From Saccharofermentans sp. (GTDB taxonomy: Bacteria; Bacillota; Clostridia; Saccharofermentanales; Saccharofermentanaceae), in assembly GCA_024685385.1 (NCBI GenBank), contig JAIKVV010000081.1, positions 1 to 64,000 on the forward strand: a stretch of DNA of 64,000 nt. Direction: 5' to 3'. The position numbers and the translations under genes are program-made. Shown piece by piece: positions 1 through 64,000 of the stretch. The notes beneath the pieces were generated by a model. That model ran no database searches. It saw only the letters and a list, made by a program, of their open reading frames with translations, and had not been told where the DNA came from. Every line of letters starts with the position of its first letter. Within the stretch, counting starts at the first letter, position 1.

Positions 1-1686
1 CAGACCCTTCGCGATGGCGCGGTTGATGGCACAGAGAATGCCGCGCAGAGAGGCACGGTTGATATTGTGGCTCACGCCGACACCGAAGGCATTCGCGCCG
101 CCCGGCGCTTTGAGCTGGATGTACGCCACAGCCCGGGAGTCGGAGCCGGAGGTGATGGCGTGCTCAGAATAGTCCACGAAGGTGAACCCGCCGATGGGCA
201 GCTCCGCAATGGCATTGAAGAAGGAGTCGATCGGGCCGTTGCCATCGCCGCTGACGGCAAACTCCTGACCGCCGCAGCTCAGCACGGCCTCCACATGGAC
301 TCGGCTGTCCTCGCTGTGGGAAGCGTCTTCCTGAAAACTGTGGCGCAGCAGGCTCCACTGTGCCGGCACGTCCAGATACTCCTTCTGGAACAGGGCAAGG
401 ATCTGCTCAGACTTCAGCTCCGTGCCCAGCCGGTCGGTCTCCGCCTGAACCACCGCGCCAAATTCCGGATGCATGGCCTTGGGCAGAATGTAGCCAAAGC
501 TGTGGTGCATGACGAAGGCCGCGCCGCCCTTGCCGGACTGGCTGTTGATGCGGATGATCGGCTCGTACTGGCGTCCTACGTCCGCCGGATTGATGGGCAG
601 ATAGGGCACCTCCCAGTATTCGCCGCCGTGCGCGGCCATATAGTCCACGCCCTTGTTGATGGCGTCCTGGTGGCTGCCGGAGAAGGCGGTGAACACGAGC
701 TCACCGGCGTAGGGCTGCCGTTCGCCGACGCGCATACCCGTGGTGCGTTCATACATCTCGCGAACGCTGCTGATGTCGGAGAAGTCCAGCTCCGGGTCCA
801 CGCCCTGGGTGTACAGATTCAGTGCCAGAGTCACCATGTCCACATTGCCGGTGCGTTCGCCGTTGCCGAAGAGGGTGGCCTCCACACGCTCGGCTCCGGC
901 CAGCAGACCCAGCTCCGCTGTGGCGACGCCGGTCCCGCGGTCGTTGTGGGGGTGCAGGCTGATGATGGCCCGGTCCCGCCAGGGCAGGTCGCGGATGAAG
1001 GTCTCCACCATGTCGGCGGTGTAGTTGGGCATCATGTTCTCCACCGTGGTCGGCAGGTTCAGAATGACCGGCTCCTCCGGTGTCGCCCGCAGCTCCTCCA
1101 GCACCCGCTGGCAGATCCGCACGGAGACGTCTACCTCCGTGCCCATGAAGGACTCCGGCGAGTACTCGTAGCGCAGGTCCATGCCGCTCTCCAGCACGGG
1201 CTGGGCCATCTCGTAGATCAGGTCCGCCGCGTCGGTGGCGATCTTCTTCACGCCGGCCACGTCGGTGCGGAAGACCACCTGCCGCTGCAGCACGGGGGTG
1301 GAGTTGTAGAAGTGGAAGATCACGTGCTTCGCGCCCTGAATGGCCTCGAAGGTCTTTTTGATCAGGTGCGGCCGCGCCTGGACCAGCACCTGAATGGTCA
1401 CGTCGTCGGGGATGTGGCCGCCCTCGATCAGCTCGCGGCAGATCTGGTAGTCGGTGTCGGAGGCGGAGGGAAAGCCGATCTCCACTTCCTTCACGCCGAT
1501 CTCGTCCACCAGCATGTGGAACATCTCCAGCTTTTCCTGGAGGTTCATCGGGTCGATCAGGGCCTGATTGCCGTCCCGCAGGTCCACCGAGCACCACACG
1601 GGCGCCTTCGTGATGACGCGGTCGGGCCAGGTGCGGCCCTCGATGGGCTGGGGCACAAAGGGAATGTACTTCTGGTAGCCATTCAT
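1..1686 (-). CDS. leuA: 2-isopropylmalate synthase, C-terminus cut by window edge
   Basis: First committed step of leucine synthesis: condenses acetyl-CoA with 2-ketoisovalerate in the cytoplasm. The frame stays open from the ATG at 1686 to the window edge (562 codons), close to the full length of the roughly 560-residue form of LeuA, so only a short tail can be missing. Visible motifs are the DLRDGNQALIDPM metal/substrate loop near residue 35, the HPHNDRGTG metal-binding stretch, and FGNGERTGNVD. A regulatory C-terminal domain follows. A purine-rich CGGAGG lies upstream of the start. A T-box leader precedes the gene, which fits control by uncharged leucine tRNA. The region is far richer in G+C than the genes right of 2.2 kb, so it may come from another genome. 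Function is very secure; its belonging here is not. Confidence 0.93.
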   Translation of the reverse strand, partial: MNGYQKYIPFVPQPIEGRTWPDRVITKAPVWCSVDLRDGNQALIDPMNLQEKLEMFHMLVDEIGVKEVEIGFPSASDTDYQICRELIEGGHIPDDVTIQVLVQARPHLIKKTFEAIQGAKHVIFHFYNSTPVLQRQVVFRTDVAGVKKIATDAADLIYEMAQPVLESGMDLRYEYSPESFMGTEVDVSVRICQRVLEELRATPEEPVILNLPTTVENMMPNYTADMVETFIRDLPWRDRAIISLHPHNDRGTGVATAELGLLAGAERVEATLFGNGERTGNVDMVTLALNLYTQGVDPELDFSDISSVREMYERTTGMRVGERQPYAGELVFTAFSGSHQDAINKGVDYMAAHGGEYWEVPYLPINPADVGRQYEPIIRINSQSGKGGAAFVMHHSFGYILPKAMHPEFGAVVQAETDRLGTELKSEQILALFQKEYLDVPAQWSLLRHSFQEDASHSEDSRVHVEAVLSCGGQEFAVSGDGNGPIDSFFNAIAELPIGGFTFVDYSEHAITSGSDSRAVAYIQLKAPGGANAFGVGVSHNINRASLRGILCAINRAIAKGL

Positions 1687-1726
1687 CGCGTTCCATCCTC
1701 CGTTTCTCTTCAGGATTCGGGGACAG

Positions 1727-1762
1727 AAAAGCGCCCCCGACTGTGCAGTCAGGGGCGTCAAA
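1727..1762 (-). terminator. Attenuator hairpin of the T-box leader
   Basis: On the minus strand a CGCCCCTGACTG arm pairs with CAGTCGGGGGCG (one mismatch or wobble) and is followed by CTTTTC. It sits just after the T-box sequence and 41 bases before the leuA start, where the terminator of a T-box attenuator belongs. Confidence 0.8.
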
Positions 1763-2056
1763 AAACGCTGTACCACCCTGTTTCGGCGGAGGCTTGCGCC
1801 CGCCGCCCTCTCTGGCCACGCACCCGGTTCGGGCGGATGGCCTGGCTCTTTTACGCGGCCAAGCGGGGCTGTCTACTGGGATCACCCGCGGTGAGACCGG
1901 CCCTCCGCGCGGCTGCGGGACGCGCCCGCTTTTCGACAGTCCGGCTCCGGGAGGAGGTATCCACCTGATCGGGGGCTGGCTCGCACCATCCGCCAGCTCT
2001 CTTGCGCGCCCGGCACCAGGTCTTTGTTCCCATCATCGCCGTTGATTCGGTTGTCA
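1763..2056 (-). promoter_or_regulatory. T-box riboswitch leader of leuA (probably tRNA-Leu)
   Basis: The hallmark T-box sequence AGGGTGGTACAGCG is read on the minus strand at 1779-1766, directly before the attenuator. Further upstream, near 2010-1975, are the AGAGAGCTGGCGG and GGTGCGAGCC stretches typical of the start and distal part of Stem I. The leader is about 290 bases from the predicted transcription start. Known behaviour of the family: uncharged tRNA binds the specifier loop and the NCCA end binds the T-box bulge, favouring the antiterminator. Leucine specificity is inferred from the downstream gene; I could not place the specifier codon with certainty. Confidence 0.87.
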
Positions 2057-2062
2057 AGGGGA

Positions 2063-2091
2063 ATCATAGCGGATTCCGCCGGGCTTGTCAA
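2063..2091 (-). promoter_or_regulatory. Promoter of the T-box-leuA transcript
   Basis: A perfect TTGACA (2091-2086) is followed by a 17-base spacer and TATGAT (2068-2063), reading leftward. Transcription would start near 2056, just where the T-box leader begins. Confidence 0.8.
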
Positions 2092-2165
2092 TGGGAAAAT
2101 GACGCGGGGGAGGGGGAAAGGGCGGAGGGAGCCGCCCGCGCCGGGAGGGAACGGCCGTCAACCTT
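2092..2165. other. Composition breakpoint between GC-rich leuA segment and the rest
   Basis: The sequence left of about 2158 is G+C-rich and purine/GC skewed (runs such as GGGGGAGGGGGAAAGGG); to the right it becomes AT-balanced and stays so for 62 kb. The LRR surface-protein gene entering from the right stops at 2158-2160, within a domain that is complete in its paralogs, so the join must lie within a few bases of 2158-2165. No transposase, integrase, target-site duplication or tRNA is visible. Confidence 0.75.
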
Positions 2166-3270
2166 TGACCGTTGCCTTAAGCGTTATGGTCTTGCCTGCA
2201 ACGACTTCGGCATTCTTCTTGTTCAAAGTTATTGTTGCAACGGGCTTCTTAGTGGGTGTGGGCGTGAGCTTCTTAAGGCTTCTTGTCTCAAAATGGGATG
2301 CATCATGACGACATATCCTTCTCTCTTCGCCCGCCTTATTCACGGTCGCCTGCCTGGAGACATACCAGTCTCCCCAGTCGTGACCCGTAGCAGGTATTTC
2401 TTGCCTGTAATTATATGTCAGTTCTTCTCCTGTTCTGCTGAGTTCTTGTGGCAGAAATGCTTCATATACATATTCGCCATCGATTTCACAGGAAGCATAT
2501 TTTGCGGATACGAGTGTTGCATATATTCTTACCGTAACCTCATAATACTTGATTGTCGGATCATACTGAAAAACAATATCTGCATAGGCGTATCCGCTTG
2601 GATCATCGGTAATCCAATCTGTTCTTTTCACAAACCATTTATCTTTTGTTAAGATCTTCATTTCCCAATCGATAGGCACAGTCAATTCTTCTACATTTGG
2701 AGGCAGATATATTGTTCCGCCAAATTTATCGGATTTAACACTTACTTTCTCAAGCATTGTATTCATGCTCAGATCTACAAAAATCAGATCATCAGACTCA
2801 ACATCAAATACCTTCAGGATAACCGATCTGGTAACATCTATGTCGGTTAACGGACAATCAATACATATAATTTCCTGAACGTGATGATTATTGCTGGTAT
2901 TCAACTCAGTAATCTTGGTTTTGCTACAATAGAGAAAATTAAGATTATGGAAAGTCGTAAGATCCAATTTGGAAATATCATTTTGACTACAATCGAAGTA
3001 AACGATTTCCGTGAAATACTCAATACCTGTAAGATCTTTTATGCCCTTACCGGATATATCTATTTCTTCGGAATTTGTTATCTCTTCATCTGAAAGTGTG
3101 TCGCCGTAATTTTCCAATACCCAATCTCTGAGATTATCGTCAGGGAAATTATCCTTGATGACAGGAATCTCATCTGCCCGTGCTGACTTTGCGGGAACCA
3201 TAACTATACCGGCCGCCAGCCCCAGAGCAAGAAGAGCAACCGATATAACCCCCATAGTTGTTTTTTTCAT
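2158..3270 (-). pseudogene. Secreted leucine-rich-repeat surface protein, 3' end missing
   Basis: Begins with a signal peptide (about residues 1-32, MKKTTMGVISVALLALGLAA...), then an acidic stretch, then irregular LRR units of the kind in Clostridial surface proteins (LTGIEYFTEIVYFDCSQN, LNFLYCSKTKITELN). It ends in the first strand of an Ig-like BIG2 domain, at VVAGKTITLKATVKG. The same point in the paralogs at 17.9-20.5 kb and 8.3-12.9 kb is followed by STSKI-WKSS and then three SLH domains. The last in-frame codons therefore run into foreign sequence and the stop is accidental. The start ATG at 3270 has GGAAAGGAG upstream. The parent protein was probably a cell-wall-anchored LRR-SLH protein. 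Confidence 0.8.
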
Positions 3271-3285
3271 ATTGAACTCCTTTCC

Positions 3286-3331
3286 GGTTTAAAAAACCAT
3301 TAATAGTATCAATAGAGTTCCAATATGTCAA
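3286..3331 (-). promoter_or_regulatory. Promoter and TAATGG/palindrome operator of the truncated LRR gene
   Basis: TTGACA (3331-3326), 17-base spacer, TACTAT (3308-3303), immediately followed by TAATGG and the inverted repeat GGTTT...AAACC (3298-3286). The same layout sits before the SLH gene at 12.9 kb and the LRR-SLH gene at 20.7 kb. Confidence 0.75.
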
Positions 3332-3360
3332 TAAAAAAGTCCCGGGAAATCCCGGGACCT
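3332..3360 (-). terminator. Rho-independent terminator after sepF
   Basis: Perfect GTCCCGGG/CCCGGGAC stem with a 4-base loop, followed on the minus strand by a run of six T. It lies 25 bases past the sepF stop and directly upstream of the LRR gene promoter, so it separates the two units. Confidence 0.88.
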
Positions 3361-3384
3361 TAATAAGGTTTATCTAATGATTTA

Positions 3385-3894
3385 TCAGAGAGCAGAAACC
3401 TTTGTGCCGGATGCTGCCTCGTTGGATTCTACAACGAGCTCAACAGACTTAGGTGTGCAAACGAATGTTGTCTTAACAGGTGTAGGTTCGATCTTGCCTT
3501 CGAGTGCATAAACACCGCCGGAGATGTAGTCAACTACACGCTGATTGTTTGCGGAACTCATAAGGTTGCAGATTACGATGTGACCTTCCTTGATATGATC
3601 GCAAACGATCTGGCTTGTTCTGATGTCATAAGGTGTGAGCATGACAACTACTGCCTGCTGCTGCTTTGCTACCGGTGTGGTCATAGGCTGACTCTCCTGT
3701 ACAAATGTGCTTGCCCTGTAAGGCTCTTCTTCATATGAACGATAGAACTGCTCTTCAGGAACATCATCATATTCATATTCGTCAAAGCTTCCTTCGTCAA
3801 TATCGCTGATCCTTGTCTCGTAGATACCGTCTTCGATATCTGTATCTTCAACCGGCTCAACAAACTTATCGATAAGATCTCTGAAAATGCCCAT
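3385..3894 (-). CDS. sepF: Cell division protein SepF
   Basis: SepF bundles and anchors FtsZ at the septal membrane. The 169-residue product has the expected layout: an N-terminal amphipathic membrane-binding helix starting MGIFRDLIDKF, an acidic Tyr-rich linker (residues 20-75), and the compact C-terminal dimer domain (VVVMLTPYDIRTSQIVCDHI..., SGGVYALEG). I chose the ATG at 3894, not the upstream start at 4017, because SepF proteins begin with the MG-x-helix and AAGGAGGAGAC lies just before it. It follows yggS, the usual neighbour in the Firmicute ylm cluster, but ylmG, ylmH and divIVA are not present after it; a terminator follows instead. Confidence 0.9.
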   Translation of the reverse strand: MGIFRDLIDKFVEPVEDTDIEDGIYETRISDIDEGSFDEYEYDDVPEEQFYRSYEEEPYRASTFVQESQPMTTPVAKQQQAVVVMLTPYDIRTSQIVCDHIKEGHIVICNLMSSANNQRVVDYISGGVYALEGKIEPTPVKTTFVCTPKSVELVVESNEAASGTKVSAL

Positions 3895-4020
3895 AAATGT
3901 CTCCTCCTTGATTGATGTCCCTAAAGGACTTGTAACAACAAAATTAAGATAACATTCAATATTTGCAGGTGCAATAAATTCGGGGCTTTTGTTATCCAAC
4001 TTACACAGTGGAAACATTCC

Positions 4021-4049
4021 TGTAACAATTCACGTGTATCAATGTTACA
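4021..4049. repeat. Inverted repeat TGTAACA-N15-TGTTACA upstream of sepF
   Basis: Perfect 7-base arms (4021-4027 and 4043-4049) around a spacer containing the palindrome CACGTG, in the 167-base gap between yggS and sepF. It could be an operator for a separate sepF promoter, but no good -35/-10 pair is obvious. Confidence 0.5.
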
Positions 4050-4061
4050 AAATCAGCTTTA

Positions 4062-4790
4062 TCAAGCTTTTGCGCTGTATGCGGCACGGTCGCCGAAGAG
4101 GGCTGTTCCGATCCTTATATGGGTCGCTCCGCACATGACGGCATAACGCCAGTCTCCCGACATTCCCATGGATAATGTATCCCAACTGCCGGGATTGATA
4201 TCGTCATATAAGATCTTTGTCTTTTCGAAAACGCCTTCCGCTTCACCGTCGACGGACTGGATGGGTGCCATGGTCATGAGACCTCTTATCCTGATGCCTT
4301 CAAGCGATGATAATCCGTCAACTGCTTCCTTTACACCATCAACAGTAAAGCCGTGTTTGGACTCTTCGCCCGATACATTGACCTGGAGCAATATATCTGA
4401 GGTAACATTGTTACAGATCGAACGTTTTGCGATCTCCGAAGCCAGTTCCACGCTGTCTACGGAATGTATGAGATGGGTCTTCCCTATTATATATTTGACT
4501 TTATTCTTTTGTAATGTACCTATGAGATGCCAGTTTGCATCAAGTCCTGCCTCAAGAAAACTTTCCGTCTTTGGAACGAGTTCCTGAACACGGTTCTCAC
4601 CCAAGTCCTTGATGCCGGCAGCAAAAGCTGCCTTTGCATATTCCACGGGGAAGACTTTGGAAACGCCGATAACAGTAACAGATGACGGATCCCTTCCGCA
4701 CTCCGAACACACTTCGTTGAGGGATACTTTTAATACTTCATATCTTTCCTTAAATCTTCCGGTCAATGCCGCATCGATATCTGCTGTCAT
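4062..4790 (-). CDS. yggS: YggS/PLPBP family pyridoxal phosphate homeostasis protein
   Basis: Single-domain PLP-binding barrel protein that keeps free PLP and amino-acid pools balanced; no catalytic activity is established for the family. The 242 residues match the usual length. The PLP lysine lies in VIGVSKVFP (near residue 45), followed by GENRVQE and WHLIGTLQKNKVKYI, and later the phosphate-binding SMGMSGDW. It overlaps no gene but starts 2 bases after the adaptor gene stop, with AAGGTGGG before its ATG, so it is part of the operon that ends in sepF. Confidence 0.93.
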   Translation of the reverse strand: MTADIDAALTGRFKERYEVLKVSLNEVCSECGRDPSSVTVIGVSKVFPVEYAKAAFAAGIKDLGENRVQELVPKTESFLEAGLDANWHLIGTLQKNKVKYIIGKTHLIHSVDSVELASEIAKRSICNNVTSDILLQVNVSGEESKHGFTVDGVKEAVDGLSSLEGIRIRGLMTMAPIQSVDGEAEGVFEKTKILYDDINPGSWDTLSMGMSGDWRYAVMCGATHIRIGTALFGDRAAYSAKA

Positions 4791-4792
4791 CT

Positions 4793-6886
4793 TTAACCCA
4801 CCTTATCGTTAGGCTTGCAGGAATCGGGATTCGTGACATATACGGTATTGTAGTCAGGCTTCTTCTGGCTGCCGTATGTTGATATTATCGCGAACTCCCT
4901 GTCAGAGTCGATGACGATTACTCTCAGTTCATCAACGAAGCCCTGATTGTTGTAATAGAGCGTAGCGATACCGTTGCACTTAAGAGGGATCACGCTTGAA
5001 ACGTCCGTACCGAGACCCGTTGTAGTATCGATCAGCGTAAGCTTATATCCTCCGGAAATGCCTTCGGTATATTTGGAATTGATCTTAAGGAATTCAGGCA
5101 GGTTCTCGTCGTATGTTCCGAAGAATACGACAGTTCCGCCGTCAGGCATCGTCTCTGCTTTAAAGATCTCACATCCTGAAACAGAGAGCGAAGAAGGAGT
5201 TACTTCTTTACCGTCATCATCGGTGTTGCGCAGGGGCAATGCGGAGAGGTTGAAGATATTCTTTTCGGTGAACATATCGGGATTAAGACCTGATTTGCTG
5301 TCGAAATACAAGGAGAATATCTGCTTATCGGAATCGATGATATAAGGATCGACAAGGCTCGTCATGGATACGCGCATGCCTGAATATTCGGTTATGACGA
5401 TCTCGATGTCACAAGATCTTAAGTCAAGAAGATCCTCGACATATCTTGTAGTCTTAAAGACGATCAGCGTTCCGTTCTTGTCTTCCTCGGCTCTTACGAC
5501 CTCACAGTCTTCCAGGGCGACGCCTTCAGATCTTATGTTGATGTCATGCTTAGTTCCGACGGCAAAATCACTCGCGGCCGCGCTCTCGAAATCGAGATAA
5601 ACGGCGAAATACTGCTCATCGTTCTGAGCGATCCTCGCAACAGGCCTGTCAGCCTCAACATAAAGTGAAGATGAGATCGGTCCCTGGGCGGAACTGATCA
5701 TCTTCTTGACCTCGCTCATCTCCATGCCGAGGAAAGTATCATACTTCAAAATCTCTTCGTTGCCGTCAAGTCTGAAGGATACGACGCCGGGCTTGGTGGC
5801 GATTATCTTTGAAGCTTCTCTCTCGAGCTGGTTTTCGTATATGGTCTCTTCCCTTCTTAAGACATTAAGTCTTTCGTCATCGAAGTTGATCTTTGCAAGT
5901 TCATCTTCACGTTCATCGAGAACAACGCTCAAGGAAGCGTAATACGCCGCAAGATCGGAGAGATTGCCGTTCATTGCTCCTGAACGGATGTTATCGATTA
6001 CGGATACCAGTTTATCGTCGTAGGAATCGTATATGCTTTCGGCTTCAGATACCTCGCCTCTCTGCACGAGTTCCCTCTGAACATCAGATATCTGCTGCTG
6101 GACATTACGAAGGTCGGATACGACGGATTCAAGATTGGAAGGAACTACCATGGCAAGCCTCTGCTGCTTTGCGATCCTGGAACCTTCGGTTATCTGCGTA
6201 ACAAGGTCACCTGATACGCTTGCATTGATGACGCTCTCATCCCTGACGATAAGGGCCTTGGCTCCGATCGTATGTTCCACCGAGCCTGCCATGACGAAAG
6301 AAAAGTTCGGTTTCTCTGCTATGTAATTATATAGATGGTGGACTATGAATACCAAAACAAAGACAGACAACACCACCATGATCGCTGCCAGAAAACCGTT
6401 CCTGACCGCGCGGCTCTCTGCGCTCTTGCCGGCAACACTCTTCCTCTTGGCACGGGCAGCCTGCTTGGCCATCTTGGCTTTCTCTTTCTCGAGCTGCTTT
6501 GCCTTGGCTGCTTCAGCGGCCTTGGCTCTCTTCGCCTTCTCCTCTGCAGCCTTCTTTCTTGCAAGTTCCTCGTTATTTCTGTTTGCGTTATTGTCAACGG
6601 GCCTGTTCTGAGTCCTGTTATCCTGAGGTCTCCTGTTCTGAACAGGGCGGTTATTATTCTGCTTATCGTAGCCCGATACGGAATTATTGTTATTCTTCTG
6701 TCCCTGAGGCTTAACCTTATTTCCTGAAGTTTTCTTGTAGTTTAAAGGCTTGGATTCCTGCTTCTTATCGGGCGATGAATACCAGGGGGCCTGCTGATTG
6801 CCGCTGTTGTTTCCCTGCTTGGGCTTATAGCTCATCTTCTTGTAGTTATTGTTATTTCTGTTTTTGTTGTTATTTTCTTTTCCCAT
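4793..6886 (-). CDS. HlyD-like membrane adaptor with Asn-rich cytoplasmic tail
   Basis: 697 residues. The first 105 are Asn/Gln/Lys/Pro-rich and certainly disordered; residues 105-155 form a charged Ala/Lys/Glu helix; one membrane span follows at about 164-187; the remainder is extracytoplasmic. After the span comes a lipoyl/barrel-sandwich start (VEHTIGAKALIVRDESVINA), a long coiled coil (about residues 250-350), the second lipoyl half (IIATKPGVVSF), and beta-barrel domains. This is the HlyD/MacA adaptor layout. Such adaptors are commonly seen beside yggS-sepF in Clostridia, so a divisome or envelope role is possible. No transporter partner is next to it. Start ATG has GAGGTG upstream. Confidence 0.75.
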   Translation of the reverse strand: MGKENNNKNRNNNNYKKMSYKPKQGNNSGNQQAPWYSSPDKKQESKPLNYKKTSGNKVKPQGQKNNNNSVSGYDKQNNNRPVQNRRPQDNRTQNRPVDNNANRNNEELARKKAAEEKAKRAKAAEAAKAKQLEKEKAKMAKQAARAKRKSVAGKSAESRAVRNGFLAAIMVVLSVFVLVFIVHHLYNYIAEKPNFSFVMAGSVEHTIGAKALIVRDESVINASVSGDLVTQITEGSRIAKQQRLAMVVPSNLESVVSDLRNVQQQISDVQRELVQRGEVSEAESIYDSYDDKLVSVIDNIRSGAMNGNLSDLAAYYASLSVVLDEREDELAKINFDDERLNVLRREETIYENQLEREASKIIATKPGVVSFRLDGNEEILKYDTFLGMEMSEVKKMISSAQGPISSSLYVEADRPVARIAQNDEQYFAVYLDFESAAASDFAVGTKHDINIRSEGVALEDCEVVRAEEDKNGTLIVFKTTRYVEDLLDLRSCDIEIVITEYSGMRVSMTSLVDPYIIDSDKQIFSLYFDSKSGLNPDMFTEKNIFNLSALPLRNTDDDGKEVTPSSLSVSGCEIFKAETMPDGGTVVFFGTYDENLPEFLKINSKYTEGISGGYKLTLIDTTTGLGTDVSSVIPLKCNGIATLYYNNQGFVDELRVIVIDSDREFAIISTYGSQKKPDYNTVYVTNPDSCKPNDKVG

Positions 6887-6896
6887 TATTCACACC

Positions 6897-8174
6897 TCAC
6901 GATAATGCAGCCATAGAGGCGAGTTTTATCTGCTGGCTTACGAGACCTCCCTGCAGATAAGCGATGAAAGGCGGCTTTATCGGGCCGTCGCATGACAGTT
7001 CCGTTGTCGCACCCTGGACAAAAGTTCCTGCCGCCATGACAACCTGATCCTCATAACCCGGCATGTCCCAGGGTTCGGGAGTAACGAAAGAATCCACGGG
7101 AGATACCATCTGGATCTTGGAGACGAAATCCTTCATCTTCTCTTCATCTTCGAAAATAAGAGTCTGAACTATATCTCCCCTCTTCTCGGATGAAGAAGGA
7201 GACGTCTTATATCCTGCCTCTTCGAAAAACTTGGCGGCAAAAACAGCACCCTTAAGGCATTCACCTACAACGCGGGGTGCCAGGAACAGGCCCATGGCGA
7301 TATCCCGGTTGAATCCCAATGTGGGGCCGACCTCGGAACCTAAACCCGGTGCCGTAAGGTGCCTTGCGGCATTCTCGGTAAGGTCAGAGCGCCCTGCTAT
7401 GTATCCGCCGGTCTTGCAGATTCCGCCGCCGGGGTTCTTGATGAGCGAGCCTGCGGCAACATCAGCGCCTGCTTCAGTGGGTTCAATCTTCTCGCAGAAT
7501 TCGCCGTAGCAGTTATCTACAGCTATTATCACATCAGGTTTGATCTTCTTTACTCTTGATGCAAGTTCAGCGATGTCTTCGCAAAGAAGCGCAGCCCTGT
7601 CGGTATAACCGCGGGATTTCTGTATGAATACGATTCCCTTAAGATCCTTTACGCGTTCTTCGATCGCCGCAAGATCGAACTTGCCGGAAGGCAAAAGCTC
7701 GATCTGCTCATATTTGATGCCGAACCTGACAAGAGACATGTCATTATCTTTCTCATCAGATGAGATTCCGATGGTCGAAGCCAAAGTATCGTATGGCTTT
7801 CCCGTTACGGAAAGCAGCGTATCTCCGGGTCTTAAAGCACCCCACAGCATGGCGGTTACTGCCTGCGTGCCTGAAGAGATCTGATATCTTACATATGCTG
7901 ATTCACATCCGAATATGCGGGCAAATACAGCCTCGATCTTCTCTCTGCCTATATCGTCATATCCGTATCCGGTCGTAAGACCCAGATGGATATCTGAAAA
8001 TTTCTCTTTACGGAAAGCATCCAGGACCTTGAGCTGGTTGAAGGTAACGATCGAGTCTATGCGGGCATATTCATCCCCGAGATCTTCCTCGACACGGGCG
8101 CCGAGCGACAGTGCGCCGTCACTTACGCCGTAACGCGCATATGCCTCTTTAAACATTTCAAACTTGTCAGACAA
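6897..8174 (-). CDS. Methionine gamma-lyase family (aluminium-resistance-type) PLP enzyme
   Basis: A 425-residue fold-type I PLP enzyme of the family often labelled aluminium resistance protein or methionine gamma-lyase family. The Schiff-base lysine is in GSLIKNPGGGICKTGGY (around residue 245), preceded by the cofactor Asp in IIAVDNCYGEF. SSGTQAVTAMLWGALRPGD binds the phosphate. Likely acts on sulfur amino acids by alpha,gamma- or beta-elimination, but the true substrate is not known. The start is TTG at 8174 with GAAGGGA upstream; an ATG six codons in has no ribosome site. First gene of the unit running to sepF, 10 bases ahead of the adaptor gene. Confidence 0.85.
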   Translation of the reverse strand: MSDKFEMFKEAYARYGVSDGALSLGARVEEDLGDEYARIDSIVTFNQLKVLDAFRKEKFSDIHLGLTTGYGYDDIGREKIEAVFARIFGCESAYVRYQISSGTQAVTAMLWGALRPGDTLLSVTGKPYDTLASTIGISSDEKDNDMSLVRFGIKYEQIELLPSGKFDLAAIEERVKDLKGIVFIQKSRGYTDRAALLCEDIAELASRVKKIKPDVIIAVDNCYGEFCEKIEPTEAGADVAAGSLIKNPGGGICKTGGYIAGRSDLTENAARHLTAPGLGSEVGPTLGFNRDIAMGLFLAPRVVGECLKGAVFAAKFFEEAGYKTSPSSSEKRGDIVQTLIFEDEEKMKDFVSKIQMVSPVDSFVTPEPWDMPGYEDQVVMAAGTFVQGATTELSCDGPIKPPFIAYLQGGLVSQQIKLASMAALS

Positions 8175-8213
8175 AGACTTCGTCCCTTCTTATTAAGAAA
8201 AATCACTCAGATA

Positions 8214-8240
8214 ATTATACCATAACGGCTTTTAATTCAA
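8214..8240 (-). promoter_or_regulatory. Promoter of the lyase-adaptor-yggS-sepF unit
   Basis: TTGAAT (8240-8235), a short 15-base spacer, then TATAAT (8219-8214), reading leftward into the lyase gene 40 bases away. The short spacer lowers certainty. Confidence 0.5.
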
Positions 8241-8250
8241 TAACCGATAA

Positions 8251-8288
8251 GGCCTGTCTTGGAGAGATGCTCCTCTTCAAGACAGGCC
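8251..8288 (-). terminator. Hairpin after the large SLH protein gene
   Basis: Perfect 11-base stem GGCCTGTCTTG/CAAGACAGGCC with a 16-base loop, 31 bases beyond the stop of the gene. The T-run after it is weak (TTATCGG), so it is a terminator only by position and strength of the stem. Confidence 0.6.
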
Positions 8289-8319
8289 CCGTCATAACAG
8301 GATAGTACTCTGAACGATC

Positions 8320-11300
8320 TTATGCTTTTCCTTTTACGAGCTTATCGTACTTGTAGATGAAGGTGATTGTTTGGCGGCGCAGGCACTTGCCGTCAGGACG
8401 GAATGTGCCGTCACTGTATCCTGAAAGGATTCCCTTTTCGGATGCCCAGAGAGTCGCTTTGTAATAATATACGCCCTTCTTGAGATCCGAGAAGCGGTTC
8501 GTTCCTGATTCGGGAGCAGGTTTTCCTGCCAACCTCCAGAGGAAAGTCACTATGTGCTTTCTCTCGCACGCATTCTGCGGTCTGAAGGTCTTGTCCTGAT
8601 AACCTTCAACGATATGGTTTTCATAGGCCCAGATACAGGCTTTATAGAAAAAATCCTTTGAATCCACATCCTTAAATCTGCAAGTCTTTGCTTTGGGCGC
8701 AGGCTCTCCCTGAAGCCTCCAGATAAAAGTGATCGCCTGAGCTCTTGTGCACTTGTTGGAAGCCTTGAACAGAGTTTGGTTGTCGTAACCCTTTACAACA
8801 CCTGCTGCAGAAAGATAATTTGCAGGAACATACCAGAATGCAGTCGTATCAGTCAGATCCTTAAAGAGAACCGTGACGACACACGATGCGCTCTTTCCGG
8901 CTGCGGATGCGGTTATCGTAACAGACCCTGCTTTCTTTGCAGTGACCTTACCTGAAGCATCGACTGCTGCGATGGCAGGATTTGAAGACTTCCATGTAAT
9001 CTTCGAAGTTGAACCCTTAAGATCAACTTTCAGTTGGATACTGTCTCCACATACGATTGCCGCATTTTTCTTATCAAGAGTCAGCTTTACGTCAGGTTCT
9101 GTCTTTTTCTCCTTTATGGTATAACTGACCTCACAGTTGTCGGGCAGGGTGTAGTTGGGGTTGGAAAGAGCAATTGCCCTTGCCTTATGTTCTCCAACAT
9201 CACTGCTTCCGCCTTCGACTGTAACGTCACATTTGTCATTTCCTGTAAGACCTTTTACTGCAGCAACAGGACAATGAACCTTGCCGTCGTATGTAAACAC
9301 GGTGTTTGTCCAGGTCAATGTTATCAACTTGGGCTTTATGGTAATTTTGACCTCTCCGCTTACCTTATAATATCCGCCGTTCTTGTCTACGATCGTGACG
9401 GTTGCCGTGCCGGCATTAACATTATCAGAATAACGGATCTCATATTCACTCTGAGGGATGATCGTTTCACCGTCTTTAACACTCAAAACGGCGGGAGTAA
9501 CCGCTTTTCCGCAATAAGTGAACAGATCTCCTTCAAGTTCGATCACGGGATCAGTAACTGTCTTGACCTTTGTCCACTCAGAGCCGACGAAAACATCCGA
9601 ATCCGGCATAGTAATAGTGTACGAAGGATCAGATCCCGAGATCGTGGCGTTGTCAGCCTTATATCCCTCGAAAACATGATCATCACGGTCAGAGTGGGCA
9701 AGAGTTATGTTTACTTCGTCTCCTGCACCGAAATAATAGACTTCGCCGCAAACGATGCCTGACGGATATACTTTAATGCCGCTGACATTGTATTCTCTTA
9801 CAGCCGATGCTGAAGGAAGTGTAACGTTAACCGATACATAACTGTCTGCTGCATTTATACTGTGCTTTGCCTTGCCCTGAGGCTTACCGAAAACAACAGT
9901 ATAGAAACTGTCAGTAACAAGACCTTTATCGCCGCGGAAGAAAGTCGAACTGCCGTCGGAAGATACATAAGTCTCTCCTTCACTCAAAGACTTCGGAGCA
10001 TATATGCTGTCAGAGATCGTAAGATCTCCGCTGCTTTGACCTATGAATCCGGCACAGGAAGTCGTGGAAGCTGTTGTAAGGATCTTTCCTTCGAACACGC
10101 AGCCCTTGATAACGACATCACTGCCTGATTCGCATGTTCCGATCAAACCGCCGTGAGCGCCTTCTCCGTTTACGTCAGATATGATCACAACAGCACTTAC
10201 ACAATTTACGATCTCGATCTTGCCGCAAGCCTTGCCGATGATGCCTGCGGCGTTCTTGGCTGATGCATTGACAGTTCCGCTGACATAAAGATTCCTGATA
10301 ACAGTCTCGTTTCCATCGTTGCCTACTGTGCAGAAAGGCGAAACATACTGAGCTCCGGTATATGTCACTGTCAGTTTGTGACCCGATCCGTCGAAAGATC
10401 CCAGGAAGGGATATCTGCTTCCGACCATCGTCGTAACGGAAATATCATTTTCCAGACGGAACCACAGTCCTGATGTCTTGCCGCCCTTTGAAACATAATC
10501 AGAAAGTTCATTCCAATCATCAGTGGTTTTGATGAGATAAGGTACCGACTCTGTGCCGCTTCCGGTAAGGGACAGGGAAGGTTCATAATCACTCAGGACG
10601 CCGTTTTTTGCAGTTAAAGTGAAGACGCCGCTGTCATCGGATGAGATATATTGCATCTGACCGTCATCCGATGCAAAGAGTAGTTCATCTATCCTCTTTC
10701 CTTCCTTCGTTGCCGAGAAAGTAAAGATTTCGCCGTCTGCCACATAGATCCTGCCGCCATACCAGATACCTGTATCTCCGATAAGAGTCAATTCGATCCC
10801 GTTTTCTGACCTCAGATCACAGGCAAGCTTGCCTCCGTTCTTCCAGCCGGAATCATTCTTCGAATGTACATAGTAAGAATTAGTAACCGGCACGCTATTT
10901 GACGAGACCGATCCCGTTCCGATAGGGTAACTGTTATTGCCAAGATCGAGACAGTTAATGATCGAAGGAGTGGGATTATAACCGGATCCTCCCCAGAAAG
11001 ATGCAGCGCTCTGAGACGAAACATTGCTGAAATTCAAACTTCCGGCAAAGATGCTGTTCTTTATCGTTGTCGAAGACTTATAGCCGTTCTTGATAAAGCC
11101 TGCACATCCGTTCTTGAGGCTTGTCAGGTCAGCTGAAACAATACAATTATCGATCAGATTCGTTCCATCGGCAGTCATCGCGATTCCTGCGCATGCTCCT
11201 GCCTTTGCCGAACCTGCAACCTTAAGGTTTTTGATCGTTGTGTCCTTGATGTAAATAAAAGGCGCAAAGGTCTTATCGTCACTGCTATTGAATTTCAGGG

Positions 11301-12861
11301 TAACGGTATGTCCGCGTCCGTCGACATTTCCCGTAAATATATTGCCGGAAGGAGCACCGATCGCAGAATCATAATCTACGCCGTTGATGTCACCGGTCAG
11401 AGCAAAATATGCATCTTCCGGAATGTTTCCGCACAATTTCAGATACTTGGCAAGATATCTCCAGTCATCTATATTTCCAATGAGCCAGGGATCATTCTCC
11501 GTCCCGCTTCCTTTGAGTTTGTCGGACAGGGATGCGACATATCCGCATCCGTTGCATTTATGATTCCTGTTTTCCGCATCATAATGATAGTAATGTTCCT
11601 TTGTCTCAAAATACGGATAGAATACCGAATCTTTTCTGATGCGTTCATCTTCAGATTCATTGCTCCACCAGCTCGGGAATATGGCATTGGGTTTTACGAA
11701 ATCATAATGGTTCTCCATTGTGGGCGACTTCTTGGGTTCTTTTGTCGGATATACGACAAAAGACAGTGAATTTACCGTATTCGGTCCGTCAAAGATCTTC
11801 CCGTCTCCATCCTTAAATGTGACCTTATGTTTCGGCCATATGAGCTTAACCGTTTTTTCAAGAGAAGTTCCGTCAGGTCCCGTAACCTTAACAAATGTAT
11901 CAAGGTCGCCCGGGATACTGCCGCTCTTCTCGGCCAGCTCAAGTTGATACTGCGTTATGGTAAGCTGACCCGTATAAAATCTGTTAATGGGACCTCCGCC
12001 CGTCGTCCGGATCGAACAACCGTAATATCCGATTGTATTTGACCTTGTTGTCCACTCTATATCCGTTTCGCCGGCCAGATATGTTGACCAGGCACCTCCA
12101 TACTGATCAAAGATATCGATCGTATAATATGCATTTACGTCTTTTCCGCCAAGATCAGGTCTTACTATCTCATCCGGACCCTGAAGATTTGTGATCTTCG
12201 ATTTTTTCGAACGGTTCTTCTCGGGTATCTCTTTTTTATCTGACCAAGTGCCACCCCAAATTCCGGCAGCAGTGTCTTCTACCCAGCTGCAGACTTCCTT
12301 TGCGGCTTTGGTCGTATCTCCCGTGCAATATAAAGTGATCTTCCAACGCGATTTCCAAGTATCATTATTACTAACCATATAGTCTTCCGACTCCGGATCA
12401 TTTGTCTTTACCAATTTGAGTTCATATGGGAAACTGCCATACATTACTTTATTATTTTTGGGGGAGAAAAAATCCTTGGAAGAATCATATCCGGATTGTG
12501 TATAATTATTTTCCTCGCCGAGCCTGAATGTATATTTGACATTTGCAGAATCCATAATCCCTGCCGGAACCTTGGAATACCACGCACCGTTATAGGTACG
12601 CAAGACAATATATCCTTCTCCGTTGTCACAATTTCTGAGTCCTGTACCAGACATATCCTCTATGGTAACCCAGAAATACCAGCCGCTCATGATCGGACCG
12701 GATTCTTTATAGTCATCATCATATCTCCCGTTGATCACATCCCGGGATACACCGGACATGTCATTTGCCAACAGGTCCTGTGTAAAGACCGACAGTGATG
12801 ATAAGAACGCCAGCATTACTGCTGTTACTACTACAGATAAGATCGTTTTTCTGTTATTCAT
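8320..12861 (-). CDS. Large S-layer-homology surface protein
   Basis: 1513 residues, exported by a signal peptide (about 1-32). A unique N-terminal region is followed by an InlB-like segment (HKVTFKDGDGKIF), a CNGCGY motif, two blocks with GLUG-type repeats alternating with GSGTE(N/S)-PYLI linkers, MBG-like beta modules (YDGKVHCPVAAVKGLTG), a BIG2 Ig-like domain (LTLDKKNAAIVCGDSIQL...), and three SLH domains in the last 190 residues (GVVKGYDNQTLF, GYQDKTFRP, GYSDGTFRP). SLH domains bind pyruvylated secondary wall polymer, so the protein is displayed on the cell wall. It shares BIG2-SLH tails with the LRR-SLH protein at 17.9 kb, and the same operator. Function unknown: adhesion or glycan contact is plausible. 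Confidence 0.9.
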   Translation of the reverse strand: MNNRKTILSVVVTAVMLAFLSSLSVFTQDLLANDMSGVSRDVINGRYDDDYKESGPIMSGWYFWVTIEDMSGTGLRNCDNGEGYIVLRTYNGAWYSKVPAGIMDSANVKYTFRLGEENNYTQSGYDSSKDFFSPKNNKVMYGSFPYELKLVKTNDPESEDYMVSNNDTWKSRWKITLYCTGDTTKAAKEVCSWVEDTAAGIWGGTWSDKKEIPEKNRSKKSKITNLQGPDEIVRPDLGGKDVNAYYTIDIFDQYGGAWSTYLAGETDIEWTTRSNTIGYYGCSIRTTGGGPINRFYTGQLTITQYQLELAEKSGSIPGDLDTFVKVTGPDGTSLEKTVKLIWPKHKVTFKDGDGKIFDGPNTVNSLSFVVYPTKEPKKSPTMENHYDFVKPNAIFPSWWSNESEDERIRKDSVFYPYFETKEHYYHYDAENRNHKCNGCGYVASLSDKLKGSGTENDPWLIGNIDDWRYLAKYLKLCGNIPEDAYFALTGDINGVDYDSAIGAPSGNIFTGNVDGRGHTVTLKFNSSDDKTFAPFIYIKDTTIKNLKVAGSAKAGACAGIAMTADGTNLIDNCIVSADLTSLKNGCAGFIKNGYKSSTTIKNSIFAGSLNFSNVSSQSAASFWGGSGYNPTPSIINCLDLGNNSYPIGTGSVSSNSVPVTNSYYVHSKNDSGWKNGGKLACDLRSENGIELTLIGDTGIWYGGRIYVADGEIFTFSATKEGKRIDELLFASDDGQMQYISSDDSGVFTLTAKNGVLSDYEPSLSLTGSGTESVPYLIKTTDDWNELSDYVSKGGKTSGLWFRLENDISVTTMVGSRYPFLGSFDGSGHKLTVTYTGAQYVSPFCTVGNDGNETVIRNLYVSGTVNASAKNAAGIIGKACGKIEIVNCVSAVVIISDVNGEGAHGGLIGTCESGSDVVIKGCVFEGKILTTASTTSCAGFIGQSSGDLTISDSIYAPKSLSEGETYVSSDGSSTFFRGDKGLVTDSFYTVVFGKPQGKAKHSINAADSYVSVNVTLPSASAVREYNVSGIKVYPSGIVCGEVYYFGAGDEVNITLAHSDRDDHVFEGYKADNATISGSDPSYTITMPDSDVFVGSEWTKVKTVTDPVIELEGDLFTYCGKAVTPAVLSVKDGETIIPQSEYEIRYSDNVNAGTATVTIVDKNGGYYKVSGEVKITIKPKLITLTWTNTVFTYDGKVHCPVAAVKGLTGNDKCDVTVEGGSSDVGEHKARAIALSNPNYTLPDNCEVSYTIKEKKTEPDVKLTLDKKNAAIVCGDSIQLKVDLKGSTSKITWKSSNPAIAAVDASGKVTAKKAGSVTITASAAGKSASCVVTVLFKDLTDTTAFWYVPANYLSAAGVVKGYDNQTLFKASNKCTRAQAITFIWRLQGEPAPKAKTCRFKDVDSKDFFYKACIWAYENHIVEGYQDKTFRPQNACERKHIVTFLWRLAGKPAPESGTNRFSDLKKGVYYYKATLWASEKGILSGYSDGTFRPDGKCLRRQTITFIYKYDKLVKGKA

Positions 12862-12898
12862 AGTACTATCCTCCCTAATAAGAGATTATGGTTCCCGT

Positions 12899-12942
12899 TT
12901 TTCGAAAACCATTAATTATAACTCTATACCTAGTGAAGTCAA
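12899..12942 (-). promoter_or_regulatory. Promoter and TAATGG/palindrome operator of the SLH gene
   Basis: TTGACT (12942-12937), 16-base spacer, TATAAT (12920-12915), then TAATGG and the 10-base palindrome TTTTCGAAAA (12908-12899). Near-identical in order and spacing to elements at 3.3 and 20.7 kb. Confidence 0.8.
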
Positions 12943-12969
12943 CCTGATATTAGCTTATTACGCGGGATC

Positions 12970-13950
12970 TTATTGTCCCTGGCGGACAAGCGTTTCATCG
13001 ACCGATCTCTTATCCGCTTCCTTATCCTTGCACACCATTACGACGGCAAATATGGCAAGAGCAAGTCCCGTTATGCCTATCACTATGTATACGGCTGCAG
13101 GAGGAGCAAAATGTTCAAGAGTTCCTGACAGGACGGTTCCCAGGAGATTAAAGAACACATGGCAGGATATCGATACCAGGATGGATTTATAGCGCTCATA
13201 GAAGAATCCTATCGCACATCCCATGACAAAAGCATATGTGCTCTGGACAAGGTTCATATGGAAGATCCCGAAAAAGAGACCCTGAACGACTACGGCAACA
13301 ACGACTTTCATGCCTGATGCGAGAAGTCTGTTATAGGTTAATCCACGGAAACATAATTCTTCAACCACAGGCCCGAATACCCAGACTACGATCAGGATCA
13401 CCGGCGTCATCTGAGTGAGGCCTGTGCTGTCGACGAGTTTTGAATAGTCTTCTATAGTCTGCGGGGAAATAATGCCGACCACTTTCATGAAGCCTTCGGT
13501 AAAGCCCCAAAGTCCCAGTATCGCAAGCAAAACGAAAGGAAAACCTTTCTTTGTAAAAGCGCCCTTGGGAGAATATCTGCCCGTAGGTTCTACTACGGTT
13601 ACAATGTAGCGCCAGCTGAAATATGCAAGCGCGAGAATGACATATGCCAGATAGGAATACTGTATTGAAGGACCTGCGATCTCCATGACCCTGGATGTAT
13701 ATTCCAGCGCATCAAGAGACTCTTTTGCAAATTCAGGATCCTTCAAAGCCTGCATCGAAGCCGGGAAGATAACCGGCATGAATGCAACCAGCTGTATTAC
13801 AAGCTGCATCAGTATCGGCAGGAGCGACGACAGGAAGATCGAGAAGTCGAAGCCCTGTCCGGGCTTGTTGACATTCTTCATCCTTTTGGTCTTCTTGTCT
13901 TCAAGATGGGCTTCGGCTGCCGTTATCTGTCTTGGCTTGAATTCTTCCAC
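12970..13950 (-). CDS. CPBP family intramembrane metalloprotease (first of tandem pair)
   Basis: 326-residue polytopic membrane protein of the CAAX/Rce1-type (CPBP) family. Seven or eight hydrophobic segments. Catalytic motifs are EELCFRG (the EExxxR signature, near residue 195) and FGIFHMN (His motif 2). The family cleaves prenylated proteins in eukaryotes; bacterial members are linked to peptide maturation, bacteriocin self-immunity or signalling, mostly unproven. Starts at GTG 13950, 2 bases after the stop of the preceding CPBP gene, so the two are coupled. A basic and polar N-terminus of about 35 residues is cytosolic. Confidence 0.87.
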   Translation of the reverse strand: MEEFKPRQITAAEAHLEDKKTKRMKNVNKPGQGFDFSIFLSSLLPILMQLVIQLVAFMPVIFPASMQALKDPEFAKESLDALEYTSRVMEIAGPSIQYSYLAYVILALAYFSWRYIVTVVEPTGRYSPKGAFTKKGFPFVLLAILGLWGFTEGFMKVVGIISPQTIEDYSKLVDSTGLTQMTPVILIVVWVFGPVVEELCFRGLTYNRLLASGMKVVVAVVVQGLFFGIFHMNLVQSTYAFVMGCAIGFFYERYKSILVSISCHVFFNLLGTVLSGTLEHFAPPAAVYIVIGITGLALAIFAVVMVCKDKEADKRSVDETLVRQGQ

Positions 13951-13952
13951 GA

Positions 13953-15026
13953 TCAGTTACCGTTTTCTCCTTCAATGTCTGTCGATGCTTCTTTCTTCTT
14001 CCCGTTATAGATCGGAGCTAAGATGAATACCGCGAACAGGAGACAAGCAATAATATGATAGATCAGATCTCCCCATACAGGTTCCTGATTCTGAATGGCA
14101 TTTACATCCGTTCCCGCTTCCAGAAGGATCGAAAGATTATTGTTGATATAATGCAGTATTACCGGCACCCATATGTTTTCCGTCTTCATGTACGCATAAC
14201 CGAAGAATATTGCTATCGTAACGCAGGTAATGATCTGGGATACGAACATTACGGGACCTGCCGTCTTGGAATAGAAGAACAAGTCAGCATCCCAGTGCCA
14301 GATCGCCCAGACAAGACCCAAGAGCAACACGCCCAGGCGCTTGCCGAACTTCTTTTGCATAAGAGGCTGCAGATAATATCTCCAGCCGTATTCCTCGCCG
14401 AAGAAAGCAGCGAAGGTAAAAGCAAAGTTAAAAGGCAGAGAAGCAATACTTGCAAGCACGGCAATGTCAGTCAGGTTTTTGATAAGAGTATTGATGCCTT
14501 CATGGTTATTGTTAACTGCATCGGTCATGAAAGCGAGCAGGAATGTCCGCAAGACGATTATCGCGGTATAAAGGGCCACCATGATGATACTGACCTTTAT
14601 ATTCTTCCTTCTTGTTCCCGCGTTGTTTGCTTTCTCCCTGCCGCAGGTCCAGAAGAGGATATAGGCAACTACGCTGCCTGGCATGAGCACAAACTGTGAT
14701 ATGAGATTCCAGATATCCTGCTTTCCGGCAGAGCCGGCATCAAAGGATCCGAGCGGGATAAATACGGACAATATAGCAACGATCATCATGACGGCCGTCG
14801 TTATGAGCACCGTCGTATAAGCTCCCATAGGGAGTTTCTCGTCCTTGCGGGTGACCAGTTTCCCGAGGATTACGCCGCAGGCAGGATACATCATCTGCAC
14901 ATTGATGAGAGCGGTAAGATCCAGCTGCTGACGGTAGCCGATATAAATGAATATCGACATGAGCGCCGATACTCCGTATGCTATCGCGATAAAAATCCAT
15001 AACTTCTTCTTTTCGATGCTGTTCAT
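13953..15026 (-). CDS. CPBP family intramembrane metalloprotease (second of tandem pair)
   Basis: 357 residues with about eight membrane spans and the CPBP signatures FGEEYGWRYYLQPLM (EExxxR, near 210) and WAIWHWDADLFF (His motif). The C-terminus is charged. ATG at 15026 is preceded by AAAGGAG. It is only distantly like the next gene, so the pair is an old duplication or two independent recruits. It starts 11 bases after mutS2 ends and may be read from the mutS2 transcript. Substrate unknown; sitting between mutS2 and SLH genes gives no clear hint. Confidence 0.87.
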   Translation of the reverse strand: MNSIEKKKLWIFIAIAYGVSALMSIFIYIGYRQQLDLTALINVQMMYPACGVILGKLVTRKDEKLPMGAYTTVLITTAVMMIVAILSVFIPLGSFDAGSAGKQDIWNLISQFVLMPGSVVAYILFWTCGREKANNAGTRRKNIKVSIIMVALYTAIIVLRTFLLAFMTDAVNNNHEGINTLIKNLTDIAVLASIASLPFNFAFTFAAFFGEEYGWRYYLQPLMQKKFGKRLGVLLLGLVWAIWHWDADLFFYSKTAGPVMFVSQIITCVTIAIFFGYAYMKTENIWVPVILHYINNNLSILLEAGTDVNAIQNQEPVWGDLIYHIIACLLFAVFILAPIYNGKKKEASTDIEGENGN

Positions 15027-15037
15027 AACGATCTCCT

Positions 15038-17515
15038 TTATCCCAGTCTTGCTATGGTTACGCCGGCATCTCCTTCGCCGATCTCACCGTCCCTGTAACT
15101 TACTATCCTCGTATCGCCGTCCAGATATTCTGCGACAGCAGACCTTAAGGCTCCCGTTCCCTTGCCGTGTACGATCCTGACTTCCCTTTTGCCTGCGAGA
15201 GTGCAGTCATCGATAAACTTACCCAGTCTTGATACGGCCTCATCACAAGTATTTCCTATGAGATTGATCTCGGATGAAGTCGTAAGACGGTTATCGAAAA
15301 GCTGTTTCCTCTCGACTGCTTTTGTCTTGGGCTCTTCCCTTCTCTTTGCCAGAGTCTTGGCCTGTTTCTTCTGTTCTCCCGTCGGCATGTAAAGATCCTT
15401 GATCTTGACATCGCTGGTAAGGGCTCCCTGGGCAACGCGCACTTTGCCCCTGTTAGGTTCGGATATTACTTTGGCAGTGATGCCGAGCGAAGGTATGTAA
15501 TACATATTTCCGACAATGATTTCCCTTGCGGGTTCACCTGCAAGCGCAACCCTGTCAGATAAGTCATCTGCTGCCTGTCTGCCGTCGATATCGGATATGC
15601 CCGAGCGGAGCCTTCTTCTCACTTTATCTGCTTCCGCTCTCGCATCCTTGGCATCATCTTCCCTGATCTTGCGGTTGATCTCTTTTATGAGTTCATCAAG
15701 TTCGCGTTCCTTGTCTTCAAGGACGGCTCTCTCTTCGGATCTCATATCGTTGAGAATCCTGGTCTTGGATTCTTTGAGTTTTCTTTTTTCCTCATCAAGC
15801 TCACGTTCCTTCTCGGCTATGCGGCGGTTTATCTCCTCGTTCTCGAAACGCAGGCGCTCGGCTTCGCGTGAATCGTCCTCGGCTTTTGTAAGAAGAGCTC
15901 CGAAGGACAGTTCATCCGCAGACATGTTCTGCCTTGCATTGGCTATGACCTTCTTCGACAGCCCGAGTTTTTCGGAGATGATGAACGCATTGGAAGCGCC
16001 GGGTCTTCCGATTATCAGCCTGTATGTAGGCGCCAGGGATTCCGTATCGAATTCGCAGGAAGCATTGCAGATGCCTTCCTGAGTGATCGCGTAACTCTTG
16101 AGTTCCTTATAGTGGGTCGTAGCTACCGTCGCACAGCCCTTGGCGCGGAGTTCATCCAATATGGCGATGGCAAGAGCCGCGCCTTCCGTGGGATCCGTGC
16201 CGGAACCTAACTCATCAAGGAGCACCAACGATCTGCCTCTTACATTCTTTAGGATGAAAACGATATTCGAAATATGCGCAGAGAATGTCGATAAGCTCTG
16301 CTCAATGCTCTGCTCGTCGCCGATGTCCGCAAGGACCTTATCGAATACTGCGACTTTCGACCCTTCCTTTGCAGGTATCATGAGTCCTGCCATGGTCATG
16401 AGAGTAAGAAGACCGCATGTCTTAAGACAAACCGTCTTACCGCCGGTATTGGGTCCCGTTACGACGAGAGTGTCGTAATCTTTTCCGACTGCAACATCAA
16501 TGGGAACGACGCGGTCAGCAGGAATGAGCGGATGACGGGCCTTTATGAGATCCAATGATCCGTCTTCGGCAAGAGTCGCAACTGATCCTTCCATCCTTGA
16601 TCCCAGCTGCGCTTTGGCGCAGGCAAAATCGAGCTCTGAAAGAACAGTTATATCAGCTGATATGAGTTCTCTGTTGTCTGCGATCTTTGATGTGAAGACA
16701 TGGCAGATCCTCTCTATCTCAGCCTCCTCGCGGAGCGCGAGTTCCTTTATCTTATTGTTGGTCTCGACAACGCTCATCGGCTCTACGAATATCGTCTGCT
16801 CAGACTGGGACGACCCGTGTATGATGCCGTCTACTCTTCCCTTAAAATCCGCAATAACGGGGATACAGTATCTGCCCTCCCTGATCGTGATTATCTCTTC
16901 ACGCAGAAACTCGCCGTGCTTTGCAATGACACGGTCTAAGAGGACTCTTATGCTCCTTGCAAGATCCTTCTTTTCGCGTCTGATCGACATGAGATCGGAA
17001 CTTGCATTGTCAGCCATCTCCTCGGGACCTAAGATGCATTTCCTTATGTCGGCAAGAAGGCTGTCACACCCTGATACGGACTGCATTCTGGAGATAAAAT
17101 TAACTGCATCTCCCGTTATGCCTGAATCAGCAGCATTATTTCCTTTCTCCCTTACAGCTTTGATACACTCGAAAAAGGAAGCAACATCAAGGAGCTCTGC
17201 CATGGATAAGGTTCCGCCTGCAGCAGCATAGGAAAGTCTGGACCTGATGTCGGTCCCGCACGAAAGCGGGGGCATGTCGAATTCAGCGATATATGCAGCT
17301 GCATCTCTCGTTTCTTCGAGCCTCGCTCTTACATATTCTTCATCATTGGAAGGGCAAAGATCCATGCAGATCTCCATGCCGTAAGGAGTCCTGCTCATGG
17401 AAACAAGCTCCTCCCTGATCTTGGGAAACTCCAGAGTCTCCAGGACCCTGCCCTTAATGAGGCTCTTCGCCCTCTTCTCTTCAAATGTCATGTATTCTGA
17501 TATCGGTTCAGACAT
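15038..17515 (-). CDS. mutS2: Endonuclease MutS2
   Basis: MutS-like ATPase with a nuclease tail. Family roles include blocking homologous recombination and rescuing collided ribosomes. Order: MutS core/clamp (residues 1-320), ATPase with Walker A VTGPNTGGKTVCLKT (about 330) and Walker B LVLLDELGSGTDPTEGAALA, a long Glu/Arg-rich coiled coil (about 500-630), and a C-terminal Smr nuclease domain starting INLIGNTCDEAV with IVHGKGTGALR. Length about 825 residues fits the family. I take the start at ATG 17515 (MSEPIS), which has AAAAGGG six bases before it, over an ATG six codons upstream that has no ribosome site. Confidence 0.95.
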   Translation of the reverse strand: MSEPISEYMTFEEKRAKSLIKGRVLETLEFPKIREELVSMSRTPYGMEICMDLCPSNDEEYVRARLEETRDAAAYIAEFDMPPLSCGTDIRSRLSYAAAGGTLSMAELLDVASFFECIKAVREKGNNAADSGITGDAVNFISRMQSVSGCDSLLADIRKCILGPEEMADNASSDLMSIRREKKDLARSIRVLLDRVIAKHGEFLREEIITIREGRYCIPVIADFKGRVDGIIHGSSQSEQTIFVEPMSVVETNNKIKELALREEAEIERICHVFTSKIADNRELISADITVLSELDFACAKAQLGSRMEGSVATLAEDGSLDLIKARHPLIPADRVVPIDVAVGKDYDTLVVTGPNTGGKTVCLKTCGLLTLMTMAGLMIPAKEGSKVAVFDKVLADIGDEQSIEQSLSTFSAHISNIVFILKNVRGRSLVLLDELGSGTDPTEGAALAIAILDELRAKGCATVATTHYKELKSYAITQEGICNASCEFDTESLAPTYRLIIGRPGASNAFIISEKLGLSKKVIANARQNMSADELSFGALLTKAEDDSREAERLRFENEEINRRIAEKERELDEEKRKLKESKTRILNDMRSEERAVLEDKERELDELIKEINRKIREDDAKDARAEADKVRRRLRSGISDIDGRQAADDLSDRVALAGEPAREIIVGNMYYIPSLGITAKVISEPNRGKVRVAQGALTSDVKIKDLYMPTGEQKKQAKTLAKRREEPKTKAVERKQLFDNRLTTSSEINLIGNTCDEAVSRLGKFIDDCTLAGKREVRIVHGKGTGALRSAVAEYLDGDTRIVSYRDGEIGEGDAGVTIARLG

Positions 17516-17625
17516 ATATATCCCTTTTCTCATTAGATCTTACTGCCATTGATTATATCAAAGAATCACTTTGAATTCCCGTATCCTGCCATATCAGAAG
17601 TTCCGCTAATGTCTCAGGTGAGAAT

Positions 17626-17689
17626 GGTAGGCCGAAAACCCTTAAAAAGCAGGTTGTCCGGTCCACTTTTCGGGGCAATCCGGCCTACC
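17626..17689. repeat. Long inverted repeat GGTAGGCCG ... CGGCCTACC
   Basis: Perfect 9-base outer arms (17626-17634, 17681-17689). A second pair, CCGAAAA (17632-17638) and TTTTCGG (17667-17673), overlaps the left outer arm, so the two stems compete. It lies in the 345-base gap between mutS2 and the LRR-SLH gene. It could be a structured leader of mutS2 or a small transposon-like element remnant; no gene is visible in it. Confidence 0.55.
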
Positions 17690-17720
17690 GGCTCTTATGA
17701 TCTGCATCATCATCGAAAAT

Positions 17721-17782
17721 GTGTGCAATAAACGGCTATTTTGTGTGCATTATTGCACACTTTTCGGGCATATACTGCACAC
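17721..17782. promoter_or_regulatory. Symmetric array of four GTGTGCA half-sites
   Basis: GTGTGCA occurs at 17721 and 17743 and its complement TGCACAC at 17754 and 17776. Each pair is 22 bases apart, and the whole array is mirror-symmetric about 17751/17752; the centre is GTGTGCA-TTAT-TGCACAC. Half-sites are conserved but the 15-base spacers are not. This looks like protein binding sites, not RNA pairing. It lies 205 bases upstream of the mutS2 start. Confidence 0.65.
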
Positions 17783-17821
17783 ACTATTCATAAAGGGAGC
17801 GTCTCTGTCCTGCAGGATCAT

Positions 17822-17849
17822 GGAAAAAGAGGCGGATGCCTAAGCACCC
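17822..17849 (-). terminator. Terminator after the LRR-SLH gene
   Basis: Minus-strand GGGTGC-TTAG-GCATCC stem (one G-T pair) followed by GCCTCTTTTTCC, 30 bases after the stop codon. Confidence 0.65.
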
Positions 17850-17878
17850 GTCCCGGACAAAAACAATATTCGAAAAGA

Positions 17879-20539
17879 TCAGCCTTTACCGTTTACGAAC
17901 TTATCGTACTTATAAAGGAAAGTTACCATCTGACGCCTTAAGCAATTGTTCTTGGGTCTGAATGTTCCGTCTTCGTAGCCTGCGAGGATCTTCATGTCGG
18001 ATGCCCAAAGAGTTGCCTTGTAGTAGTAATCTGTCTCATTTACATCGGTGAACTTTTTGGCGTTCTTGCCGGGCGCAGGCTTGCCTGCCAGCCTCCAGAG
18101 GAATGTTACGGTCTGTGCTCTTGTGCAGACTTTCTGAGGTGCGAACTCCTTAGCGGATACACCTGTGGTAATGCCCTTCTCGGTTGCCCAGATAACGGGC
18201 TTATAGAAATAGTCAGTGGATTTGACATCATCGAATTTGCACTTATTCGACTTTGTCTTGGGCTCGCCCTGGAGCCTGTAGAGGAAAGTAACCATCTGTG
18301 CACGCGTGCAGTTGTTGGCGGGACGGAACTCTGTCTGGTTGGCATAGCCCCTGACTACGCCCTTGGCCGTCAGATAATTTGTCGGAGCATACCAGAAATC
18401 GGATTTATCCGTTACATCCTTATAGAGCACCGTGAGCTTGCACTTGACTGACAAACCGTCAGCCGAAGCAGTTATGGTGACAGTGCCTGCCATCTTGGCC
18501 GTGATCTTGCCGTTGGAATCAACCGTAGCTATCTTGCTGTCAGAAGACTTCCAGTTGATCTTTGAAGTAGAATTCTTCAAAGATGCTTTCAAGGTCAATG
18601 TCTTGCCGCAGACGACAGTTGCTTCTTTCTTATCGATAGACATCTTATCGGTAATGAGCTTAACGTTCTTGTCAGTTGCAAATCCCTGCACGGCGCGAAT
18701 AGCGATATCCAATAGAGAACCTTCCATGGCAGCGTAGAACACTTCACCCGATATACCCGTGTTGCCTTCTTTATATGCCTTGTAAAGATATTTGCATCCT
18801 GAAATATCAAGTTGTGAGATCTGATTCGTATGGCAGATCAATATCTTGAGGGCAGGATTGTTGCTGATATCAAGTGAAGTAAGCTTATTGTTATAGCAAT
18901 AGAGCTCTTCAAGTTTGGTATTCTTGCTGACATCAAGGTTATAAAGGGGATTCCTGCTACTTCCGCATGCAAGGATACGAAGATCCTTACAGTTGCCGAT
19001 ATTAAGCACTGCAACAGGGCTGCTGTTGCAGTTGATCATCTTCAGTTTTGTATTCTTTGAAAGATCAAGCACATGGACGTCTGAAGTTTGAACAATCAGT
19101 TCCTCCAGTTCTGTAAGGTAGCCGATCCCTTCGACCGTATGAACGTTGCTGCCGCTTGCATTGAGTTCCTTTAACTGGTCGATCTCAAGCTGTCCGAGCC
19201 AACCGTTATTGTCAATGTCATAACTGGCGATCTTTTCCCTGAAAGCGCTGTCGGGAAAGTTCTTTTCGTTGATCTCAACTACCTTGTCTGAAACATCGTT
19301 CTTCGTAACAATTGTTACTTCGTCATCGATCGCCAGATAACACTCTGTCCCGTTTATCTTATCGCTATAAACGCCGCCGTTATAATCAGGCTTAAAGTGT
19401 TCCTGAGAGCAGACTGCAACAAGCCAGGGATTATAACTGATATCAAGTTCAGCAAACAGGTTGTTTTGGCATGGAAGTCTACGCAACGCGGGAGATTTTG
19501 TAAGATCCAGTTTTTTGATCTGATTATTAGCGCAACTCAAAAGTTCGATCTTGTTGTTCAGTTTGATCGTATCGATCCGGTTGTTAGCGCATATCAGTTC
19601 CTTAATGCCTGTGTTGCTGATATCCAAAGAAGTAAGAGCGCAATCAAGGCATTCGAGTTTTTCCAATTTCATACATCCGCTGACATTAAGAGATGTCAAT
19701 TCTTTACTGGATTCACAATTAACAGATTGAAGTTCAGGCAGATCATTCAGGATAAGTTTATCAAGTTTGTTTCCATAACAATTCAACCATTTAAGTTTCT
19801 TACATCCGCTGACATTAAGAGAAGTCATACTGCTGTTTCCATTGCAATAAAGCTCTTCAAGTTTTGTATTCTTGGAAAGATCAAGTGATGTAAGACTATA
19901 TAAATATCCGGCATCAAGCCTGAGAAGTTCCGTGAAAAAACCGATCCCTTCCAACGAAGCAGGCTTCCCGATTGATTGAACTTCGATCTTGGTTACCAGT
20001 TTAACTTCATCTTTTGTAAGCTTATTGTCGGCTCTTAGATCATAGTTCTCCTTAACATAATTTCTGAACAACTCATCAGGGAAATTTGTTTCATTGATCT
20101 CTGCAACCAATGTCTTATCCGTTACATCCTTCAGGCTTACTTTCGTATCGTTACGAGATGTGGGGCTTGTCGATGTATAGACCTTAAAATAGTATGTTCC
20201 CGCCGGAAGGATCCTTGTCAGGGAAAAATTATACCAATCAGCTCGAGACGCCTGTCCATATTTATCTGTTATAAGCGAACCCTCGTCCTTATTATCCTTA
20301 TATAGTTTTACTCCGGATGATATAACACCCGAGGAACTGAACTCCACCATTTTTTCTGATGTGGCAACATACTTAAACCACCAGGTAGTATCCTTTTTAT
20401 AATCAACCGCAAGGGTCTCGCCGATCTTGATCTCAGCATCCTCATCTGCGCTTACGGTCTTGGAAGGCAGCATAACAATACCCGCTGCGATTACCGAAGA
20501 CATCAAAAGAGCTGCAACAAACAAAAAGCACTTCTTCAT
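17879..20539 (-). CDS. Leucine-rich-repeat surface protein with SLH anchor
   Basis: About 886 residues. Signal peptide (MKKCFLFVAALLMSSVIAAG...), a pre-peptidase-like beta domain (about 35-130), two runs of LRR units (LTSLDLSKNTKLEELYCNGN style, with Cys/Asn ladder), each introduced by an EINE-NFPD(S/E)-FR motif, then a BIG2 domain (about 620-700) and three SLH domains (GVVRGYANQTEFRP, GVSAKEFAPQ, GYEDGTFRP). The SLH repeats anchor it to wall polymer; the LRR surface is exposed. I start at ATG 20539, with CGGGAG upstream; a TTG ten codons earlier lacks a ribosome site. The truncated protein at 2.2-3.3 kb is a close relative. Likely a host-, fibre- or partner-binding adhesin, by inference only. 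Confidence 0.9.
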   Translation of the reverse strand: MKKCFLFVAALLMSSVIAAGIVMLPSKTVSADEDAEIKIGETLAVDYKKDTTWWFKYVATSEKMVEFSSSGVISSGVKLYKDNKDEGSLITDKYGQASRADWYNFSLTRILPAGTYYFKVYTSTSPTSRNDTKVSLKDVTDKTLVAEINETNFPDELFRNYVKENYDLRADNKLTKDEVKLVTKIEVQSIGKPASLEGIGFFTELLRLDAGYLYSLTSLDLSKNTKLEELYCNGNSSMTSLNVSGCKKLKWLNCYGNKLDKLILNDLPELQSVNCESSKELTSLNVSGCMKLEKLECLDCALTSLDISNTGIKELICANNRIDTIKLNNKIELLSCANNQIKKLDLTKSPALRRLPCQNNLFAELDISYNPWLVAVCSQEHFKPDYNGGVYSDKINGTECYLAIDDEVTIVTKNDVSDKVVEINEKNFPDSAFREKIASYDIDNNGWLGQLEIDQLKELNASGSNVHTVEGIGYLTELEELIVQTSDVHVLDLSKNTKLKMINCNSSPVAVLNIGNCKDLRILACGSSRNPLYNLDVSKNTKLEELYCYNNKLTSLDISNNPALKILICHTNQISQLDISGCKYLYKAYKEGNTGISGEVFYAAMEGSLLDIAIRAVQGFATDKNVKLITDKMSIDKKEATVVCGKTLTLKASLKNSTSKINWKSSDSKIATVDSNGKITAKMAGTVTITASADGLSVKCKLTVLYKDVTDKSDFWYAPTNYLTAKGVVRGYANQTEFRPANNCTRAQMVTFLYRLQGEPKTKSNKCKFDDVKSTDYFYKPVIWATEKGITTGVSAKEFAPQKVCTRAQTVTFLWRLAGKPAPGKNAKKFTDVNETDYYYKATLWASDMKILAGYEDGTFRPKNNCLRRQMVTFLYKYDKFVNGKG

Positions 20540-20732
20540 ATTATTTCTCCCGAAAATGAAAACCTTCAAACTTTAAACCCATCTTAAAGAGTATATCATG
20601 ACAAGCCTTTTTTCGTCATCTGCTGCAGAAAAAACAGACCGTCCAGCCAGTTTCCCGGGCTGATACGGCCTGCCATGTGATTGATTTATTCCTTACCGGA
20701 CAAATAAATTCCCCCTTGAGAGCTTAATGTCC

Positions 20733-20779
20733 GGTTTTTGAAAAACCATTAATTATAACTCTGCAAGAGGGAAAATCAA
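20733..20779 (-). promoter_or_regulatory. Promoter and TAATGG/palindrome operator of the LRR-SLH gene
   Basis: TTGATT (20779-20774), 16-base spacer, TATAAT (20757-20752), TAATGG, and the perfect inverted repeat GGTTTTT-C-AAAAACC (20747-20733). It lies about 190 bases before the start codon, so the transcript has a long leader (20730-20540) in which I see no recognised riboswitch. Confidence 0.75.
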
Positions 20780-20804
20780 TAACTGATTTATTTGTTTTCT
20801 CTTA

Positions 20805-22577
20805 TCAGTCTCTGCCTAACTGTGCGCGGTAAGTCTCGATCAGGAGCTTATACTCTTCGGGAAGTTCGACGCGGGACTTGTCGTTGACCTTAAGACCCAG
20901 ATCGGAAGTGGAATCATTGACATCGTTTATGAGCCTGCCTATGGCAACGATGAAATCCATTGCGATCTTGGCGCTTATATCATCGCCCTTGCCGGAATAT
21001 ATCTCGATCGACTTGTTGAGGTAATTGATCGTCTCCTTATATTCGGCAGTGTTGTATTTATCGTTTGCAAGAGCTTTGATCTTGTTATCGACAAGACCTT
21101 CGAAATCACCCTTGTTATATTGTGCCCTTGCCTTGAGAGATGCCGCTTTGGGATTGACGCTGCTGAGAGACAGGATGCGGTCGGCATATCCTTCTGCTTC
21201 GCTCATCATCTCGGCTTTGTCGAGTTTTTCGACAAGAGAATCAGTATGGATGGGATAGATAGTCAAAGCGGCATCGTAATTCTTTGCAAGGAAGAATGTT
21301 TCCGTCAGACCGAAGTAGACCGATATCAACGCAAACAATGCAACAAAGAGTACGACGACCGAACGTGTATATACCTTGATCTCCTTATATCTGTTTGTTG
21401 CAAGAAGAACGATGAATACATAACCCATGCCGATGAACTGCAGATCCGGATTGAAGAGCAGATGAAGTGCGACCAGGACTGCCGGGATGAACTTTTCGGG
21501 CTTCCTGATGATCTTCTTCATTGCGAAGAAAAGGCATACGAGAGCGACAACGAGCGGAAACCAGCCCGTATCGAGAGCAAGCTGCATATATTCGTTATGA
21601 ACATACTGTGTGCTGTAAGCTCCGGTCTGAAATGCTCCCAGGTTTTCCTCATAGCCCTTGAATCCCAAACCTACGGGGTGTGACAGGATGACGGGGATCG
21701 AATCCTTCCAGTAAAGGAGCCTGCTGATGAAAGGCATGCCGTCAAACAGTCTTGCCATATATCTTCCAGCAATGCCGATGCTGTCCTTAAGAGCGGCAAC
21801 TATACCGATCAAGACTGCAAATACTGCTGCCAGCGAAACGAGAGCGATCGTAAGCTTCTTGCTCTTCATGACGATTATTATGACAACGATCGATATGATC
21901 CAGAGAGCGATCGTAACTATGCTTCCCGAAAGGAAGATGCCGCAGGAAAGGATTGCAGCTGTTATGATCTTGATGATGCTGACATTCTCTTTATCACTTA
22001 AGAGTATGATCGCAAATCCTGCAAGACAGAAGATCGCGAAAGTCTCGGGATCTTTCATGAAGCCTGCAAGTCTTCCGGACATGATGAACGTTTCCTTTAA
22101 TGAAGGGATCAGGGCAAGAAGTCCTGAGAGGACCGTCATTATGGCTCCGATGAAAGGGATATCTCCGAGGAGCGTCTCACGGCCTTTATCGTCCGTCATG
22201 TGAAGCGCGATCGCAAACAGGGGCCACGAGAGGAACTTGACTATTCCGAAAGGAGCCATGCCCTTATCGACAGGCCATATGAGCGTAAGGAAGAGGAAAA
22301 AGAGAAATACCGTCAGGAAAGCGATGACGGGATCTGCCGGGATCCTTATCGCTTTTACGATCTTGATCCTCTTCCTGTTATATTTCTCATCTTCATACTC
22401 GACCTCGACATCTCTTGTCATGTACATATAGATGATCAGAGCGAGTAAGAGCAAAGACACGATTGCCGATACCAGGGGCTGTGTCCCTCCGATACAAAAG
22501 AGCGATAATACGAATATCACCCTTAAGATGTTCAGTTCCTTTGCCGTATCCTTGATACGAAGTACATCATTTGCCAT
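20805..22577 (-). CDS. O-antigen ligase/polymerase-like membrane protein
   Basis: 590 residues with about eleven membrane spans (residues 15-430) and a C-terminal cytosolic or external helical domain (about 440-590, TPR-like, EMMSEAEGYADRIL). The loop HPVGLGFKGYEENLGAF...YVHNEYMQLALDTGW is the Wzy_C/WaaL signature. Members move a polyprenol-linked glycan onto another glycan, a lipid or a protein outside the membrane. It starts 4 bases after the LRAT-PPTase gene, so it is the last gene of the lipid operon. That suggests the acyl lipids made by the operon are joined to, or are acceptors for, an envelope glycan. Precise reaction unknown. Confidence 0.8.
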   Translation of the reverse strand: MANDVLRIKDTAKELNILRVIFVLSLFCIGGTQPLVSAIVSLLLLALIIYMYMTRDVEVEYEDEKYNRKRIKIVKAIRIPADPVIAFLTVFLFFLFLTLIWPVDKGMAPFGIVKFLSWPLFAIALHMTDDKGRETLLGDIPFIGAIMTVLSGLLALIPSLKETFIMSGRLAGFMKDPETFAIFCLAGFAIILLSDKENVSIIKIITAAILSCGIFLSGSIVTIALWIISIVVIIIVMKSKKLTIALVSLAAVFAVLIGIVAALKDSIGIAGRYMARLFDGMPFISRLLYWKDSIPVILSHPVGLGFKGYEENLGAFQTGAYSTQYVHNEYMQLALDTGWFPLVVALVCLFFAMKKIIRKPEKFIPAVLVALHLLFNPDLQFIGMGYVFIVLLATNRYKEIKVYTRSVVVLFVALFALISVYFGLTETFFLAKNYDAALTIYPIHTDSLVEKLDKAEMMSEAEGYADRILSLSSVNPKAASLKARAQYNKGDFEGLVDNKIKALANDKYNTAEYKETINYLNKSIEIYSGKGDDISAKIAMDFIVAIGRLINDVNDSTSDLGLKVNDKSRVELPEEYKLLIETYRAQLGRD

Positions 22578-22581
22578 AGTT

Positions 22582-23595
22582 TCATTCCTTCACAATCTTC
22601 CCTTCAGCAGGGAAATAATATCTTATCTTTTTCGGTGTTGCCGTATTTACCGAGACTATATATTGCGCGCCGTTTACTTCGACCTTGCTTGTTATGCAGC
22701 CTGCTGCCGAAGATTCGGTCTTTTCGGGACGGAAAGATTTGGAATAAGTGCTCTTGAAGATGCTCTCCTTGCGGGTCCACACCCTCTTTAAGTATTCCTC
22801 TTTCTTTTCCTCAGGAAGTTTATCATATTCTTCCCGTTCTGTGTCCGTAAGAATCTTTCTTTCTATCATGGGATCCACTTTACGGTCTGCGGGCTCTATG
22901 TCTATTCCGCATGCCGACTTGGATACTGCGACTGCAACTGCGCCCTCGGCATGGGATAAAGAGAAAAAGCACTTGTCCGACTGCCAGATACCGTTCTCGT
23001 CACGCTTGGGGGAGACTTTATCCATATTAAATCCCAGGGATCTGTCGATTCCGTAAGTAAGGAGATTCCAGTCTGAGATCATGTTCTCTCTGACTTGGGG
23101 ATTCGAAACATTTTCTATCTGGACCTGGCGCTCGGCGGGTCTTATGTCACCTGAAGCCGTACGGTAAGGCGTCGGCGCGACATAGACATCTATCAGGGGC
23201 ATGTTTCGGAAGAAAGACCTCACGGACTCTTCCTGGGAAGATTCCTTCTTCCCGAACATGCACTCGTTGACGAAATGCTCGCAATTGTTATGGAGGATGT
23301 TATATCCCCTCTCACCGATCCTTGCTCTTGCCGCTTTTACTGTCTCATCGGGACTTTTACGGTCGAACCGCTCCTTGATCGAAAGATCCGCGCATTCCAT
23401 GAAGCCGCCTGCAAGGAAACCCTGCCAGTCTGTAACGCAGACTTCTATCTCGTCATCTTTCCTGATGACGGATACCGGCGGAGGACCGAACTCGATTATC
23501 TCGTCGTCAGACGCATATATACCGTAGTGATAGAGTTCACGCACCTTGACGCGGATCATATCACCATACTTAGGTTCTCTTAGGCTCCACTTCAT
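22582..23595 (-). CDS. LRAT-type acyltransferase domain fused to 4'-phosphopantetheinyl transferase
   Basis: 337 residues, two domains. Residues 8-115 are LRAT-like: GDMIRVK, HYGIY with the catalytic His at 23, and the invariant NCEHFV with Cys105. The second conserved His of the family seems replaced (IIEFGPP, Glu35). Residues 170-337 are an Sfp-type 4'-phosphopantetheinyl transferase: FSLSHAEG (211-218), GIDIEPAD with metal-binding Asp232/Glu234, and WTRKESIFK (273-281). The PPTase should put the phosphopantetheine arm on the operon's two carrier domains. The LRAT thiol may take or pass acyl groups. It overlaps the ACP gene by ATGA and precedes the O-antigen-ligase-like gene. I know of no standard family with this fusion. 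Confidence 0.85.
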   Translation of the reverse strand: MKWSLREPKYGDMIRVKVRELYHYGIYASDDEIIEFGPPPVSVIRKDDEIEVCVTDWQGFLAGGFMECADLSIKERFDRKSPDETVKAARARIGERGYNILHNNCEHFVNECMFGKKESSQEESVRSFFRNMPLIDVYVAPTPYRTASGDIRPAERQVQIENVSNPQVRENMISDWNLLTYGIDRSLGFNMDKVSPKRDENGIWQSDKCFFSLSHAEGAVAVAVSKSACGIDIEPADRKVDPMIERKILTDTEREEYDKLPEEKKEEYLKRVWTRKESIFKSTYSKSFRPEKTESSAAGCITSKVEVNGAQYIVSVNTATPKKIRYYFPAEGKIVKE

Positions 23596-23843
23596 GCTTT
23601 CTTCTTCTGGATATAGTCGATGACTTCACCGACATTATTGAAATCGCCGAAGCTTACGTCATCGAATCTTATATCGAAAAACTCCTCCATCGCGATTACC
23701 ATGTAGAGCAGGTTGATCGAAGACATTCCGAGATCCGTAAGAAGGTTCATGTCTTCCGTTATGTCCTCGGGATCGATCTTAGCATCAGGTACTGCCATTA
23801 CATAGATATCACGGAGTTTTGCAAGTATATCTGTTCTTTCCAT
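23592..23843 (-). CDS. Acyl carrier protein
   Basis: 83 residues, acidic, with the carrier motif DLGMSSINLL; Ser42 is the expected phosphopantetheine attachment site, with Ser in place of the usual Asp just before it. The protein is too divergent to be the housekeeping AcpP and sits among acyl ligases and acyltransferases, so it is a dedicated carrier of this operon. It starts 7 bases after the acyl ligase gene, and its stop overlaps the start of the LRAT-PPTase gene, which would modify it. Family knowledge gives the role; partner choice is inferred from gene order. Confidence 0.9.
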   Translation of the reverse strand: MERTDILAKLRDIYVMAVPDAKIDPEDITEDMNLLTDLGMSSINLLYMVIAMEEFFDIRFDDVSFGDFNNVGEVIDYIQKKKA

Positions 23844-23850
23844 ACCAATC

Positions 23851-25353
23851 TCACTTCCTGATCTTCTTCATTGCAGGGGTTCTGGGGAAATCCTCTTCCC
23901 TGATAACGATGGAAGTCACTCTCTGGTAAGAAGGCAGGGTCATGTTGACCTTCTCGAGCTCGGATTTGATGTAGGCATTCTTGTCTTCAGCTTCAATGGC
24001 TGCGACAACTGCTGCTCTCGGGAATACTTCGAGCTTGAGCTTGCCGTTTTCTTCGGATACCATGGCATCCTGTACGAAATCGGGCTCTACGAACTTGTTC
24101 TCGATCTCCTCGGGAGAGATATTCTCGCCTGTGGAAAGGACAATGATGTCCTTGATCCTGCCTACGATAAAGATGAATCCTTCATCGTCGATCCTTACGA
24201 GGTCGCCTGTCTTAAACCAGCCGTCCTCATATGCTTTCTCATTCTCCTCGGGGTTGCCTGCGTAACCCAGCATCATGTTGTCGCCCTTGAGCCAGAGCTC
24301 GCCGTCAACGACCTTAAGAGTCTGGTTGGGGTATGCAAATCCGACGGATTCGGGATACTTATCGCATTCGCAGTTACCGGAAACAAGGTTTGCGGATTCC
24401 GTAAGACCGTATCCGGGATAGAGCTTTGTTCCGAGTTTTGCATATTCCTTAACGAGGTAAGGAGGAACAACGGAAGCGCCGCAGATGATGGTCTCGAGCT
24501 GGCCGCCGAAGATCTGGGGGCCCATCATGCGGGAAACATTAAGTGCGAGTTCTGCAAGAGCGGGAACCAGGATGAGGTCTGTGGGACGGAACATGGCCAT
24601 CTCACGGAACATCTCCTTGTTGTTCCTTACGACATGCAGGAAGCTTCCTGTTGCGATCGAAGTCAATGTATTTCTGATGAGGCCGAAAACATGGGTCATG
24701 GGAAGCACGATCATGTAGCGCTTGCCGAATACATGCTTATAGCCCAGGCAGCCGTTGTAGGTTCCGGTCATCATTGCCTTGTGTGAAAGTATGGCGCCCT
24801 TGCTCTTGCCGGTCGTGCCGCCTGTAAACATTACGCAGCAGGGAGTCTCGGATGCAGGATATATCATGCCGGGATCATTTGTACCTGCTGCCATGTTATC
24901 GATATATTGGGTATTGGGGTTGGTATTCTTTGCGAATGCAACCTTCTCTTCAAGGGATGCATCATAGATCAAAGCCTTGAACTTAAAGCCCATCGTAATT
25001 CCGTAAACAGTCTTGTCATCCAGCTGTACGGGCATGAGGATGGCAACTGCTCCCATGGTGGTAACGGCAAAGAAAGACTTGATGAATTCATAGGAATTCG
25101 GCATGTAAACGCCGACCATGTCGCCTGCGGCAACACCTGCTTCGGACAGAGCCGCGCGCAGGGAAGCGATGTCTTCATCCAGCATTGAATATGTCCTGGT
25201 GCTGCCGTCTTCTACAGCCGCAGCATCACCGTACTTCTTTACACAGTCCTCCCACATCTCGGATACATTGCCGTACCTCACGATCTTTGCAAGATCCTCG
25301 GGGTCCATGTACTTTTCGAAAACATTCTCTTTGATCTCATAAAGCTGTTCCAT
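23851..25353 (-). CDS. Acyl-AMP ligase (ANL superfamily), stand-alone
   Basis: About 500 residues of the adenylate-forming superfamily. Motifs: FTGGTTGKSKGAILSH (P-loop, near residue 175), YGLTES, WFKTGDLVRIDDEGF and the C-terminal hinge GRIKDIIVLSTGENISPEE. The C-terminal Lys (TPAMKKIRK) is the usual catalytic one. It activates a carboxylic acid, most likely fatty acyl, and hands it to a thiol; with an ACP gene 7 bases downstream, the acceptor is probably that ACP and not CoA. ATG at 25353 with GAGGTG is preferred to a GTG three codons earlier. Confidence 0.88.
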   Translation of the reverse strand: MEQLYEIKENVFEKYMDPEDLAKIVRYGNVSEMWEDCVKKYGDAAAVEDGSTRTYSMLDEDIASLRAALSEAGVAAGDMVGVYMPNSYEFIKSFFAVTTMGAVAILMPVQLDDKTVYGITMGFKFKALIYDASLEEKVAFAKNTNPNTQYIDNMAAGTNDPGMIYPASETPCCVMFTGGTTGKSKGAILSHKAMMTGTYNGCLGYKHVFGKRYMIVLPMTHVFGLIRNTLTSIATGSFLHVVRNNKEMFREMAMFRPTDLILVPALAELALNVSRMMGPQIFGGQLETIICGASVVPPYLVKEYAKLGTKLYPGYGLTESANLVSGNCECDKYPESVGFAYPNQTLKVVDGELWLKGDNMMLGYAGNPEENEKAYEDGWFKTGDLVRIDDEGFIFIVGRIKDIIVLSTGENISPEEIENKFVEPDFVQDAMVSEENGKLKLEVFPRAAVVAAIEAEDKNAYIKSELEKVNMTLPSYQRVTSIVIREEDFPRTPAMKKIRK

Positions 25354-25371
25354 GTCATACACCTCGTATCA

Positions 25372-26022
25372 TCATTTATTACTTGTAAGCTCTCTCAGCA
25401 AAAGCATCTTCTCGGTAAGGTCAGATGTAACCTTCTGAAGGTCTGCCATGGGAAGCATACGCCCGTCTTCGCCGTAGGCGTAGATGGGTTCTCCTATTGC
25501 CGCCCTCATCCTGTGAAATACGTTCTTTCGGGGTGCTATATAGACCGGGATTATCGGCACTTTACAGGATGCCGCCAACAGAGCTGTACCAAGTTTAAAT
25601 TCTAACATATTCTCGCTGTCCTTTACAATATGACCCTCTGGGTATATGGCCACGAGACGCCCGTCCTGCGTGTATTCGCGGATCTTGGCCAGATAGGATG
25701 TATCAGCGGGATTTTCGGTATCGACTTTAATGCACTGACCCATGCGAAGGATCAGTCTCATCAAGGCGGAATGATCGTATATCTCTTTCCTTGCAAGGCA
25801 GTGGATCCTGCGGTAGCAGATGACCGTAAAGATCTTGACGGGATCGATGAAGCCCTTGTGGTTCGTTGCGATGATCCCCCCGCCCCTTATCTTCTTCTTC
25901 GCTTTATCGTTTTCGAAAATGACCTTCGGGCGGAAGAGCAGCAATGTGGGGATCCCCGTGAGGATCTTTACTATATCGAAAGCAAGATATCTGTATCTGA
26001 AAAGGCGCCCGGGCTTGGTCAT
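25372..26022 (-). CDS. PlsC-type lysophospholipid/glycerol acyltransferase
   Basis: 216 residues, single acyltransferase domain. The catalytic NHKGFID (His55, Asp60) matches NHx4D, and YPEGHIV is the substrate-binding EG motif. It places an acyl group on a lysolipid or related alcohol at the cytoplasmic membrane face. The N-terminal hydrophobic helix (about 15-33) docks to the membrane. It overlaps the next acyltransferase gene upstream by ATGA. Two adjacent acyltransferases suggest the sn-1 and sn-2 steps of one lipid, or two different acceptors. Confidence 0.88.
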   Translation of the reverse strand: MTKPGRLFRYRYLAFDIVKILTGIPTLLLFRPKVIFENDKAKKKIRGGGIIATNHKGFIDPVKIFTVICYRRIHCLARKEIYDHSALMRLILRMGQCIKVDTENPADTSYLAKIREYTQDGRLVAIYPEGHIVKDSENMLEFKLGTALLAASCKVPIIPVYIAPRKNVFHRMRAAIGEPIYAYGEDGRMLPMADLQKVTSDLTEKMLLLRELTSNK

Positions 26023-26669
26023 TTGCTGCCTCCCTTCTCGATGAGGGAAAGTTCGATGACCTTGTCGCGCATGGCGCGGGAGACATGATCTATGTTCTCT
26101 TTCTCGGATAAGGAAGGATCTGAAAGTTCTTCAGCCGTAAAAGGCTTGCCTATGACGGCGCGGCACCTCTTGCCCGGATTTTTGAAATACATGCCGTTCG
26201 TATAAACGGGGATGACGGTGACGCCCGTCATCAGAGCAAGGTATGCAGCGGAAGGCTTAAATTCCAAAGGTCTTTCTTCTTCCGGGAGAGGAAGCCTTGC
26301 TTCGGGAAAGATGCCTACTATTCCGCCTTCTTCCAGGATATCCGCGGATTCCCTTAAGAAAGTAAAATCCTTGGCGGTCCTGTCGACTGCGATGCAGCCC
26401 AGGCCTCTTAAGAGAGCTCCGACAACTTTTTTGTTCATCATGACCTCTGCAGCCTGCCATCTTACGATCCTGAAGGGGAAAAGGAAGAGCATGAGGGCAA
26501 AATCGATGAGCGATGTGTGATTGCAGATGATTATCAAGGGTCCCTTGATCTTAAAGCGGCTCATAGCGCCTTCCTGATATATGACCTTCTCGTGGAAAAG
26601 GATAAGTTCGGGGATCAACCCCGTGATCTTTACAAATGCATTTACGAAACAGATCCAGGCTTTTTTCAT
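26019..26669 (-). CDS. Second PlsC-type acyltransferase
   Basis: 216 residues, same fold as the neighbour but only distantly similar. NHTSLIDF gives His51 and Asp56 of NHx4D; the third motif is FPEARLP, so the usual Gly after Glu is Ala. N-terminal membrane helix MKKAWICFVNAFVKITG. It starts 7 bases after the ligase-ACP gene and its stop overlaps the next acyltransferase start, so the two products are made in step. Acyl donor is inferred to be the operon's acyl-carrier thioester. Confidence 0.87.
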   Translation of the reverse strand: MKKAWICFVNAFVKITGLIPELILFHEKVIYQEGAMSRFKIKGPLIIICNHTSLIDFALMLFLFPFRIVRWQAAEVMMNKKVVGALLRGLGCIAVDRTAKDFTFLRESADILEEGGIVGIFPEARLPLPEEERPLEFKPSAAYLALMTGVTVIPVYTNGMYFKNPGKRCRAVIGKPFTAEELSDPSLSEKENIDHVSRAMRDKVIELSLIEKGGSK

Positions 26670-26676
26670 GCTCGGG

Positions 26677-28641
26677 TCACATCCTGCTTCTCAAATATCC
26701 GCAAAGGCCGGATACCGTCGTAACGCCGGCAGCGTCCTTGGCTACATCTATTCCGAATTCGTCCCTTATGCCGGACAGCATGGAGAAATAATCAAGGCTC
26801 GATCCGCCGAGATCGGAAAAATAGTCCGCATTTGCAGTAACGCCGTCCTCGGAGATATTGAGGGAATTTGCGACCACCCTTCTTACTCTGGAGATCAGCT
26901 CAGCCGAGAATTCCTCGGCATCGGCTTCCATTGTGTCAGGTGTTATCTTGCGCATGGTGCCTGACTTATATCTTTCGAGGATGCCCTTGCGGTTCTTCTT
27001 GAATTCAGACTCGCCCATGATCTTATCGGGCGTGAGAACGATTCCCGATACCTGCTGTCTGATACCGGTCTTGCCGAGTTCTTCCTCAGCCGAAGCTCTG
27101 GTCTTCTTGAGCGCATCCACATCGGCATACATCGGGACCTGAACGATCAGGACGGGCATTACCTCTCCCCTGTCATTGGCAGGACCGATGAGGCAGACAT
27201 CCTGGGCGCCGTCTATGTTAAGCCTGTTTTCGATCTGCTCGGGGCTTATGTTTTCGCCCGTACGGCAGATAATGAGGTCGTCGGCCCTTCCGTCCATAAA
27301 ATAGCGGCCGCCTTCTTCCCTGACAAAATCATTGGTGTTATAAGATCCTCCCTCGCCGAATTCCACTCTTTCGCCTTCTTCGAAGACCGCGGAAGCATGG
27401 GAAGGGCCCGTTACCTTAAGGACGCCGTCTTCGCCGATATTGTAGCCGACGCTCGCGAAAGGCTTTCCGATCGAACCCGTGATCCTGTCATTGGACTTCA
27501 TGGACAATTCGAAAGACGTGATGCCTATCTCGGTCGCGCCGTAACCGTTAGCCATATGATATCCGATGCCGTTAAAGAACTTTAAGACTTCAGGGCTAAT
27601 GGCGCTGCCGCCGGATATGAGGAAGACTATGGAATCGCCGAAGATGTTCTGTCTTATCTCGGCGAAAGCCTTCTTTATTATGATCTTCGAAAGCAGGGAT
27701 TCAGTTCCCTTGCGGTTCACCAGATCCAAAGCCTTCATGAACTTGCCGTAAGTCTCGGGCCCGCGGTTTTTGATGGTCTTTATCGCAGAATCGTATATCC
27801 TGTTCCAGAGCAAAGGAACGGAGAAGATATGCGTTACCTTGTGCTTCCTTGCAGTATAAAGGAGCGTATCCGCTGAATAATCCTTAAGGAATACGAATGT
27901 CCTCGAAAAGAATCCGAACCACATGTACATGGCCGAAAGCCCGTAGATATGGTAAAGCGGCAGGAAAGCAAGTTGCTTGATGTATCCGTCGACATGCTTT
28001 TTGACCTGGAGACATTCCTTTATGACGATGCCGCTGTCTGCTATCTGATGGTAGAAATTTATGCCGTTATATTCGCAGAGCTTGATCTTGCCGGAGGTTC
28101 CGGATGTCATGAGGAAGATCGAATCGGACCATTCTTCCGGAGTTTTTCCCGGAACGGGATTATCCTTGGAAGCAAAGAGGCTTTCGGCCTTGATCAGTTT
28201 GACGTCAAAATCAGCCTGTGACTCAGTATTTGAGTCGATAACAACCGCATCCGCCCCGTAAACTTCAAGCAGATGGCTTATCACTGCTTTATCGGTCATG
28301 GTATTAAGGAGCAAAGGCGACTTTCCGCACATCAGGATGGCCCAGAACACTTCCACCCACTGCTCGGAATTGGACATATAAAGACCGACTTTATCACCCT
28401 TGCAAGCTTCAAGTTCCGGCTTGAGATTGGATGCGCAAAGATCGCAGCGCTCCTTGGCCTGCCCGTATGTCGTGCGCATGATCTTGAAGCCGTTATTGGT
28501 CTCCGCGAAGATATTTTCCTTCTCGGAGAACATGAAAGGATATAGGTCAAAGAATCTCTTGTCTGTCTTGTTATATTCTGACAGCTTCCCTTCAACGAAG
28601 CTGTCAATGTCCTTATATCCGCCGATGCCGTATACCTTCAT
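26677..28641 (-). CDS. Acyl-AMP ligase fused to a C-terminal carrier domain
   Basis: 654 residues: an adenylation domain of the fatty acyl-AMP ligase/ANL type (about 20-560; MTSGTSGKIKL P-loop, NGYGATEIGIT, DGRADDLIICRTGENISPEQ) followed by a phosphopantetheine carrier (about 575-654) with DLGGSSLDYF, Ser615 modified. Activated acid is loaded on its own carrier. Only one adenylation and one carrier domain and no condensation or reductase domain are present, so this is not a standard NRPS. It starts 15 bases after pfkA ends. It is the entry enzyme of the operon; the second, stand-alone ligase with free ACP repeats the same chemistry. Confidence 0.88.
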   Translation of the reverse strand: MKVYGIGGYKDIDSFVEGKLSEYNKTDKRFFDLYPFMFSEKENIFAETNNGFKIMRTTYGQAKERCDLCASNLKPELEACKGDKVGLYMSNSEQWVEVFWAILMCGKSPLLLNTMTDKAVISHLLEVYGADAVVIDSNTESQADFDVKLIKAESLFASKDNPVPGKTPEEWSDSIFLMTSGTSGKIKLCEYNGINFYHQIADSGIVIKECLQVKKHVDGYIKQLAFLPLYHIYGLSAMYMWFGFFSRTFVFLKDYSADTLLYTARKHKVTHIFSVPLLWNRIYDSAIKTIKNRGPETYGKFMKALDLVNRKGTESLLSKIIIKKAFAEIRQNIFGDSIVFLISGGSAISPEVLKFFNGIGYHMANGYGATEIGITSFELSMKSNDRITGSIGKPFASVGYNIGEDGVLKVTGPSHASAVFEEGERVEFGEGGSYNTNDFVREEGGRYFMDGRADDLIICRTGENISPEQIENRLNIDGAQDVCLIGPANDRGEVMPVLIVQVPMYADVDALKKTRASAEEELGKTGIRQQVSGIVLTPDKIMGESEFKKNRKGILERYKSGTMRKITPDTMEADAEEFSAELISRVRRVVANSLNISEDGVTANADYFSDLGGSSLDYFSMLSGIRDEFGIDVAKDAAGVTTVSGLCGYLRSRM

Positions 28642-28656
28642 CTGAGATCCCCGGTC

Positions 28657-29712
28657 TTACGATAATCTCTTGGCGTCAATGATGAAGCTCTCGGGGATCG
28701 TCTTGGTCATCTCGAGGCCTTCTTCGATATCGACATCACCGATCTTGCCGTCCTTCTCGACGATAAGCCTGTTGAAACGCTTTTCGAGAAGGCAGTCGAT
28801 CGCCCTGATGCCCATAAGGCTTGCTGTCGTTCTGTCACGCAGCGTGGGGCTGCCTCCGCGCTGGAGGTGGCCCAGGATCGTAGGCCTGGATTCGATGCCC
28901 GTAGCCTCTTCGATCTGCTTTGCGATATCTGTCGCTTTGCCTGCGCCTTCAGCAACGATTACGACATAGTGCTTCTTGCCGCGGTTCCTGCCGTCAAGGA
29001 TTATCCTTAAGACATCCTTGTTGAAATCGAAAGGAACTTCAGGAATGAGGATCGCTTCCGCGCCGGTCGCGATGCCGACGTTAAGAGCAATGTAGCCTGC
29101 TCTTCTTCCCATGACCTCGATGACGCTGCATCTTTCATGGGAGGATGCCGTATCTCTCAATTTATCTATGCATTCCATGGCCGTGTTCATAGCCGTATCG
29201 TATCCGATCGTGTATTCGGTCGATGCTATATCATTATCGATCGTGCCCGGCATGCCGATAACGGGGATCCCGATCCTTGCAAGAGCTCTTGCTCCCTTAT
29301 AGGATCCGTCGCCGCCGATTACTACCAGCGCATCGAGCTCATAAGCTTCCATCATGCGGGCGCCCTTAAGGACTCCCTGATCTTCCATGAAGCTCATGGA
29401 CCTTGCAGTCATGAGGAAGGTGCCGCCTCTCTGGAGAGTCTCGGATACCGATCTGCCGTCAAGCTGCTTGATCTCGCCCTTCCAGAGGCCGTGATATCCG
29501 CGCTGAACGCCGTACATGTCAAAACCGGCATTAAGGCCTGCCCTGACGACAGCCCTGATGGCTGCATTCATTCCCGGAGCATCTCCTCCGCTCGTAAGAA
29601 CGCCTACGCGCTTTACGGGTTCGACGGTATCCTTATCGATCTCATCGTAGTTAACTGCCTTAAGAGAAGATATAGGCGGGAGATTGTTCTCGTCATATAA
29701 AAGTCTGGACAT
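28657..29712 (-). CDS. pfkA: ATP-dependent 6-phosphofructokinase
   Basis: Phosphorylates fructose 6-phosphate at the control point of glycolysis. 351 residues with the core from residue 34: GVLTSGGDAPGMNAAIR, GGDGSYKGA (Gly at the ATP-deciding position), MPGTIDNDI (Gly instead of the Lys of pyrophosphate enzymes), and MGRRAGYIA. Both positions say ATP, not pyrophosphate. The 33-residue N-terminal extension is unusual for bacterial PfkA. ATG at 29712 with TGGAGGTG upstream. The next gene begins 15 bases downstream, so this glycolytic gene appears to head the lipid operon, perhaps linking glycerol-phosphate supply with acylation. Confidence 0.95.
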   Translation of the reverse strand: MSRLLYDENNLPPISSLKAVNYDEIDKDTVEPVKRVGVLTSGGDAPGMNAAIRAVVRAGLNAGFDMYGVQRGYHGLWKGEIKQLDGRSVSETLQRGGTFLMTARSMSFMEDQGVLKGARMMEAYELDALVVIGGDGSYKGARALARIGIPVIGMPGTIDNDIASTEYTIGYDTAMNTAMECIDKLRDTASSHERCSVIEVMGRRAGYIALNVGIATGAEAILIPEVPFDFNKDVLRIILDGRNRGKKHYVVIVAEGAGKATDIAKQIEEATGIESRPTILGHLQRGGSPTLRDRTTASLMGIRAIDCLLEKRFNRLIVEKDGKIGDVDIEEGLEMTKTIPESFIIDAKRLS

Positions 29713-29752
29713 GGTATCACACCTCCATCTTAATTAATAATAAACACGTGAT

Positions 29753-29758
29753 ATTATA
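29753..29758 (-). promoter_or_regulatory. -10 box before pfkA
   Basis: TATAAT read leftward, about 40 bases before the pfkA start, but with no recognisable -35 box at the normal distance. Likely the main promoter of the pfkA-lipid operon; transcription from the barnase gene may also continue through. Confidence 0.45.
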
Positions 29759-29770
29759 CACCAAACGGAG

Positions 29771-30373
29771 TTAATCTCCGTACAATAAGGTAAAAGTCTC
29801 GTAATGATCTTCCGTATAGTAGATATGTCCGTCATCCGAAAAGACTATCCTCTTGGCTCCGCGGGATTTCTTGCCCACCGTGTCTATGTCGCACTCGTGG
29901 TACGTAAGGCCCTTTTTCTCGGGGAGATTGCCTTCATAATTGCCGAACTTGTCTCCGCCTATTGCCTTGCCGGGAGCATAAGGCTCCAGGGATCCGCCTG
30001 ACCAACCCAGGGCTCTGGCTTCCTTCTTTGTTATGTAATTTGAAGGAAGGTGCCCGTAGAGATGAATATAGAGCGCTACTTCGTCTTTGGATGAATATTC
30101 CCCGTCTTCTTTGACCTTCGCTTCTTCGGATGTCGAAGAGGAAGCCGGTGCGGATGTCTCAGTTTCGGAAGTCTTGCTGCTCTCTTCTCCGGAAGAAGTC
30201 GTCGTAGTTTCAGTCGTAGCTTCCGTTGCCGTTGTGACCGTAGTTACGGAAGATGCAGTCGTAAGGGATGTTTCCGGCGCCATGAAGCGGAAACATCCGG
30301 TCAGTATCAGTAATAAAGCCGCCGGAATGATAAGGCCGGCAGCAAATCTCTTAAGATATGGTCTGTGTTGCAT
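29771..30373 (-). CDS. Barnase-like ribonuclease carried by a lipoprotein
   Basis: 200 residues. Signal peptide with lipobox LILTGC (Cys27), then a Thr/Ser-rich linker (residues 35-85), then a complete guanyl-specific ribonuclease domain of the barnase family (95-200). Catalytic residues line up: Lys116 in ITKKEARALGW, Glu160 in YHECDID, Arg175 in AKRIVFS and His190 in TEDHYETF. So this is an active-looking secreted RNase tethered to the outside of the membrane. No barstar-like inhibitor gene is nearby. Its start lies inside the 3' end of the CPBP gene (23-base overlap), so the two are coupled. Confidence 0.9.
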   Translation of the reverse strand: MQHRPYLKRFAAGLIIPAALLLILTGCFRFMAPETSLTTASSVTTVTTATEATTETTTTSSGEESSKTSETETSAPASSSTSEEAKVKEDGEYSSKDEVALYIHLYGHLPSNYITKKEARALGWSGGSLEPYAPGKAIGGDKFGNYEGNLPEKKGLTYHECDIDTVGKKSRGAKRIVFSDDGHIYYTEDHYETFTLLYGD

Positions 30374-31352
30374 TGACGGTCAGATCCTTATTTTTCTCGC
30401 TTCTTGCAAGGAAGAAAGCCCCAGCAACCATTCCGAGTCCTGCAAGCGCCAGAAGCGGATACGCAGGATACGGCATCTTTGAGACTGTATCCCCGATAAG
30501 AGGAAATGTCCCGAGAAAGTTATAGAAAATATGCATCAGTATCGTAGGGATGATGGTCTTTTTCTTGATGTACATGTATCCTTCGGCAAAACCCAGGACA
30601 GCAACATAGATGATCTGCAAAACATTACCGTGAGCTATCGCAAAGTATAAAGCCGTGAATACCAGGATGAACCTGGCTGAATGTCCTGCCTTGGCAAGTA
30701 TCCCTCCTGCGATGCCCCTGAAAACGAGTTCTTCGGCTATCGGAACAATGAGAACGAGCGCTATGGCCAAAGACAGGGTCATATTGTCAGTATTGAAAAC
30801 ATCGTACATCGGGTTGTTGGAATACATCTGCTCCATAAGATCGTCGATTCCCGGGATCCTCTGGATCATGTTGACAAAACCCTGCGCGAAAGTCTGTGCT
30901 CCGACGGACGCAATAAATGCGCCAAGCCAGAATCTCCAACCCACGTTGTATAGATTTCTGCCGATCTCACGGAATTTGACATACTTTATCATGTAGAAGA
31001 TCCCGAATCCTACGGCTGATATTATCCCGTAGATCAGCATGGTGGGACCTATGCTGTCTCCCAGGAGTTCCATAAGGGCATCTACATCCTTTATCCTGCC
31101 CCTGCTAAAGGAATCCGAGATAATATCTCTTGCCTCATAAACAAATACGAACAGGAGCACTATGGTCTGTACGACCTGAAGTATGACCCAGGGAATGATG
31201 CTGATAAAGACAGCTGCAACCTTGCGTCCCTTGGAAGGCTGTTGCGCAGGCTGGGGAACGGGCGCAAAAGGACCCGCAGGCTCCCTTTTCAGGACATAGA
31301 CCTGCTCCCCGTTGATCATCTGCGGATAAGCATTGATGTTGTTGTTTTCCAT
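30351..31352 (-). CDS. CPBP family intramembrane protease upstream of the barnase-like gene
   Basis: 333 residues, about eight membrane spans after a polar 50-residue N-terminus. Signatures are PIAEELVFRGI (EExxxR, near 205) and YFAIAHGNV (His motif). ATG at 31352 with AAGGGG upstream. It overlaps the barnase-like gene. CPBP proteins of bacteriocin loci act in self-immunity or processing, so a role in maturing or neutralising the RNase lipoprotein is possible, but this is only inferred from the overlap. Confidence 0.87.
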   Translation of the reverse strand: MENNNINAYPQMINGEQVYVLKREPAGPFAPVPQPAQQPSKGRKVAAVFISIIPWVILQVVQTIVLLFVFVYEARDIISDSFSRGRIKDVDALMELLGDSIGPTMLIYGIISAVGFGIFYMIKYVKFREIGRNLYNVGWRFWLGAFIASVGAQTFAQGFVNMIQRIPGIDDLMEQMYSNNPMYDVFNTDNMTLSLAIALVLIVPIAEELVFRGIAGGILAKAGHSARFILVFTALYFAIAHGNVLQIIYVAVLGFAEGYMYIKKKTIIPTILMHIFYNFLGTFPLIGDTVSKMPYPAYPLLALAGLGMVAGAFFLARSEKNKDLTVNATQTIS

Positions 31353-31387
31353 AAGTTCTACCCCTTAAATCCAAAAAATCCGTCTAA

Positions 31388-31415
31388 ATTATATCCATCA
31401 GTCAAAAGATGTCAA
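31388..31415 (-). promoter_or_regulatory. Promoter of the CPBP-barnase unit
   Basis: TTGACA (31415-31410), 16-base spacer, perfect TATAAT (31393-31388), reading leftward. The -35 box lies inside the end of sir2, so the unit has its own start independent of the dnaE-sir2 transcript. Confidence 0.75.
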
Positions 31416-32147
31416 ATCAAGCACTTTGCCTATGCTGTCGTGGATTACGAGCTGTGCATTCCTGTCCGCGGGAGTCTTGTCACGGTTGATTATGACAAGG
31501 TATTTGCCCGGGAACTGATATGCGAGCGAAGCTGCCGGCTGGACCGCAAGAGAAGTTCCTCCGACGATGAGACAGTCAGCCCTGTAGATGAGCCTCATGG
31601 ATTCGACCCAGGCCGTTTGAGGGAGCCCTTCGCCGTAAAGAGTTACGTCAGGCCTGACCATGCCGCCGCATTCGGGGCACTTGGGGATCTTGTCTTCGGA
31701 GCGGAAGATAAATTCCGCATCATATTTCTTATGGCACTTCATGCAGTAATTGCGCAAGGTGCTTCCGTGGATCTCCTGGACATTGCGGCTTCCGGCTTTT
31801 TGGTGAAGACCGTCTATGTTCTGAGTAATGACGCCGTCGAGCTTGCCCATCTTCTCGAGTTCGGCCAGTCTTATGTGAGCCTTGTTGGGCTCTATGGTCC
31901 TGCAGTCGAGTTTCTGCCTGTAGAACTCATAGAAGACATCCGGATGATCTATAAGGCAGTCGATGCTCAGGAGATACTCGGGACTGTACCTGTCGAACTT
32001 GACATCGTGCTGGTTATAAAGGCCGTCCTTGCTCCTGAAATCCGGTATGCCGCTCTCTGTCGATACGCCTGCGCCTCCGAAGAATACGATGTGCTTACAT
32101 TCGGAGATAATCCTGCTTAATTCTTTGATCTTGTCTTCAGTTTCCAT
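31398..32147 (-). CDS. Sir2-family NAD-dependent protein deacylase
   Basis: Sirtuin, 249 residues: removes acyl groups from lysines using NAD. Motifs in order: GAGVSTESGIPDFRS (residues 25-40), TQNIDGLHQKAG with HG next (EIHGSTL), and a Zn ribbon CMKCHKKYD...CPECGG (four Cys), then GTSLAVQPAA. It overlaps the end of dnaE by 11 bases and has AGGAGGAG before its ATG, so it rides on the dnaE transcript. Substrates unknown; placement gives no specific pathway. Confidence 0.93.
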   Translation of the reverse strand: METEDKIKELSRIISECKHIVFFGGAGVSTESGIPDFRSKDGLYNQHDVKFDRYSPEYLLSIDCLIDHPDVFYEFYRQKLDCRTIEPNKAHIRLAELEKMGKLDGVITQNIDGLHQKAGSRNVQEIHGSTLRNYCMKCHKKYDAEFIFRSEDKIPKCPECGGMVRPDVTLYGEGLPQTAWVESMRLIYRADCLIVGGTSLAVQPAASLAYQFPGKYLVIINRDKTPADRNAQLVIHDSIGKVLDLTSFD

Positions 32148-35100
32148 CCTGCTCTCCTCCTATGCTTACATTTTCAACGCCTTTCATTTCCTTTAGCCTG
32201 TTGATAACCGCCCAGCTCGCATCCAGATTGCAGACCTCGTCAAGGACAACGAAACTGTTGTCCGAGAATATCACCCTGACGGGGCTTGCTCCGTGGAAGA
32301 AAGCAAAGAAAGACAGCAATCTTGAATATTCCATAGATCCCGGGGATGCCGAGAAATATACATCCACGCATTTAACGGCATTTCCGTCATCCAAAGGCCC
32401 GGTCTCGTTTGCCTGAACCTTGGTCTTCTTCGGCTGCTCCGCTACCGGTTCACTAAAATCATTCTGAACTCTCTTGGCATACCTTACCATCGGAGATGAT
32501 AAGACCATATTGAGCGTCTCATCGTTTTCCGGCATTGCGAACATGCTGTCAACGAATAAGGACATGCGGCTCTCCCTCCTGATGTGCCTCTTGCCCGTTA
32601 CGATCACGGCCTTACCGGCTTCTGCCAGGCTGTTATACTTTTCGAGCGGCAAGCCCATCATGATCGCTTCGAAGGAACCTGCAAGATCGTCACAGGTCAA
32701 AGTGACTATCATCTTCTTTTTCTTCGTATAGCCGACCTTCTTGGACGTTATGAGAGCTGCCATGCAGACGGGCTTGTCGTCATCCAGAGCTTCCGTGCCG
32801 TACATGGCTTCTATGTCAGCCGCATCGTTCATGTCAAATGTGATTATCTTATCTATAGTTTCAGAATAACGCGTTAGGGGGTGTCCCGTAAGATAGATCC
32901 CGACCATTTCCTTCTCGTAGGCAAGCCTTACTTCGAAAGGGAATTCTTCTATCTCTGGCACTGTTATCATGCGGGATGAACTGCTGTCGTCTCCAAAGTC
33001 AAAGAGAGTCAGCTGACCCGTAAGGTTCGATCTTGAAGAACTTACGAGCTTATCGTATTCATTCGTGACGGCAGAAAGGATCGCCGACCTTGCATAACCG
33101 AATGAATCCAGGGCTCCAGCCAGCGTCAGTGACTGCAAGACCTGCCGGCCGATGCCGGCGCCTGCGCACCTTGAAATGAGATCATCAAAGGAGCGGAAAA
33201 GACCATGGAGTTCCCTCTCCTCAACGATCTGGGCAGCCACGGCATCACCCACGTTCTTTATGGCAGATATGCCGATCCTGATCGAACCGTCATCTTCTAT
33301 CGAAAAACGCCCCTTCGAATGATTTACGTCAGGCTGATTGACCTTGATCCCCATCGATGAACAGGCCGAGATGTAAAATCTCATCTTATCAAGATCCCCG
33401 CAGAAGGAATTTAGCGTGGCAGTCATGAACTCGACGGGATGGTAATACTTGAGATATGCAGTCTGGTATCCGACAAAGGTATAGCAGGCCGCATGGGACT
33501 TGTTGAAGGCGTATCCTGCGAACTGGGACACTTCATCGAAGATGTGAGCCGCAGTCTTCTCGTCTACGCCGTTATTGACGGCGCCGAGGACCGCCTTGCC
33601 CGAATCGTCTATGCCGCCGTATATGAAGAGATTCCTGTATTTTTCCATCAGGGACTTTTTCTTCTTGCTCATGGCGCGCCTTATGTTGTCGGACTGTCCC
33701 ATGGAGAATCCTGCAAGATCCCTTACTATCTGCATTACCTGTTCCTGATAGATGATGCAGCCGTATGTGACATTAAGGATCGGCTCGAGAAGATAATGCT
33801 CATATGCGACCTTGTCGGGATTATTCTTGCTCGCTATGTATTTGGGGATCTGATCCATGGGGCCCGGGCGGAAGAGCGATATACCTGCGATGATGTCCTC
33901 GAAGCAGTCGGGCTTCAACTTCTTCATGAACTCGGTCATGCCGCGGCTTTCAAGCTGGAAGACGCCTTCGGTATCGCCGTCGGATATCATCTTGTAGATC
34001 CCCTGATCCGTCATATCGAGATGATCTATATCCGGCGCCTCTCCCGTGCGCTCCTTGACCAGTTCACAGGCCTCCTCTATGACCGAGAGGGTACGCAGGC
34101 CGAGGAAGTCGAACTTGAGAAGACCTATGCTCTCGACATCGTTCTTGGCAAACTGTTCGACTATCGTATCGTCATTTGTCGCAAGCGGCGCAAAATCCGT
34201 GATGGGATTTCCGGATATGATTATTCCCGCAGCATGCGTCGAAGCATTTCTGGGAAGTCCCTCGATCTTCATGGAGATATCGATGAGGTTCCTGGCCTTT
34301 TCATCCTGCTCATAGAGCATCTTAAGTTCAGGCACTTCGTCCATGGCGCCCGCCAGAGTGATGCCGGGTGTCATGGGTATCTTGGATGTTACTGAATTTA
34401 TTATGTCCTGGCTCATTCCCATTACCCTGCCGGTATCTCTCACGGCAGACCTTGCCGCAAGTGTTCCGAAAGTGATTACGTGAGCCACGCGGTCATCTCC
34501 GTATTTACTTCTGACATAATCTATTACGATCTGCCGCTTGTCATCGGACATATCGATATCAAAGTCCGGCATCGAGACTCTCTCACTGTTAAGGAATCTC
34601 TCGAAAACAAGAGAATACATGATGGGATCAAGACTCGTGATCCCGATCGCATAAGCTACGAGGGAGCCTGCGCCGGATCCTCTTCCCGGGCCCACCGGGA
34701 CTCCGTGCTCTCTTGCATAAGAGATGAAATCCGCAACGATCAGGAAATAGTCGGTATAACCCATGCCGTTTATAACGGATAACTCATATTTCAAACGTTC
34801 ATAATATTCTTCCTGGGGCGCATGTATCCCGTATTCGTCAAATCTCTTTGCAAGGCCTTCGTAGGAAAGATCTTCAAGATAAGTCTTGTTATCGGGATAT
34901 TCTTCCGGAACTTCGAAAACAGGAAGATGGATCGTATCGAAATCGTAAGATGCATTACACATGGATGCGATCTTTCCCGTGTTATCTATTGCATCGGGAA
35001 CGTTCGGGAAGAACTGCCTCATCTCGGTCTCGGACTTCACATAGTAGTCATTGCCTTCCATCCTGAACCTGTCGGGATCGGATAATTCAGACCCTGTCTG

Positions 35101-35778
35101 AAGGCAGAGTAATATGTCCTGGACTTCGCTGTCCGAAGGATAGATATAGTGGCAGTCTGCCGTTGCGACCAGAGGGATGCCGGTCTTGCGGGATATCCTG
35201 ATGAGGGAAGAATTGACCTTGGCCTGTTCGGGTGATGTATGGGCCTGTATCTCAAGGTAATAATTCCCTTCACCAAAGATCTTCTGATATTTAAGCGCGG
35301 CCTTCTCCGCTTCATCTTCCCTGTTGTCGAGTATCAGTTCCGAGAGTTTCCCTGCAAGGCAGCCCGAAAGACAGATGAGACCTTCGCTGTATTGAGACAA
35401 CAGTTCCTCATCTATCCTGGGTTTCCTGTAAAAGCCTTCTATATATCCTGCAGACACGAGGATGTTGAGATTCTTAAGGCCCTCATTGTCCTTGGCAAGC
35501 AATATAAGGTGATTGTATATGCTCTGACCAGCAGGAGCGGGATTTTTATCGAAGCGGCTCTGAGGCGCGACATAGACTTCACAGCCTATAACGGGATGTA
35601 TGCCTTTTGCAGTCATCTCCCGGTAGAAAGATACCGTGCCGAACATGGAGCCGTGGTCCGTTATCGCGCAGGCATGCATATCGAGTTCGTTAAGCCTTGC
35701 CGCGAGATCCGGTATCCTTGCGACACCGTCAAGGAGCGAATATTCGGTATGAAGATGCAGATGTACAAACTCGCCCAT
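32137..35778 (-). CDS. dnaE: DNA polymerase III alpha subunit DnaE
   Basis: 1213 residues, the normal DnaE size. N-terminal PHP domain (HLHTEYSLLDG at 6-16, DHGSMFG), polymerase palm with PDFDIDMSD active-site Asp pair (near 400), beta-clamp and HhH region (GIGRQVLQSL), and a C-terminal OB fold (MIVTLTCDDLAGSFEAI). In Firmicutes, DnaE partners PolC and extends primers; here it lies between uvrB (4 bases) and sir2 (overlap). ATG at 35778, with AAAGGGC upstream. Confidence 0.96.
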   Translation of the reverse strand: MGEFVHLHLHTEYSLLDGVARIPDLAARLNELDMHACAITDHGSMFGTVSFYREMTAKGIHPVIGCEVYVAPQSRFDKNPAPAGQSIYNHLILLAKDNEGLKNLNILVSAGYIEGFYRKPRIDEELLSQYSEGLICLSGCLAGKLSELILDNREDEAEKAALKYQKIFGEGNYYLEIQAHTSPEQAKVNSSLIRISRKTGIPLVATADCHYIYPSDSEVQDILLCLQTGSELSDPDRFRMEGNDYYVKSETEMRQFFPNVPDAIDNTGKIASMCNASYDFDTIHLPVFEVPEEYPDNKTYLEDLSYEGLAKRFDEYGIHAPQEEYYERLKYELSVINGMGYTDYFLIVADFISYAREHGVPVGPGRGSGAGSLVAYAIGITSLDPIMYSLVFERFLNSERVSMPDFDIDMSDDKRQIVIDYVRSKYGDDRVAHVITFGTLAARSAVRDTGRVMGMSQDIINSVTSKIPMTPGITLAGAMDEVPELKMLYEQDEKARNLIDISMKIEGLPRNASTHAAGIIISGNPITDFAPLATNDDTIVEQFAKNDVESIGLLKFDFLGLRTLSVIEEACELVKERTGEAPDIDHLDMTDQGIYKMISDGDTEGVFQLESRGMTEFMKKLKPDCFEDIIAGISLFRPGPMDQIPKYIASKNNPDKVAYEHYLLEPILNVTYGCIIYQEQVMQIVRDLAGFSMGQSDNIRRAMSKKKKSLMEKYRNLFIYGGIDDSGKAVLGAVNNGVDEKTAAHIFDEVSQFAGYAFNKSHAACYTFVGYQTAYLKYYHPVEFMTATLNSFCGDLDKMRFYISACSSMGIKVNQPDVNHSKGRFSIEDDGSIRIGISAIKNVGDAVAAQIVEERELHGLFRSFDDLISRCAGAGIGRQVLQSLTLAGALDSFGYARSAILSAVTNEYDKLVSSSRSNLTGQLTLFDFGDDSSSSRMITVPEIEEFPFEVRLAYEKEMVGIYLTGHPLTRYSETIDKIITFDMNDAADIEAMYGTEALDDDKPVCMAALITSKKVGYTKKKKMIVTLTCDDLAGSFEAIMMGLPLEKYNSLAEAGKAVIVTGKRHIRRESRMSLFVDSMFAMPENDETLNMVLSSPMVRYAKRVQNDFSEPVAEQPKKTKVQANETGPLDDGNAVKCVDVYFSASPGSMEYSRLLSFFAFFHGASPVRVIFSDNSFVVLDEVCNLDASWAVINRLKEMKGVENVSIGGEQDGN

Positions 35779-35782
35779 ATCG

Positions 35783-37783
35783 TCAGCCCTTTATCATTAT
35801 CAACACATCACGCAATTCTGCTGCCCGCTCGAATTCCAGTGATGATGCAGCCTTCTTCATATCCTTCTCCAAGCGCTCGATGAGAGCCTTGTCGTTGCGG
35901 TAACGGGAGGCATCTTCTTCGCCTGCGAGTATCGCTTCGATATCGATCGCAGAAGATGTCTTATCCTTCCTTCTTGTCTTCTCCTCTTCTTCTTCGCGCG
36001 TCTCGAATCTTGAAGTCTTCTTGACTGTCACGGGCACTATCCCGTGTTCTTCATTATACTCCATCTGTATCTTTCTTCTGCGGTTGGTCTCGGCCACGGC
36101 TCCCATCATGGAATCGGTGATCTCATCCGCATAGAGGATACACCTGCCGTTAACGTTTCTTGCGCAGCGCCCGATGATCTGTATGAGCGATCTTTCGGAA
36201 CGCAGGAAGCCTTCCTTATCCGCATCCAGTATCATCAGAAGCGATACTTCCGGAAGGTCGATTCCTTCGCGGAGAAGATTGATACCTACTATGACATCAG
36301 TCTTGTCCTCACGGAGCTTATTTAAGATCTTCATCCTGTCCACAGTCTTGATATCCGAATGCAGATAATCGACACGGATGTTTTCCTGCTTTAAGAAATC
36401 CGTAAGGTCTTCAGCCATCTTCTTCGTAAGCGTAAGTATGAGTGATTTCTCGCCCTTGGCAGTATTGGCCTTGAGTTCAGACAGGATGTCTTCGATCTGC
36501 CCTTCAACGGGTCTTATGAAGATCTCAGGCTCCGTAAGTCCTGTCGGCCTTATGACCTGCTCAACCACCTGTTCGCTGTGTTCCTTCTCATATTCCGCGG
36601 GAGTTGCGCTGACATAGATGACGCTTCTGAGTTTCGATTCGAATTCCGAAAATATGAGAGGTCTGTTATCGAATGCGGAAGGCAGGCGGAAACCGTATTC
36701 CACAAGGGATTCCTTCCTTGCGTGGTCTCCTCTTTGCATTGCTCCTATCTGAGGTATGGTCTGGTGGGACTCATCTATGAATACGATGTAGTCTTCGGGG
36801 AAGAAGTCCATCAAAGTACAAGGCGCGCTTCCGGGTGCTCTTCCGGATATGTGCCTTGAATAGTTTTCGATGCCCTTGCAAAATCCCGTTTCCTTGAGCA
36901 TGTCAAGGTCGTATAAAGTCCTCTGTTCGAGCCTGTAGGCTGCAACAGCCTTGCCTTCTTCTTTAAGTTCGGCGAGCCTTGAATCGAGTTCTTGGGCGAT
37001 CGTCTCTTCTGCCCTTTCAAGCTTTGCTCTTCCGGCAGCATAGTGGGATGCCGGGAATATGTCAACGAAATCGACTTTGGCTACTGTCTTCATGTCGAGT
37101 ATGTCGACATAGGATATCTGCTCTATCTCATCTCCGAAAAAAGAAATCCTGATGAACACCTTATCCGAATCGGGGGTATAGACATCTATGTTGTCTCCCC
37201 TGCATCTTACCTCGCCTCTGTCGGGAGCGAAGTCATTTCTCCGGTACTGTATCTCGATAAGTGATGAAAGCACCTCATCCCTTGATATCTCCTGGCCCTT
37301 TTCGAGCGAGATGACGAGTGATTCATAGTCGCTCTTATCTCCTATGCCGTATATGCAGGATACGGATGCCACGATGATAACGTCCCTGCGGGTCAAAAGG
37401 TTCCTTGTGGCTTCATGCCTCATCCTGTCTATCTCGCGGTTGGTGGAGCTGTCTTTTTCTATGTAAGTGTCAGTCGCGGAAATATATGCTTCCGGCTGAT
37501 AGTAATCGTAATATGAAACGAAATATCCGACTGCATTGTCGGGGAAGAGTTCCTTAAACTCAGCATAGAGCTGCCCTGCGAGTGTCTTGTTATGAGCTAT
37601 TATCAAGGCCGGTCTTTCTGTCCTCGCGATAACGTTGGCCATGGTAAAAGTCTTGCCCGATCCCGTAACGCCGAGCAAGGTCTGGCCCTTCATGCCGGAT
37701 TCGATCCCCGCCACGAGCTTGTCGATCGCCTGCGGCTGGTCTCCCGAAGGTTTATAGTCGGATCTTAAATTATAGAGCCCCAT
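35783..37783 (-). CDS. uvrB: Excinuclease ABC subunit B
   Basis: Damage-verification helicase of nucleotide excision repair. 666 residues: Walker A GVTGSGKTFTMANVI (39-53), the Tyr-rich beta-hairpin YYDYYQPEAYI, DESHQTIPQIGAM, helicase motif VI QIIGRCARN and a C-terminal UVR motif (LEFERAAELRD) that binds UvrC. ATG at 37783. It starts 4 bases after the ABC ATPase gene and is followed by dnaE at 4 bases; uvrA and uvrC are not in the window. Confidence 0.97.
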   Translation of the reverse strand: MGLYNLRSDYKPSGDQPQAIDKLVAGIESGMKGQTLLGVTGSGKTFTMANVIARTERPALIIAHNKTLAGQLYAEFKELFPDNAVGYFVSYYDYYQPEAYISATDTYIEKDSSTNREIDRMRHEATRNLLTRRDVIIVASVSCIYGIGDKSDYESLVISLEKGQEISRDEVLSSLIEIQYRRNDFAPDRGEVRCRGDNIDVYTPDSDKVFIRISFFGDEIEQISYVDILDMKTVAKVDFVDIFPASHYAAGRAKLERAEETIAQELDSRLAELKEEGKAVAAYRLEQRTLYDLDMLKETGFCKGIENYSRHISGRAPGSAPCTLMDFFPEDYIVFIDESHQTIPQIGAMQRGDHARKESLVEYGFRLPSAFDNRPLIFSEFESKLRSVIYVSATPAEYEKEHSEQVVEQVIRPTGLTEPEIFIRPVEGQIEDILSELKANTAKGEKSLILTLTKKMAEDLTDFLKQENIRVDYLHSDIKTVDRMKILNKLREDKTDVIVGINLLREGIDLPEVSLLMILDADKEGFLRSERSLIQIIGRCARNVNGRCILYADEITDSMMGAVAETNRRRKIQMEYNEEHGIVPVTVKKTSRFETREEEEEKTRRKDKTSSAIDIEAILAGEEDASRYRNDKALIERLEKDMKKAASSLEFERAAELRDVLIMIKG

Positions 37784-37787
37784 CTTT

Positions 37788-38495
37788 TCAGCCGTCCAAT
37801 CTTCCTTCCGTTATCTCGAAGAAGAGCTCGTCTAAGCTCTTCTCTCCTGCCTTCATGATATCAGTATTATGCCTTGTTGCGGCTATCTTGCCGTTCATCA
37901 TGATATTTACAACATCCCATGTCTCTTCGATCGTGTCGATCATGTGCGTGGATATGAGTATGGTCTTTCCCGCTGCCTTGAGTTCGTTGATCAGAGCTTT
38001 AAGTTCTTTGATCGCGTGCGGATCCAACCCCACGAGCGGCTCGTCGAATATTATGACCGAGGGGTCGTGGATGAGGGCACAGCAAATGGACACCTTCTGC
38101 TGCATGCCCTTGGAAAGCTCCCTTCCGAGCTTGCGCCTCTTATCTCCCAGTTCGAATCTCTCTATCAGATCTTCCATGTATTGTTTGTTGTCGGACTTGT
38201 AGGCGCGCCTTATGAACTCCAGGTGCTCATCGATCGTCAATGTATCGTAGAGTGTGGGAACTTCCGGTACATAGCCCAGCTGTCTCTTGGCATCAAGATC
38301 CTTATTGGAAATGCCGTTGATCTCGATCGTTCCCGTAAACTGCAGCAAGCCTGCTATGCATTTTATTATCGTGGATTTGCCTGCGCCGTTGGGACCCAAG
38401 AGCACGCCCGTCTCACCGTCGTTCAGTCTGAAAGACAGTTCATCTATGGCAACAAGCTTCTTATATTTCTTAGTTACGTTTTCGACCGTCAGCAT
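37788..38495 (-). CDS. ABC transporter ATP-binding protein
   Basis: About 235 residues. Walker A GPNGAGKSTIIKC, signature LSKGMQQKVSI, Walker B VIIFDEPLVGLD and the His switch STHM. The sequence resembles the exporter type (EcsA/YhaQ style). Start at ATG 38495 with AAAGGGGATT; the longer frame begins at a TTG lacking a ribosome site and would overlap the permease gene. Pairs with the 541-residue membrane protein just upstream. Confidence 0.92.
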   Translation of the reverse strand: MLTVENVTKKYKKLVAIDELSFRLNDGETGVLLGPNGAGKSTIIKCIAGLLQFTGTIEINGISNKDLDAKRQLGYVPEVPTLYDTLTIDEHLEFIRRAYKSDNKQYMEDLIERFELGDKRRKLGRELSKGMQQKVSICCALIHDPSVIIFDEPLVGLDPHAIKELKALINELKAAGKTILISTHMIDTIEETWDVVNIMMNGKIAATRHNTDIMKAGEKSLDELFFEITEGRLDG

Positions 38496-38508
38496 ATTTA
38501 ATCCCCTT

Positions 38509-40134
38509 TCAGGCGTCAAATCTTTCGAGCATGTATCTTGCGAATCTCAGAAGCAATAATACGACCAGGCCGTATATAACGGCAGACACGATATATCCCG
38601 CCGCCGTTGACAGATCCCAGGACATGGGTCCGGAAATCTTGGAAAACACGGGCAATATCAACTGTGAGAAGCCTTCCGTCAGGGATACTATCGTGATTAT
38701 TATCGCGTATTTTACGACCAGGAGCGTATATCTTCCCAGTTTCCTGAACAGCCTGACACAGACAAGAGAGAGCATCTCGCAGAAAAAGTCAAAAGATATC
38801 ATCAGCACCACAAAGGCAAGGACCATCTTCCAGGTGACGACTTCCGGAGATGCTATATAGAGTATCCCTCCGCAAAGCAGCGAATCAAACAGTATCTCCG
38901 GTATCTCTGCTGCCACGGAAACAAAGAGTTTTTGACGGGGCTCCTCGGGGATCATGTAGATAAAAGGCCTGTTGAACTCAAGTATCGTCCTTCCGCCCGT
39001 GAATGCCACTGTATTGAATACCATGATAATCGCTACTGCCCCGGTCACCATCAGATGGGGGTATTCCTCAATTCCGTCAGAAGTCCTCGCGAGCAGGAGA
39101 AAACCTGCGCAGACCAGGCGGAAGAGGAATGCAGCCTGGTTAACAAAGAATATCCTGGAAGTCCTTATGTTTTCGAAAACATGTTTATGGAAGATGGCAG
39201 ATAAGCCCCAGCCGTGCTTTAAGGTCTCCCTGCCGACCCTCGCGTCTACCGCAAGAGAAGTAGTGGCAAGATCCACGCCGGCTTTCCTTGCTTCCCTGAA
39301 ATCATTTGCCCGCTGGGCCATGCTGCAGGCTCGGTCATAGTATTCATATTTACCGAAGATGAGAAGCGCCATAAACACGCCCACAAGAAGAACTGCCGCC
39401 ATGGAACCCAACACAAACGGAATATAATTCCCGCCAAGGTGCCCCTCGTAAATAAACGAGGCCCATCCGGCAAAGGGAAAGGACCTTGCGGGCCATGCAT
39501 GTCCCAGATAGATAACCAGTTCATCCGCTTTAATGTTGAGAATGTCCCTTACACTGACATGAAAGTGGGAAGTGATCATGTAAAGAAGAGTGATGATCAG
39601 GATTATGTGATATCCGAGAAATACGTATGACGTAATGAAATACTTATTTCCTTCCGAAAAGAACACTGCCAGTACGACTCCGAGAAAATAGGCGATCAAC
39701 ATGATGACCAGACATAAGCCCAGCATCCAGAACATATCGTATATATTCATGTCGAACATGACAGTTAATGTCAGAGCCTGGCAGGAAATGAACCAGAGAA
39801 AGAACAGCATTCCCAGAAATGCTTTCCCGAAAGGGACCATGACCACCTTGAACCTTGTAAAAGGCCCCGAGAAATGAAATGTGCAGTCTGCCATGGAATA
39901 GTTCATCGGAAACAGCCTGTTTCCCAATATAAAACCGAAGTCAAAAGCCGCAATGAGAACGATCTCTATTATGGATACGAGAAGGTCGTTATTCCGGCTC
40001 ATCATCCTGAAAGAATATATGTCCATATTCTTCAGACTGTATATTCCCCAGATAAACGCGATCAGCCCGAGAGCGATCGCAACAGGTCTCCTCTTAAGAG
40101 AATGTACTGCCTTATACGCCGCGGGTGATAACAT
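38509..40134 (-). CDS. ABC exporter membrane subunit, large
   Basis: 541 residues with about twelve membrane spans; the layout resembles the family annotated putative ABC exporter (YfhO/EcsB-like permeases). The N-terminus has a hydrophobic segment preceded by Lys-Arg-Arg. It overlaps the DUF212 gene and precedes its ATPase by 13 bases, so the complex is ATPase plus permease. No substrate-binding protein is present, as expected for an exporter. Substrate unknown. Confidence 0.8.
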   Translation of the reverse strand: MLSPAAYKAVHSLKRRPVAIALGLIAFIWGIYSLKNMDIYSFRMMSRNNDLLVSIIEIVLIAAFDFGFILGNRLFPMNYSMADCTFHFSGPFTRFKVVMVPFGKAFLGMLFFLWFISCQALTLTVMFDMNIYDMFWMLGLCLVIMLIAYFLGVVLAVFFSEGNKYFITSYVFLGYHIILIITLLYMITSHFHVSVRDILNIKADELVIYLGHAWPARSFPFAGWASFIYEGHLGGNYIPFVLGSMAAVLLVGVFMALLIFGKYEYYDRACSMAQRANDFREARKAGVDLATTSLAVDARVGRETLKHGWGLSAIFHKHVFENIRTSRIFFVNQAAFLFRLVCAGFLLLARTSDGIEEYPHLMVTGAVAIIMVFNTVAFTGGRTILEFNRPFIYMIPEEPRQKLFVSVAAEIPEILFDSLLCGGILYIASPEVVTWKMVLAFVVLMISFDFFCEMLSLVCVRLFRKLGRYTLLVVKYAIIITIVSLTEGFSQLILPVFSKISGPMSWDLSTAAGYIVSAVIYGLVVLLLLRFARYMLERFDA

Positions 40135-40591
40135 AATAGACCACCGCTACAATGATTCCGAGAGCAAATCCCGCTATAACCTGCAGCGGGGTGTGTCCAA
40201 TGAGCTCCTTAAGCTTCTCTTCTCCCGTAACATTCATATTGAACATCTTGTCGAGACTTAAGGTGAGGTCATTGATCTTCTTGGCCTGGATGCCGGTCTG
40301 GAGCCTTACGCCCATGGCATCGTGCATGACGATTATGGCAAGGATGGCGGCGATCGCAAACTCAACGGAACCTACTCCGCAGATAAAGCCTGTCATGGTA
40401 GCAACGGAAGTAACCGTGGCAGAATGTCCGCTCGGCATGCCGCCGTCACCGAAGAGCCTCTCGATGCTGAACTTGCCTTCGGTTATGACATTATTGATGC
40501 ACTTGAATACCTGAGCAATGAACCAGGCCAGAACGCCTGCTATGAGTATCTTATTTCCGAAAAGTTCGTAGCAAAAATCTCCGAATGTCAT
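40112..40591 (-). CDS. Divergent PAP2-family membrane protein (DUF212/YuiD-like)
   Basis: 159 residues, about five membrane spans. The block GGMPSGHSATVTSVAT is the conserved PAP2-like phosphatase motif and MHDAMGVRLQTG the second. Members are listed as related to acid phosphatase/vanadium haloperoxidase; the activity is unproven. First gene of the unit that continues into the ABC exporter, uvrB and dnaE. Confidence 0.9.
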   Translation of the reverse strand: MTFGDFCYELFGNKILIAGVLAWFIAQVFKCINNVITEGKFSIERLFGDGGMPSGHSATVTSVATMTGFICGVGSVEFAIAAILAIIVMHDAMGVRLQTGIQAKKINDLTLSLDKMFNMNVTGEEKLKELIGHTPLQVIAGFALGIIVAVVYYVITRGV

Positions 40592-40646
40592 GTTCTTCCC
40601 TATAGCTCCCGTCCGGGCGCTGCCGCCCTAAGTCTCACGGCTTTAA

Positions 40647-40675
40647 TTCTATCAGAAAACGCCCCTTTTGACGAT
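40647..40675 (-). promoter_or_regulatory. Promoter of the DUF212-ABC-uvrB-dnaE unit
   Basis: TCGTCA (40675-40670), 17-base spacer, TAGAAT (40652-40647), reading leftward. The leader contains a GGGCG-GCAG-CGCCC hairpin (40629-40616) before the start codon at 40591. Confidence 0.55.
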
Positions 40676-40707
40676 AACTAACGGTGACGATATTGTTAAC
40701 AAACTGC

Positions 40708-41979
40708 TTATTCGAAGTAATCGAACTCTAGATCGAAGATCTTGACCGTATCCCCTTCCTTGATACCCTTGGCCTTGAGCTCGTCTATGATGCCGGAATT
40801 GATAAGGGATCTCTGGAAAAAGGCCATTGAATCGGTACTGTCGAAGTTTGTTGACTCGAGGACCGTCTTGATCCAGTCTCCCGTAACCTCGTAGACGGAG
40901 CCGTTCCTTACGATGTCGAACTTCTTCTTCTCTTCGAACTTATAGACCTTGGTGCCCTCATCGGGCTTATCGTGGATGACCGTCGGCGGGAGCTTGGATA
41001 CTTCTTCCGTAACCTTGGCGGTAAGCTCCTTTATGCCGATATTGCCGGCAGCCGAGATCTTGAAGACCTCATAACCCTGACCTTCAACATATTCACAGAA
41101 CATGTCGATGACCTCGGGGTCAGCCGAATCGATCTTATTTGCAACGACGATCTGAGGTCGGGATGCCAGTTCCTCATTGAAAGCCTTAAGTTCCGCATTA
41201 ATCGAATTGAAATCATCTATTGGATCACGCCCGTCAGCGCAGGATACGTCCACCACGTGAACAAGGAGCCTCGTCCTCTCGATATGGCGGAGGAAGTCGT
41301 GCCCCAGGCCCGCTCCGGCATGGGCATTTTCGATGATGCCCGGGATATCTGCGATTACATAGGACATGTCATAATCCGCAACAACACCCAGTACAGGTTC
41401 CAATGTGGTAAAAGGATAATCTGCGATCTTGGGCTTGGCGCGCGTCATGACCGACAGCAATGTGGACTTGCCCGCATTGGGATAACCTACGAGTCCGACA
41501 TCCGCAATGAGCTTAAGTTCTATCGCGAGGTTAAGCTCTTCTCCGGGCCTTCCCGCCTGGGCGAATTCAGGCGCCTGTCTTACGGCATTGGCATAATGCA
41601 TGTTGCCGAGGCCGCCTTTGCCGCCCTTTGCGACAACTTCCCTTTGACCGTCTTCAGTAAAATCACATATGAGCTTGCCCGTATCGGCGTTCTTAATGAC
41701 CGTTCCCACGGGAACACCGATCTCCAGGTCATCTCCCCTTTTACCGTACATCCTCTTGCTCTGACCCGAAACTCCGTTAGCGGCGACGAACTTGTGCTTG
41801 AACCTGAAAGGAGCAAGGCTCGTCAGCCTGGAAGTAGCAACGAATACCACATCACCGCCGTCCCCGCCGTCTCCGCCGTCGGGTCCGCCGTTGGTAACAT
41901 ACTTCTCCCTGTGGAAAGATACGGCTCCGTTTCCGCCGTCTCCTGCCTTTACATATATCTTCGAGTGGTCAATGAACAT
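40708..41979 (-). CDS. obgE: GTPase Obg
   Basis: Ribosome-assembly GTPase of the large subunit. 423 residues: Gly-rich Obg fold (GDGGNGAVSFHREKYV...GGPDGGDGGDGGDV), G domain with GYPNAGKSTLLS (G1), DIPGIIE (G3) and NKID (G4), and the C-terminal OCT domain (VYEVTGDWIKTVLE). ATG at 41979. It follows rpmA after an 82-base gap, the classic rplU-prp-rpmA-obgE order. Confidence 0.97.
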   Translation of the reverse strand: MFIDHSKIYVKAGDGGNGAVSFHREKYVTNGGPDGGDGGDGGDVVFVATSRLTSLAPFRFKHKFVAANGVSGQSKRMYGKRGDDLEIGVPVGTVIKNADTGKLICDFTEDGQREVVAKGGKGGLGNMHYANAVRQAPEFAQAGRPGEELNLAIELKLIADVGLVGYPNAGKSTLLSVMTRAKPKIADYPFTTLEPVLGVVADYDMSYVIADIPGIIENAHAGAGLGHDFLRHIERTRLLVHVVDVSCADGRDPIDDFNSINAELKAFNEELASRPQIVVANKIDSADPEVIDMFCEYVEGQGYEVFKISAAGNIGIKELTAKVTEEVSKLPPTVIHDKPDEGTKVYKFEEKKKFDIVRNGSVYEVTGDWIKTVLESTNFDSTDSMAFFQRSLINSGIIDELKAKGIKEGDTVKIFDLEFDYFE

Positions 41980-42061
41980 GAAGATTCTCCGTTTTTTTAA
42001 GAAAACAGCCTGCCAAAACTATAAGGCAGGCCGGTTTAATTCTTGCTCTGTTAAGTTAAGA

Positions 42062-42343
42062 TCAAGCTACAGGATATACAGAAACCTGCTTCTTGTCCTT
42101 ACCCTTGTGCTCATACTTGACGGTACCGTCGATAAGAGCAAAGAGAGTGTCATCGGATCCGATGCCGACATTGTTACCGGGATGGATCTTTGTGCCGCGC
42201 TGTCTGTAGATGATGTTGCCGGCGATAACGGACTGGCCGTCACCCTTCTTTGCACCGAGTCTCTTGGATTCTGAGTCACGGCCGTTCTTGGTCGAACCCA
42301 TACCCTTCTTATGAGCGAAAAGCTGTAAATTCATCTTGATCAT
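42062..42343 (-). CDS. rpmA: 50S ribosomal protein L27
   Basis: 93 residues. The N-terminal [14 protein letters not shown] is the Firmicute-type extension removed by the Prp protease, leaving AHKKGMGST, whose tail reaches the peptidyl-transferase centre. The body [17 protein letters not shown]...[12 protein letters not shown] is typical. GGAGGTG lies 6 bases before the ATG. Sits between prp and obgE. Confidence 0.97.
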
Positions 42344-42374
42344 GATTACACCTCCGTGTGCTTCATTCGTTTCC

Positions 42375-42746
42375 TTAGTCTTCTTTCGAGTGTATTATCT
42401 CGATATAAGTATTGCCTTCCTCATTGACCGACGCCGCCAGGTTCATAAGTCCCAATTCAACGGTCCTCATAATGACCTGTGCCCGGTTCTTCGTGTCTTC
42501 GTCACCTTCCTCGGGAATCATTATCCTGACATTTACGGATTCCGATCCCTCGTCAATGATCCTTAACACCTTCTCATCGTCATATCCGCATATATCGGTC
42601 AGTGCATAAGCTGCCGTATAGCATAATGTCGATGCTCCCGCACAGATAATGTCATTACCTTCCTCGCCGTAGCCCGAATGTCCGGACATATAGATGGCGA
42701 TTATATTGCAGGTGACCTTGTCCCGGTCAACGATTACGGTGATCAT
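42375..42746 (-). CDS. prp: Ribosomal-processing cysteine protease Prp
   Basis: 123 residues. Prp trims the N-terminus of L27 before ribosome assembly. The His-Cys dyad is His23 in [11 protein letters not shown] and Cys35 in DIICAGAST. Located between rplU and rpmA, as in other Firmicutes, and overlapping the end of rplU by one base. L27 here carries the matching cleavable leader. Confidence 0.95.
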
Positions 42747-43051
42747 CAGATGTTGATCGCCGTTACACGTACACGTGTGTAAGGCTGTCTGTGGCCTGTC
42801 TTACGGCGGTAACCCTTCTTGGGCTTGTACTTCATGACTGTAACCTTGCGGTTCTTGCCCTGGCTTACGATCTCGCCTGTAACAGTTGCCTTCAGATCTT
42901 CGCCGGCCTTCATGCCGTCGTCAGCGGATACAGCAAGTACTTCTTCGAAAGTAACGGTATCACCAGCCTCGCCTTCGAGCTTCTCTACGAAGATCTCGTC
43001 GTCAACTGCAACCTTGTACTGCTTGCCGCCTGTCTTGATAACTGCGTACAT
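42746..43051 (-). CDS. rplU: 50S ribosomal protein L21
   Basis: 101 residues, starting [14 protein letters not shown] and ending with the RNA-binding [17 protein letters not shown] stretch. Binds 23S rRNA at the back of the large subunit. GGAGGACA precedes the ATG. First gene of the ribosomal operon. Confidence 0.97.
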
Positions 43052-43168
43052 TTTGTGTCCTCCTGTTCATCCAGTCTCGCTGCTCCTGAGGCAGTGCAAA
43101 CGCCCGTAAACATTATGTTTGACGTTGCGAAAAGCGCACGTTTAGAAGCCCCGCGCATGCGGTCACCC
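43052..43168 (-). promoter_or_regulatory. Leader of the rplU-prp-rpmA-obgE operon (L21 leader candidate)
   Basis: About 115 bases from the predicted start to the rplU ATG, with GC-rich complementary segments (GCGGGTGACCGC, GCGCGGGGC). Firmicute rplU operons commonly carry an L21-binding autoregulatory leader at this place. I could not match a consensus structure by eye, so the regulatory role is inferred from position. Confidence 0.5.
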
Positions 43169-43172
43169 GCAT

Positions 43173-43201
43173 ATACTACCAACATAGCCCTGATTTTGCA
43201 A
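43173..43201 (-). promoter_or_regulatory. Promoter of the rplU operon
   Basis: TTGCAA (43201-43196), 17-base spacer, TAGTAT (43178-43173), reading leftward into the L21 leader. Confidence 0.65.
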
Positions 43202-43236
43202 GAGGAAAATGAATAAAACTGCAGTATTTATATGTA

Positions 43237-43896
43237 TTAATGCTTTTGAAGCGTTATCACACGGTTGCAGCAGTTTGCGACCTCATCATCATGAGTAACG
43301 ATGACAAATGTCATTCCGAGCGTGGAATTCAGTTCGCGTATAAGATCGATGATCTCTTTCTCGGTCTCTGAATCCAGAGATCCTGTCGGCTCATCCGCAA
43401 GAACGAGCATGGGATCACTGATTATGGCACGGCCTATTGCTACACGCTGCTTCTCACCGCCTGACAATTTATCCGGGTAGGAATCGGCCAATTTCCTTAT
43501 ACCGAGCCTGTCAAGCACGGCATTTGTCCTGGAATTGCGTTCGGAACGCGGGAGTTTTGTTTCCCAAAGACCAAGTTCAACATTTTCGAATACAGTATAA
43601 TCATTTATCAGAGCGAAATGCTGCAGTATCATGCCTACACGGTTGCGGCGGAATTCTATTCCGTCCCTTGTGCTGCGGATATCAGTTTCTGTCCCGTCAA
43701 AAAGATACTTACCGCTGTCGGGATAGTCAATACCTGCAAGTATGTTCAGCAATGTTGTCTTGCCGCAGCCGCTCTTCCCCATAATGGCAACCAGTTCGCC
43801 TTTTTCGATCTTAAGCGACAGATCCTTATGGACTATTGTTTCTTTGTTGCCTGTCTTGAAACTTTTACAGATGTTATCCAGTTCAATAAATGCCAT
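43237..43896 (-). CDS. ABC transporter ATPase of the bacteriocin-like locus
   Basis: 219 residues of the MacB/LolD type: GKSGCGKTTLLNILAG (Walker A), LSGGEKQRVAIGRAI (signature), LVLADEPTGSLD (Walker B) and VIVTHDDE (His switch). Powers the two FtsX-like permeases encoded just upstream. Starts 9 bases after the second permease. Last gene of the unit. Confidence 0.93.
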   Translation of the reverse strand: MAFIELDNICKSFKTGNKETIVHKDLSLKIEKGELVAIMGKSGCGKTTLLNILAGIDYPDSGKYLFDGTETDIRSTRDGIEFRRNRVGMILQHFALINDYTVFENVELGLWETKLPRSERNSRTNAVLDRLGIRKLADSYPDKLSGGEKQRVAIGRAIISDPMLVLADEPTGSLDSETEKEIIDLIRELNSTLGMTFVIVTHDDEVANCCNRVITLQKH

Positions 43897-43905
43897 ATAA
43901 ATCTC

Positions 43906-45144
43906 CTATACTATCTTGTTCCTTATAAATTCATCGATGTTTGTCTTTCCGTTCACTCTGAAAGTCGGGATCAACGATACCATGATTATCGGAATGGTAA
44001 ATGCAAATATCTGCCAGATCGGGATCATCAATTGTCCGTATTCATATATCGACAGAGCAATTGTCGGAAAGATCGAGACAATGAGCAAGATCAGCATCTC
44101 TAAGGCAACAGAAGCATTGATCTTCCATACGGGAACGCCGACGCACATAAAGATACAGTATTTTGCCCGGTTCCTTACGGAACGGTTATACATTATCATC
44201 GCCAGAGCAAGAGTACATATGATCCCGCCGGTAATGGCAAGCGTTCCTATCAGGATAACATTCTTCTCGGATACATCCTTTGTCTCCGAGATCTCCACAC
44301 CGTCAGCAGGCTCAAGTTCCATGGTGTAAAACCCGTTTTTGGTCGTTATGGAGTTGATATATTTTTGCAGATCCAGATCCGGATTTGAAGTATGTATGAA
44401 TCCGTGATTGCGGAGACCTTGTTTGATCTCGCTTTCAAAATCGCGGGGAAATTCAGTTGCCATGATCATGTGGTCGTCAAGAGAATAAATACTTCCCAAA
44501 TAAGCGTAATAGCTCTCTTCTTTCAGGAATCCCACTACCTCTGCCTTGTCATGATCCGATCCGTTATCATATTCGATTATATCCCCGATTTCATATATTC
44601 CTTTGTAGTCATTGCCGAGAATAACACTGACGGGAGCATCCGGATCATTGTTATCGGAATCCGAAGCCGTAAAACCCCTTCCTTCCTTTACGGTCAGATT
44701 CAGCGCCCTGAAAGTCTTTTCAGAATAATTTACCGCATTTATGCAATAACATTCGGAATCGGAATCATAGGAAGACAGATCTTTGATCTTATCGCTATCA
44801 ACTATGTCTTCGGCATCTATGCTGCTATCGGAAAAATCATAGAAAAATACATCAGGATTCTTCTCGATCTCGTTATAAACTTCTATCCCGACAAAATACA
44901 TCGGAGTGCCGTTCTTTATATCGTCCAGATATGAATGCATGTTGCTGACATTCATGCGGACCATATAATTACTTGCGATACTGTCCTTGTCATAATAATC
45001 GCTGAAATGCTCTTTAAGGTAGTAGTAGTTCTGAACGAATACAAATACTGTTGCAGTACAAAGGATCATATTCAGAAGTATCAGCAAAGTCTCTTTCGGG
45101 TTATGAAAGATGGATCTTAAAGCACTGCTTACAACAAATCTCAT
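43906..45144 (-). CDS. FtsX-like permease, second subunit
   Basis: 412 residues: one membrane span near the N-terminus (about 15-37), a 240-residue extracytoplasmic domain, and three spans at the C-terminus (from about 285), the MacB/FtsX layout. ATG at 45144 overlaps the end of the preceding permease by 4 bases. With its sister and the ATPase it forms a mechanotransmission-type complex, either exporting or resisting a peptide. Confidence 0.85.
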   Translation of the reverse strand: MRFVVSSALRSIFHNPKETLLILLNMILCTATVFVFVQNYYYLKEHFSDYYDKDSIASNYMVRMNVSNMHSYLDDIKNGTPMYFVGIEVYNEIEKNPDVFFYDFSDSSIDAEDIVDSDKIKDLSSYDSDSECYCINAVNYSEKTFRALNLTVKEGRGFTASDSDNNDPDAPVSVILGNDYKGIYEIGDIIEYDNGSDHDKAEVVGFLKEESYYAYLGSIYSLDDHMIMATEFPRDFESEIKQGLRNHGFIHTSNPDLDLQKYINSITTKNGFYTMELEPADGVEISETKDVSEKNVILIGTLAITGGIICTLALAMIMYNRSVRNRAKYCIFMCVGVPVWKINASVALEMLILLIVSIFPTIALSIYEYGQLMIPIWQIFAFTIPIIMVSLIPTFRVNGKTNIDEFIRNKIV

Positions 45145-46283
45145 AGTTTTCTCACCACCTCTCCCGGCTTATTGATCAATATCATCAGTTCGGAAAAAAA
45201 CAAACCTGTCAAGAAGACAAATACGGCAACTGATAATAATGCATAAGCAACCGAAAAGATGTGACTCAGAGGAAGCGAAAAAACACCCGCCTTTATGAGA
45301 ACGATCAATACTATGACACCTGCCGCGATGCCTATAAGCGAATCACATATATATGATCTGCTTACTTTATAAAAGATCTTGTCCGAAGGGACACTGCATA
45401 ATTTCATGACGGATATCTTCATCCGCTGTCTTTCAGTATACTGGATCATCGTATTGGCAAATACAAACAACATAAGTGCCGCAATAAGGATCTTAAGATA
45501 TGTTTTCATATACATGCCGCCGGATACAACATCGATAAAAGCCAGAGGGATGTCATGTCTCTTTAATCCGCATCCGAAAAGGCCGTTTGCTTTAGATTCG
45601 GCTTTTTCGTAGACCTCTTCATTTGAGAAAGAACTGTCATAATAATAGATACCGTTGAGCTGTTCTTCCGGCGGCAGACTGCCGAGATTTACGAAAACAA
45701 GACTGTCCAAAGCCGATTTGCCGGTCAATCCCGCAATCCCGATCACTTCATATTTATTTTCCAGATAATCAAAATACTTAATACCGTTTTCCTCATAAAT
45801 CTGTTCTATATAATCATTTCCGATCACGGCAAGCGGCCGGTCAGATAAACATTCATCTTCAGTAAAAAAGCGCCCTTCAACAACAGGCGGAGTATAAATA
45901 TCCCCGGTACAATACACGGCACGAAGGATTCCTCTGTGCAGTGCGGAAAAATAAGATCCTTCAGGGGAAGAAAGCAATCTTTCGACTGCAGTACTGCCGT
46001 CATCATATACTTCATTTTTCAAAACGAAATCAGGATCAGATGCATCCTTCCCATAAGAAACTATCTGATTATCGGTTTCATCCGACATCGCGGTGAAATA
46101 TGCTTCTGCATGAGACGGATCATCAAATTCAAAGAACACCGCATCTCTCGTTATGAATCCCCTGGCGATCTGCTGATTCATATTATATTCGGCATCCGTA
46201 CACGTAAATATAAAGCCCACGGCGATAAAAGCCATGAACAGGAAACCTATTGTTATATCCATTGCAGGATGCTTTCTTTTCAT
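45141..46283 (-). CDS. FtsX-like permease, first subunit
   Basis: About 380 residues; FtsX/MacB layout with an N-terminal span, an extracytoplasmic domain (residues 30-270) and three C-terminal spans. I take the start at ATG 46283 (MKRKHPAMDIT) with AAAAGGA upstream; the longer frame begins inside the terminator hairpin of the peptide gene and has no ribosome site. In lactococcin-972-type loci a bacteriocin-associated integral membrane protein of this architecture occupies the same position. Confidence 0.82.
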   Translation of the reverse strand: MKRKHPAMDITIGFLFMAFIAVGFIFTCTDAEYNMNQQIARGFITRDAVFFEFDDPSHAEAYFTAMSDETDNQIVSYGKDASDPDFVLKNEVYDDGSTAVERLLSSPEGSYFSALHRGILRAVYCTGDIYTPPVVEGRFFTEDECLSDRPLAVIGNDYIEQIYEENGIKYFDYLENKYEVIGIAGLTGKSALDSLVFVNLGSLPPEEQLNGIYYYDSSFSNEEVYEKAESKANGLFGCGLKRHDIPLAFIDVVSGGMYMKTYLKILIAALMLFVFANTMIQYTERQRMKISVMKLCSVPSDKIFYKVSRSYICDSLIGIAAGVIVLIVLIKAGVFSLPLSHIFSVAYALLSVAVFVFLTGLFFSELMILINKPGEVVRKL

Positions 46284-46320
46284 TACTATTCCTTTTCTCA
46301 TTACACAAAATCTATGAAGG

Positions 46321-46352
46321 AAAGGACTGCAGACATCTGTCTGCAGTCCTTC
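46321..46352 (-). terminator. Terminator after the small secreted peptide gene
   Basis: Perfect 12-base stem GGACTGCAGACA/TGTCTGCAGTCC, tiny loop, then TTTCCTT on the minus strand. It lies between the peptide gene and the permeases, so it probably lets the peptide be expressed above the transporter genes. Confidence 0.75.
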
Positions 46353-46363
46353 CATCGGATCAA

Positions 46364-46720
46364 TTAATACTCGTAAGAGAAGAATGCGCCTGCACCGTTA
46401 GTTCCATAGGATCTGTCAACCCAGCAAGATGTTAATTTCTTGGATGTGTTCTTCTCCTTAACTGTACCGCTTTTCCAGCCACGCAATTCACTCTTTTTGT
46501 CTTGGAGAGCTATCTCATAATAATAATTGTAGTCTCCGTTCTTCATGTTTACATAAGCTCTGTTTTCAAGCGTACTGCCGTAATAACCGGCTTCTACGCC
46601 TTTCGACTGTATGTAATAATGCTTTTTGTCTTTCTTTGCAGCTGCTACCGGAGCTACTACCGCACAGCCGACCATTACTGCAGTCACCAGGATGACCCCC
46701 ACTTTTCTCTTTGATAACAT
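46364..46720 (-). CDS. Small secreted protein, lactococcin 972-like bacteriocin candidate
   Basis: 118 residues with a clear signal peptide (1-28, ending PVAAA). The mature 90 residues are Tyr/Gly/Asn-rich and end TNGAGAFFSYEY. An Asn-Tyr-rich middle, a GWKSGTV-type turn and an aromatic C-terminus resemble the lactococcin 972 family, which inhibits septum formation by binding lipid II. The downstream FtsX-permease/ATPase genes match the standard partners of that family. Similarity is by eye and weak, so an alternative is an unrelated secreted protein. AGGAGGAAAG lies before the ATG. Confidence 0.55.
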   Translation of the reverse strand: MLSKRKVGVILVTAVMVGCAVVAPVAAAKKDKKHYYIQSKGVEAGYYGSTLENRAYVNMKNGDYNYYYEIALQDKKSELRGWKSGTVKEKNTSKKLTSCWVDRSYGTNGAGAFFSYEY

Positions 46721-46752
46721 TTTTTCTTTCCTCCTGAAAAATATATTTATAT

Positions 46753-46965
46753 AACCCCCATAAAGGTCATATACCTTTTTGGCCGTATCAGGACTATGTT
46801 GTCCTTACGGCATTGACATTTGGGAAAAGGTAAAAAGACCTATTCAACCATGGCCGAAAAAAGATCAACTTAAAAGGCTGAAAATAACAGATATCTTCTC
46901 TCTGTCTTCATGTAACCCCCCAAATCAAAAATAAGATAAGATCATGTAAACACCCCCGTTACATG
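46753..46965 (-). promoter_or_regulatory. Repeat-rich region upstream of the peptide gene
   Basis: Within 336 bases without a gene (46721-47056): inverted repeat AAAGGT-N5-ACCTTT (46763-46779); nested hairpin GCCGTA..GGAC/GTCC..TACGGC (46782-46811); and three related boxes of a short A/T-rich motif joined to CCCCC (46753, 46908, 46942), the last being part of CATGTAA-N9-TTACATG. No clear -35/-10 pair is seen apart from AT-rich TATATAAATATA near 46740-46752. Nothing else is visible in this gap. Confidence 0.5.
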
Positions 46966-47056
46966 CTCCATAAAAACTCTACACTTAGTTCATTTTCGTG
47001 TCAATCGTATAATCTTGAAGGAATTAAAAACTAAACACCGGATAAGAATAATCTGC

Positions 47057-48625
47057 TCAAACCATCATCACGACCGGCAGGGCCGCGCATATCCCGTGAA
47101 GGAGACCTGCGATCTCGAAGAGGTCCGAATTGCGCTTGACGGGTATTGTCGCAATATAAGGAACGAATACCTGAAGCAGGCTGAATATTCCCGCTCCGAC
47201 TATCTGTGAAGAACCCGTTATCCTGCCCATTATTATCGCCATGACTGCCGGAACTGCCAGAACAACGGGATAAAGGGGCGTGCCGAAATAAGATCCGCCG
47301 CCCAAGCCTCCAAACCTCGATTTGCGGTCAATGAAGCCGAGCATTGCTATGGATGCAGCATCGACTACAAAGACGGTAACAAGAGCTACAACGCCCACGG
47401 CACTCATGGCTTTGTCGGTTATGCCGCTGAATATGAAGAAAACCGATATGAATATACCGACTTCAACTGCAAGCAGGAGAAGCGCATTTATCAAGGATCC
47501 GTCTTTACGTGCATACTTGACCTTGTTGGAAAGGAAGAATGGCGTATTCATTACGGCCATTACTGCGATCATTATCGTGGGTGCAAAACAAAGAAGATAT
47601 CCCGTGGCAGGTCTTGCGGAAGGGATAAGTGACATGACGAATATGCCGACGGACATGAATGCCGCAAAACCGCAGCTGATGATGAAAACCAATCCGTCGC
47701 GTCTTGTAAGGATCCCTGCTCCCTTGTCCGAATCCTGTACCGGAATGTGATAAAGGAAAAGGCACAATGATATGATCCCGGCAAACAGTGAAACTATCAA
47801 GGTTATATACCAGGCATTGATGCCGGCATAAGGAAGTTTGCCCGTATAGCATGCACCCAGATATCCTGCAAGTTCGGTCTGGAAAGAAGGGTATGCCATC
47901 TGAAGTCTCATGGGGGCAGAAGAAAAAGACATCGAAAGATACCTCGTCCCGTCGGATGACAGGTGTATCTCTGATGCAAAGAGGTTGTCTCTCTTTATCC
48001 CTGCCCCGTAGATCGTATCCACGGCAGAAAGCTTTTCGAAGAGCATGCGGGAATCGGACATCGAATCCACTGTTGCCTTGCTGTCGTTCTTGCCGAAGAT
48101 CGCAATATCGGCATCAGGGTTGTTCCTGCCAATGTCTGCAGTTGCCGCATTCCCGGGATAGTAAGGCGAGATCAGGACATATCCTAAGACGGAACTTCTA
48201 TCAGCGGAAGCATAGATGTCTTCCATCACATAGAATGCATCCTGGTAGCATGCGCATATTACGGCTTTTCGGCCGGCATATTCTTCCGGGATCCTGTATG
48301 CATCGGAAGTCTTGTCTTTGGCAGCATCAGGCGATAAGACCGCCATGTCAAGACCTGCGTTCTTAAGAGCGACTCTCATGGAAGAATAAGGAAAATAGTT
48401 TTCGGGAGATAAGCCGTTGCCGTTATCGGCGCCGTAGAAGATCACGACCGGAGATTGTTTGTCGGGAGCGGTCCTTGCAACAAAGAAGAGAACGCAGAGG
48501 GAAATGACCGCAAGAACCGAGATCACAGCGCAAACCATGGGAAAGATCCCCAGATGGCCTGATCTTACGCTTCTCTCACCAGCTCCGGAATAAGTGCCTT
48601 TTCTGTTGTTGCCGCTCTTCTTCAT
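47057..48625 (-). CDS. Unknown polytopic membrane protein with hydrolase-like outer domain
   Basis: I do not recognise a named family. 522 residues: a basic N-terminus, one membrane span (about 27-50), an extracytoplasmic domain of about 200 residues (55-260) with alpha/beta-hydrolase-like order (SPVVIFYGADNG, AVICACYQDAFYVM, YVLISPYYPGN, DADIAIFGKND), then about seven spans. The place where a hydrolase has G-x-Ser-x-G reads CACYQDA, so it may be inactive or use Cys. The gene starts 3 bases after murC ends, so it is made with a peptidoglycan precursor enzyme and may act on the cell wall. Confidence 0.75.
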   Translation of the reverse strand: MKKSGNNRKGTYSGAGERSVRSGHLGIFPMVCAVISVLAVISLCVLFFVARTAPDKQSPVVIFYGADNGNGLSPENYFPYSSMRVALKNAGLDMAVLSPDAAKDKTSDAYRIPEEYAGRKAVICACYQDAFYVMEDIYASADRSSVLGYVLISPYYPGNAATADIGRNNPDADIAIFGKNDSKATVDSMSDSRMLFEKLSAVDTIYGAGIKRDNLFASEIHLSSDGTRYLSMSFSSAPMRLQMAYPSFQTELAGYLGACYTGKLPYAGINAWYITLIVSLFAGIISLCLFLYHIPVQDSDKGAGILTRRDGLVFIISCGFAAFMSVGIFVMSLIPSARPATGYLLCFAPTIMIAVMAVMNTPFFLSNKVKYARKDGSLINALLLLAVEVGIFISVFFIFSGITDKAMSAVGVVALVTVFVVDAASIAMLGFIDRKSRFGGLGGGSYFGTPLYPVVLAVPAVMAIIMGRITGSSQIVGAGIFSLLQVFVPYIATIPVKRNSDLFEIAGLLHGICAALPVVMMV

Positions 48626-48628
48626 GGA

Positions 48629-50071
48629 TCAGTCCCTGACCAGTTCGTCACCTAAGGTCCTTATGTCTTCGGGGCCCAATATGAGCAGGATATCGTCAGG
48701 CTCTATAAGCTCGTCGATCCTTGCGATAAGGTCTTTACGGTCTTCGTAGAACTCCGCATCGCCGCCGCGGGCATTGATCTCATCCGAGATGTCCTTGCTC
48801 GATATGTCGTGATTATTGATCTCACGGTCAGAGAATATCTCCGCAAAGAGAACTTTCCTGCAAGGCAGGAGCGATGTTACATAATCTTCGAAAAGAAGTT
48901 TGGTGCGGTTGAATGTCAGAGGCTGGAAGACAACAAGGATATTGTTGTGGGGCATATTGGATGCCGCTTCCATGGTGGCTCTTGCTGCAGCCGGGTGATG
49001 CGCATAGTCAACGACTACTGTTGCACCGCGGTATTTGCCCTTGACCGTGTATCTGCCGTCGGCACCGCTGAACCTGTTAAGTCCCGCTACGATAGCCTCG
49101 GGCGATGCCCCGTTAAGATATGCAGCCGCAGCCGCATTAAGGGCATTGGATATGTTATGTCTGCCGGGAACCCTTAAGGAAACCGTTCCCAGAGTTTCGC
49201 CCTTATAGAGAAGATCGAAAACGGGAAGCCCGCCTTCGAAAGATATGTTGGCCGCGGCAAAATCAGGCGCCTTGCCTGTCTCGGGACAGATGCTGCCTGC
49301 AAGACCGCAGGTCACAACTGTCGGGAAAGTCCTTCCCGAAGATTCATAATTCCTGCGCGCAAGATCTACCGCTCTGGCGCTGTTGGCATCCCCTCCGGAT
49401 ACGACGACAAATCCATTGTCGTCAACCTTGTCAAGGAACTTGGCAAAAACATCGATTACGTCTTCTATCGTGGGATAGCAGTCCACATGATCGTGATCTA
49501 TGTTTGTTATGACCGCCGTCGTGGATCTGAAATGCAGGAAGGAACGGTTGAATTCACAAGCTTCTGACACAAGAAGGTTAAAGCCTCCGCCCTGTCTTAC
49601 GGTACCGCCGATCTCATCGAACTCGGCTCCGATATGCACGGCAGGATCAGCTCCGTCTTCCATCATTATCAGGGTCGTCATGGAAGTCGTGGTCGTCTTG
49701 CCGTGGGTTCCGGAGATATTGATGACTCTTTCATAACTGTCGGTTATGAGGCCCAGGAACTCGGCTCTGTCAAAGACCCTTATACCGCGGGCATTGCATT
49801 CTGCGACCTCGGGATTGTGAGGCAGGATGGCTGCCGTCTTTACGGCATAATCGGGAGCGAATTCATCTATGTTGGCGGCTATCTGAGTGTTGTAGATCCT
49901 GATCCCCGAACGGGCAAGGTCTTCAGTCCTTTCGGAAGGAGCCATGTCGGAACCTGCGACATCAAAGCCGTAGCCTGCGGCAAGCCTTGCCAGACCGCAC
50001 ATGGATATGCCTCCTATGCCGATGAAATATATCCTGGCGCCCTCTTTGAGCGATTTGATACCGCGATCCAT
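48629..50071 (-). CDS. murC: UDP-N-acetylmuramate-L-alanine ligase
   Basis: Adds the first amino acid to the peptidoglycan stem peptide. 480 residues: GIGGISMCGLARL (N-terminal Rossmann), the ATP loop SGTHGKTTTTSM (near 120), EACEFNRSFL, TNIDHDHVDCY, and the C-terminal domain with DYAHHPAA. All point to MurC and not MurD-F. ATG at 50071 with GGAGGAC upstream. It is followed by the unknown membrane protein. The lipase gene diverges from it. Confidence 0.94.
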   Translation of the reverse strand: MDRGIKSLKEGARIYFIGIGGISMCGLARLAAGYGFDVAGSDMAPSERTEDLARSGIRIYNTQIAANIDEFAPDYAVKTAAILPHNPEVAECNARGIRVFDRAEFLGLITDSYERVINISGTHGKTTTTSMTTLIMMEDGADPAVHIGAEFDEIGGTVRQGGGFNLLVSEACEFNRSFLHFRSTTAVITNIDHDHVDCYPTIEDVIDVFAKFLDKVDDNGFVVVSGGDANSARAVDLARRNYESSGRTFPTVVTCGLAGSICPETGKAPDFAAANISFEGGLPVFDLLYKGETLGTVSLRVPGRHNISNALNAAAAAYLNGASPEAIVAGLNRFSGADGRYTVKGKYRGATVVVDYAHHPAAARATMEAASNMPHNNILVVFQPLTFNRTKLLFEDYVTSLLPCRKVLFAEIFSDREINNHDISSKDISDEINARGGDAEFYEDRKDLIARIDELIEPDDILLILGPEDIRTLGDELVRD

Positions 50072-50089
50072 ATCAGATGTCCTCCGCTG

Positions 50090-50119
50090 TTACCATTAAA
50101 ACTTTCTTGTGATATTATA
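50090..50119. promoter_or_regulatory. Overlapping divergent promoters of murC and the lipase
   Basis: GATATTATATC is nearly palindromic and gives TATAAT leftward (50119-50114) for murC and TATTAT rightward (50113-50118) for the lipase; TTACCA (50090-50095) is 17 bases before the latter. The murC -35 box is not clear. The gap is only 87 bases. Confidence 0.5.
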
Positions 50120-50158
50120 TCAGTGTTTCCGAAAATCGCTAAAGGAGATGAGGGATTT

Positions 50159-51466
50159 TTGAATTATTTGGGATACATCCTCCTTATACTGACTACATGC
50201 GGACTGCCCGCGGTATATCTGTTCGACCTGGGTCAGATATGGTATTACATCCTGGGCGGCTTATTCATCCTGCTCAACATCTTCCCTTCTCTTACGCGCA
50301 AGTCCACGGCCAGATTGACCGGCCTTAACGACGGAAACACTCTCCTTATAGCCTTTCAATTGGCATTGATCCCCGACATATTGCTCCTCATCTTTGCAAT
50401 AGTCCTCTATCACGACGATCCTGCCAGAGTCTGGATCTTCGTTGCTATCGCATATACGGCCGAACTCATAACCTTCTGGAACGGCATAATCCGCGTATAT
50501 ATCCTGTCCAAGCAGTTAGGCATCAAGAGAAAACTTCTGGGACTTCTCTGCGGCATGGTGCCCATAGCCAATCTCTTCGTGCTCCACTACATCCTGATAG
50601 TTACCGGAAGAGAAGCCGACGAGGAAGATTACAAGAACAGGCTTAACGAAACCCGCGCCGAGAAAGAGATCTGCAAGACAAAATATCCGGTTCTCATGGT
50701 CCACGGCGTATTCTTCAGGGATTTCCGCTTCTTCAACTACTGGGGCAGGATCCCGGGCGAACTCATCCGCAACGGCTGCACCGTCTACTACGGCGACCAG
50801 ATGTCTGCCCAGTCCGTCGAAGTCTGCGGACAGGAAATAGCAAACAAGATCAAAGAGATCGTTGACAAGACCGGCTGCGGCAAGGTCAACATCATCGCCC
50901 ACTCCAAGGGAGGTCTGGACTCGCGTTACGCGATCTCAGTCCTCGGGGCTGCTCCTTATGTTGCATCCCTTACTACCGTCAACACTCCCCACAGGGGCTG
51001 CAAATTCGCAGACTACCTGCTCAATCAGGCGCCCGAATCCATGAAGATCAAGGTTGCAAACAAGTATAACGCCGCATTGAAAATCGCAGGAGACAAGGAC
51101 CCTGACTTCATCAAGGCCGTAACGGACCTGACCGCGACAAGATGCGAAGAATTAAACAAGATAATGCCTGACTCTCCCGAAGTCTACTATCAGAGTGTCG
51201 GATCCTGCGCTTACCATGCCGTAGGCGGAAGGTTCCCTCTCAATTTTTCATATCATCTGGTAAAGCGTTTCGACGGCAAGAACGACGGTCTCGTATCAGC
51301 GGATGCTATGCCCTGGGGCGAGAGTTTCACCTTTTATGAGCCCACCGGCGCAAGAGGAATCACCCACGGCGACATGATCGACCTTAACCGCGAAAACGTC
51401 GCAGGCTTCGATGTCCGCGAGAAATATGTCGAGATAGTATCCGGCCTTAAGGATAAAGGATTCTGA
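50159..51466 (+). CDS. Membrane-anchored lipase/esterase
   Basis: 435 residues on the minority strand. About five membrane spans (residues 1-155), then a cytosolic or external alpha/beta-hydrolase domain with the oxyanion loop MVHGVFF and the nucleophile elbow IIAHSKGGLDSRY (A-H-S-K-G), class-1 lipase-like; catalytic Asp and His are likely in KNDGLVSADAM and ITHGDMI. The start is TTG at 50159 with AAAGGAG 11 bases before; the frame extends further upstream only through murC. Substrate likely acylglycerol or a membrane lipid. Confidence 0.8.
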   Translation: MNYLGYILLILTTCGLPAVYLFDLGQIWYYILGGLFILLNIFPSLTRKSTARLTGLNDGNTLLIAFQLALIPDILLLIFAIVLYHDDPARVWIFVAIAYTAELITFWNGIIRVYILSKQLGIKRKLLGLLCGMVPIANLFVLHYILIVTGREADEEDYKNRLNETRAEKEICKTKYPVLMVHGVFFRDFRFFNYWGRIPGELIRNGCTVYYGDQMSAQSVEVCGQEIANKIKEIVDKTGCGKVNIIAHSKGGLDSRYAISVLGAAPYVASLTTVNTPHRGCKFADYLLNQAPESMKIKVANKYNAALKIAGDKDPDFIKAVTDLTATRCEELNKIMPDSPEVYYQSVGSCAYHAVGGRFPLNFSYHLVKRFDGKNDGLVSADAMPWGESFTFYEPTGARGITHGDMIDLNRENVAGFDVREKYVEIVSGLKDKGF

Positions 51467-51491
51467 TAAGGATCCTTTTACAGATCCGGGA

Positions 51492-51527
51492 TCCGGATAA
51501 ACCGGACCTCGTCTTCCGCTCTTTTTC
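51492..51527 (+). terminator. Weak terminator after the lipase
   Basis: TCCGG-ATAAA-CCGGA stem (51492-51506) followed by CTTTTTCT at about 51520, in the 69-base convergent gap before the acetyltransferase. Confidence 0.4.
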
Positions 51528-51535
51528 TCCCGGGA

Positions 51536-52321
51536 TTACTTATTTATCTGATCATTTATCGATCTTACGACATCAGAAGACTTTACGGTCATCTCTGCCC
51601 ATGCCGGAACAAGACCGCTACTGACCGCATTCCTTACTGACCTGATGTTGGACCAGGCCGTGCAGTAGAAAGGAACTTTTCCGCGTTCCAGGATCTCAAC
51701 GGCAAGATCAGATGTTATGGCAGATGCTATTCCCTTTCTTCTATATTCGGGAAGCACATCTACTCCTATCTGCCACATCTTCTCAGCATCGGCTGAACAG
51801 CCTGCCAAACCTATCAGTTTGTCACCGTCATAGGCTCCGGCAGCAATCATATCAAATTGTTTTCTGTCCGCGCATAATGCATTTGACCACTCGGGCAGAT
51901 ATAAACCGCCAAGCTCATCCTTTTCCAATATCCGGATATCGTACCCGCAAGACAGTTTCTCCAGTCTGTTAAGGTCCGGAAGATAATATTCAGCCATAAA
52001 GCAGACCGTCTGACCCAAAGGCGCCAGATGCTCATTCAGCCAGTGCATGTTGGGCGTCTCGAAACAATGGTAGAACTTATATTTCGAGACATATTCTTTC
52101 ACAACATCTTGGGTTTCATCCGTCACGCCTGCAACAACATTATTGCCGTAAGATATGAAATTGCATCCTATGGGCTGTTCATAGTAATTCTTGGCATTTT
52201 GAGCAGGCTTATATGGAACGGTAATGTTCTTATCCGACATAAAATCTTCAGCCTTGCAGCCGATATCGGCCGCTGACTGTTCCATCGCTATCTGCAAGAT
52301 GTCTTTATTTGTCATCTTCAT
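51536..52321 (-). CDS. GNAT-family N-acetyltransferase
   Basis: 261 residues with the acetyl-CoA site in the C-terminal half (VLPEYRRKGIASAITSDL, Q/RxxGxG/A-type loop) and a divergent N-terminal domain. Substrate unknown. ATG at 52321 with GAGGGA upstream. Ends face to face with the lipase gene and starts 5 bases after the kinase-like gene. Confidence 0.85.
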   Translation of the reverse strand: MKMTNKDILQIAMEQSAADIGCKAEDFMSDKNITVPYKPAQNAKNYYEQPIGCNFISYGNNVVAGVTDETQDVVKEYVSKYKFYHCFETPNMHWLNEHLAPLGQTVCFMAEYYLPDLNRLEKLSCGYDIRILEKDELGGLYLPEWSNALCADRKQFDMIAAGAYDGDKLIGLAGCSADAEKMWQIGVDVLPEYRRKGIASAITSDLAVEILERGKVPFYCTAWSNIRSVRNAVSSGLVPAWAEMTVKSSDVVRSINDQINK

Positions 52322-52326
52322 TCACT

Positions 52327-53031
52327 TTATCCCTCATCAGACTTTTCGCGTTTCCTTAAGATCTTGCATACTTTCACGGCATCCATGAACTCTTCTTCTG
52401 TCACGCCTGAATCCCACATCTGCGGAAGGACTCTCTCCTTATATACTGCCAAACCTTCCTGCGAATACTCATCGAATATCACATATGTCCTCGCGTAATC
52501 GAAAAGGGCAGGCGCGATCCTGGCATTCATCCAGTCAATAATCGTATAGTCATCAGATCCCGGCTTGACCAGGATGTTCAGAAAATGCATATCAAGATGA
52601 CAGAGGCAGTCACCGTATTTTTCCGAAAGCCTGCTTGTTATATCAAGCGCAAGATCCTTATCTGATCCGGTCAAAGTATGTTCGGCGAACTGAAAAAGTG
52701 TGGGCACCGGAACGTCGGATCCGGTCTTGCAGTGAACGGTCCTGAAAGCATCAGCCAGGATGTCAAAACTCGTTATATCACCTGCATTGGCACGGTTTTC
52801 GATTACCTCGCCTTCAACATAATCCATCTTTACGATATGCGGATCATCCGTCTCATAGTATCTGACAGGCGAAAGCCCCGCTTTATAAACACTTTCCTGA
52901 ACATCTGTCTCATACTTGATCCATTGAACAGGATAAGAAGGGTTATAGATCTTGTAAGCATAACAATGGTAGAGCAGGACTTCTGCCTGCGCCCCGGTTC
53001 CTATCTTTTCCTCTGTTCCGTCGAAAAACAT
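52327..53031 (-). CDS. Aminoglycoside-phosphotransferase-like kinase
   Basis: About 234 residues of the APH/choline-kinase fold. The catalytic loop HLDMHFLNILV and metal-binding IIDWMNA are intact; the N-lobe GTGAQAEVLLY is the nucleotide loop. Substrate unknown: small-molecule or protein kinase. I start at ATG 53031; a TTG 18 bases upstream overlaps the stop of the cation efflux gene and could be used by coupling. Confidence 0.8.
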   Translation of the reverse strand: MFFDGTEEKIGTGAQAEVLLYHCYAYKIYNPSYPVQWIKYETDVQESVYKAGLSPVRYYETDDPHIVKMDYVEGEVIENRANAGDITSFDILADAFRTVHCKTGSDVPVPTLFQFAEHTLTGSDKDLALDITSRLSEKYGDCLCHLDMHFLNILVKPGSDDYTIIDWMNARIAPALFDYARTYVIFDEYSQEGLAVYKERVLPQMWDSGVTEEEFMDAVKVCKILRKREKSDEG

Positions 53032-53045
53032 ATCCTTAACTAACC

Positions 53046-54185
53046 TCAATCTGCTACATCAACATCAGGAACGACCATGACATCGTAATCAGGATAGAGT
53101 GCAGCTATCTCTTTGCATATGGTTTTAACCGCTTCTTTGCGGTCGACGTAAAAACTCATGACGACATCAAAGCGGATCGTCTTCTTTCCGGTGTCCGCAT
53201 AAAAGCCATGCATCTGCAAAGCCCAGTCATGAGCCATAACGGTCTTCTGAACCTCATTCCGCATCTTGGCCGCTTCATCGTCCGAAGTGTTGAAAGAATA
53301 AACGCCTATACCCGTAAGTATAATTCCGGTCTTCTGGAAGACATCTGCCTGGATCCTTCTTGTGATCCTGTCCACATCATCAACAGTAAGGCTATCGGGA
53401 AGTTCAATATGAACTGATCCGTAGTTTTTATTGGGACCGTAATTGAAAAGAGTAACATCATATGCTCCGAGAACATCTTCTTCTTTGCAGATGATCTCTT
53501 TTAATTCCCTGATGGTCTCTTTATCTTCTCTCTTGCCGATGATGTCATTTAAGGTCTCGATCATCATCTCTATGCCTGCTTTGATGATAAAGCCTGCTAT
53601 CACAACACCGACATATGCTTCAAGTGAAACTCCCCATATCAGGTATATAACCGCGGAAGCAAGGACTGAAGCGGAAAGGATCGCATCGAACAGAGCATCA
53701 GATCCGGAAGCAGTAAGCGCGCCGGAATTGACTTTCTTTCCCTGCCTCTTTACATACAAGCCGAGCACGAGTTTCACGGCAATGGCTACTGAGATTATTA
53801 CGATCGATACGGCACTGTAGTCAGCGGCTTCAGGGGAAATGATCTTCTTTATCGACTCCACAAGAGATGTAATGCCTGCATAAAGCACAAGAGCCGCAAC
53901 AACCATGGAACTTAGATATTCTATCCTGCCGTAACCCAGGGGATGCTTCTTGTCGGGCTGCTTTGCTCCGAGCTTAGCTCCGATTATGGTTACAACGGAA
54001 GATAGCGCATCAGAGAGATTGTTGACTGCATCAAGGATAACTGCGATCGAGTTGGATATGAGACCTACAGCCATCTTAAAACCCACGAGCAAAAGGTTGG
54101 TCACGATACCGATAATACTCGTCTTTACTATTGTTTTCTCTCTTTGAACAGCCAATACGGCTATATCATCAACCTGCTTACCCAT
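53046..54185 (-). CDS. Cation diffusion facilitator family transporter
   Basis: About 379 residues with six membrane spans and a C-terminal cytosolic metallochaperone-like domain. Metal residues: NSIAVILDAVNNLSDA (membrane site), GRIEYLSS, and EVYSFNTSDD region. Exports divalent metals such as Zn or Mn by proton exchange. ATG at 54185 with AAAAGG upstream; the ATG three codons earlier touches the ribosome site. Confidence 0.92.
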   Translation of the reverse strand: MGKQVDDIAVLAVQREKTIVKTSIIGIVTNLLLVGFKMAVGLISNSIAVILDAVNNLSDALSSVVTIIGAKLGAKQPDKKHPLGYGRIEYLSSMVVAALVLYAGITSLVESIKKIISPEAADYSAVSIVIISVAIAVKLVLGLYVKRQGKKVNSGALTASGSDALFDAILSASVLASAVIYLIWGVSLEAYVGVVIAGFIIKAGIEMMIETLNDIIGKREDKETIRELKEIICKEEDVLGAYDVTLFNYGPNKNYGSVHIELPDSLTVDDVDRITRRIQADVFQKTGIILTGIGVYSFNTSDDEAAKMRNEVQKTVMAHDWALQMHGFYADTGKKTIRFDVVMSFYVDRKEAVKTICKEIAALYPDYDVMVVPDVDVAD

Positions 54186-54308
54186 CTTGATCATCCTTTT
54201 TATCTGAGATTAACCCGTCTTCCCCACGGACAGGATAATTATATCATTCTGTGAAAAGAAGATATAAAATGCCTGACAGTTACCTCAAACTGTAAATTCC
54301 CTTTCTGC

Positions 54309-54314
54309 TATAAT
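54309..54314 (+). promoter_or_regulatory. -10 box before the transglutaminase-like lipoprotein
   Basis: TATAAT read rightward 28 bases before the ATG; a convincing -35 box is not visible. The gap from the cation efflux start to here holds only divergent leader sequence. Confidence 0.5.
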
Positions 54315-54341
54315 GTTGAAGATCAAATAAGGAGATTACTT

Positions 54342-55406
54342 ATGAAGAGCAAAAGAATAGCATCGATAATACTTATTACTGCGGTCCTGCTTTCAGGCTG
54401 CAACACCAATACTGATATAACGACTGTTACTACGGAAGCTACGACCACGACAACTACGAGCGCAACTTCCGAGACAACGACAGTTCCGACCACAACGACT
54501 ACGACGACCGAACCGGAACCCGTAAGATTCGAGTTCAATCCCCATGTTTACGTGCCGACGCTGCTGCCTGACATTCCCCAAGATTACTGGGATTCATTCC
54601 ATAACCTTTGCGACGCTCTGCGAAAAGGCGGGAAGACTTTCAAATGTTCCAGTCAGGAAGCATACGATTGGGCAACTGATCCGGTAACTCTGACAGAACT
54701 CTTCCCTCCTGCATGCATGAAGATAACAAACAAGAGCGATGACGGAACAAAGCCTTTCGAAGACGGCACCGGCAGGATCTATTACACCATTCCTGTTGAA
54801 GAATACGTTAAAAGGCAGGCCGATTTCGAGAAACTCGTTACGGATACGATCAACAGCTGCGTTGAGTACGATGACACTGACTTCGAGAAGTGTCTTAAAC
54901 TCTACGACTATATGGAGACAAATTTCACTTACAAAGCCTTTCCCGGAGGCGGAGACGGCGCGAACTTTTACACTTTCACCCACTACACCGGAGTCTGCAA
55001 CGAGCTTGCAAGCGTATATGCCTACTATCTCCTGCAGGTCGGGATCGAAGCCTTCCACGTAGGCTGCTTCGATAGTGTGGATCATGCATGGACATACATG
55101 ATCCTTGACGGTAAAGGCTACCATTCGGATGCCACATGGGCATTAAAGGAAGGCGTTACGGATCTGGGCCTTTACTACTTCATCATGAGCGATAAGCTCC
55201 GTGATGAAACAGGCTGCCCTGTCAACGATCTTACATTGCCTCTTCTCCCGAAATACTGGCTGAATAATTCCAAGAGCAGATTCACTGCCGAAGATGACAG
55301 TCTGTCATTCCCGCCGGCAACATTCTTTATCTCCCTGGACGAGGAAAACAAGGTCGTACACTATAGGGATATTGACGGAGAAGAACACGAGCTCAAATAC
55401 GGGTGA
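54342..55406 (+). CDS. Lipoprotein with transglutaminase-like domain
   Basis: 354 residues. Signal peptide with lipobox AVLLSGC (Cys20), a Thr-rich linker (25-58), then a transglutaminase-like/cysteine-protease-like core with the triad Cys219 (YTGVCNELAS), His248 (SVDHAWTY) and Asp263 (YHSDATWA). Acts outside the membrane; may cross-link or hydrolyse proteins or amides of the wall. AAGGAG lies 8 bases before the ATG. Plus-strand gene, convergent with the acetyltransferase. Confidence 0.85.
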   Translation: MKSKRIASIILITAVLLSGCNTNTDITTVTTEATTTTTTSATSETTTVPTTTTTTTEPEPVRFEFNPHVYVPTLLPDIPQDYWDSFHNLCDALRKGGKTFKCSSQEAYDWATDPVTLTELFPPACMKITNKSDDGTKPFEDGTGRIYYTIPVEEYVKRQADFEKLVTDTINSCVEYDDTDFEKCLKLYDYMETNFTYKAFPGGGDGANFYTFTHYTGVCNELASVYAYYLLQVGIEAFHVGCFDSVDHAWTYMILDGKGYHSDATWALKEGVTDLGLYYFIMSDKLRDETGCPVNDLTLPLLPKYWLNNSKSRFTAEDDSLSFPPATFFISLDEENKVVHYRDIDGEEHELKYG

Positions 55407-55421
55407 GGAATCCTTCACCCT
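55402..55421. terminator. Hairpin shared by two convergent genes
   Basis: GGGTGA/TCACCC arms with an inner GGA/TCC, overlapping the stops of both neighbours (stop of the plus gene inside the left arm, stop of the minus gene in the right arm). It lacks a T-run but may end both transcripts. Confidence 0.4.
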
Positions 55422-56206
55422 ATCGTGCAAAGCTTGCCTCTCAACACATAGCCTATCTTCTCATAGCAGGCATTTGATGCTTCATAATCCGCATCAGTAT
55501 AGAGCATAGGGAGATAGCCCTCTTCCTTCGCTTTCATTGTCACCTGATACACGAGATTCTCAGCGTAATGCTTTCTTCTGCATTCGGGTCTCGTGAAGAC
55601 AAGATTGATGGATGCAAGATCCCCGCTAGGAGCATATTTGCAGCAGGCAACGTTTTTCCCTTTATCATCCTTCCAAAAGTACATCCTTCCTGTTTCTATA
55701 TAGTCCCGGGCATCATTGCGGTAAACAGACATATCCTTTTGGTAATCGATCACTTCTTTATGCATGGCGGCGATGAACCACACCAGCTCATCCTCATCTT
55801 CACTGACGCACTGATAGATATGTCCGTCTGCAGAAGCAGAAGGCGCGACCGGTTCGGGGCAATCGTATGCAAACATGTTGGTCGTTACAGCGTAATCGAT
55901 ACCGTCTGCTTTGGCTCTCCTGATGAAATAATCCGCAAGTTCGTATTTGACATTGAAATGGTATTTTCCGTCAATAAGTGAGTTATCTTTTGCAAGAAGA
56001 TATGCTCTTTCCATATCTTCTTCCGATGCGCTGTCAGGCGTCCATATCCATACCGGGAAAGGATGCCCCGTATAACAGAGGATCAGTTTTTCGTGATCAG
56101 ATAATATCAGATCGCATTTTCCTTTCATAACCCTTCCCATCACGAAAAATGTATATCTGTCCGATTCAAGTAATTTCTGATCTCTTTCGTCAACAAAATT
56201 ATCCAT
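55415..56206 (-). CDS. GNAT-family N-acetyltransferase
   Basis: 263 residues. The C-terminal GNAT core has FTRPECRRKHYAENLVYQV (acetyl-CoA loop, with H in place of G) and YTDADYEASNACYEKIGY. N-terminal half divergent. Overlaps the end of the nucleotidase gene by one base (TAATG), hence coupled. Substrate unknown. Confidence 0.85.
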   Translation of the reverse strand: MDNFVDERDQKLLESDRYTFFVMGRVMKGKCDLILSDHEKLILCYTGHPFPVWIWTPDSASEEDMERAYLLAKDNSLIDGKYHFNVKYELADYFIRRAKADGIDYAVTTNMFAYDCPEPVAPSASADGHIYQCVSEDEDELVWFIAAMHKEVIDYQKDMSVYRNDARDYIETGRMYFWKDDKGKNVACCKYAPSGDLASINLVFTRPECRRKHYAENLVYQVTMKAKEEGYLPMLYTDADYEASNACYEKIGYVLRGKLCTIG

Positions 56207-57927
56207 TATCTTTCCCTCTCGATCTTAATGCCTCTTACGCCCGTATCAACACTGATATGTCCATTATCAGCCGCAGCTTCTTTCTTAAGGACTTCTATGT
56301 AAGCATTGCTGTCGACGATGGCATCAGCTGCGGCGTTTACGGGAGTCTTTCCTTCGAAAACGCTTCCCTTGACCGTTACGTTGTAATCGAACGTTACGAC
56401 CCTGTAAAGGGTCTTCGTATCCTCAGGATCGACTTTCGTGCCGTCAGACAGCGTGATGCTTAGGATCTCGATGTCCTTCCTCTCCTCGCTCCTGTGATCT
56501 ATATACTCGAAAGTAAGACCGCTCATCTGATCTCCGTAGGTTTCGAGCTTGAATCCGTTAAGGATCTGCTGTTTGAGCTCGGCTCCGGTCAGTTCGAAGA
56601 CCAAGAGATTATTGCTGTAAGGGAGCATGGTATAAACATCGTTGGCAGTAATATCCCGCCTGTCTTCACCACTTGGGATATAAAGGCTTGATCCGATCCC
56701 GCCCTTGTTATAGAAAGCTGCGACAGCATCAAAGTCTTCAGTTGCGCGCAGCATTAGGGACGTTATCCAGTTGCCTGCAGATGTTGCCCCGTTATCGCTG
56801 ACCACATTATATTTCTCAATGGGTGTATCGATGTAACCTAATACACCGCCGATGAATTCTTTTTCATCCTTTACGACGGCCCTTGATAGTTCCATTATCT
56901 CAGGATCCAGCAAAGAGGCATTTTCGGGAGTGTCGTAAAGGAGTTCTTTGGCATTCATTATGTCTTTATATTCCGCTGCTTCGACCCTGACTTTACCGTC
57001 CTGTCCGAAGTCAAGGACTGCGGATGCAAAGCCCTGCACATGAGCATTGCACTGTATGTAAGCTATGCCGTTATCGCTTGTTCCGTAAAGGCCAACATGA
57101 GTATGTCCGCCTGCAACAAGATCAACATCTGCTGGATCGAGATTTGAAGCGATCGAAAGCGGATCTGCATGCGCGAGGACAATGGTCGCATCGGGCTTTT
57201 CTTTTTTGTTGATCTCCTTGATCTTTTCAGATAAGTTCTTCAGATCAAGATCGAGCTTACATGATGAGAGCAGATCCTGATTATCGCCTGAATTGATCTT
57301 GGATAAGTATCCTACGACAGCGATGCGCTTGCATGCTTTCTCGATGATTACATAATCTTTGGTAAAAGGCACCCTCTTACATGTTTCCTCATACAGGAGA
57401 TTACAGGCAAGGACAGGTATCTTCGAATCGGATGAATAAGAATCAAAATCGTATGTCGTGACAGTCGCATCATCGTCCACATGACTGAGAACACCCCAGT
57501 CGAATTCGTGATTGCCCAAGGTTACTGCATCGTATCCCATTATGTCCAGAGCTGCGCGGATATGCTGTCCCCGGAATATTGTGGATTGATTCGTTCCGGT
57601 ATAAAGATCCCCGCCGTCCAGGAGGATCACGTCATCAAATTCGGAAGACTTCCTTGCATCTGAGATGACCTTGGCAACATATGCCAGGCGGTATTGAAAC
57701 TTATCTTCATTTCCGAATGCCGTATCAACGAGGCAGCCGTGGATGTCGGATGTCTCGAAAAGCTTTATCCTTACATCAGGAGCTCCTTCGGATATGCTGC
57801 TCGATGCAGCACTTGCGGGAGTCGTCGAAGGAACGGAATTTACGGCTTCCTTCTTAAGACATGCAGTAAAAGACAGCGCCAATAAGGCGCTGAGAAATAA
57901 TGCTGTTATGTTCTTTGCCGTCTTCAT
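56206..57927 (-). CDS. Lipoprotein 5'-nucleotidase/2',3'-cyclic phosphodiesterase family
   Basis: 573 residues. Signal peptide and lipobox LSFTAC (Cys23). Metallophosphatase domain with DIHG, LDGGD, GNHEFDWG and the AHADP/GGHTH metal motifs (60-330), then the C-terminal nucleotide-binding domain of the UshA type (from about 350, NGATSAGNWITS). Hydrolyses extracellular nucleotides to recover nucleoside and phosphate. ATG at 57927. Confidence 0.92.
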   Translation of the reverse strand: MKTAKNITALFLSALLALSFTACLKKEAVNSVPSTTPASAASSSISEGAPDVRIKLFETSDIHGCLVDTAFGNEDKFQYRLAYVAKVISDARKSSEFDDVILLDGGDLYTGTNQSTIFRGQHIRAALDIMGYDAVTLGNHEFDWGVLSHVDDDATVTTYDFDSYSSDSKIPVLACNLLYEETCKRVPFTKDYVIIEKACKRIAVVGYLSKINSGDNQDLLSSCKLDLDLKNLSEKIKEINKKEKPDATIVLAHADPLSIASNLDPADVDLVAGGHTHVGLYGTSDNGIAYIQCNAHVQGFASAVLDFGQDGKVRVEAAEYKDIMNAKELLYDTPENASLLDPEIMELSRAVVKDEKEFIGGVLGYIDTPIEKYNVVSDNGATSAGNWITSLMLRATEDFDAVAAFYNKGGIGSSLYIPSGEDRRDITANDVYTMLPYSNNLLVFELTGAELKQQILNGFKLETYGDQMSGLTFEYIDHRSEERKDIEILSITLSDGTKVDPEDTKTLYRVVTFDYNVTVKGSVFEGKTPVNAAADAIVDSNAYIEVLKKEAAADNGHISVDTGVRGIKIERER

Positions 57928-57940
57928 TATTATGCGTTTT

Positions 57941-58261
57941 CTATTCCCTTATAAACTTATGATCTGCTTCATATTCATCGCTTACGAAGCGTTCTATCGT
58001 CATATGAAGATCATACTTTTCGCGAAGCTTGGCTATCTTTTCCATCATGGGAGATGAGTGATGCTCATCTATCGCAGACTGATCTGTCCATGAGTCGATG
58101 AGCAGCACTGTCTCCGGATCTTCAATAGGCATAAAATACTGATACCTGAGATTGCCTTTCTCGGCACGTATGGCATCAGCTATTCCTGATGATTCCATCT
58201 CTTCGGCAAAGGCTCTTGCATTGCCGTTCTCACCTTTATAGTAAAGATTTACCGTGATCAT
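57941..58261 (-). CDS. Antibiotic-biosynthesis-monooxygenase-fold protein
   Basis: 106 residues, a single ABM/YgiN-like dimeric barrel (ITVNLYYKGENGNARAF..., LLIDSWTDQSAIDEHHSS with the typical W-x4-A-x2-H-H). Such proteins act as quinol or small-molecule oxygenases or have no known activity. ATG at 58261. Lies between nucleotidase and a membrane protein of unknown role. Confidence 0.85.
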   Translation of the reverse strand: MITVNLYYKGENGNARAFAEEMESSGIADAIRAEKGNLRYQYFMPIEDPETVLLIDSWTDQSAIDEHHSSPMMEKIAKLREKYDLHMTIERFVSDEYEADHKFIRE

Positions 58262-58270
58262 GCATCTGCC

Positions 58271-58951
58271 TTAAAGCACCGCTTTTTCTTCCTTTGTCTC
58301 AAGGTCTGCAATGACGGAAGCAAGATATTCTTTGAAGATGTTGAGATTTACGGTATTGCTTACGTTGCCGTTCATCAAAACGTTGCCGTTCTTATCGCGC
58401 AGATCTACGATGTAAGGCTTATCAAGGACTGTGCCTTTGGCTGTAACATCAGAAACATAATGAATGGATGCTATGTCCTTGAGTCTTGCAAAAGTATATG
58501 TCTCGTTGCCCAGATCAGAAACCTTTCTGTAGAGATAATCCTTGGTTGCAGCGAAGCAGTGATTTGCATCTTCCTCGACGACAAAGATCGGAGGAGCAGC
58601 CATCTGCTCGTCAAATGCCTTGACTTCTTCTGCAGTCTTTAAGATCTCATTGAGACTGTCTTCCGTCCAGGAAGTAACATTCTTCTTCTTTCCGAGTGCG
58701 ATAAGGAGAATGCCGAAAAGCAGGATGATTCCTGCGATGATGGCAAGGATCTTGATTGTGCCGACAGTCTGAGGATCATTAAGTCCTCCGTTGGCTACAA
58801 GATATCCGACTACTCCGCCCAGCATAACCGGGATGACGATCATCAAGATCGGACCCTTCTTTGCATCACTCTTGGCTTTTTTGTCAGTTGTTCTCTTGAT
58901 GTAATCCTTGAGCCAGACAGAATTAGCGCTTGCTATTTTTGAGTTCCCCAT
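58271..58951 (-). CDS. Unknown two-span membrane protein
   Basis: 226 residues: a basic N-terminus, two membrane spans (about 35-90, GPILMIVIPVMLGGVVGYLV and ILAIIAGIILLFGILLIA) and a C-terminal domain of about 130 residues, without clear motifs. No family is recognised. It starts 9 bases before the monooxygenase-fold gene in transcription order. Confidence 0.75.
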   Translation of the reverse strand: MGNSKIASANSVWLKDYIKRTTDKKAKSDAKKGPILMIVIPVMLGGVVGYLVANGGLNDPQTVGTIKILAIIAGIILLFGILLIALGKKKNVTSWTEDSLNEILKTAEEVKAFDEQMAAPPIFVVEEDANHCFAATKDYLYRKVSDLGNETYTFARLKDIASIHYVSDVTAKGTVLDKPYIVDLRDKNGNVLMNGNVSNTVNLNIFKEYLASVIADLETKEEKAVL

Positions 58952-58959
58952 AAAAATAC

Positions 58960-59004
58960 CCTCCGTATTTTAGTAAGATACTTAATCATATCAATAAACG
59001 GAGG
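58960..59004 (-). promoter_or_regulatory. Ribosome site with upstream complement
   Basis: The site ACGGAGG (66-60 of the 58.9 kb block) is perfectly complementary to CCTCCGT (59004-58998). If the transcript begins upstream, a stem would cover the ribosome site. A TTGATA/TAAAAT pair between the arms could make the leader too short to do so. Confidence 0.35.
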
Positions 59005-59020
59005 ATTTAGAAATAATATA

Positions 59021-59428
59021 TTAATCCGTTATCAACTTGATGATATCGGGATTTATCGGGTTATAAAGCAGGTCTATGCGGTCCCCTTCCTGCTTTATAT
59101 ATCTGTCTGAGTCTTTGTATGCAGTTTTTATATGAGCGCTGTATTCATAATCCTTCTCATTGCCCAGAGGATAAAAGCGCACGGTATACTGAACGAATAG
59201 TTCGCAGTTTGCATCGGAAAGAGGATCTTTGGTACTGACGGTCTTACCGTCCACGGCAGCTTTAACCTCTTCATCCAATCGAACTGCCTCGATATTCAAC
59301 ATACTCGCATGTCCCTTGACGACCATTCCCGTCGTGCGGATAAAAGGACATGTAAAAACAACGACAGCTAATGCTGATGCAATACAAATGCCTGTTACGA
59401 TCAATGCGATCTTGATCCCCTGATTCAT
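59021..59428 (-). CDS. Unknown single-span membrane protein
   Basis: 135 residues with one N-terminal membrane span (about 8-28) and a soluble extracytoplasmic part with no motif I can name. ATG at 59428 has AGGAGGG upstream, so it is translated. Possibly a small secreted lipid- or ion-related protein; function unknown. Confidence 0.75.
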   Translation of the reverse strand: MNQGIKIALIVTGICIASALAVVVFTCPFIRTTGMVVKGHASMLNIEAVRLDEEVKAAVDGKTVSTKDPLSDANCELFVQYTVRFYPLGNEKDYEYSAHIKTAYKDSDRYIKQEGDRIDLLYNPINPDIIKLITD

Positions 59429-59525
59429 CTTGATTCCCTCCTGTAAGCCCTGACAGATCTTCTCGCGTCTATACCATTAATACAATCCGAAGGGGGAAAT
59501 TGTTGCAGCAAAGGAATAAGAAATA

Positions 59526-60539
59526 TCAGATAGGCTTCCCTGCCAGGATTTCCTTGTAGTCCTCAAGATTTTTCTTCAGTAAGGTAGGAATATCAAGTTC
59601 ATATGGACATCTGGTCTTGCATATTCCGCATTCCACGCAAGAATCTATCTTCAGCATTTCCTGCTGCCAGAAGTCCGACAGGAAATTTGCGGAAGGCGAC
59701 CTTCTTATCATCTGTATCATCCTGGCACACTGGTTTATCTGGATATCTACGGTGCAGGGCATGCAATATCCGCATCCTCTGCAAAACTCTCCCAGGAGTT
59801 CCTTCCTGTCCTTATCGATCACAGCTTTGATCTCTTCCGTCATCGATACTTCTTTATCGAAAAAAGAAAGCCACTCATCCAGTTCGGATTGCCTCTGTAT
59901 GCCCCAGATGGGAAGAGCTTCATAAAGGCTCATGAAAGCCATGCATGCTGATGAATCCGTAAGCAGGCCTCCCGACAGGCCCTTCATTGCGATAAAGCCC
60001 ATACCGTGTTCGGCACAGCTTTTTACCAATTCGATATCACGGTCTGAAGCAAGATAAGAGAACGGGAACTGCAATGTCTCATATAGTCCGCTTCTGACTA
60101 TATCCTCAGCAACACCGATCTTATGCGCCGTGATGCCTATGTGCCTGATCTTGCCCTGCTTTTTTGCTTCCACAAGGGCATTATAGATCTCGTCTTCTTC
60201 GTTATAGCATCTTGCGGCGCAATGGAGCTGATAGATGTCGATATAATCCGTTTTAAGATTCTTAAGGGAGATATCAAGATCCTCAAAAAACTTATCCTTT
60301 GTAACGGCCTGGGTCTTCGATGATATGTAGACCTTGTCGCGCATGCCTTCAAATGCTTTACCGATCTTTATCTCGCTGTCTGAATATGCTCTGGCCGTAT
60401 CGAAAAACCTCATGCCGCCGTCATATGCATTCCTGAGAAGACTTACCGCCTCATCGACAGTCACGCGCTGAATCGGAAGCGCACCGAAAGCATTCTGGGG
60501 AACCGTTATTCCTGTCTTACCAAGAGTATAATCTCTCAT
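59526..60539 (-). CDS. Aldo/keto reductase with C-terminal 4Fe-4S domain
   Basis: 337 residues: TIM-barrel AKR core (about 1-250, FFDTARAYSDSE with active Tyr, DIYQLH) and a ferredoxin-like tail with two cysteine clusters CRGCGYCMPC and CVECGICKTRCPY. Fe-S AKRs are common in anaerobes; substrate unknown. ATG at 60539 overlaps the end of the GNAT gene by one base, so the two are coupled. Confidence 0.92.
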   Translation of the reverse strand: MRDYTLGKTGITVPQNAFGALPIQRVTVDEAVSLLRNAYDGGMRFFDTARAYSDSEIKIGKAFEGMRDKVYISSKTQAVTKDKFFEDLDISLKNLKTDYIDIYQLHCAARCYNEEDEIYNALVEAKKQGKIRHIGITAHKIGVAEDIVRSGLYETLQFPFSYLASDRDIELVKSCAEHGMGFIAMKGLSGGLLTDSSACMAFMSLYEALPIWGIQRQSELDEWLSFFDKEVSMTEEIKAVIDKDRKELLGEFCRGCGYCMPCTVDIQINQCARMIQMIRRSPSANFLSDFWQQEMLKIDSCVECGICKTRCPYELDIPTLLKKNLEDYKEILAGKPI

Positions 60540-60949
60540 TAGTTTTCACCCCACTTCACAAAGCCCATGCATCCTGACTCCTGAAGAGACATAAAACCCA
60601 CAGACCTGTAGAAAGCTTTTGTCTTCTCTGTATCGTCTGTAACAAGTTCTATCTGCCTTACATCACCAAAACGCTCCAGGATCTCTTTCAGCAAAGCAGT
60701 CCCTACTCCCTGTCTCTGGTAACGTTTATAGACAAGTATATCCTGAACCAATATGACGGTAGCACCGTCACCTACAACACGGATCAGGCCCATGAGTTCA
60801 TCGCCTTCATAAGCTGCCAGGATAAGCAAAGAATTCTCATAACCTCTTCGGAGAGAATCCGGATCCCGCGTATATGCGATCCAGCCTGCATCAGAATAAA
60901 GATCCAAGATCTCCGAAACATCATAATCCTTATATTCTCTGATGGTCAT
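60539..60949 (-). CDS. GNAT-family N-acetyltransferase
   Basis: About 136 residues, a compact GNAT with KRYQRQGVGTALLKEIL (acetyl-CoA loop) and FYRSVGF. Substrate unknown. I start at ATG 60949, 7 bases after GAGGG; the ATG two codons earlier abuts the ribosome site. Lies between the TRIC-like channel and the reductase with minimal gaps. Confidence 0.87.
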   Translation of the reverse strand: MTIREYKDYDVSEILDLYSDAGWIAYTRDPDSLRRGYENSLLILAAYEGDELMGLIRVVGDGATVILVQDILVYKRYQRQGVGTALLKEILERFGDVRQIELVTDDTEKTKAFYRSVGFMSLQESGCMGFVKWGEN

Positions 60950-60951
60950 GA

Positions 60952-61623
60952 TCATCCCTCTTGATCTTCCTTATATGCCTTGGGCAGATTCCAGCCATAG
61001 TGGGCAGCCGCGAAGCGGATGACACAGACAAAGAAAAATCCTGCAAGCATCCCTGCCTCGGCTGATCCCGTGACATTGTAAACGATATATACGACAGCAG
61101 CTCCGACGATCGATGCGCATGCATAGATATGCTTAACGAAGATGACAGGCATCTCCAATGAGAGCACATCTCTTAATACTCCTCCGCCTACGCCTGTTAC
61201 GACACCGAGGAAGATAACAAGGAAGGCATTGCCGGCAAAAGATCCCATGAGACCCGTATGAACGCCGTCAGCGGTGAATGCTGCAAGTCCTACCGTATCA
61301 AACCAGAAAAAGACCTTGTCGTAGATCGTGCGGGTCTTCTCCGAAACGCTCCTCTTGCTCTTATGTTTCCAGTAAACAAATATGAAGGTTATGTTGGCAG
61401 CAACAGCCGCAATAATGACAAAGAAAGGATTCTTGAATGCCGCAGGAGGAAGAGAACCCGTGATGATGTCCCTTATTATTCCGCCTCCCGTAGCCGTGAG
61501 CAGCGCCAGGATATTGACGCCGAAGATATCCATCTTCTTGCGTATGCCCGCCATGGCGCCTGATACCGCGAAAGCGACAGTGCCGATGATATCCGTTATC
61601 AAAATGAAGAGTTCTGTTTCCAT
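60952..61623 (-). CDS. TRIC-type cation channel family protein (UPF0126)
   Basis: 223 residues, six or seven membrane spans with the paired Gly-rich GTVAFAVSGAMAGIRK and GLAAFTADGVHTG motifs of the two-repeat TRIC/YadS fold. Family members form trimeric K+ or amino-acid-related channels. ATG at 61623. Next gene starts within two bases. Confidence 0.9.
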   Translation of the reverse strand: METELFILITDIIGTVAFAVSGAMAGIRKKMDIFGVNILALLTATGGGIIRDIITGSLPPAAFKNPFFVIIAAVAANITFIFVYWKHKSKRSVSEKTRTIYDKVFFWFDTVGLAAFTADGVHTGLMGSFAGNAFLVIFLGVVTGVGGGVLRDVLSLEMPVIFVKHIYACASIVGAAVVYIVYNVTGSAEAGMLAGFFFVCVIRFAAAHYGWNLPKAYKEDQEG

Positions 61624-61647
61624 GGCTGCTTTGTTTTTCGAAAAGTA

Positions 61648-62478
61648 TTATCTGCCGATCAGGTCTTTATAAATGTCATTCTTGGATCTGCCCGTCACAA
61701 TCGACAGAGCCTTGGCAACATCCTTCATGGAAAGGCCGGACTTGATGAGGTGTTCTTTGAGTTCTTCAGTCTTCTCTTCCGTGATGATGCCGTCCGTTTC
61801 CTTTGATGCTGTCTTGCCTTCTATCACTACAACGAACTCACCCTTGGGCGGATTCTTCTCGAAGTAATCCTTGGCATCTTCTGTGTTAAGTCTGATAACT
61901 TCCTCGTATTTCTTGGTAAGCTCCCTGCAGAAAGATACCTTTCTTCCTGCAAAGCCTGTCTTGCCTATGTCCTCACAGAGCTTTACTATCCTGTGCGGCG
62001 CTTCGTAAAGGATGATCGTATCTTCAGACTTTGCCAATGTGCTTAATCTGTCCGTCCTTGCTGCACCTGCTGACGGAAGGAATCCTTCGAAATGGATGAA
62101 CCTCGCATCGATACCCGATATGGCTGCTGCAGTCATGGCAGCGGTAGGGCCCGGTATACATGTTACTTCAAATCCGTTCTCTGCTGCTATTGTCACAAGG
62201 TCTTCACCCGGGTCTGAAATAACAGGCATGCCCGCATCGGAAACCTGGACGACATTGAGTTCCTTGGAAAGGAGATCGGTCACCATATCTTTCCTGGATG
62301 CTTTGTTGTGTTCGTGGTAGGAGATGAGCTTCTTGCCCTCTATGCCTAGGTTATTAAGGAGGATACCGGTGACTCTGGTATCTTCGCAAAGGATGACGTC
62401 AGATAACTTCAGGGTCTCGACCGCCCTCGGTGACATGTCGGCCATATTGCCTATCGGTGTTCCGACTAGATAAAGCAA
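61648..62478 (-). CDS. rsmI: 16S rRNA (cytidine1402-2'-O)-methyltransferase
   Basis: Methylates the 2'-O of C1402 near the ribosomal P site. 276 residues of the SAM-dependent tetrapyrrole-methylase fold: YLVGTPIGNMADMSPRA at the N-terminus, CEDTR, VQVSDAGMPVISDPG, CIPGPTAAM and FEGFLPS. TTG at 62478 with GAGGAG before it, overlapping the end of the methyltransferase gene by 13 bases, which suggests coupling. Confidence 0.94.
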   Translation of the reverse strand: MLYLVGTPIGNMADMSPRAVETLKLSDVILCEDTRVTGILLNNLGIEGKKLISYHEHNKASRKDMVTDLLSKELNVVQVSDAGMPVISDPGEDLVTIAAENGFEVTCIPGPTAAMTAAAISGIDARFIHFEGFLPSAGAARTDRLSTLAKSEDTIILYEAPHRIVKLCEDIGKTGFAGRKVSFCRELTKKYEEVIRLNTEDAKDYFEKNPPKGEFVVVIEGKTASKETDGIITEEKTEELKEHLIKSGLSMKDVAKALSIVTGRSKNDIYKDLIGR

Positions 62479-63224
62479 TCCTTATGCTCCTCCTCGTAGA
62501 TCTCGTGCATCCTGTCCTTGTCGTCAAGATAAAGGGCCGGCAGGATCTTAGTTTCCTCGTTGACGCGCCTTCTGCCAGCCATCAGGACGATCCTCGCATC
62601 CTTCTTGTGGTTCGGGAATACCGGCATCAGTCTCGATACGTTTATTCCCGCATCTTGGAAACTACTAGACATTTTACCCGAAAATGCCGAATCAATCACT
62701 ACCGCATATATTCCGGTCGAAGGGATGAGCCTTGAAGCAGCCGCTTTGGCAAATACCGTATATGTATCTTCCGAGCCCTGCCTTGCGTTGTTTCTCCTTG
62801 CATCGGATGAAGCTTCGCCAGACCCTTCGGTAAAGTAAGGAGGATTTGCGAAAACGATATCGTACTGACTGTTTCTTATAGCATCAGGCATCTTGTTAAT
62901 GTCTGCGCAATACGCCGTGACCTTGTCAGTGAGTTTGTTCTCTCCGATGTTTTTCTGAAGGATCTCACAGGAAATAGGATCTATCTCGACAAGATCCATC
63001 CTGTAATCTATATGCTGCTCTTCGAGCCTTGCCGCAAGACAGATAGCGGCACCGCCACAGCCGGAGCCTAATTCCAAAAAGCGGACAGGACCTTTTCGCG
63101 GGATAAGAGCCATCGTGAACCAGGCGAGAAGAACGCTGTCCGTGCCAAATCTGAAGCCCGTCTTGTTCTGATACAACACGAACCCTTGGCGGCCCAGGTC
63201 TTCCCTTGTGAGTTCACCCGTCAT
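62466..63224 (-). CDS. tRNA1(Val) adenine-37 N6-methyltransferase-like (TrmN6 family)
   Basis: 252 residues: FGTDSVLLAWF, SAM site FLELGSGCGGAAICLA and catalytic VFANPPYFTEG, all typical of the YfiC/TrmN6 family. Usually found next to rsmI in Firmicutes, as here. ATG at 63224 overlaps the antiporter gene by 4 bases. The exact tRNA target is not certain from sequence. Confidence 0.9.
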   Translation of the reverse strand: MTGELTREDLGRQGFVLYQNKTGFRFGTDSVLLAWFTMALIPRKGPVRFLELGSGCGGAAICLAARLEEQHIDYRMDLVEIDPISCEILQKNIGENKLTDKVTAYCADINKMPDAIRNSQYDIVFANPPYFTEGSGEASSDARRNNARQGSEDTYTVFAKAAASRLIPSTGIYAVVIDSAFSGKMSSSFQDAGINVSRLMPVFPNHKKDARIVLMAGRRRVNEETKILPALYLDDKDRMHEIYEEEHKDCFI

Positions 63225-64000
63225 GTCGATACTGTCTCCGGCTTTTTGTCCTTATAGAGGATCTTCAGGAATATGGGTGTAAGTACTGAACTTATAACGA
63301 TGAGAAGGATGACGCTCGTAAAGAATGCGGGGTTCAGCATTCCGAAAGCCAGACCCTTCTGGGCAACGATCAGGGCAATCTCGCCGCGGGTCATCATGCC
63401 GACACCGATCTTGAGTGAATCCCTGTTGGAATATTTCATCATCTTGGAGATGAAGCCGCAGCCGATGACCTTGGCGAGCATTCCGACGAAAACGAATGCG
63501 AGCGAAAATACGATTATGCTCGTGTCTATCTGCGTGAGGTCGGTCTTAAGTCCGATCGAGCAGAAGAATACGGGTCCGAATATCATGTAGGAATTGACGT
63601 CCATCTTGCGGTTGATATAATCAGAGTCCTTGAGCGAACAGAGTATAACGCCCGCACAGAATGCGCCGGTGATATCCGCAACGCCGAAAACGGCATCTGC
63701 TATGTAGGACATTCCGAAAGCAAGTGCGAGTCCTAAGATCGGGATCCTTCTTGTGTGAGGATACTTCTTGTCGAAGAGCTTGAAGAGCCTGAATATGATG
63801 TATCCCATTCCCGCAGCAAATACGAAGAAGAGGACTGTCTTCAGCAATACGATGAGCGGCTGGACTTCAGGATCCTTAAATCCGATGACAAGGGTCAGGA
63901 CCAGGATGCCGATGACATCATCGATTATGGCAGCGCTTAAGACCGTGGTCGCGACCTCATCCTTGATCTTGCCCAGATCTTTTAAGGTCTGGGCCGTAAT
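63221..64000 (-). CDS. Sodium/proton antiporter (CPA2), N-terminus outside window
   Basis: The frame is open to the window edge (259 residues visible). It shows the second half of a CPA2-type cation:proton exchanger: SAAIIDDVIGI (conserved Asp pair), membrane spans, and MTRGEIALIVAQKGLA. The start lies beyond 64000. An internal ATG at 63847 is not the start. Overlaps the trmN6-like gene by ATGA. Confidence 0.9.
   Translation of the reverse strand: MTAQTLKDLGKIKDEVATTVLSAAIIDDVIGILVLTLVIGFKDPEVQPLIVLLKTVLFFVFAAGMGYIIFRLFKLFDKKYPHTRRIPILGLALAFGMSYIADAVFGVADITGAFCAGVILCSLKDSDYINRKMDVNSYMIFGPVFFCSIGLKTDLTQIDTSIIVFSLAFVFVGMLAKVIGCGFISKMMKYSNRDSLKIGVGMMTRGEIALIVAQKGLAFGMLNPAFFTSVILLIVISSVLTPIFLKILYKDKKPETVST

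What the first reader, a model, noticed from the sequence alone, without database searches (positions are those of the whole stretch)
20805..28641. Self-contained acyl-carrier pathway operon ending in an O-antigen-ligase-like protein
Seven genes in a row with gaps of 4-18 bases or ATGA overlaps: ligase-ACP fusion, two PlsC acyltransferases, ligase, ACP, LRAT-PPTase, and a Wzy_C/WaaL-like protein. It has its own fatty-acid activation, two carriers, the enzyme that modifies them, two acyl transfer steps and a possible glycan step, but no reductase, ketosynthase or condensation domain. That fits neither fatty-acid synthesis nor NRPS/PKS. Inferred product: an acylated envelope lipid or glycolipid made from exogenous or recycled fatty acids.
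Basis: partly seen in the sequence, partly recalled or inferred. Interest (0 to 1): 0.82.

Follow-up and report, generated by a model that had tools for sequence, protein, structure and literature searches.

The report
Fatty-acid scavenging operon of gut bacteria
A compact set of genes that probably lets gut bacteria load scavenged fatty acids onto their own carrier proteins and build membrane lipids from them; versions of it are shared across several bacterial phyla, and most of its carriers appear to have lost the ability to make fatty acids themselves.

Summary
The seven-gene row is real and strand-consistent (gaps 4-9 bp, two ATGA overlaps). It is conserved whole in two congeners, but only 3 of 188 genomes of the order carry it. 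The block g1-g7 plus an SLH surface protein is inserted between PFK and mutS2, which are adjacent in 19 of 19 operon-less congeners examined.

Relatives of ligase g4 lead to clusters in rumen/gut Clostridia, Bacilli, Spirochaetes and one Mycoplasmataceae MAG. The recurring core is PlsC-PlsC-ligase-ACP-LRAT, often with the ligase-ACP fusion, a PPTase, MFS_2 transporters, alpha/beta hydrolases and fatty-acid kinase FakA/FakB. The Wzy_C gene is in none of 39 such clusters; elsewhere in the genus its homologues mostly sit among secreted LRR proteins, so it probably belongs to a surface-protein module.

Most carriers lack fatty-acid synthesis genes: FabD is missing in 33 of 38 and FabF in 19 of 23, including the window's MAG (27% of the class lacks FabF).

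Best reading: a split, ACP-dedicated Aas-like system that activates scavenged fatty acids and esterifies them into glycerolipid, plus a PLAAT-like enzyme of unknown reaction. New variant of a known kind; nothing was tested biochemically.

The parts
26677..28641 (-). g1: AMP-forming acyl ligase fused to a C-terminal acyl carrier domain (phosphopantetheine Ser in DLGGSSL)
   Evidence: Pfam AMP-binding 1.7e-39, PP-binding 1.7e-8; 80% identical in G054; in 24 of 39 homologous clusters
26019..26669 (-). g2: PlsC-type acyltransferase, HX4D and PE(A/S/G)R motifs
   Evidence: Pfam 7e-19; N50 H51 D56 invariant in 16 homologues; in 30 of 39 clusters
25372..26022 (-). g3: second PlsC-type acyltransferase, HX4D and PEG motifs
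   Evidence: Pfam 1.3e-18; profile matches Thermotoga PlsC 5kym, E 1.2e-14; motifs invariant in 15 homologues; in 36 of 39 clusters
23851..25362 (-). g4: stand-alone AMP-forming acyl ligase, probable acyl-ACP synthetase; the gene on which the search was centred
   Evidence: Pfam 4.6e-55; tree clade of 41 rows with SH-aLRT 100 spanning Clostridia, Bacilli, Spirochaetes and Mycoplasmataceae
23592..23843 (-). g5: stand-alone acyl carrier protein (Ser42 in DLGMSSI)
   Evidence: Pfam 5.8e-9; Ser42 invariant in 7 homologues; in 38 of 39 clusters
22582..23595 (-). g6: LRAT/PLAAT-like domain (about 1-145) fused to an Sfp-type phosphopantetheinyl transferase domain (about 150-337)
   Evidence: Pfam LRAT 2.3e-17 and ACPS 3.8e-11; H23 and the C105 of NCEHF invariant in 25 homologues; model pLDDT 92 matches Sfp and PLAAT2/3/4
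20805..22577 (-). g7: Wzy_C membrane protein with helical TPR-like C-terminal part; probably a surface-protein glycan transferase riding with the operon
   Evidence: Wzy_C 7.5e-14; TPR structures among weak matches; in 0 of 39 homologous clusters; homologues in other congeners mostly next to secreted LRR proteins
17879..20569 (-). LRR + Ig-like + SLH surface protein, inserted in the same block as the operon; possible partner of g7
   Evidence: Pfam SLH 6.6e-30; an SLH protein also lies downstream of g7 in G054 and G049; terminator-like stem after it at 17850-17833
28657..29712 (-). PFK (6-phosphofructokinase), border of the inserted block, 15 bp before g1
   Evidence: followed at once by mutS2 in 19 of 19 operon-less congeners
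15038..17533 (-). mutS2, other border of the inserted block

Best explanation
An operon for using scavenged fatty acids. Two AMP-forming ligases (g1, g4) load free fatty acids from diet, host or other microbes, or from lipid turnover, onto two dedicated acyl carriers (the ACP domain of g1, and g5), which the PPTase half of g6 arms with phosphopantetheine. Two PlsC-type acyltransferases (g2, g3) then esterify the acyl groups to a glycerol-phosphate or lysolipid acceptor, giving membrane diacyl lipid. The PLAAT-like LRAT half of g6 is a Cys/His acyl-enzyme, either releasing acyl chains or lysolipid from lipid, or moving acyl groups from acyl-ACP. It works like the Gram-negative LplT-Aas pair split into separate genes, beside the Gram-positive FakAB route, mostly in bacteria that appear to have lost fatty-acid synthesis. 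Shown by computation: the gene set, domains, conserved catalytic residues, clustering with FakA/FakB/MFS_2/hydrolases in relatives, and the association with missing FabF/FabD. Inferred: substrates, reaction order, ACP rather than CoA as thiol acceptor, the acceptor lipid, the role of LRAT. g7 is thought not to be part of this pathway.
For: Domains and motifs. Conserved core across several classes and phyla. Outside the genus, 32 of 39 clusters hold at least one of MFS_2, alpha/beta hydrolase, FakB (DegV), FakA within 9 kb on the same strand (families by Pfam). Carrier genomes lack FASII: FabF missing in 19 of 23, FabD in 33 of 38, class baseline 106 of 391 lacking FabF; in the class sample 6 of 7 genomes with a g4 homologue lack FabF against 100 of 384 others (Fisher p 0.002). 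The window genome has FakB-FakA-PlsY and FakB-FakA-hydrolase gene rows elsewhere. Precedents: Aas makes acyl-ACP and uses it to acylate lysolipids (PMC11416262); a dedicated ligase-ACP pair, AasR/AcpR (PMC9386255).
Against: Two carrier congeners (G049, G054) and three other carriers (G568, G573, G583) still have FabD, so the operon is not strictly a replacement for FASII. In the window locus itself no transporter, hydrolase or FakAB is linked. Most genomes are MAGs, so absences may be gaps; the window genome is 95% complete. The class comparison is not corrected for relatedness. PlsY is present in 35 of the 39 carrier genomes tested, so g2/g3 are not simply the only glycerolipid acyltransferases. 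No ligase was assayed; the best sequence matches of g4 among solved structures are CoA ligases.
Confidence: 0.62

Rival explanations
1. A dedicated pathway for a special envelope lipid or secreted acylated metabolite (for example a glycolipid or N-acyl lipid), using its own carriers to keep its acyl chains apart from membrane synthesis.
For: Own ACPs and own PPTase are typical of specialised pathways (AasR/AcpR for sphingolipid, PMC9386255); the Spirochaete clusters continue into LolA and MMPL-type transport genes; PlsY is kept, so ordinary phospholipid synthesis may run without the operon.
Against: No committed biosynthetic enzyme recurs among the neighbours examined; the recurring ones are FakA/FakB, MFS_2 and hydrolases. 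The link with missing FabF/FabD points to bulk acyl supply.
Confidence: 0.18
2. Narrow lysolipid repair: the operon only re-acylates lysolipids produced by phospholipases, as LplT-Aas does in E. coli, and the FASII link is secondary.
For: Same reaction set as Aas; MFS_2 transporter next to the acyltransferases in many relatives; two acyltransferases could serve sn-1 and sn-2.
Against: FakA/FakB next door (18 and 21 of 39) and missing FASII genes suggest intake of free fatty acids, not only repair; no transporter in the window locus.
Confidence: 0.12
3. Acylation of surface proteins or lipoproteins: LRAT acts as in the Staphylococcus LnsA/LnsB system and g7 plus the SLH protein are the targets or partners.
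For: LnsA is a permuted NlpC/P60 enzyme related to the HRASLS (PLAAT) fold and is needed for lipoprotein N-acylation (PMC7387801); in the genus the operon, g7 and the SLH gene travel together.
Against: g6 starts MKWSLREPKYGD, with no signal peptide apparent by eye, whereas LnsA is predicted to be exported; g7 and the SLH gene are absent from the other clusters; it does not explain ligases, ACPs and two PlsC enzymes.
Confidence: 0.05
4. Sub-question on g7: it is a genuine last step that adds a glycan to the lipid made by g1-g6.
For: 4 bp after g6, same strand, conserved order in three species.
Against: Absent from 39 of 39 homologous clusters; 15 further congeners, none with a recognisable operon, have a g7 homologue, in most of the neighbourhoods read beside secreted proteins; g7 has diverged much faster (46-51% identity against 75-95% for g1-g6).
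Confidence: 0.1

Closest known systems
LplT-Aas lysophospholipid remodelling system (E. coli; PMC11416262)
   Same: AMP-forming ligase that makes acyl-ACP, PlsC-type acyltransferase that uses it, and in relatives an MFS transporter next door.
   Different: Split into separate genes, two of each enzyme, dedicated ACPs and PPTase, a PLAAT-like enzyme, an MFS_2 transporter in relatives, mostly in Clostridia. The 2024 paper says LplT-Aas itself is identified only in Gram-negatives.
FakAB-PlsX-PlsY-PlsC route for exogenous fatty acids (PMC10146087)
   Same: Same purpose; FakA/FakB genes lie in many homologous clusters and elsewhere in the window genome.
   Different: Here activation is by ATP-dependent ligases, probably to ACP; the review calls ligase activation the general Gram-negative way and FakAB the Gram-positive one. 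These genomes hold both.
AasR/AcpR, the specialised acyl-ACP synthetase and carrier of rhodobacterial sphingolipid synthesis (PMC9386255)
   Same: A ligase paired with its own ACP in one cluster to direct free fatty acids into a lipid.
   Different: No serine palmitoyltransferase here; acyltransferases are PlsC-type.
PLAAT/HRASLS (LRAT-like) phospholipase A / acyltransferases; LnsA of Staphylococcus (PMC7387801)
   Same: LRAT half of g6 keeps the His and the NCEHF Cys and matches PLAAT2/3/4 folds (TM-score by target length 0.72-0.79).
   Different: Bacterial, fused to a PPTase, next to ACPs; the second His is Glu in the window and Gln, Glu, Ala or His in relatives; reaction unknown.
WsfB of Paenibacillus alvei, predicted S-layer O-oligosaccharyltransferase (PMC2943079)
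   Same: Wzy_C domain with C-terminal TPR motif, like g7, and a surface-layer-type protein gene nearby.
   Different: Activity of g7 untested; no glycan cluster is seen next to it.

Membership tests
Acyl-ACP synthetase / acyltransferase (Aas) system | AMP-forming ligase plus PlsC-type acyltransferase encoded together | tested here: met
Acyl-ACP synthetase / acyltransferase (Aas) system | Ligase and acyltransferase fused in one Aas protein | tested here: not met
   Separate genes; NCBIfam Aas models score far below their cut-offs. So it is filed as working like Aas, not as Aas.
Acyl-ACP synthetase / acyltransferase (Aas) system | Acyl-ACP (not acyl-CoA) is the product of the ligase | not testable with these tools
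   Suggested by the linked ACP (38 of 39 clusters) and PPTase only
Acyl-ACP synthetase / acyltransferase (Aas) system | Lysophospholipid transporter encoded with it | tested here: inconclusive
   MFS_2 gene in 21 of 39 relatives within 9 kb, absent next to the window operon; substrate unknown
FakAB exogenous fatty-acid system | FakA kinase and FakB (DegV) proteins in the same cluster | tested here: inconclusive
   In many homologous clusters (FakA 18, DegV 21 of 39); in the window genome present but unlinked
NRPS/PKS or fatty-acid synthase cluster | Ketosynthase, reductase or condensation domain | tested here: not met
   Pfam of all seven proteins
LRAT/PLAAT enzyme | Fold plus His/Cys catalytic dyad | tested here: met
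   H23 and C105 invariant in 25 sequences; fold match
LRAT/PLAAT enzyme | Acyltransferase or phospholipase activity | not testable with these tools
   no assay
Sfp-type phosphopantetheinyl transferase | Asp/Glu metal residues and the WxxKE..K motif, Sfp fold | tested here: met
   D232, E277, K281 invariant in four full-length orthologues; Sfp E 9.5e-11; fold match
Wzy_C O-oligosaccharyltransferase (WsfB/PglL type) | Wzy_C domain with C-terminal TPR | tested here: inconclusive
   Wzy_C above cut-off; TPR matches only weak, lowest Foldseek E-values near 0.005
Wzy_C O-oligosaccharyltransferase (WsfB/PglL type) | Linked glycan-assembly genes or glycosylated target | not tested
   only the SLH protein neighbour was seen

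The most novel reading that the evidence does not exclude
A horizontally spread lipid-assembly line that lets gut anaerobes of several phyla live without fatty-acid synthesis, in which a PLAAT-like enzyme and its PPTase partner act on a private ACP pool. The window genus would catch the change in progress: two congeners hold both operon and FASII, and the window species has apparently lost FASII.
Probability: 0.4. Interest if true: 0.8.

Novelty: new variant of a known kind. Interest (0 to 1): 0.6.

Why it matters
It bears on two open points. How do gut Clostridia that seem to lack FASII build membranes, and is there a Gram-positive counterpart to LplT-Aas (left open in PMC11416262)? It gives a marker gene set for predicted fatty-acid auxotrophy in gut MAGs, and a testable case of a PLAAT-like enzyme working with an acyl carrier protein.

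Tried and rejected
g7 as part of the acyl pathway: rejected on distribution. NRPS/PKS/FAS cluster: no matching domains. Defence system: no PADLOC match for g1, g4, g6 or g7. Replacement of PlsY by g2/g3: PlsY is present in 35 of 39 carrier genomes. Fold search for g7: only weak TPR-type hits, no membrane-domain match. Literature searches found no description of this gene set among open papers; two searches failed on term format. The tree is a quick one (SH-aLRT only), and the Mycoplasmataceae row sits on a long branch, so its exact place is unsure. The promoter scan found no more sites than shuffles.
Full report
Observation. Seven minus-strand genes lie in a row at 28641-20805 with gaps of 7, -4, 9, 7, -4 and 4 bp. 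Pfam gives ligase+ACP, PlsC, PlsC, ligase, ACP, LRAT+PPTase and Wzy_C. PFK ends 15 bp before g1.

Conservation and borders. In two congeners, G054 (one contig) and G049 (split over two contigs), the row is kept in order, with g1-g6 75-95% identical and g7 only 46-51%, followed by an SLH surface protein. PFK is seen upstream in G054; in G049 the contig ends inside g1 and the other break lies inside g6. The LRAT-PPTase gene is found in 3 of 188 genomes of the order. In 19 of 19 operon-less congeners PFK is followed directly by mutS2. The block from g1 to the SLH gene therefore sits as an insertion at that site; its restricted distribution favours gain over repeated loss.

Wider family. A search of the class with g4 found homologues of 37-60% identity in five genomes from five other families. 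A scan of named genomes returned 80 loci. Reading the neighbourhoods (tally) gives, for 39 clusters of the same g4 clade outside the genus: g5 38, g3 36, LRAT 31, g2 30, g1 24, alpha/beta hydrolase 23, MFS_2 21, DegV/FakB 21, PPTase 20, FakA 18, g7 0. Counts are lower bounds, since several contigs end inside the cluster. Component families were named by Pfam on examples. LRAT occurs without the PPTase in several clusters, so LRAT is the more constant half of g6. The g4 tree puts Spirochaete, Bacilli and Mycoplasmataceae rows inside a Clostridia-dominated clade of 41, which suggests transfer between lineages; a sister clade of Lachnospiraceae and Bacteroidota mostly keeps the ligase and ACP, some with a PlsC gene.

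Fatty-acid synthesis. FabF is missing in 19 of 23 carrier genomes at the level of a real match and FabD in 33 of 38, both including the window's genome. In a class sample 285 of 391 genomes have FabF; of the seven with a g4 homologue only one does (Fisher p 0.002), against 284 of 384 others. The ten other members of the genus in that sample all have FabF. The comparison is not corrected for relatedness and rests on draft genomes. Two carriers of the genus retain FabF and FabD, so the operon can coexist with FASII.

The rest of the route in the window genome. FakB-FakA-PlsY and FakB-FakA-hydrolase gene rows lie on other contigs. PlsY was found in the three carriers of the genus and in none of three operon-less congeners tested, a side observation on few genomes.

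Enzymes. Catalytic motifs are conserved: HX4D in g2 and g3, the carrier serine in g5, His and NCEHF Cys of LRAT, PPTase residues. The LRAT half of the model fits PLAAT2/3/4 and the other half fits Sfp. What LRAT does here is not known; PLAAT-type enzymes act as phospholipases or acyltransferases, and a related permuted enzyme, LnsA, acylates lipoproteins together with LnsB (PMC7387801).

g7. Wzy_C with a TPR-like tail resembles WsfB, a predicted S-layer O-oligosaccharyltransferase (PMC2943079). Homologues occur in 18 of 85 genus genomes. In most of the operon-less neighbourhoods read they are flanked by secreted proteins, and the five of these examined have LRR_5 domains; G147 (L202) and G038 (L134) do not show this. 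g7 with the SLH gene is best read as a surface-protein module linked to the operon in this genus; co-transcription, and so some shared purpose, cannot be excluded.

Comparison with what is known. The Aas protein of E. coli makes acyl-ACP and uses it to acylate lysolipids delivered by LplT, a pair so far identified only in Gram-negatives (PMC11416262). Gram-positives are described as using FakAB instead (PMC10146087). A ligase with its own ACP is known from rhodobacterial sphingolipid synthesis (PMC9386255). The operon combines these ideas in a set for which no description was found.

Conclusion. The operon most likely channels scavenged fatty acids through dedicated carriers into glycerolipid. 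The steps from substrate to product are inferred from families and context; none was assayed.

Noticed in passing
window 1-1970: The contig begins with a leuA-like gene at 65% GC against about 48% elsewhere: a possible chimeric contig end, contaminant piece or recent transfer.
   Followed up: no
L048 5650-10610 and L059: Spirochaete versions of the cluster continue into small exported proteins, a LolA-like and an MMPL-like gene, hinting at lipid delivery to an outer membrane.
   Followed up: partly
L090: The cluster in a Mycoplasmataceae MAG reads as fragments under table 11, as expected if TGA codes for Trp there; its PlsY also has two internal TGA.
   Followed up: no
L167, L168, L177: PlsY lies in ORFs of 412-417 aa, about twice the usual length, in several carrier MAGs.
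   Followed up: no
G001, G006, G011 against G000, G049, G054: PlsY found only in the operon-bearing members of the genus among six tested.
   Followed up: no
window 8320-12861: A second large SLH-type protein (1513 aa), similar to the SLH protein downstream of g7 in G049.
   Followed up: no
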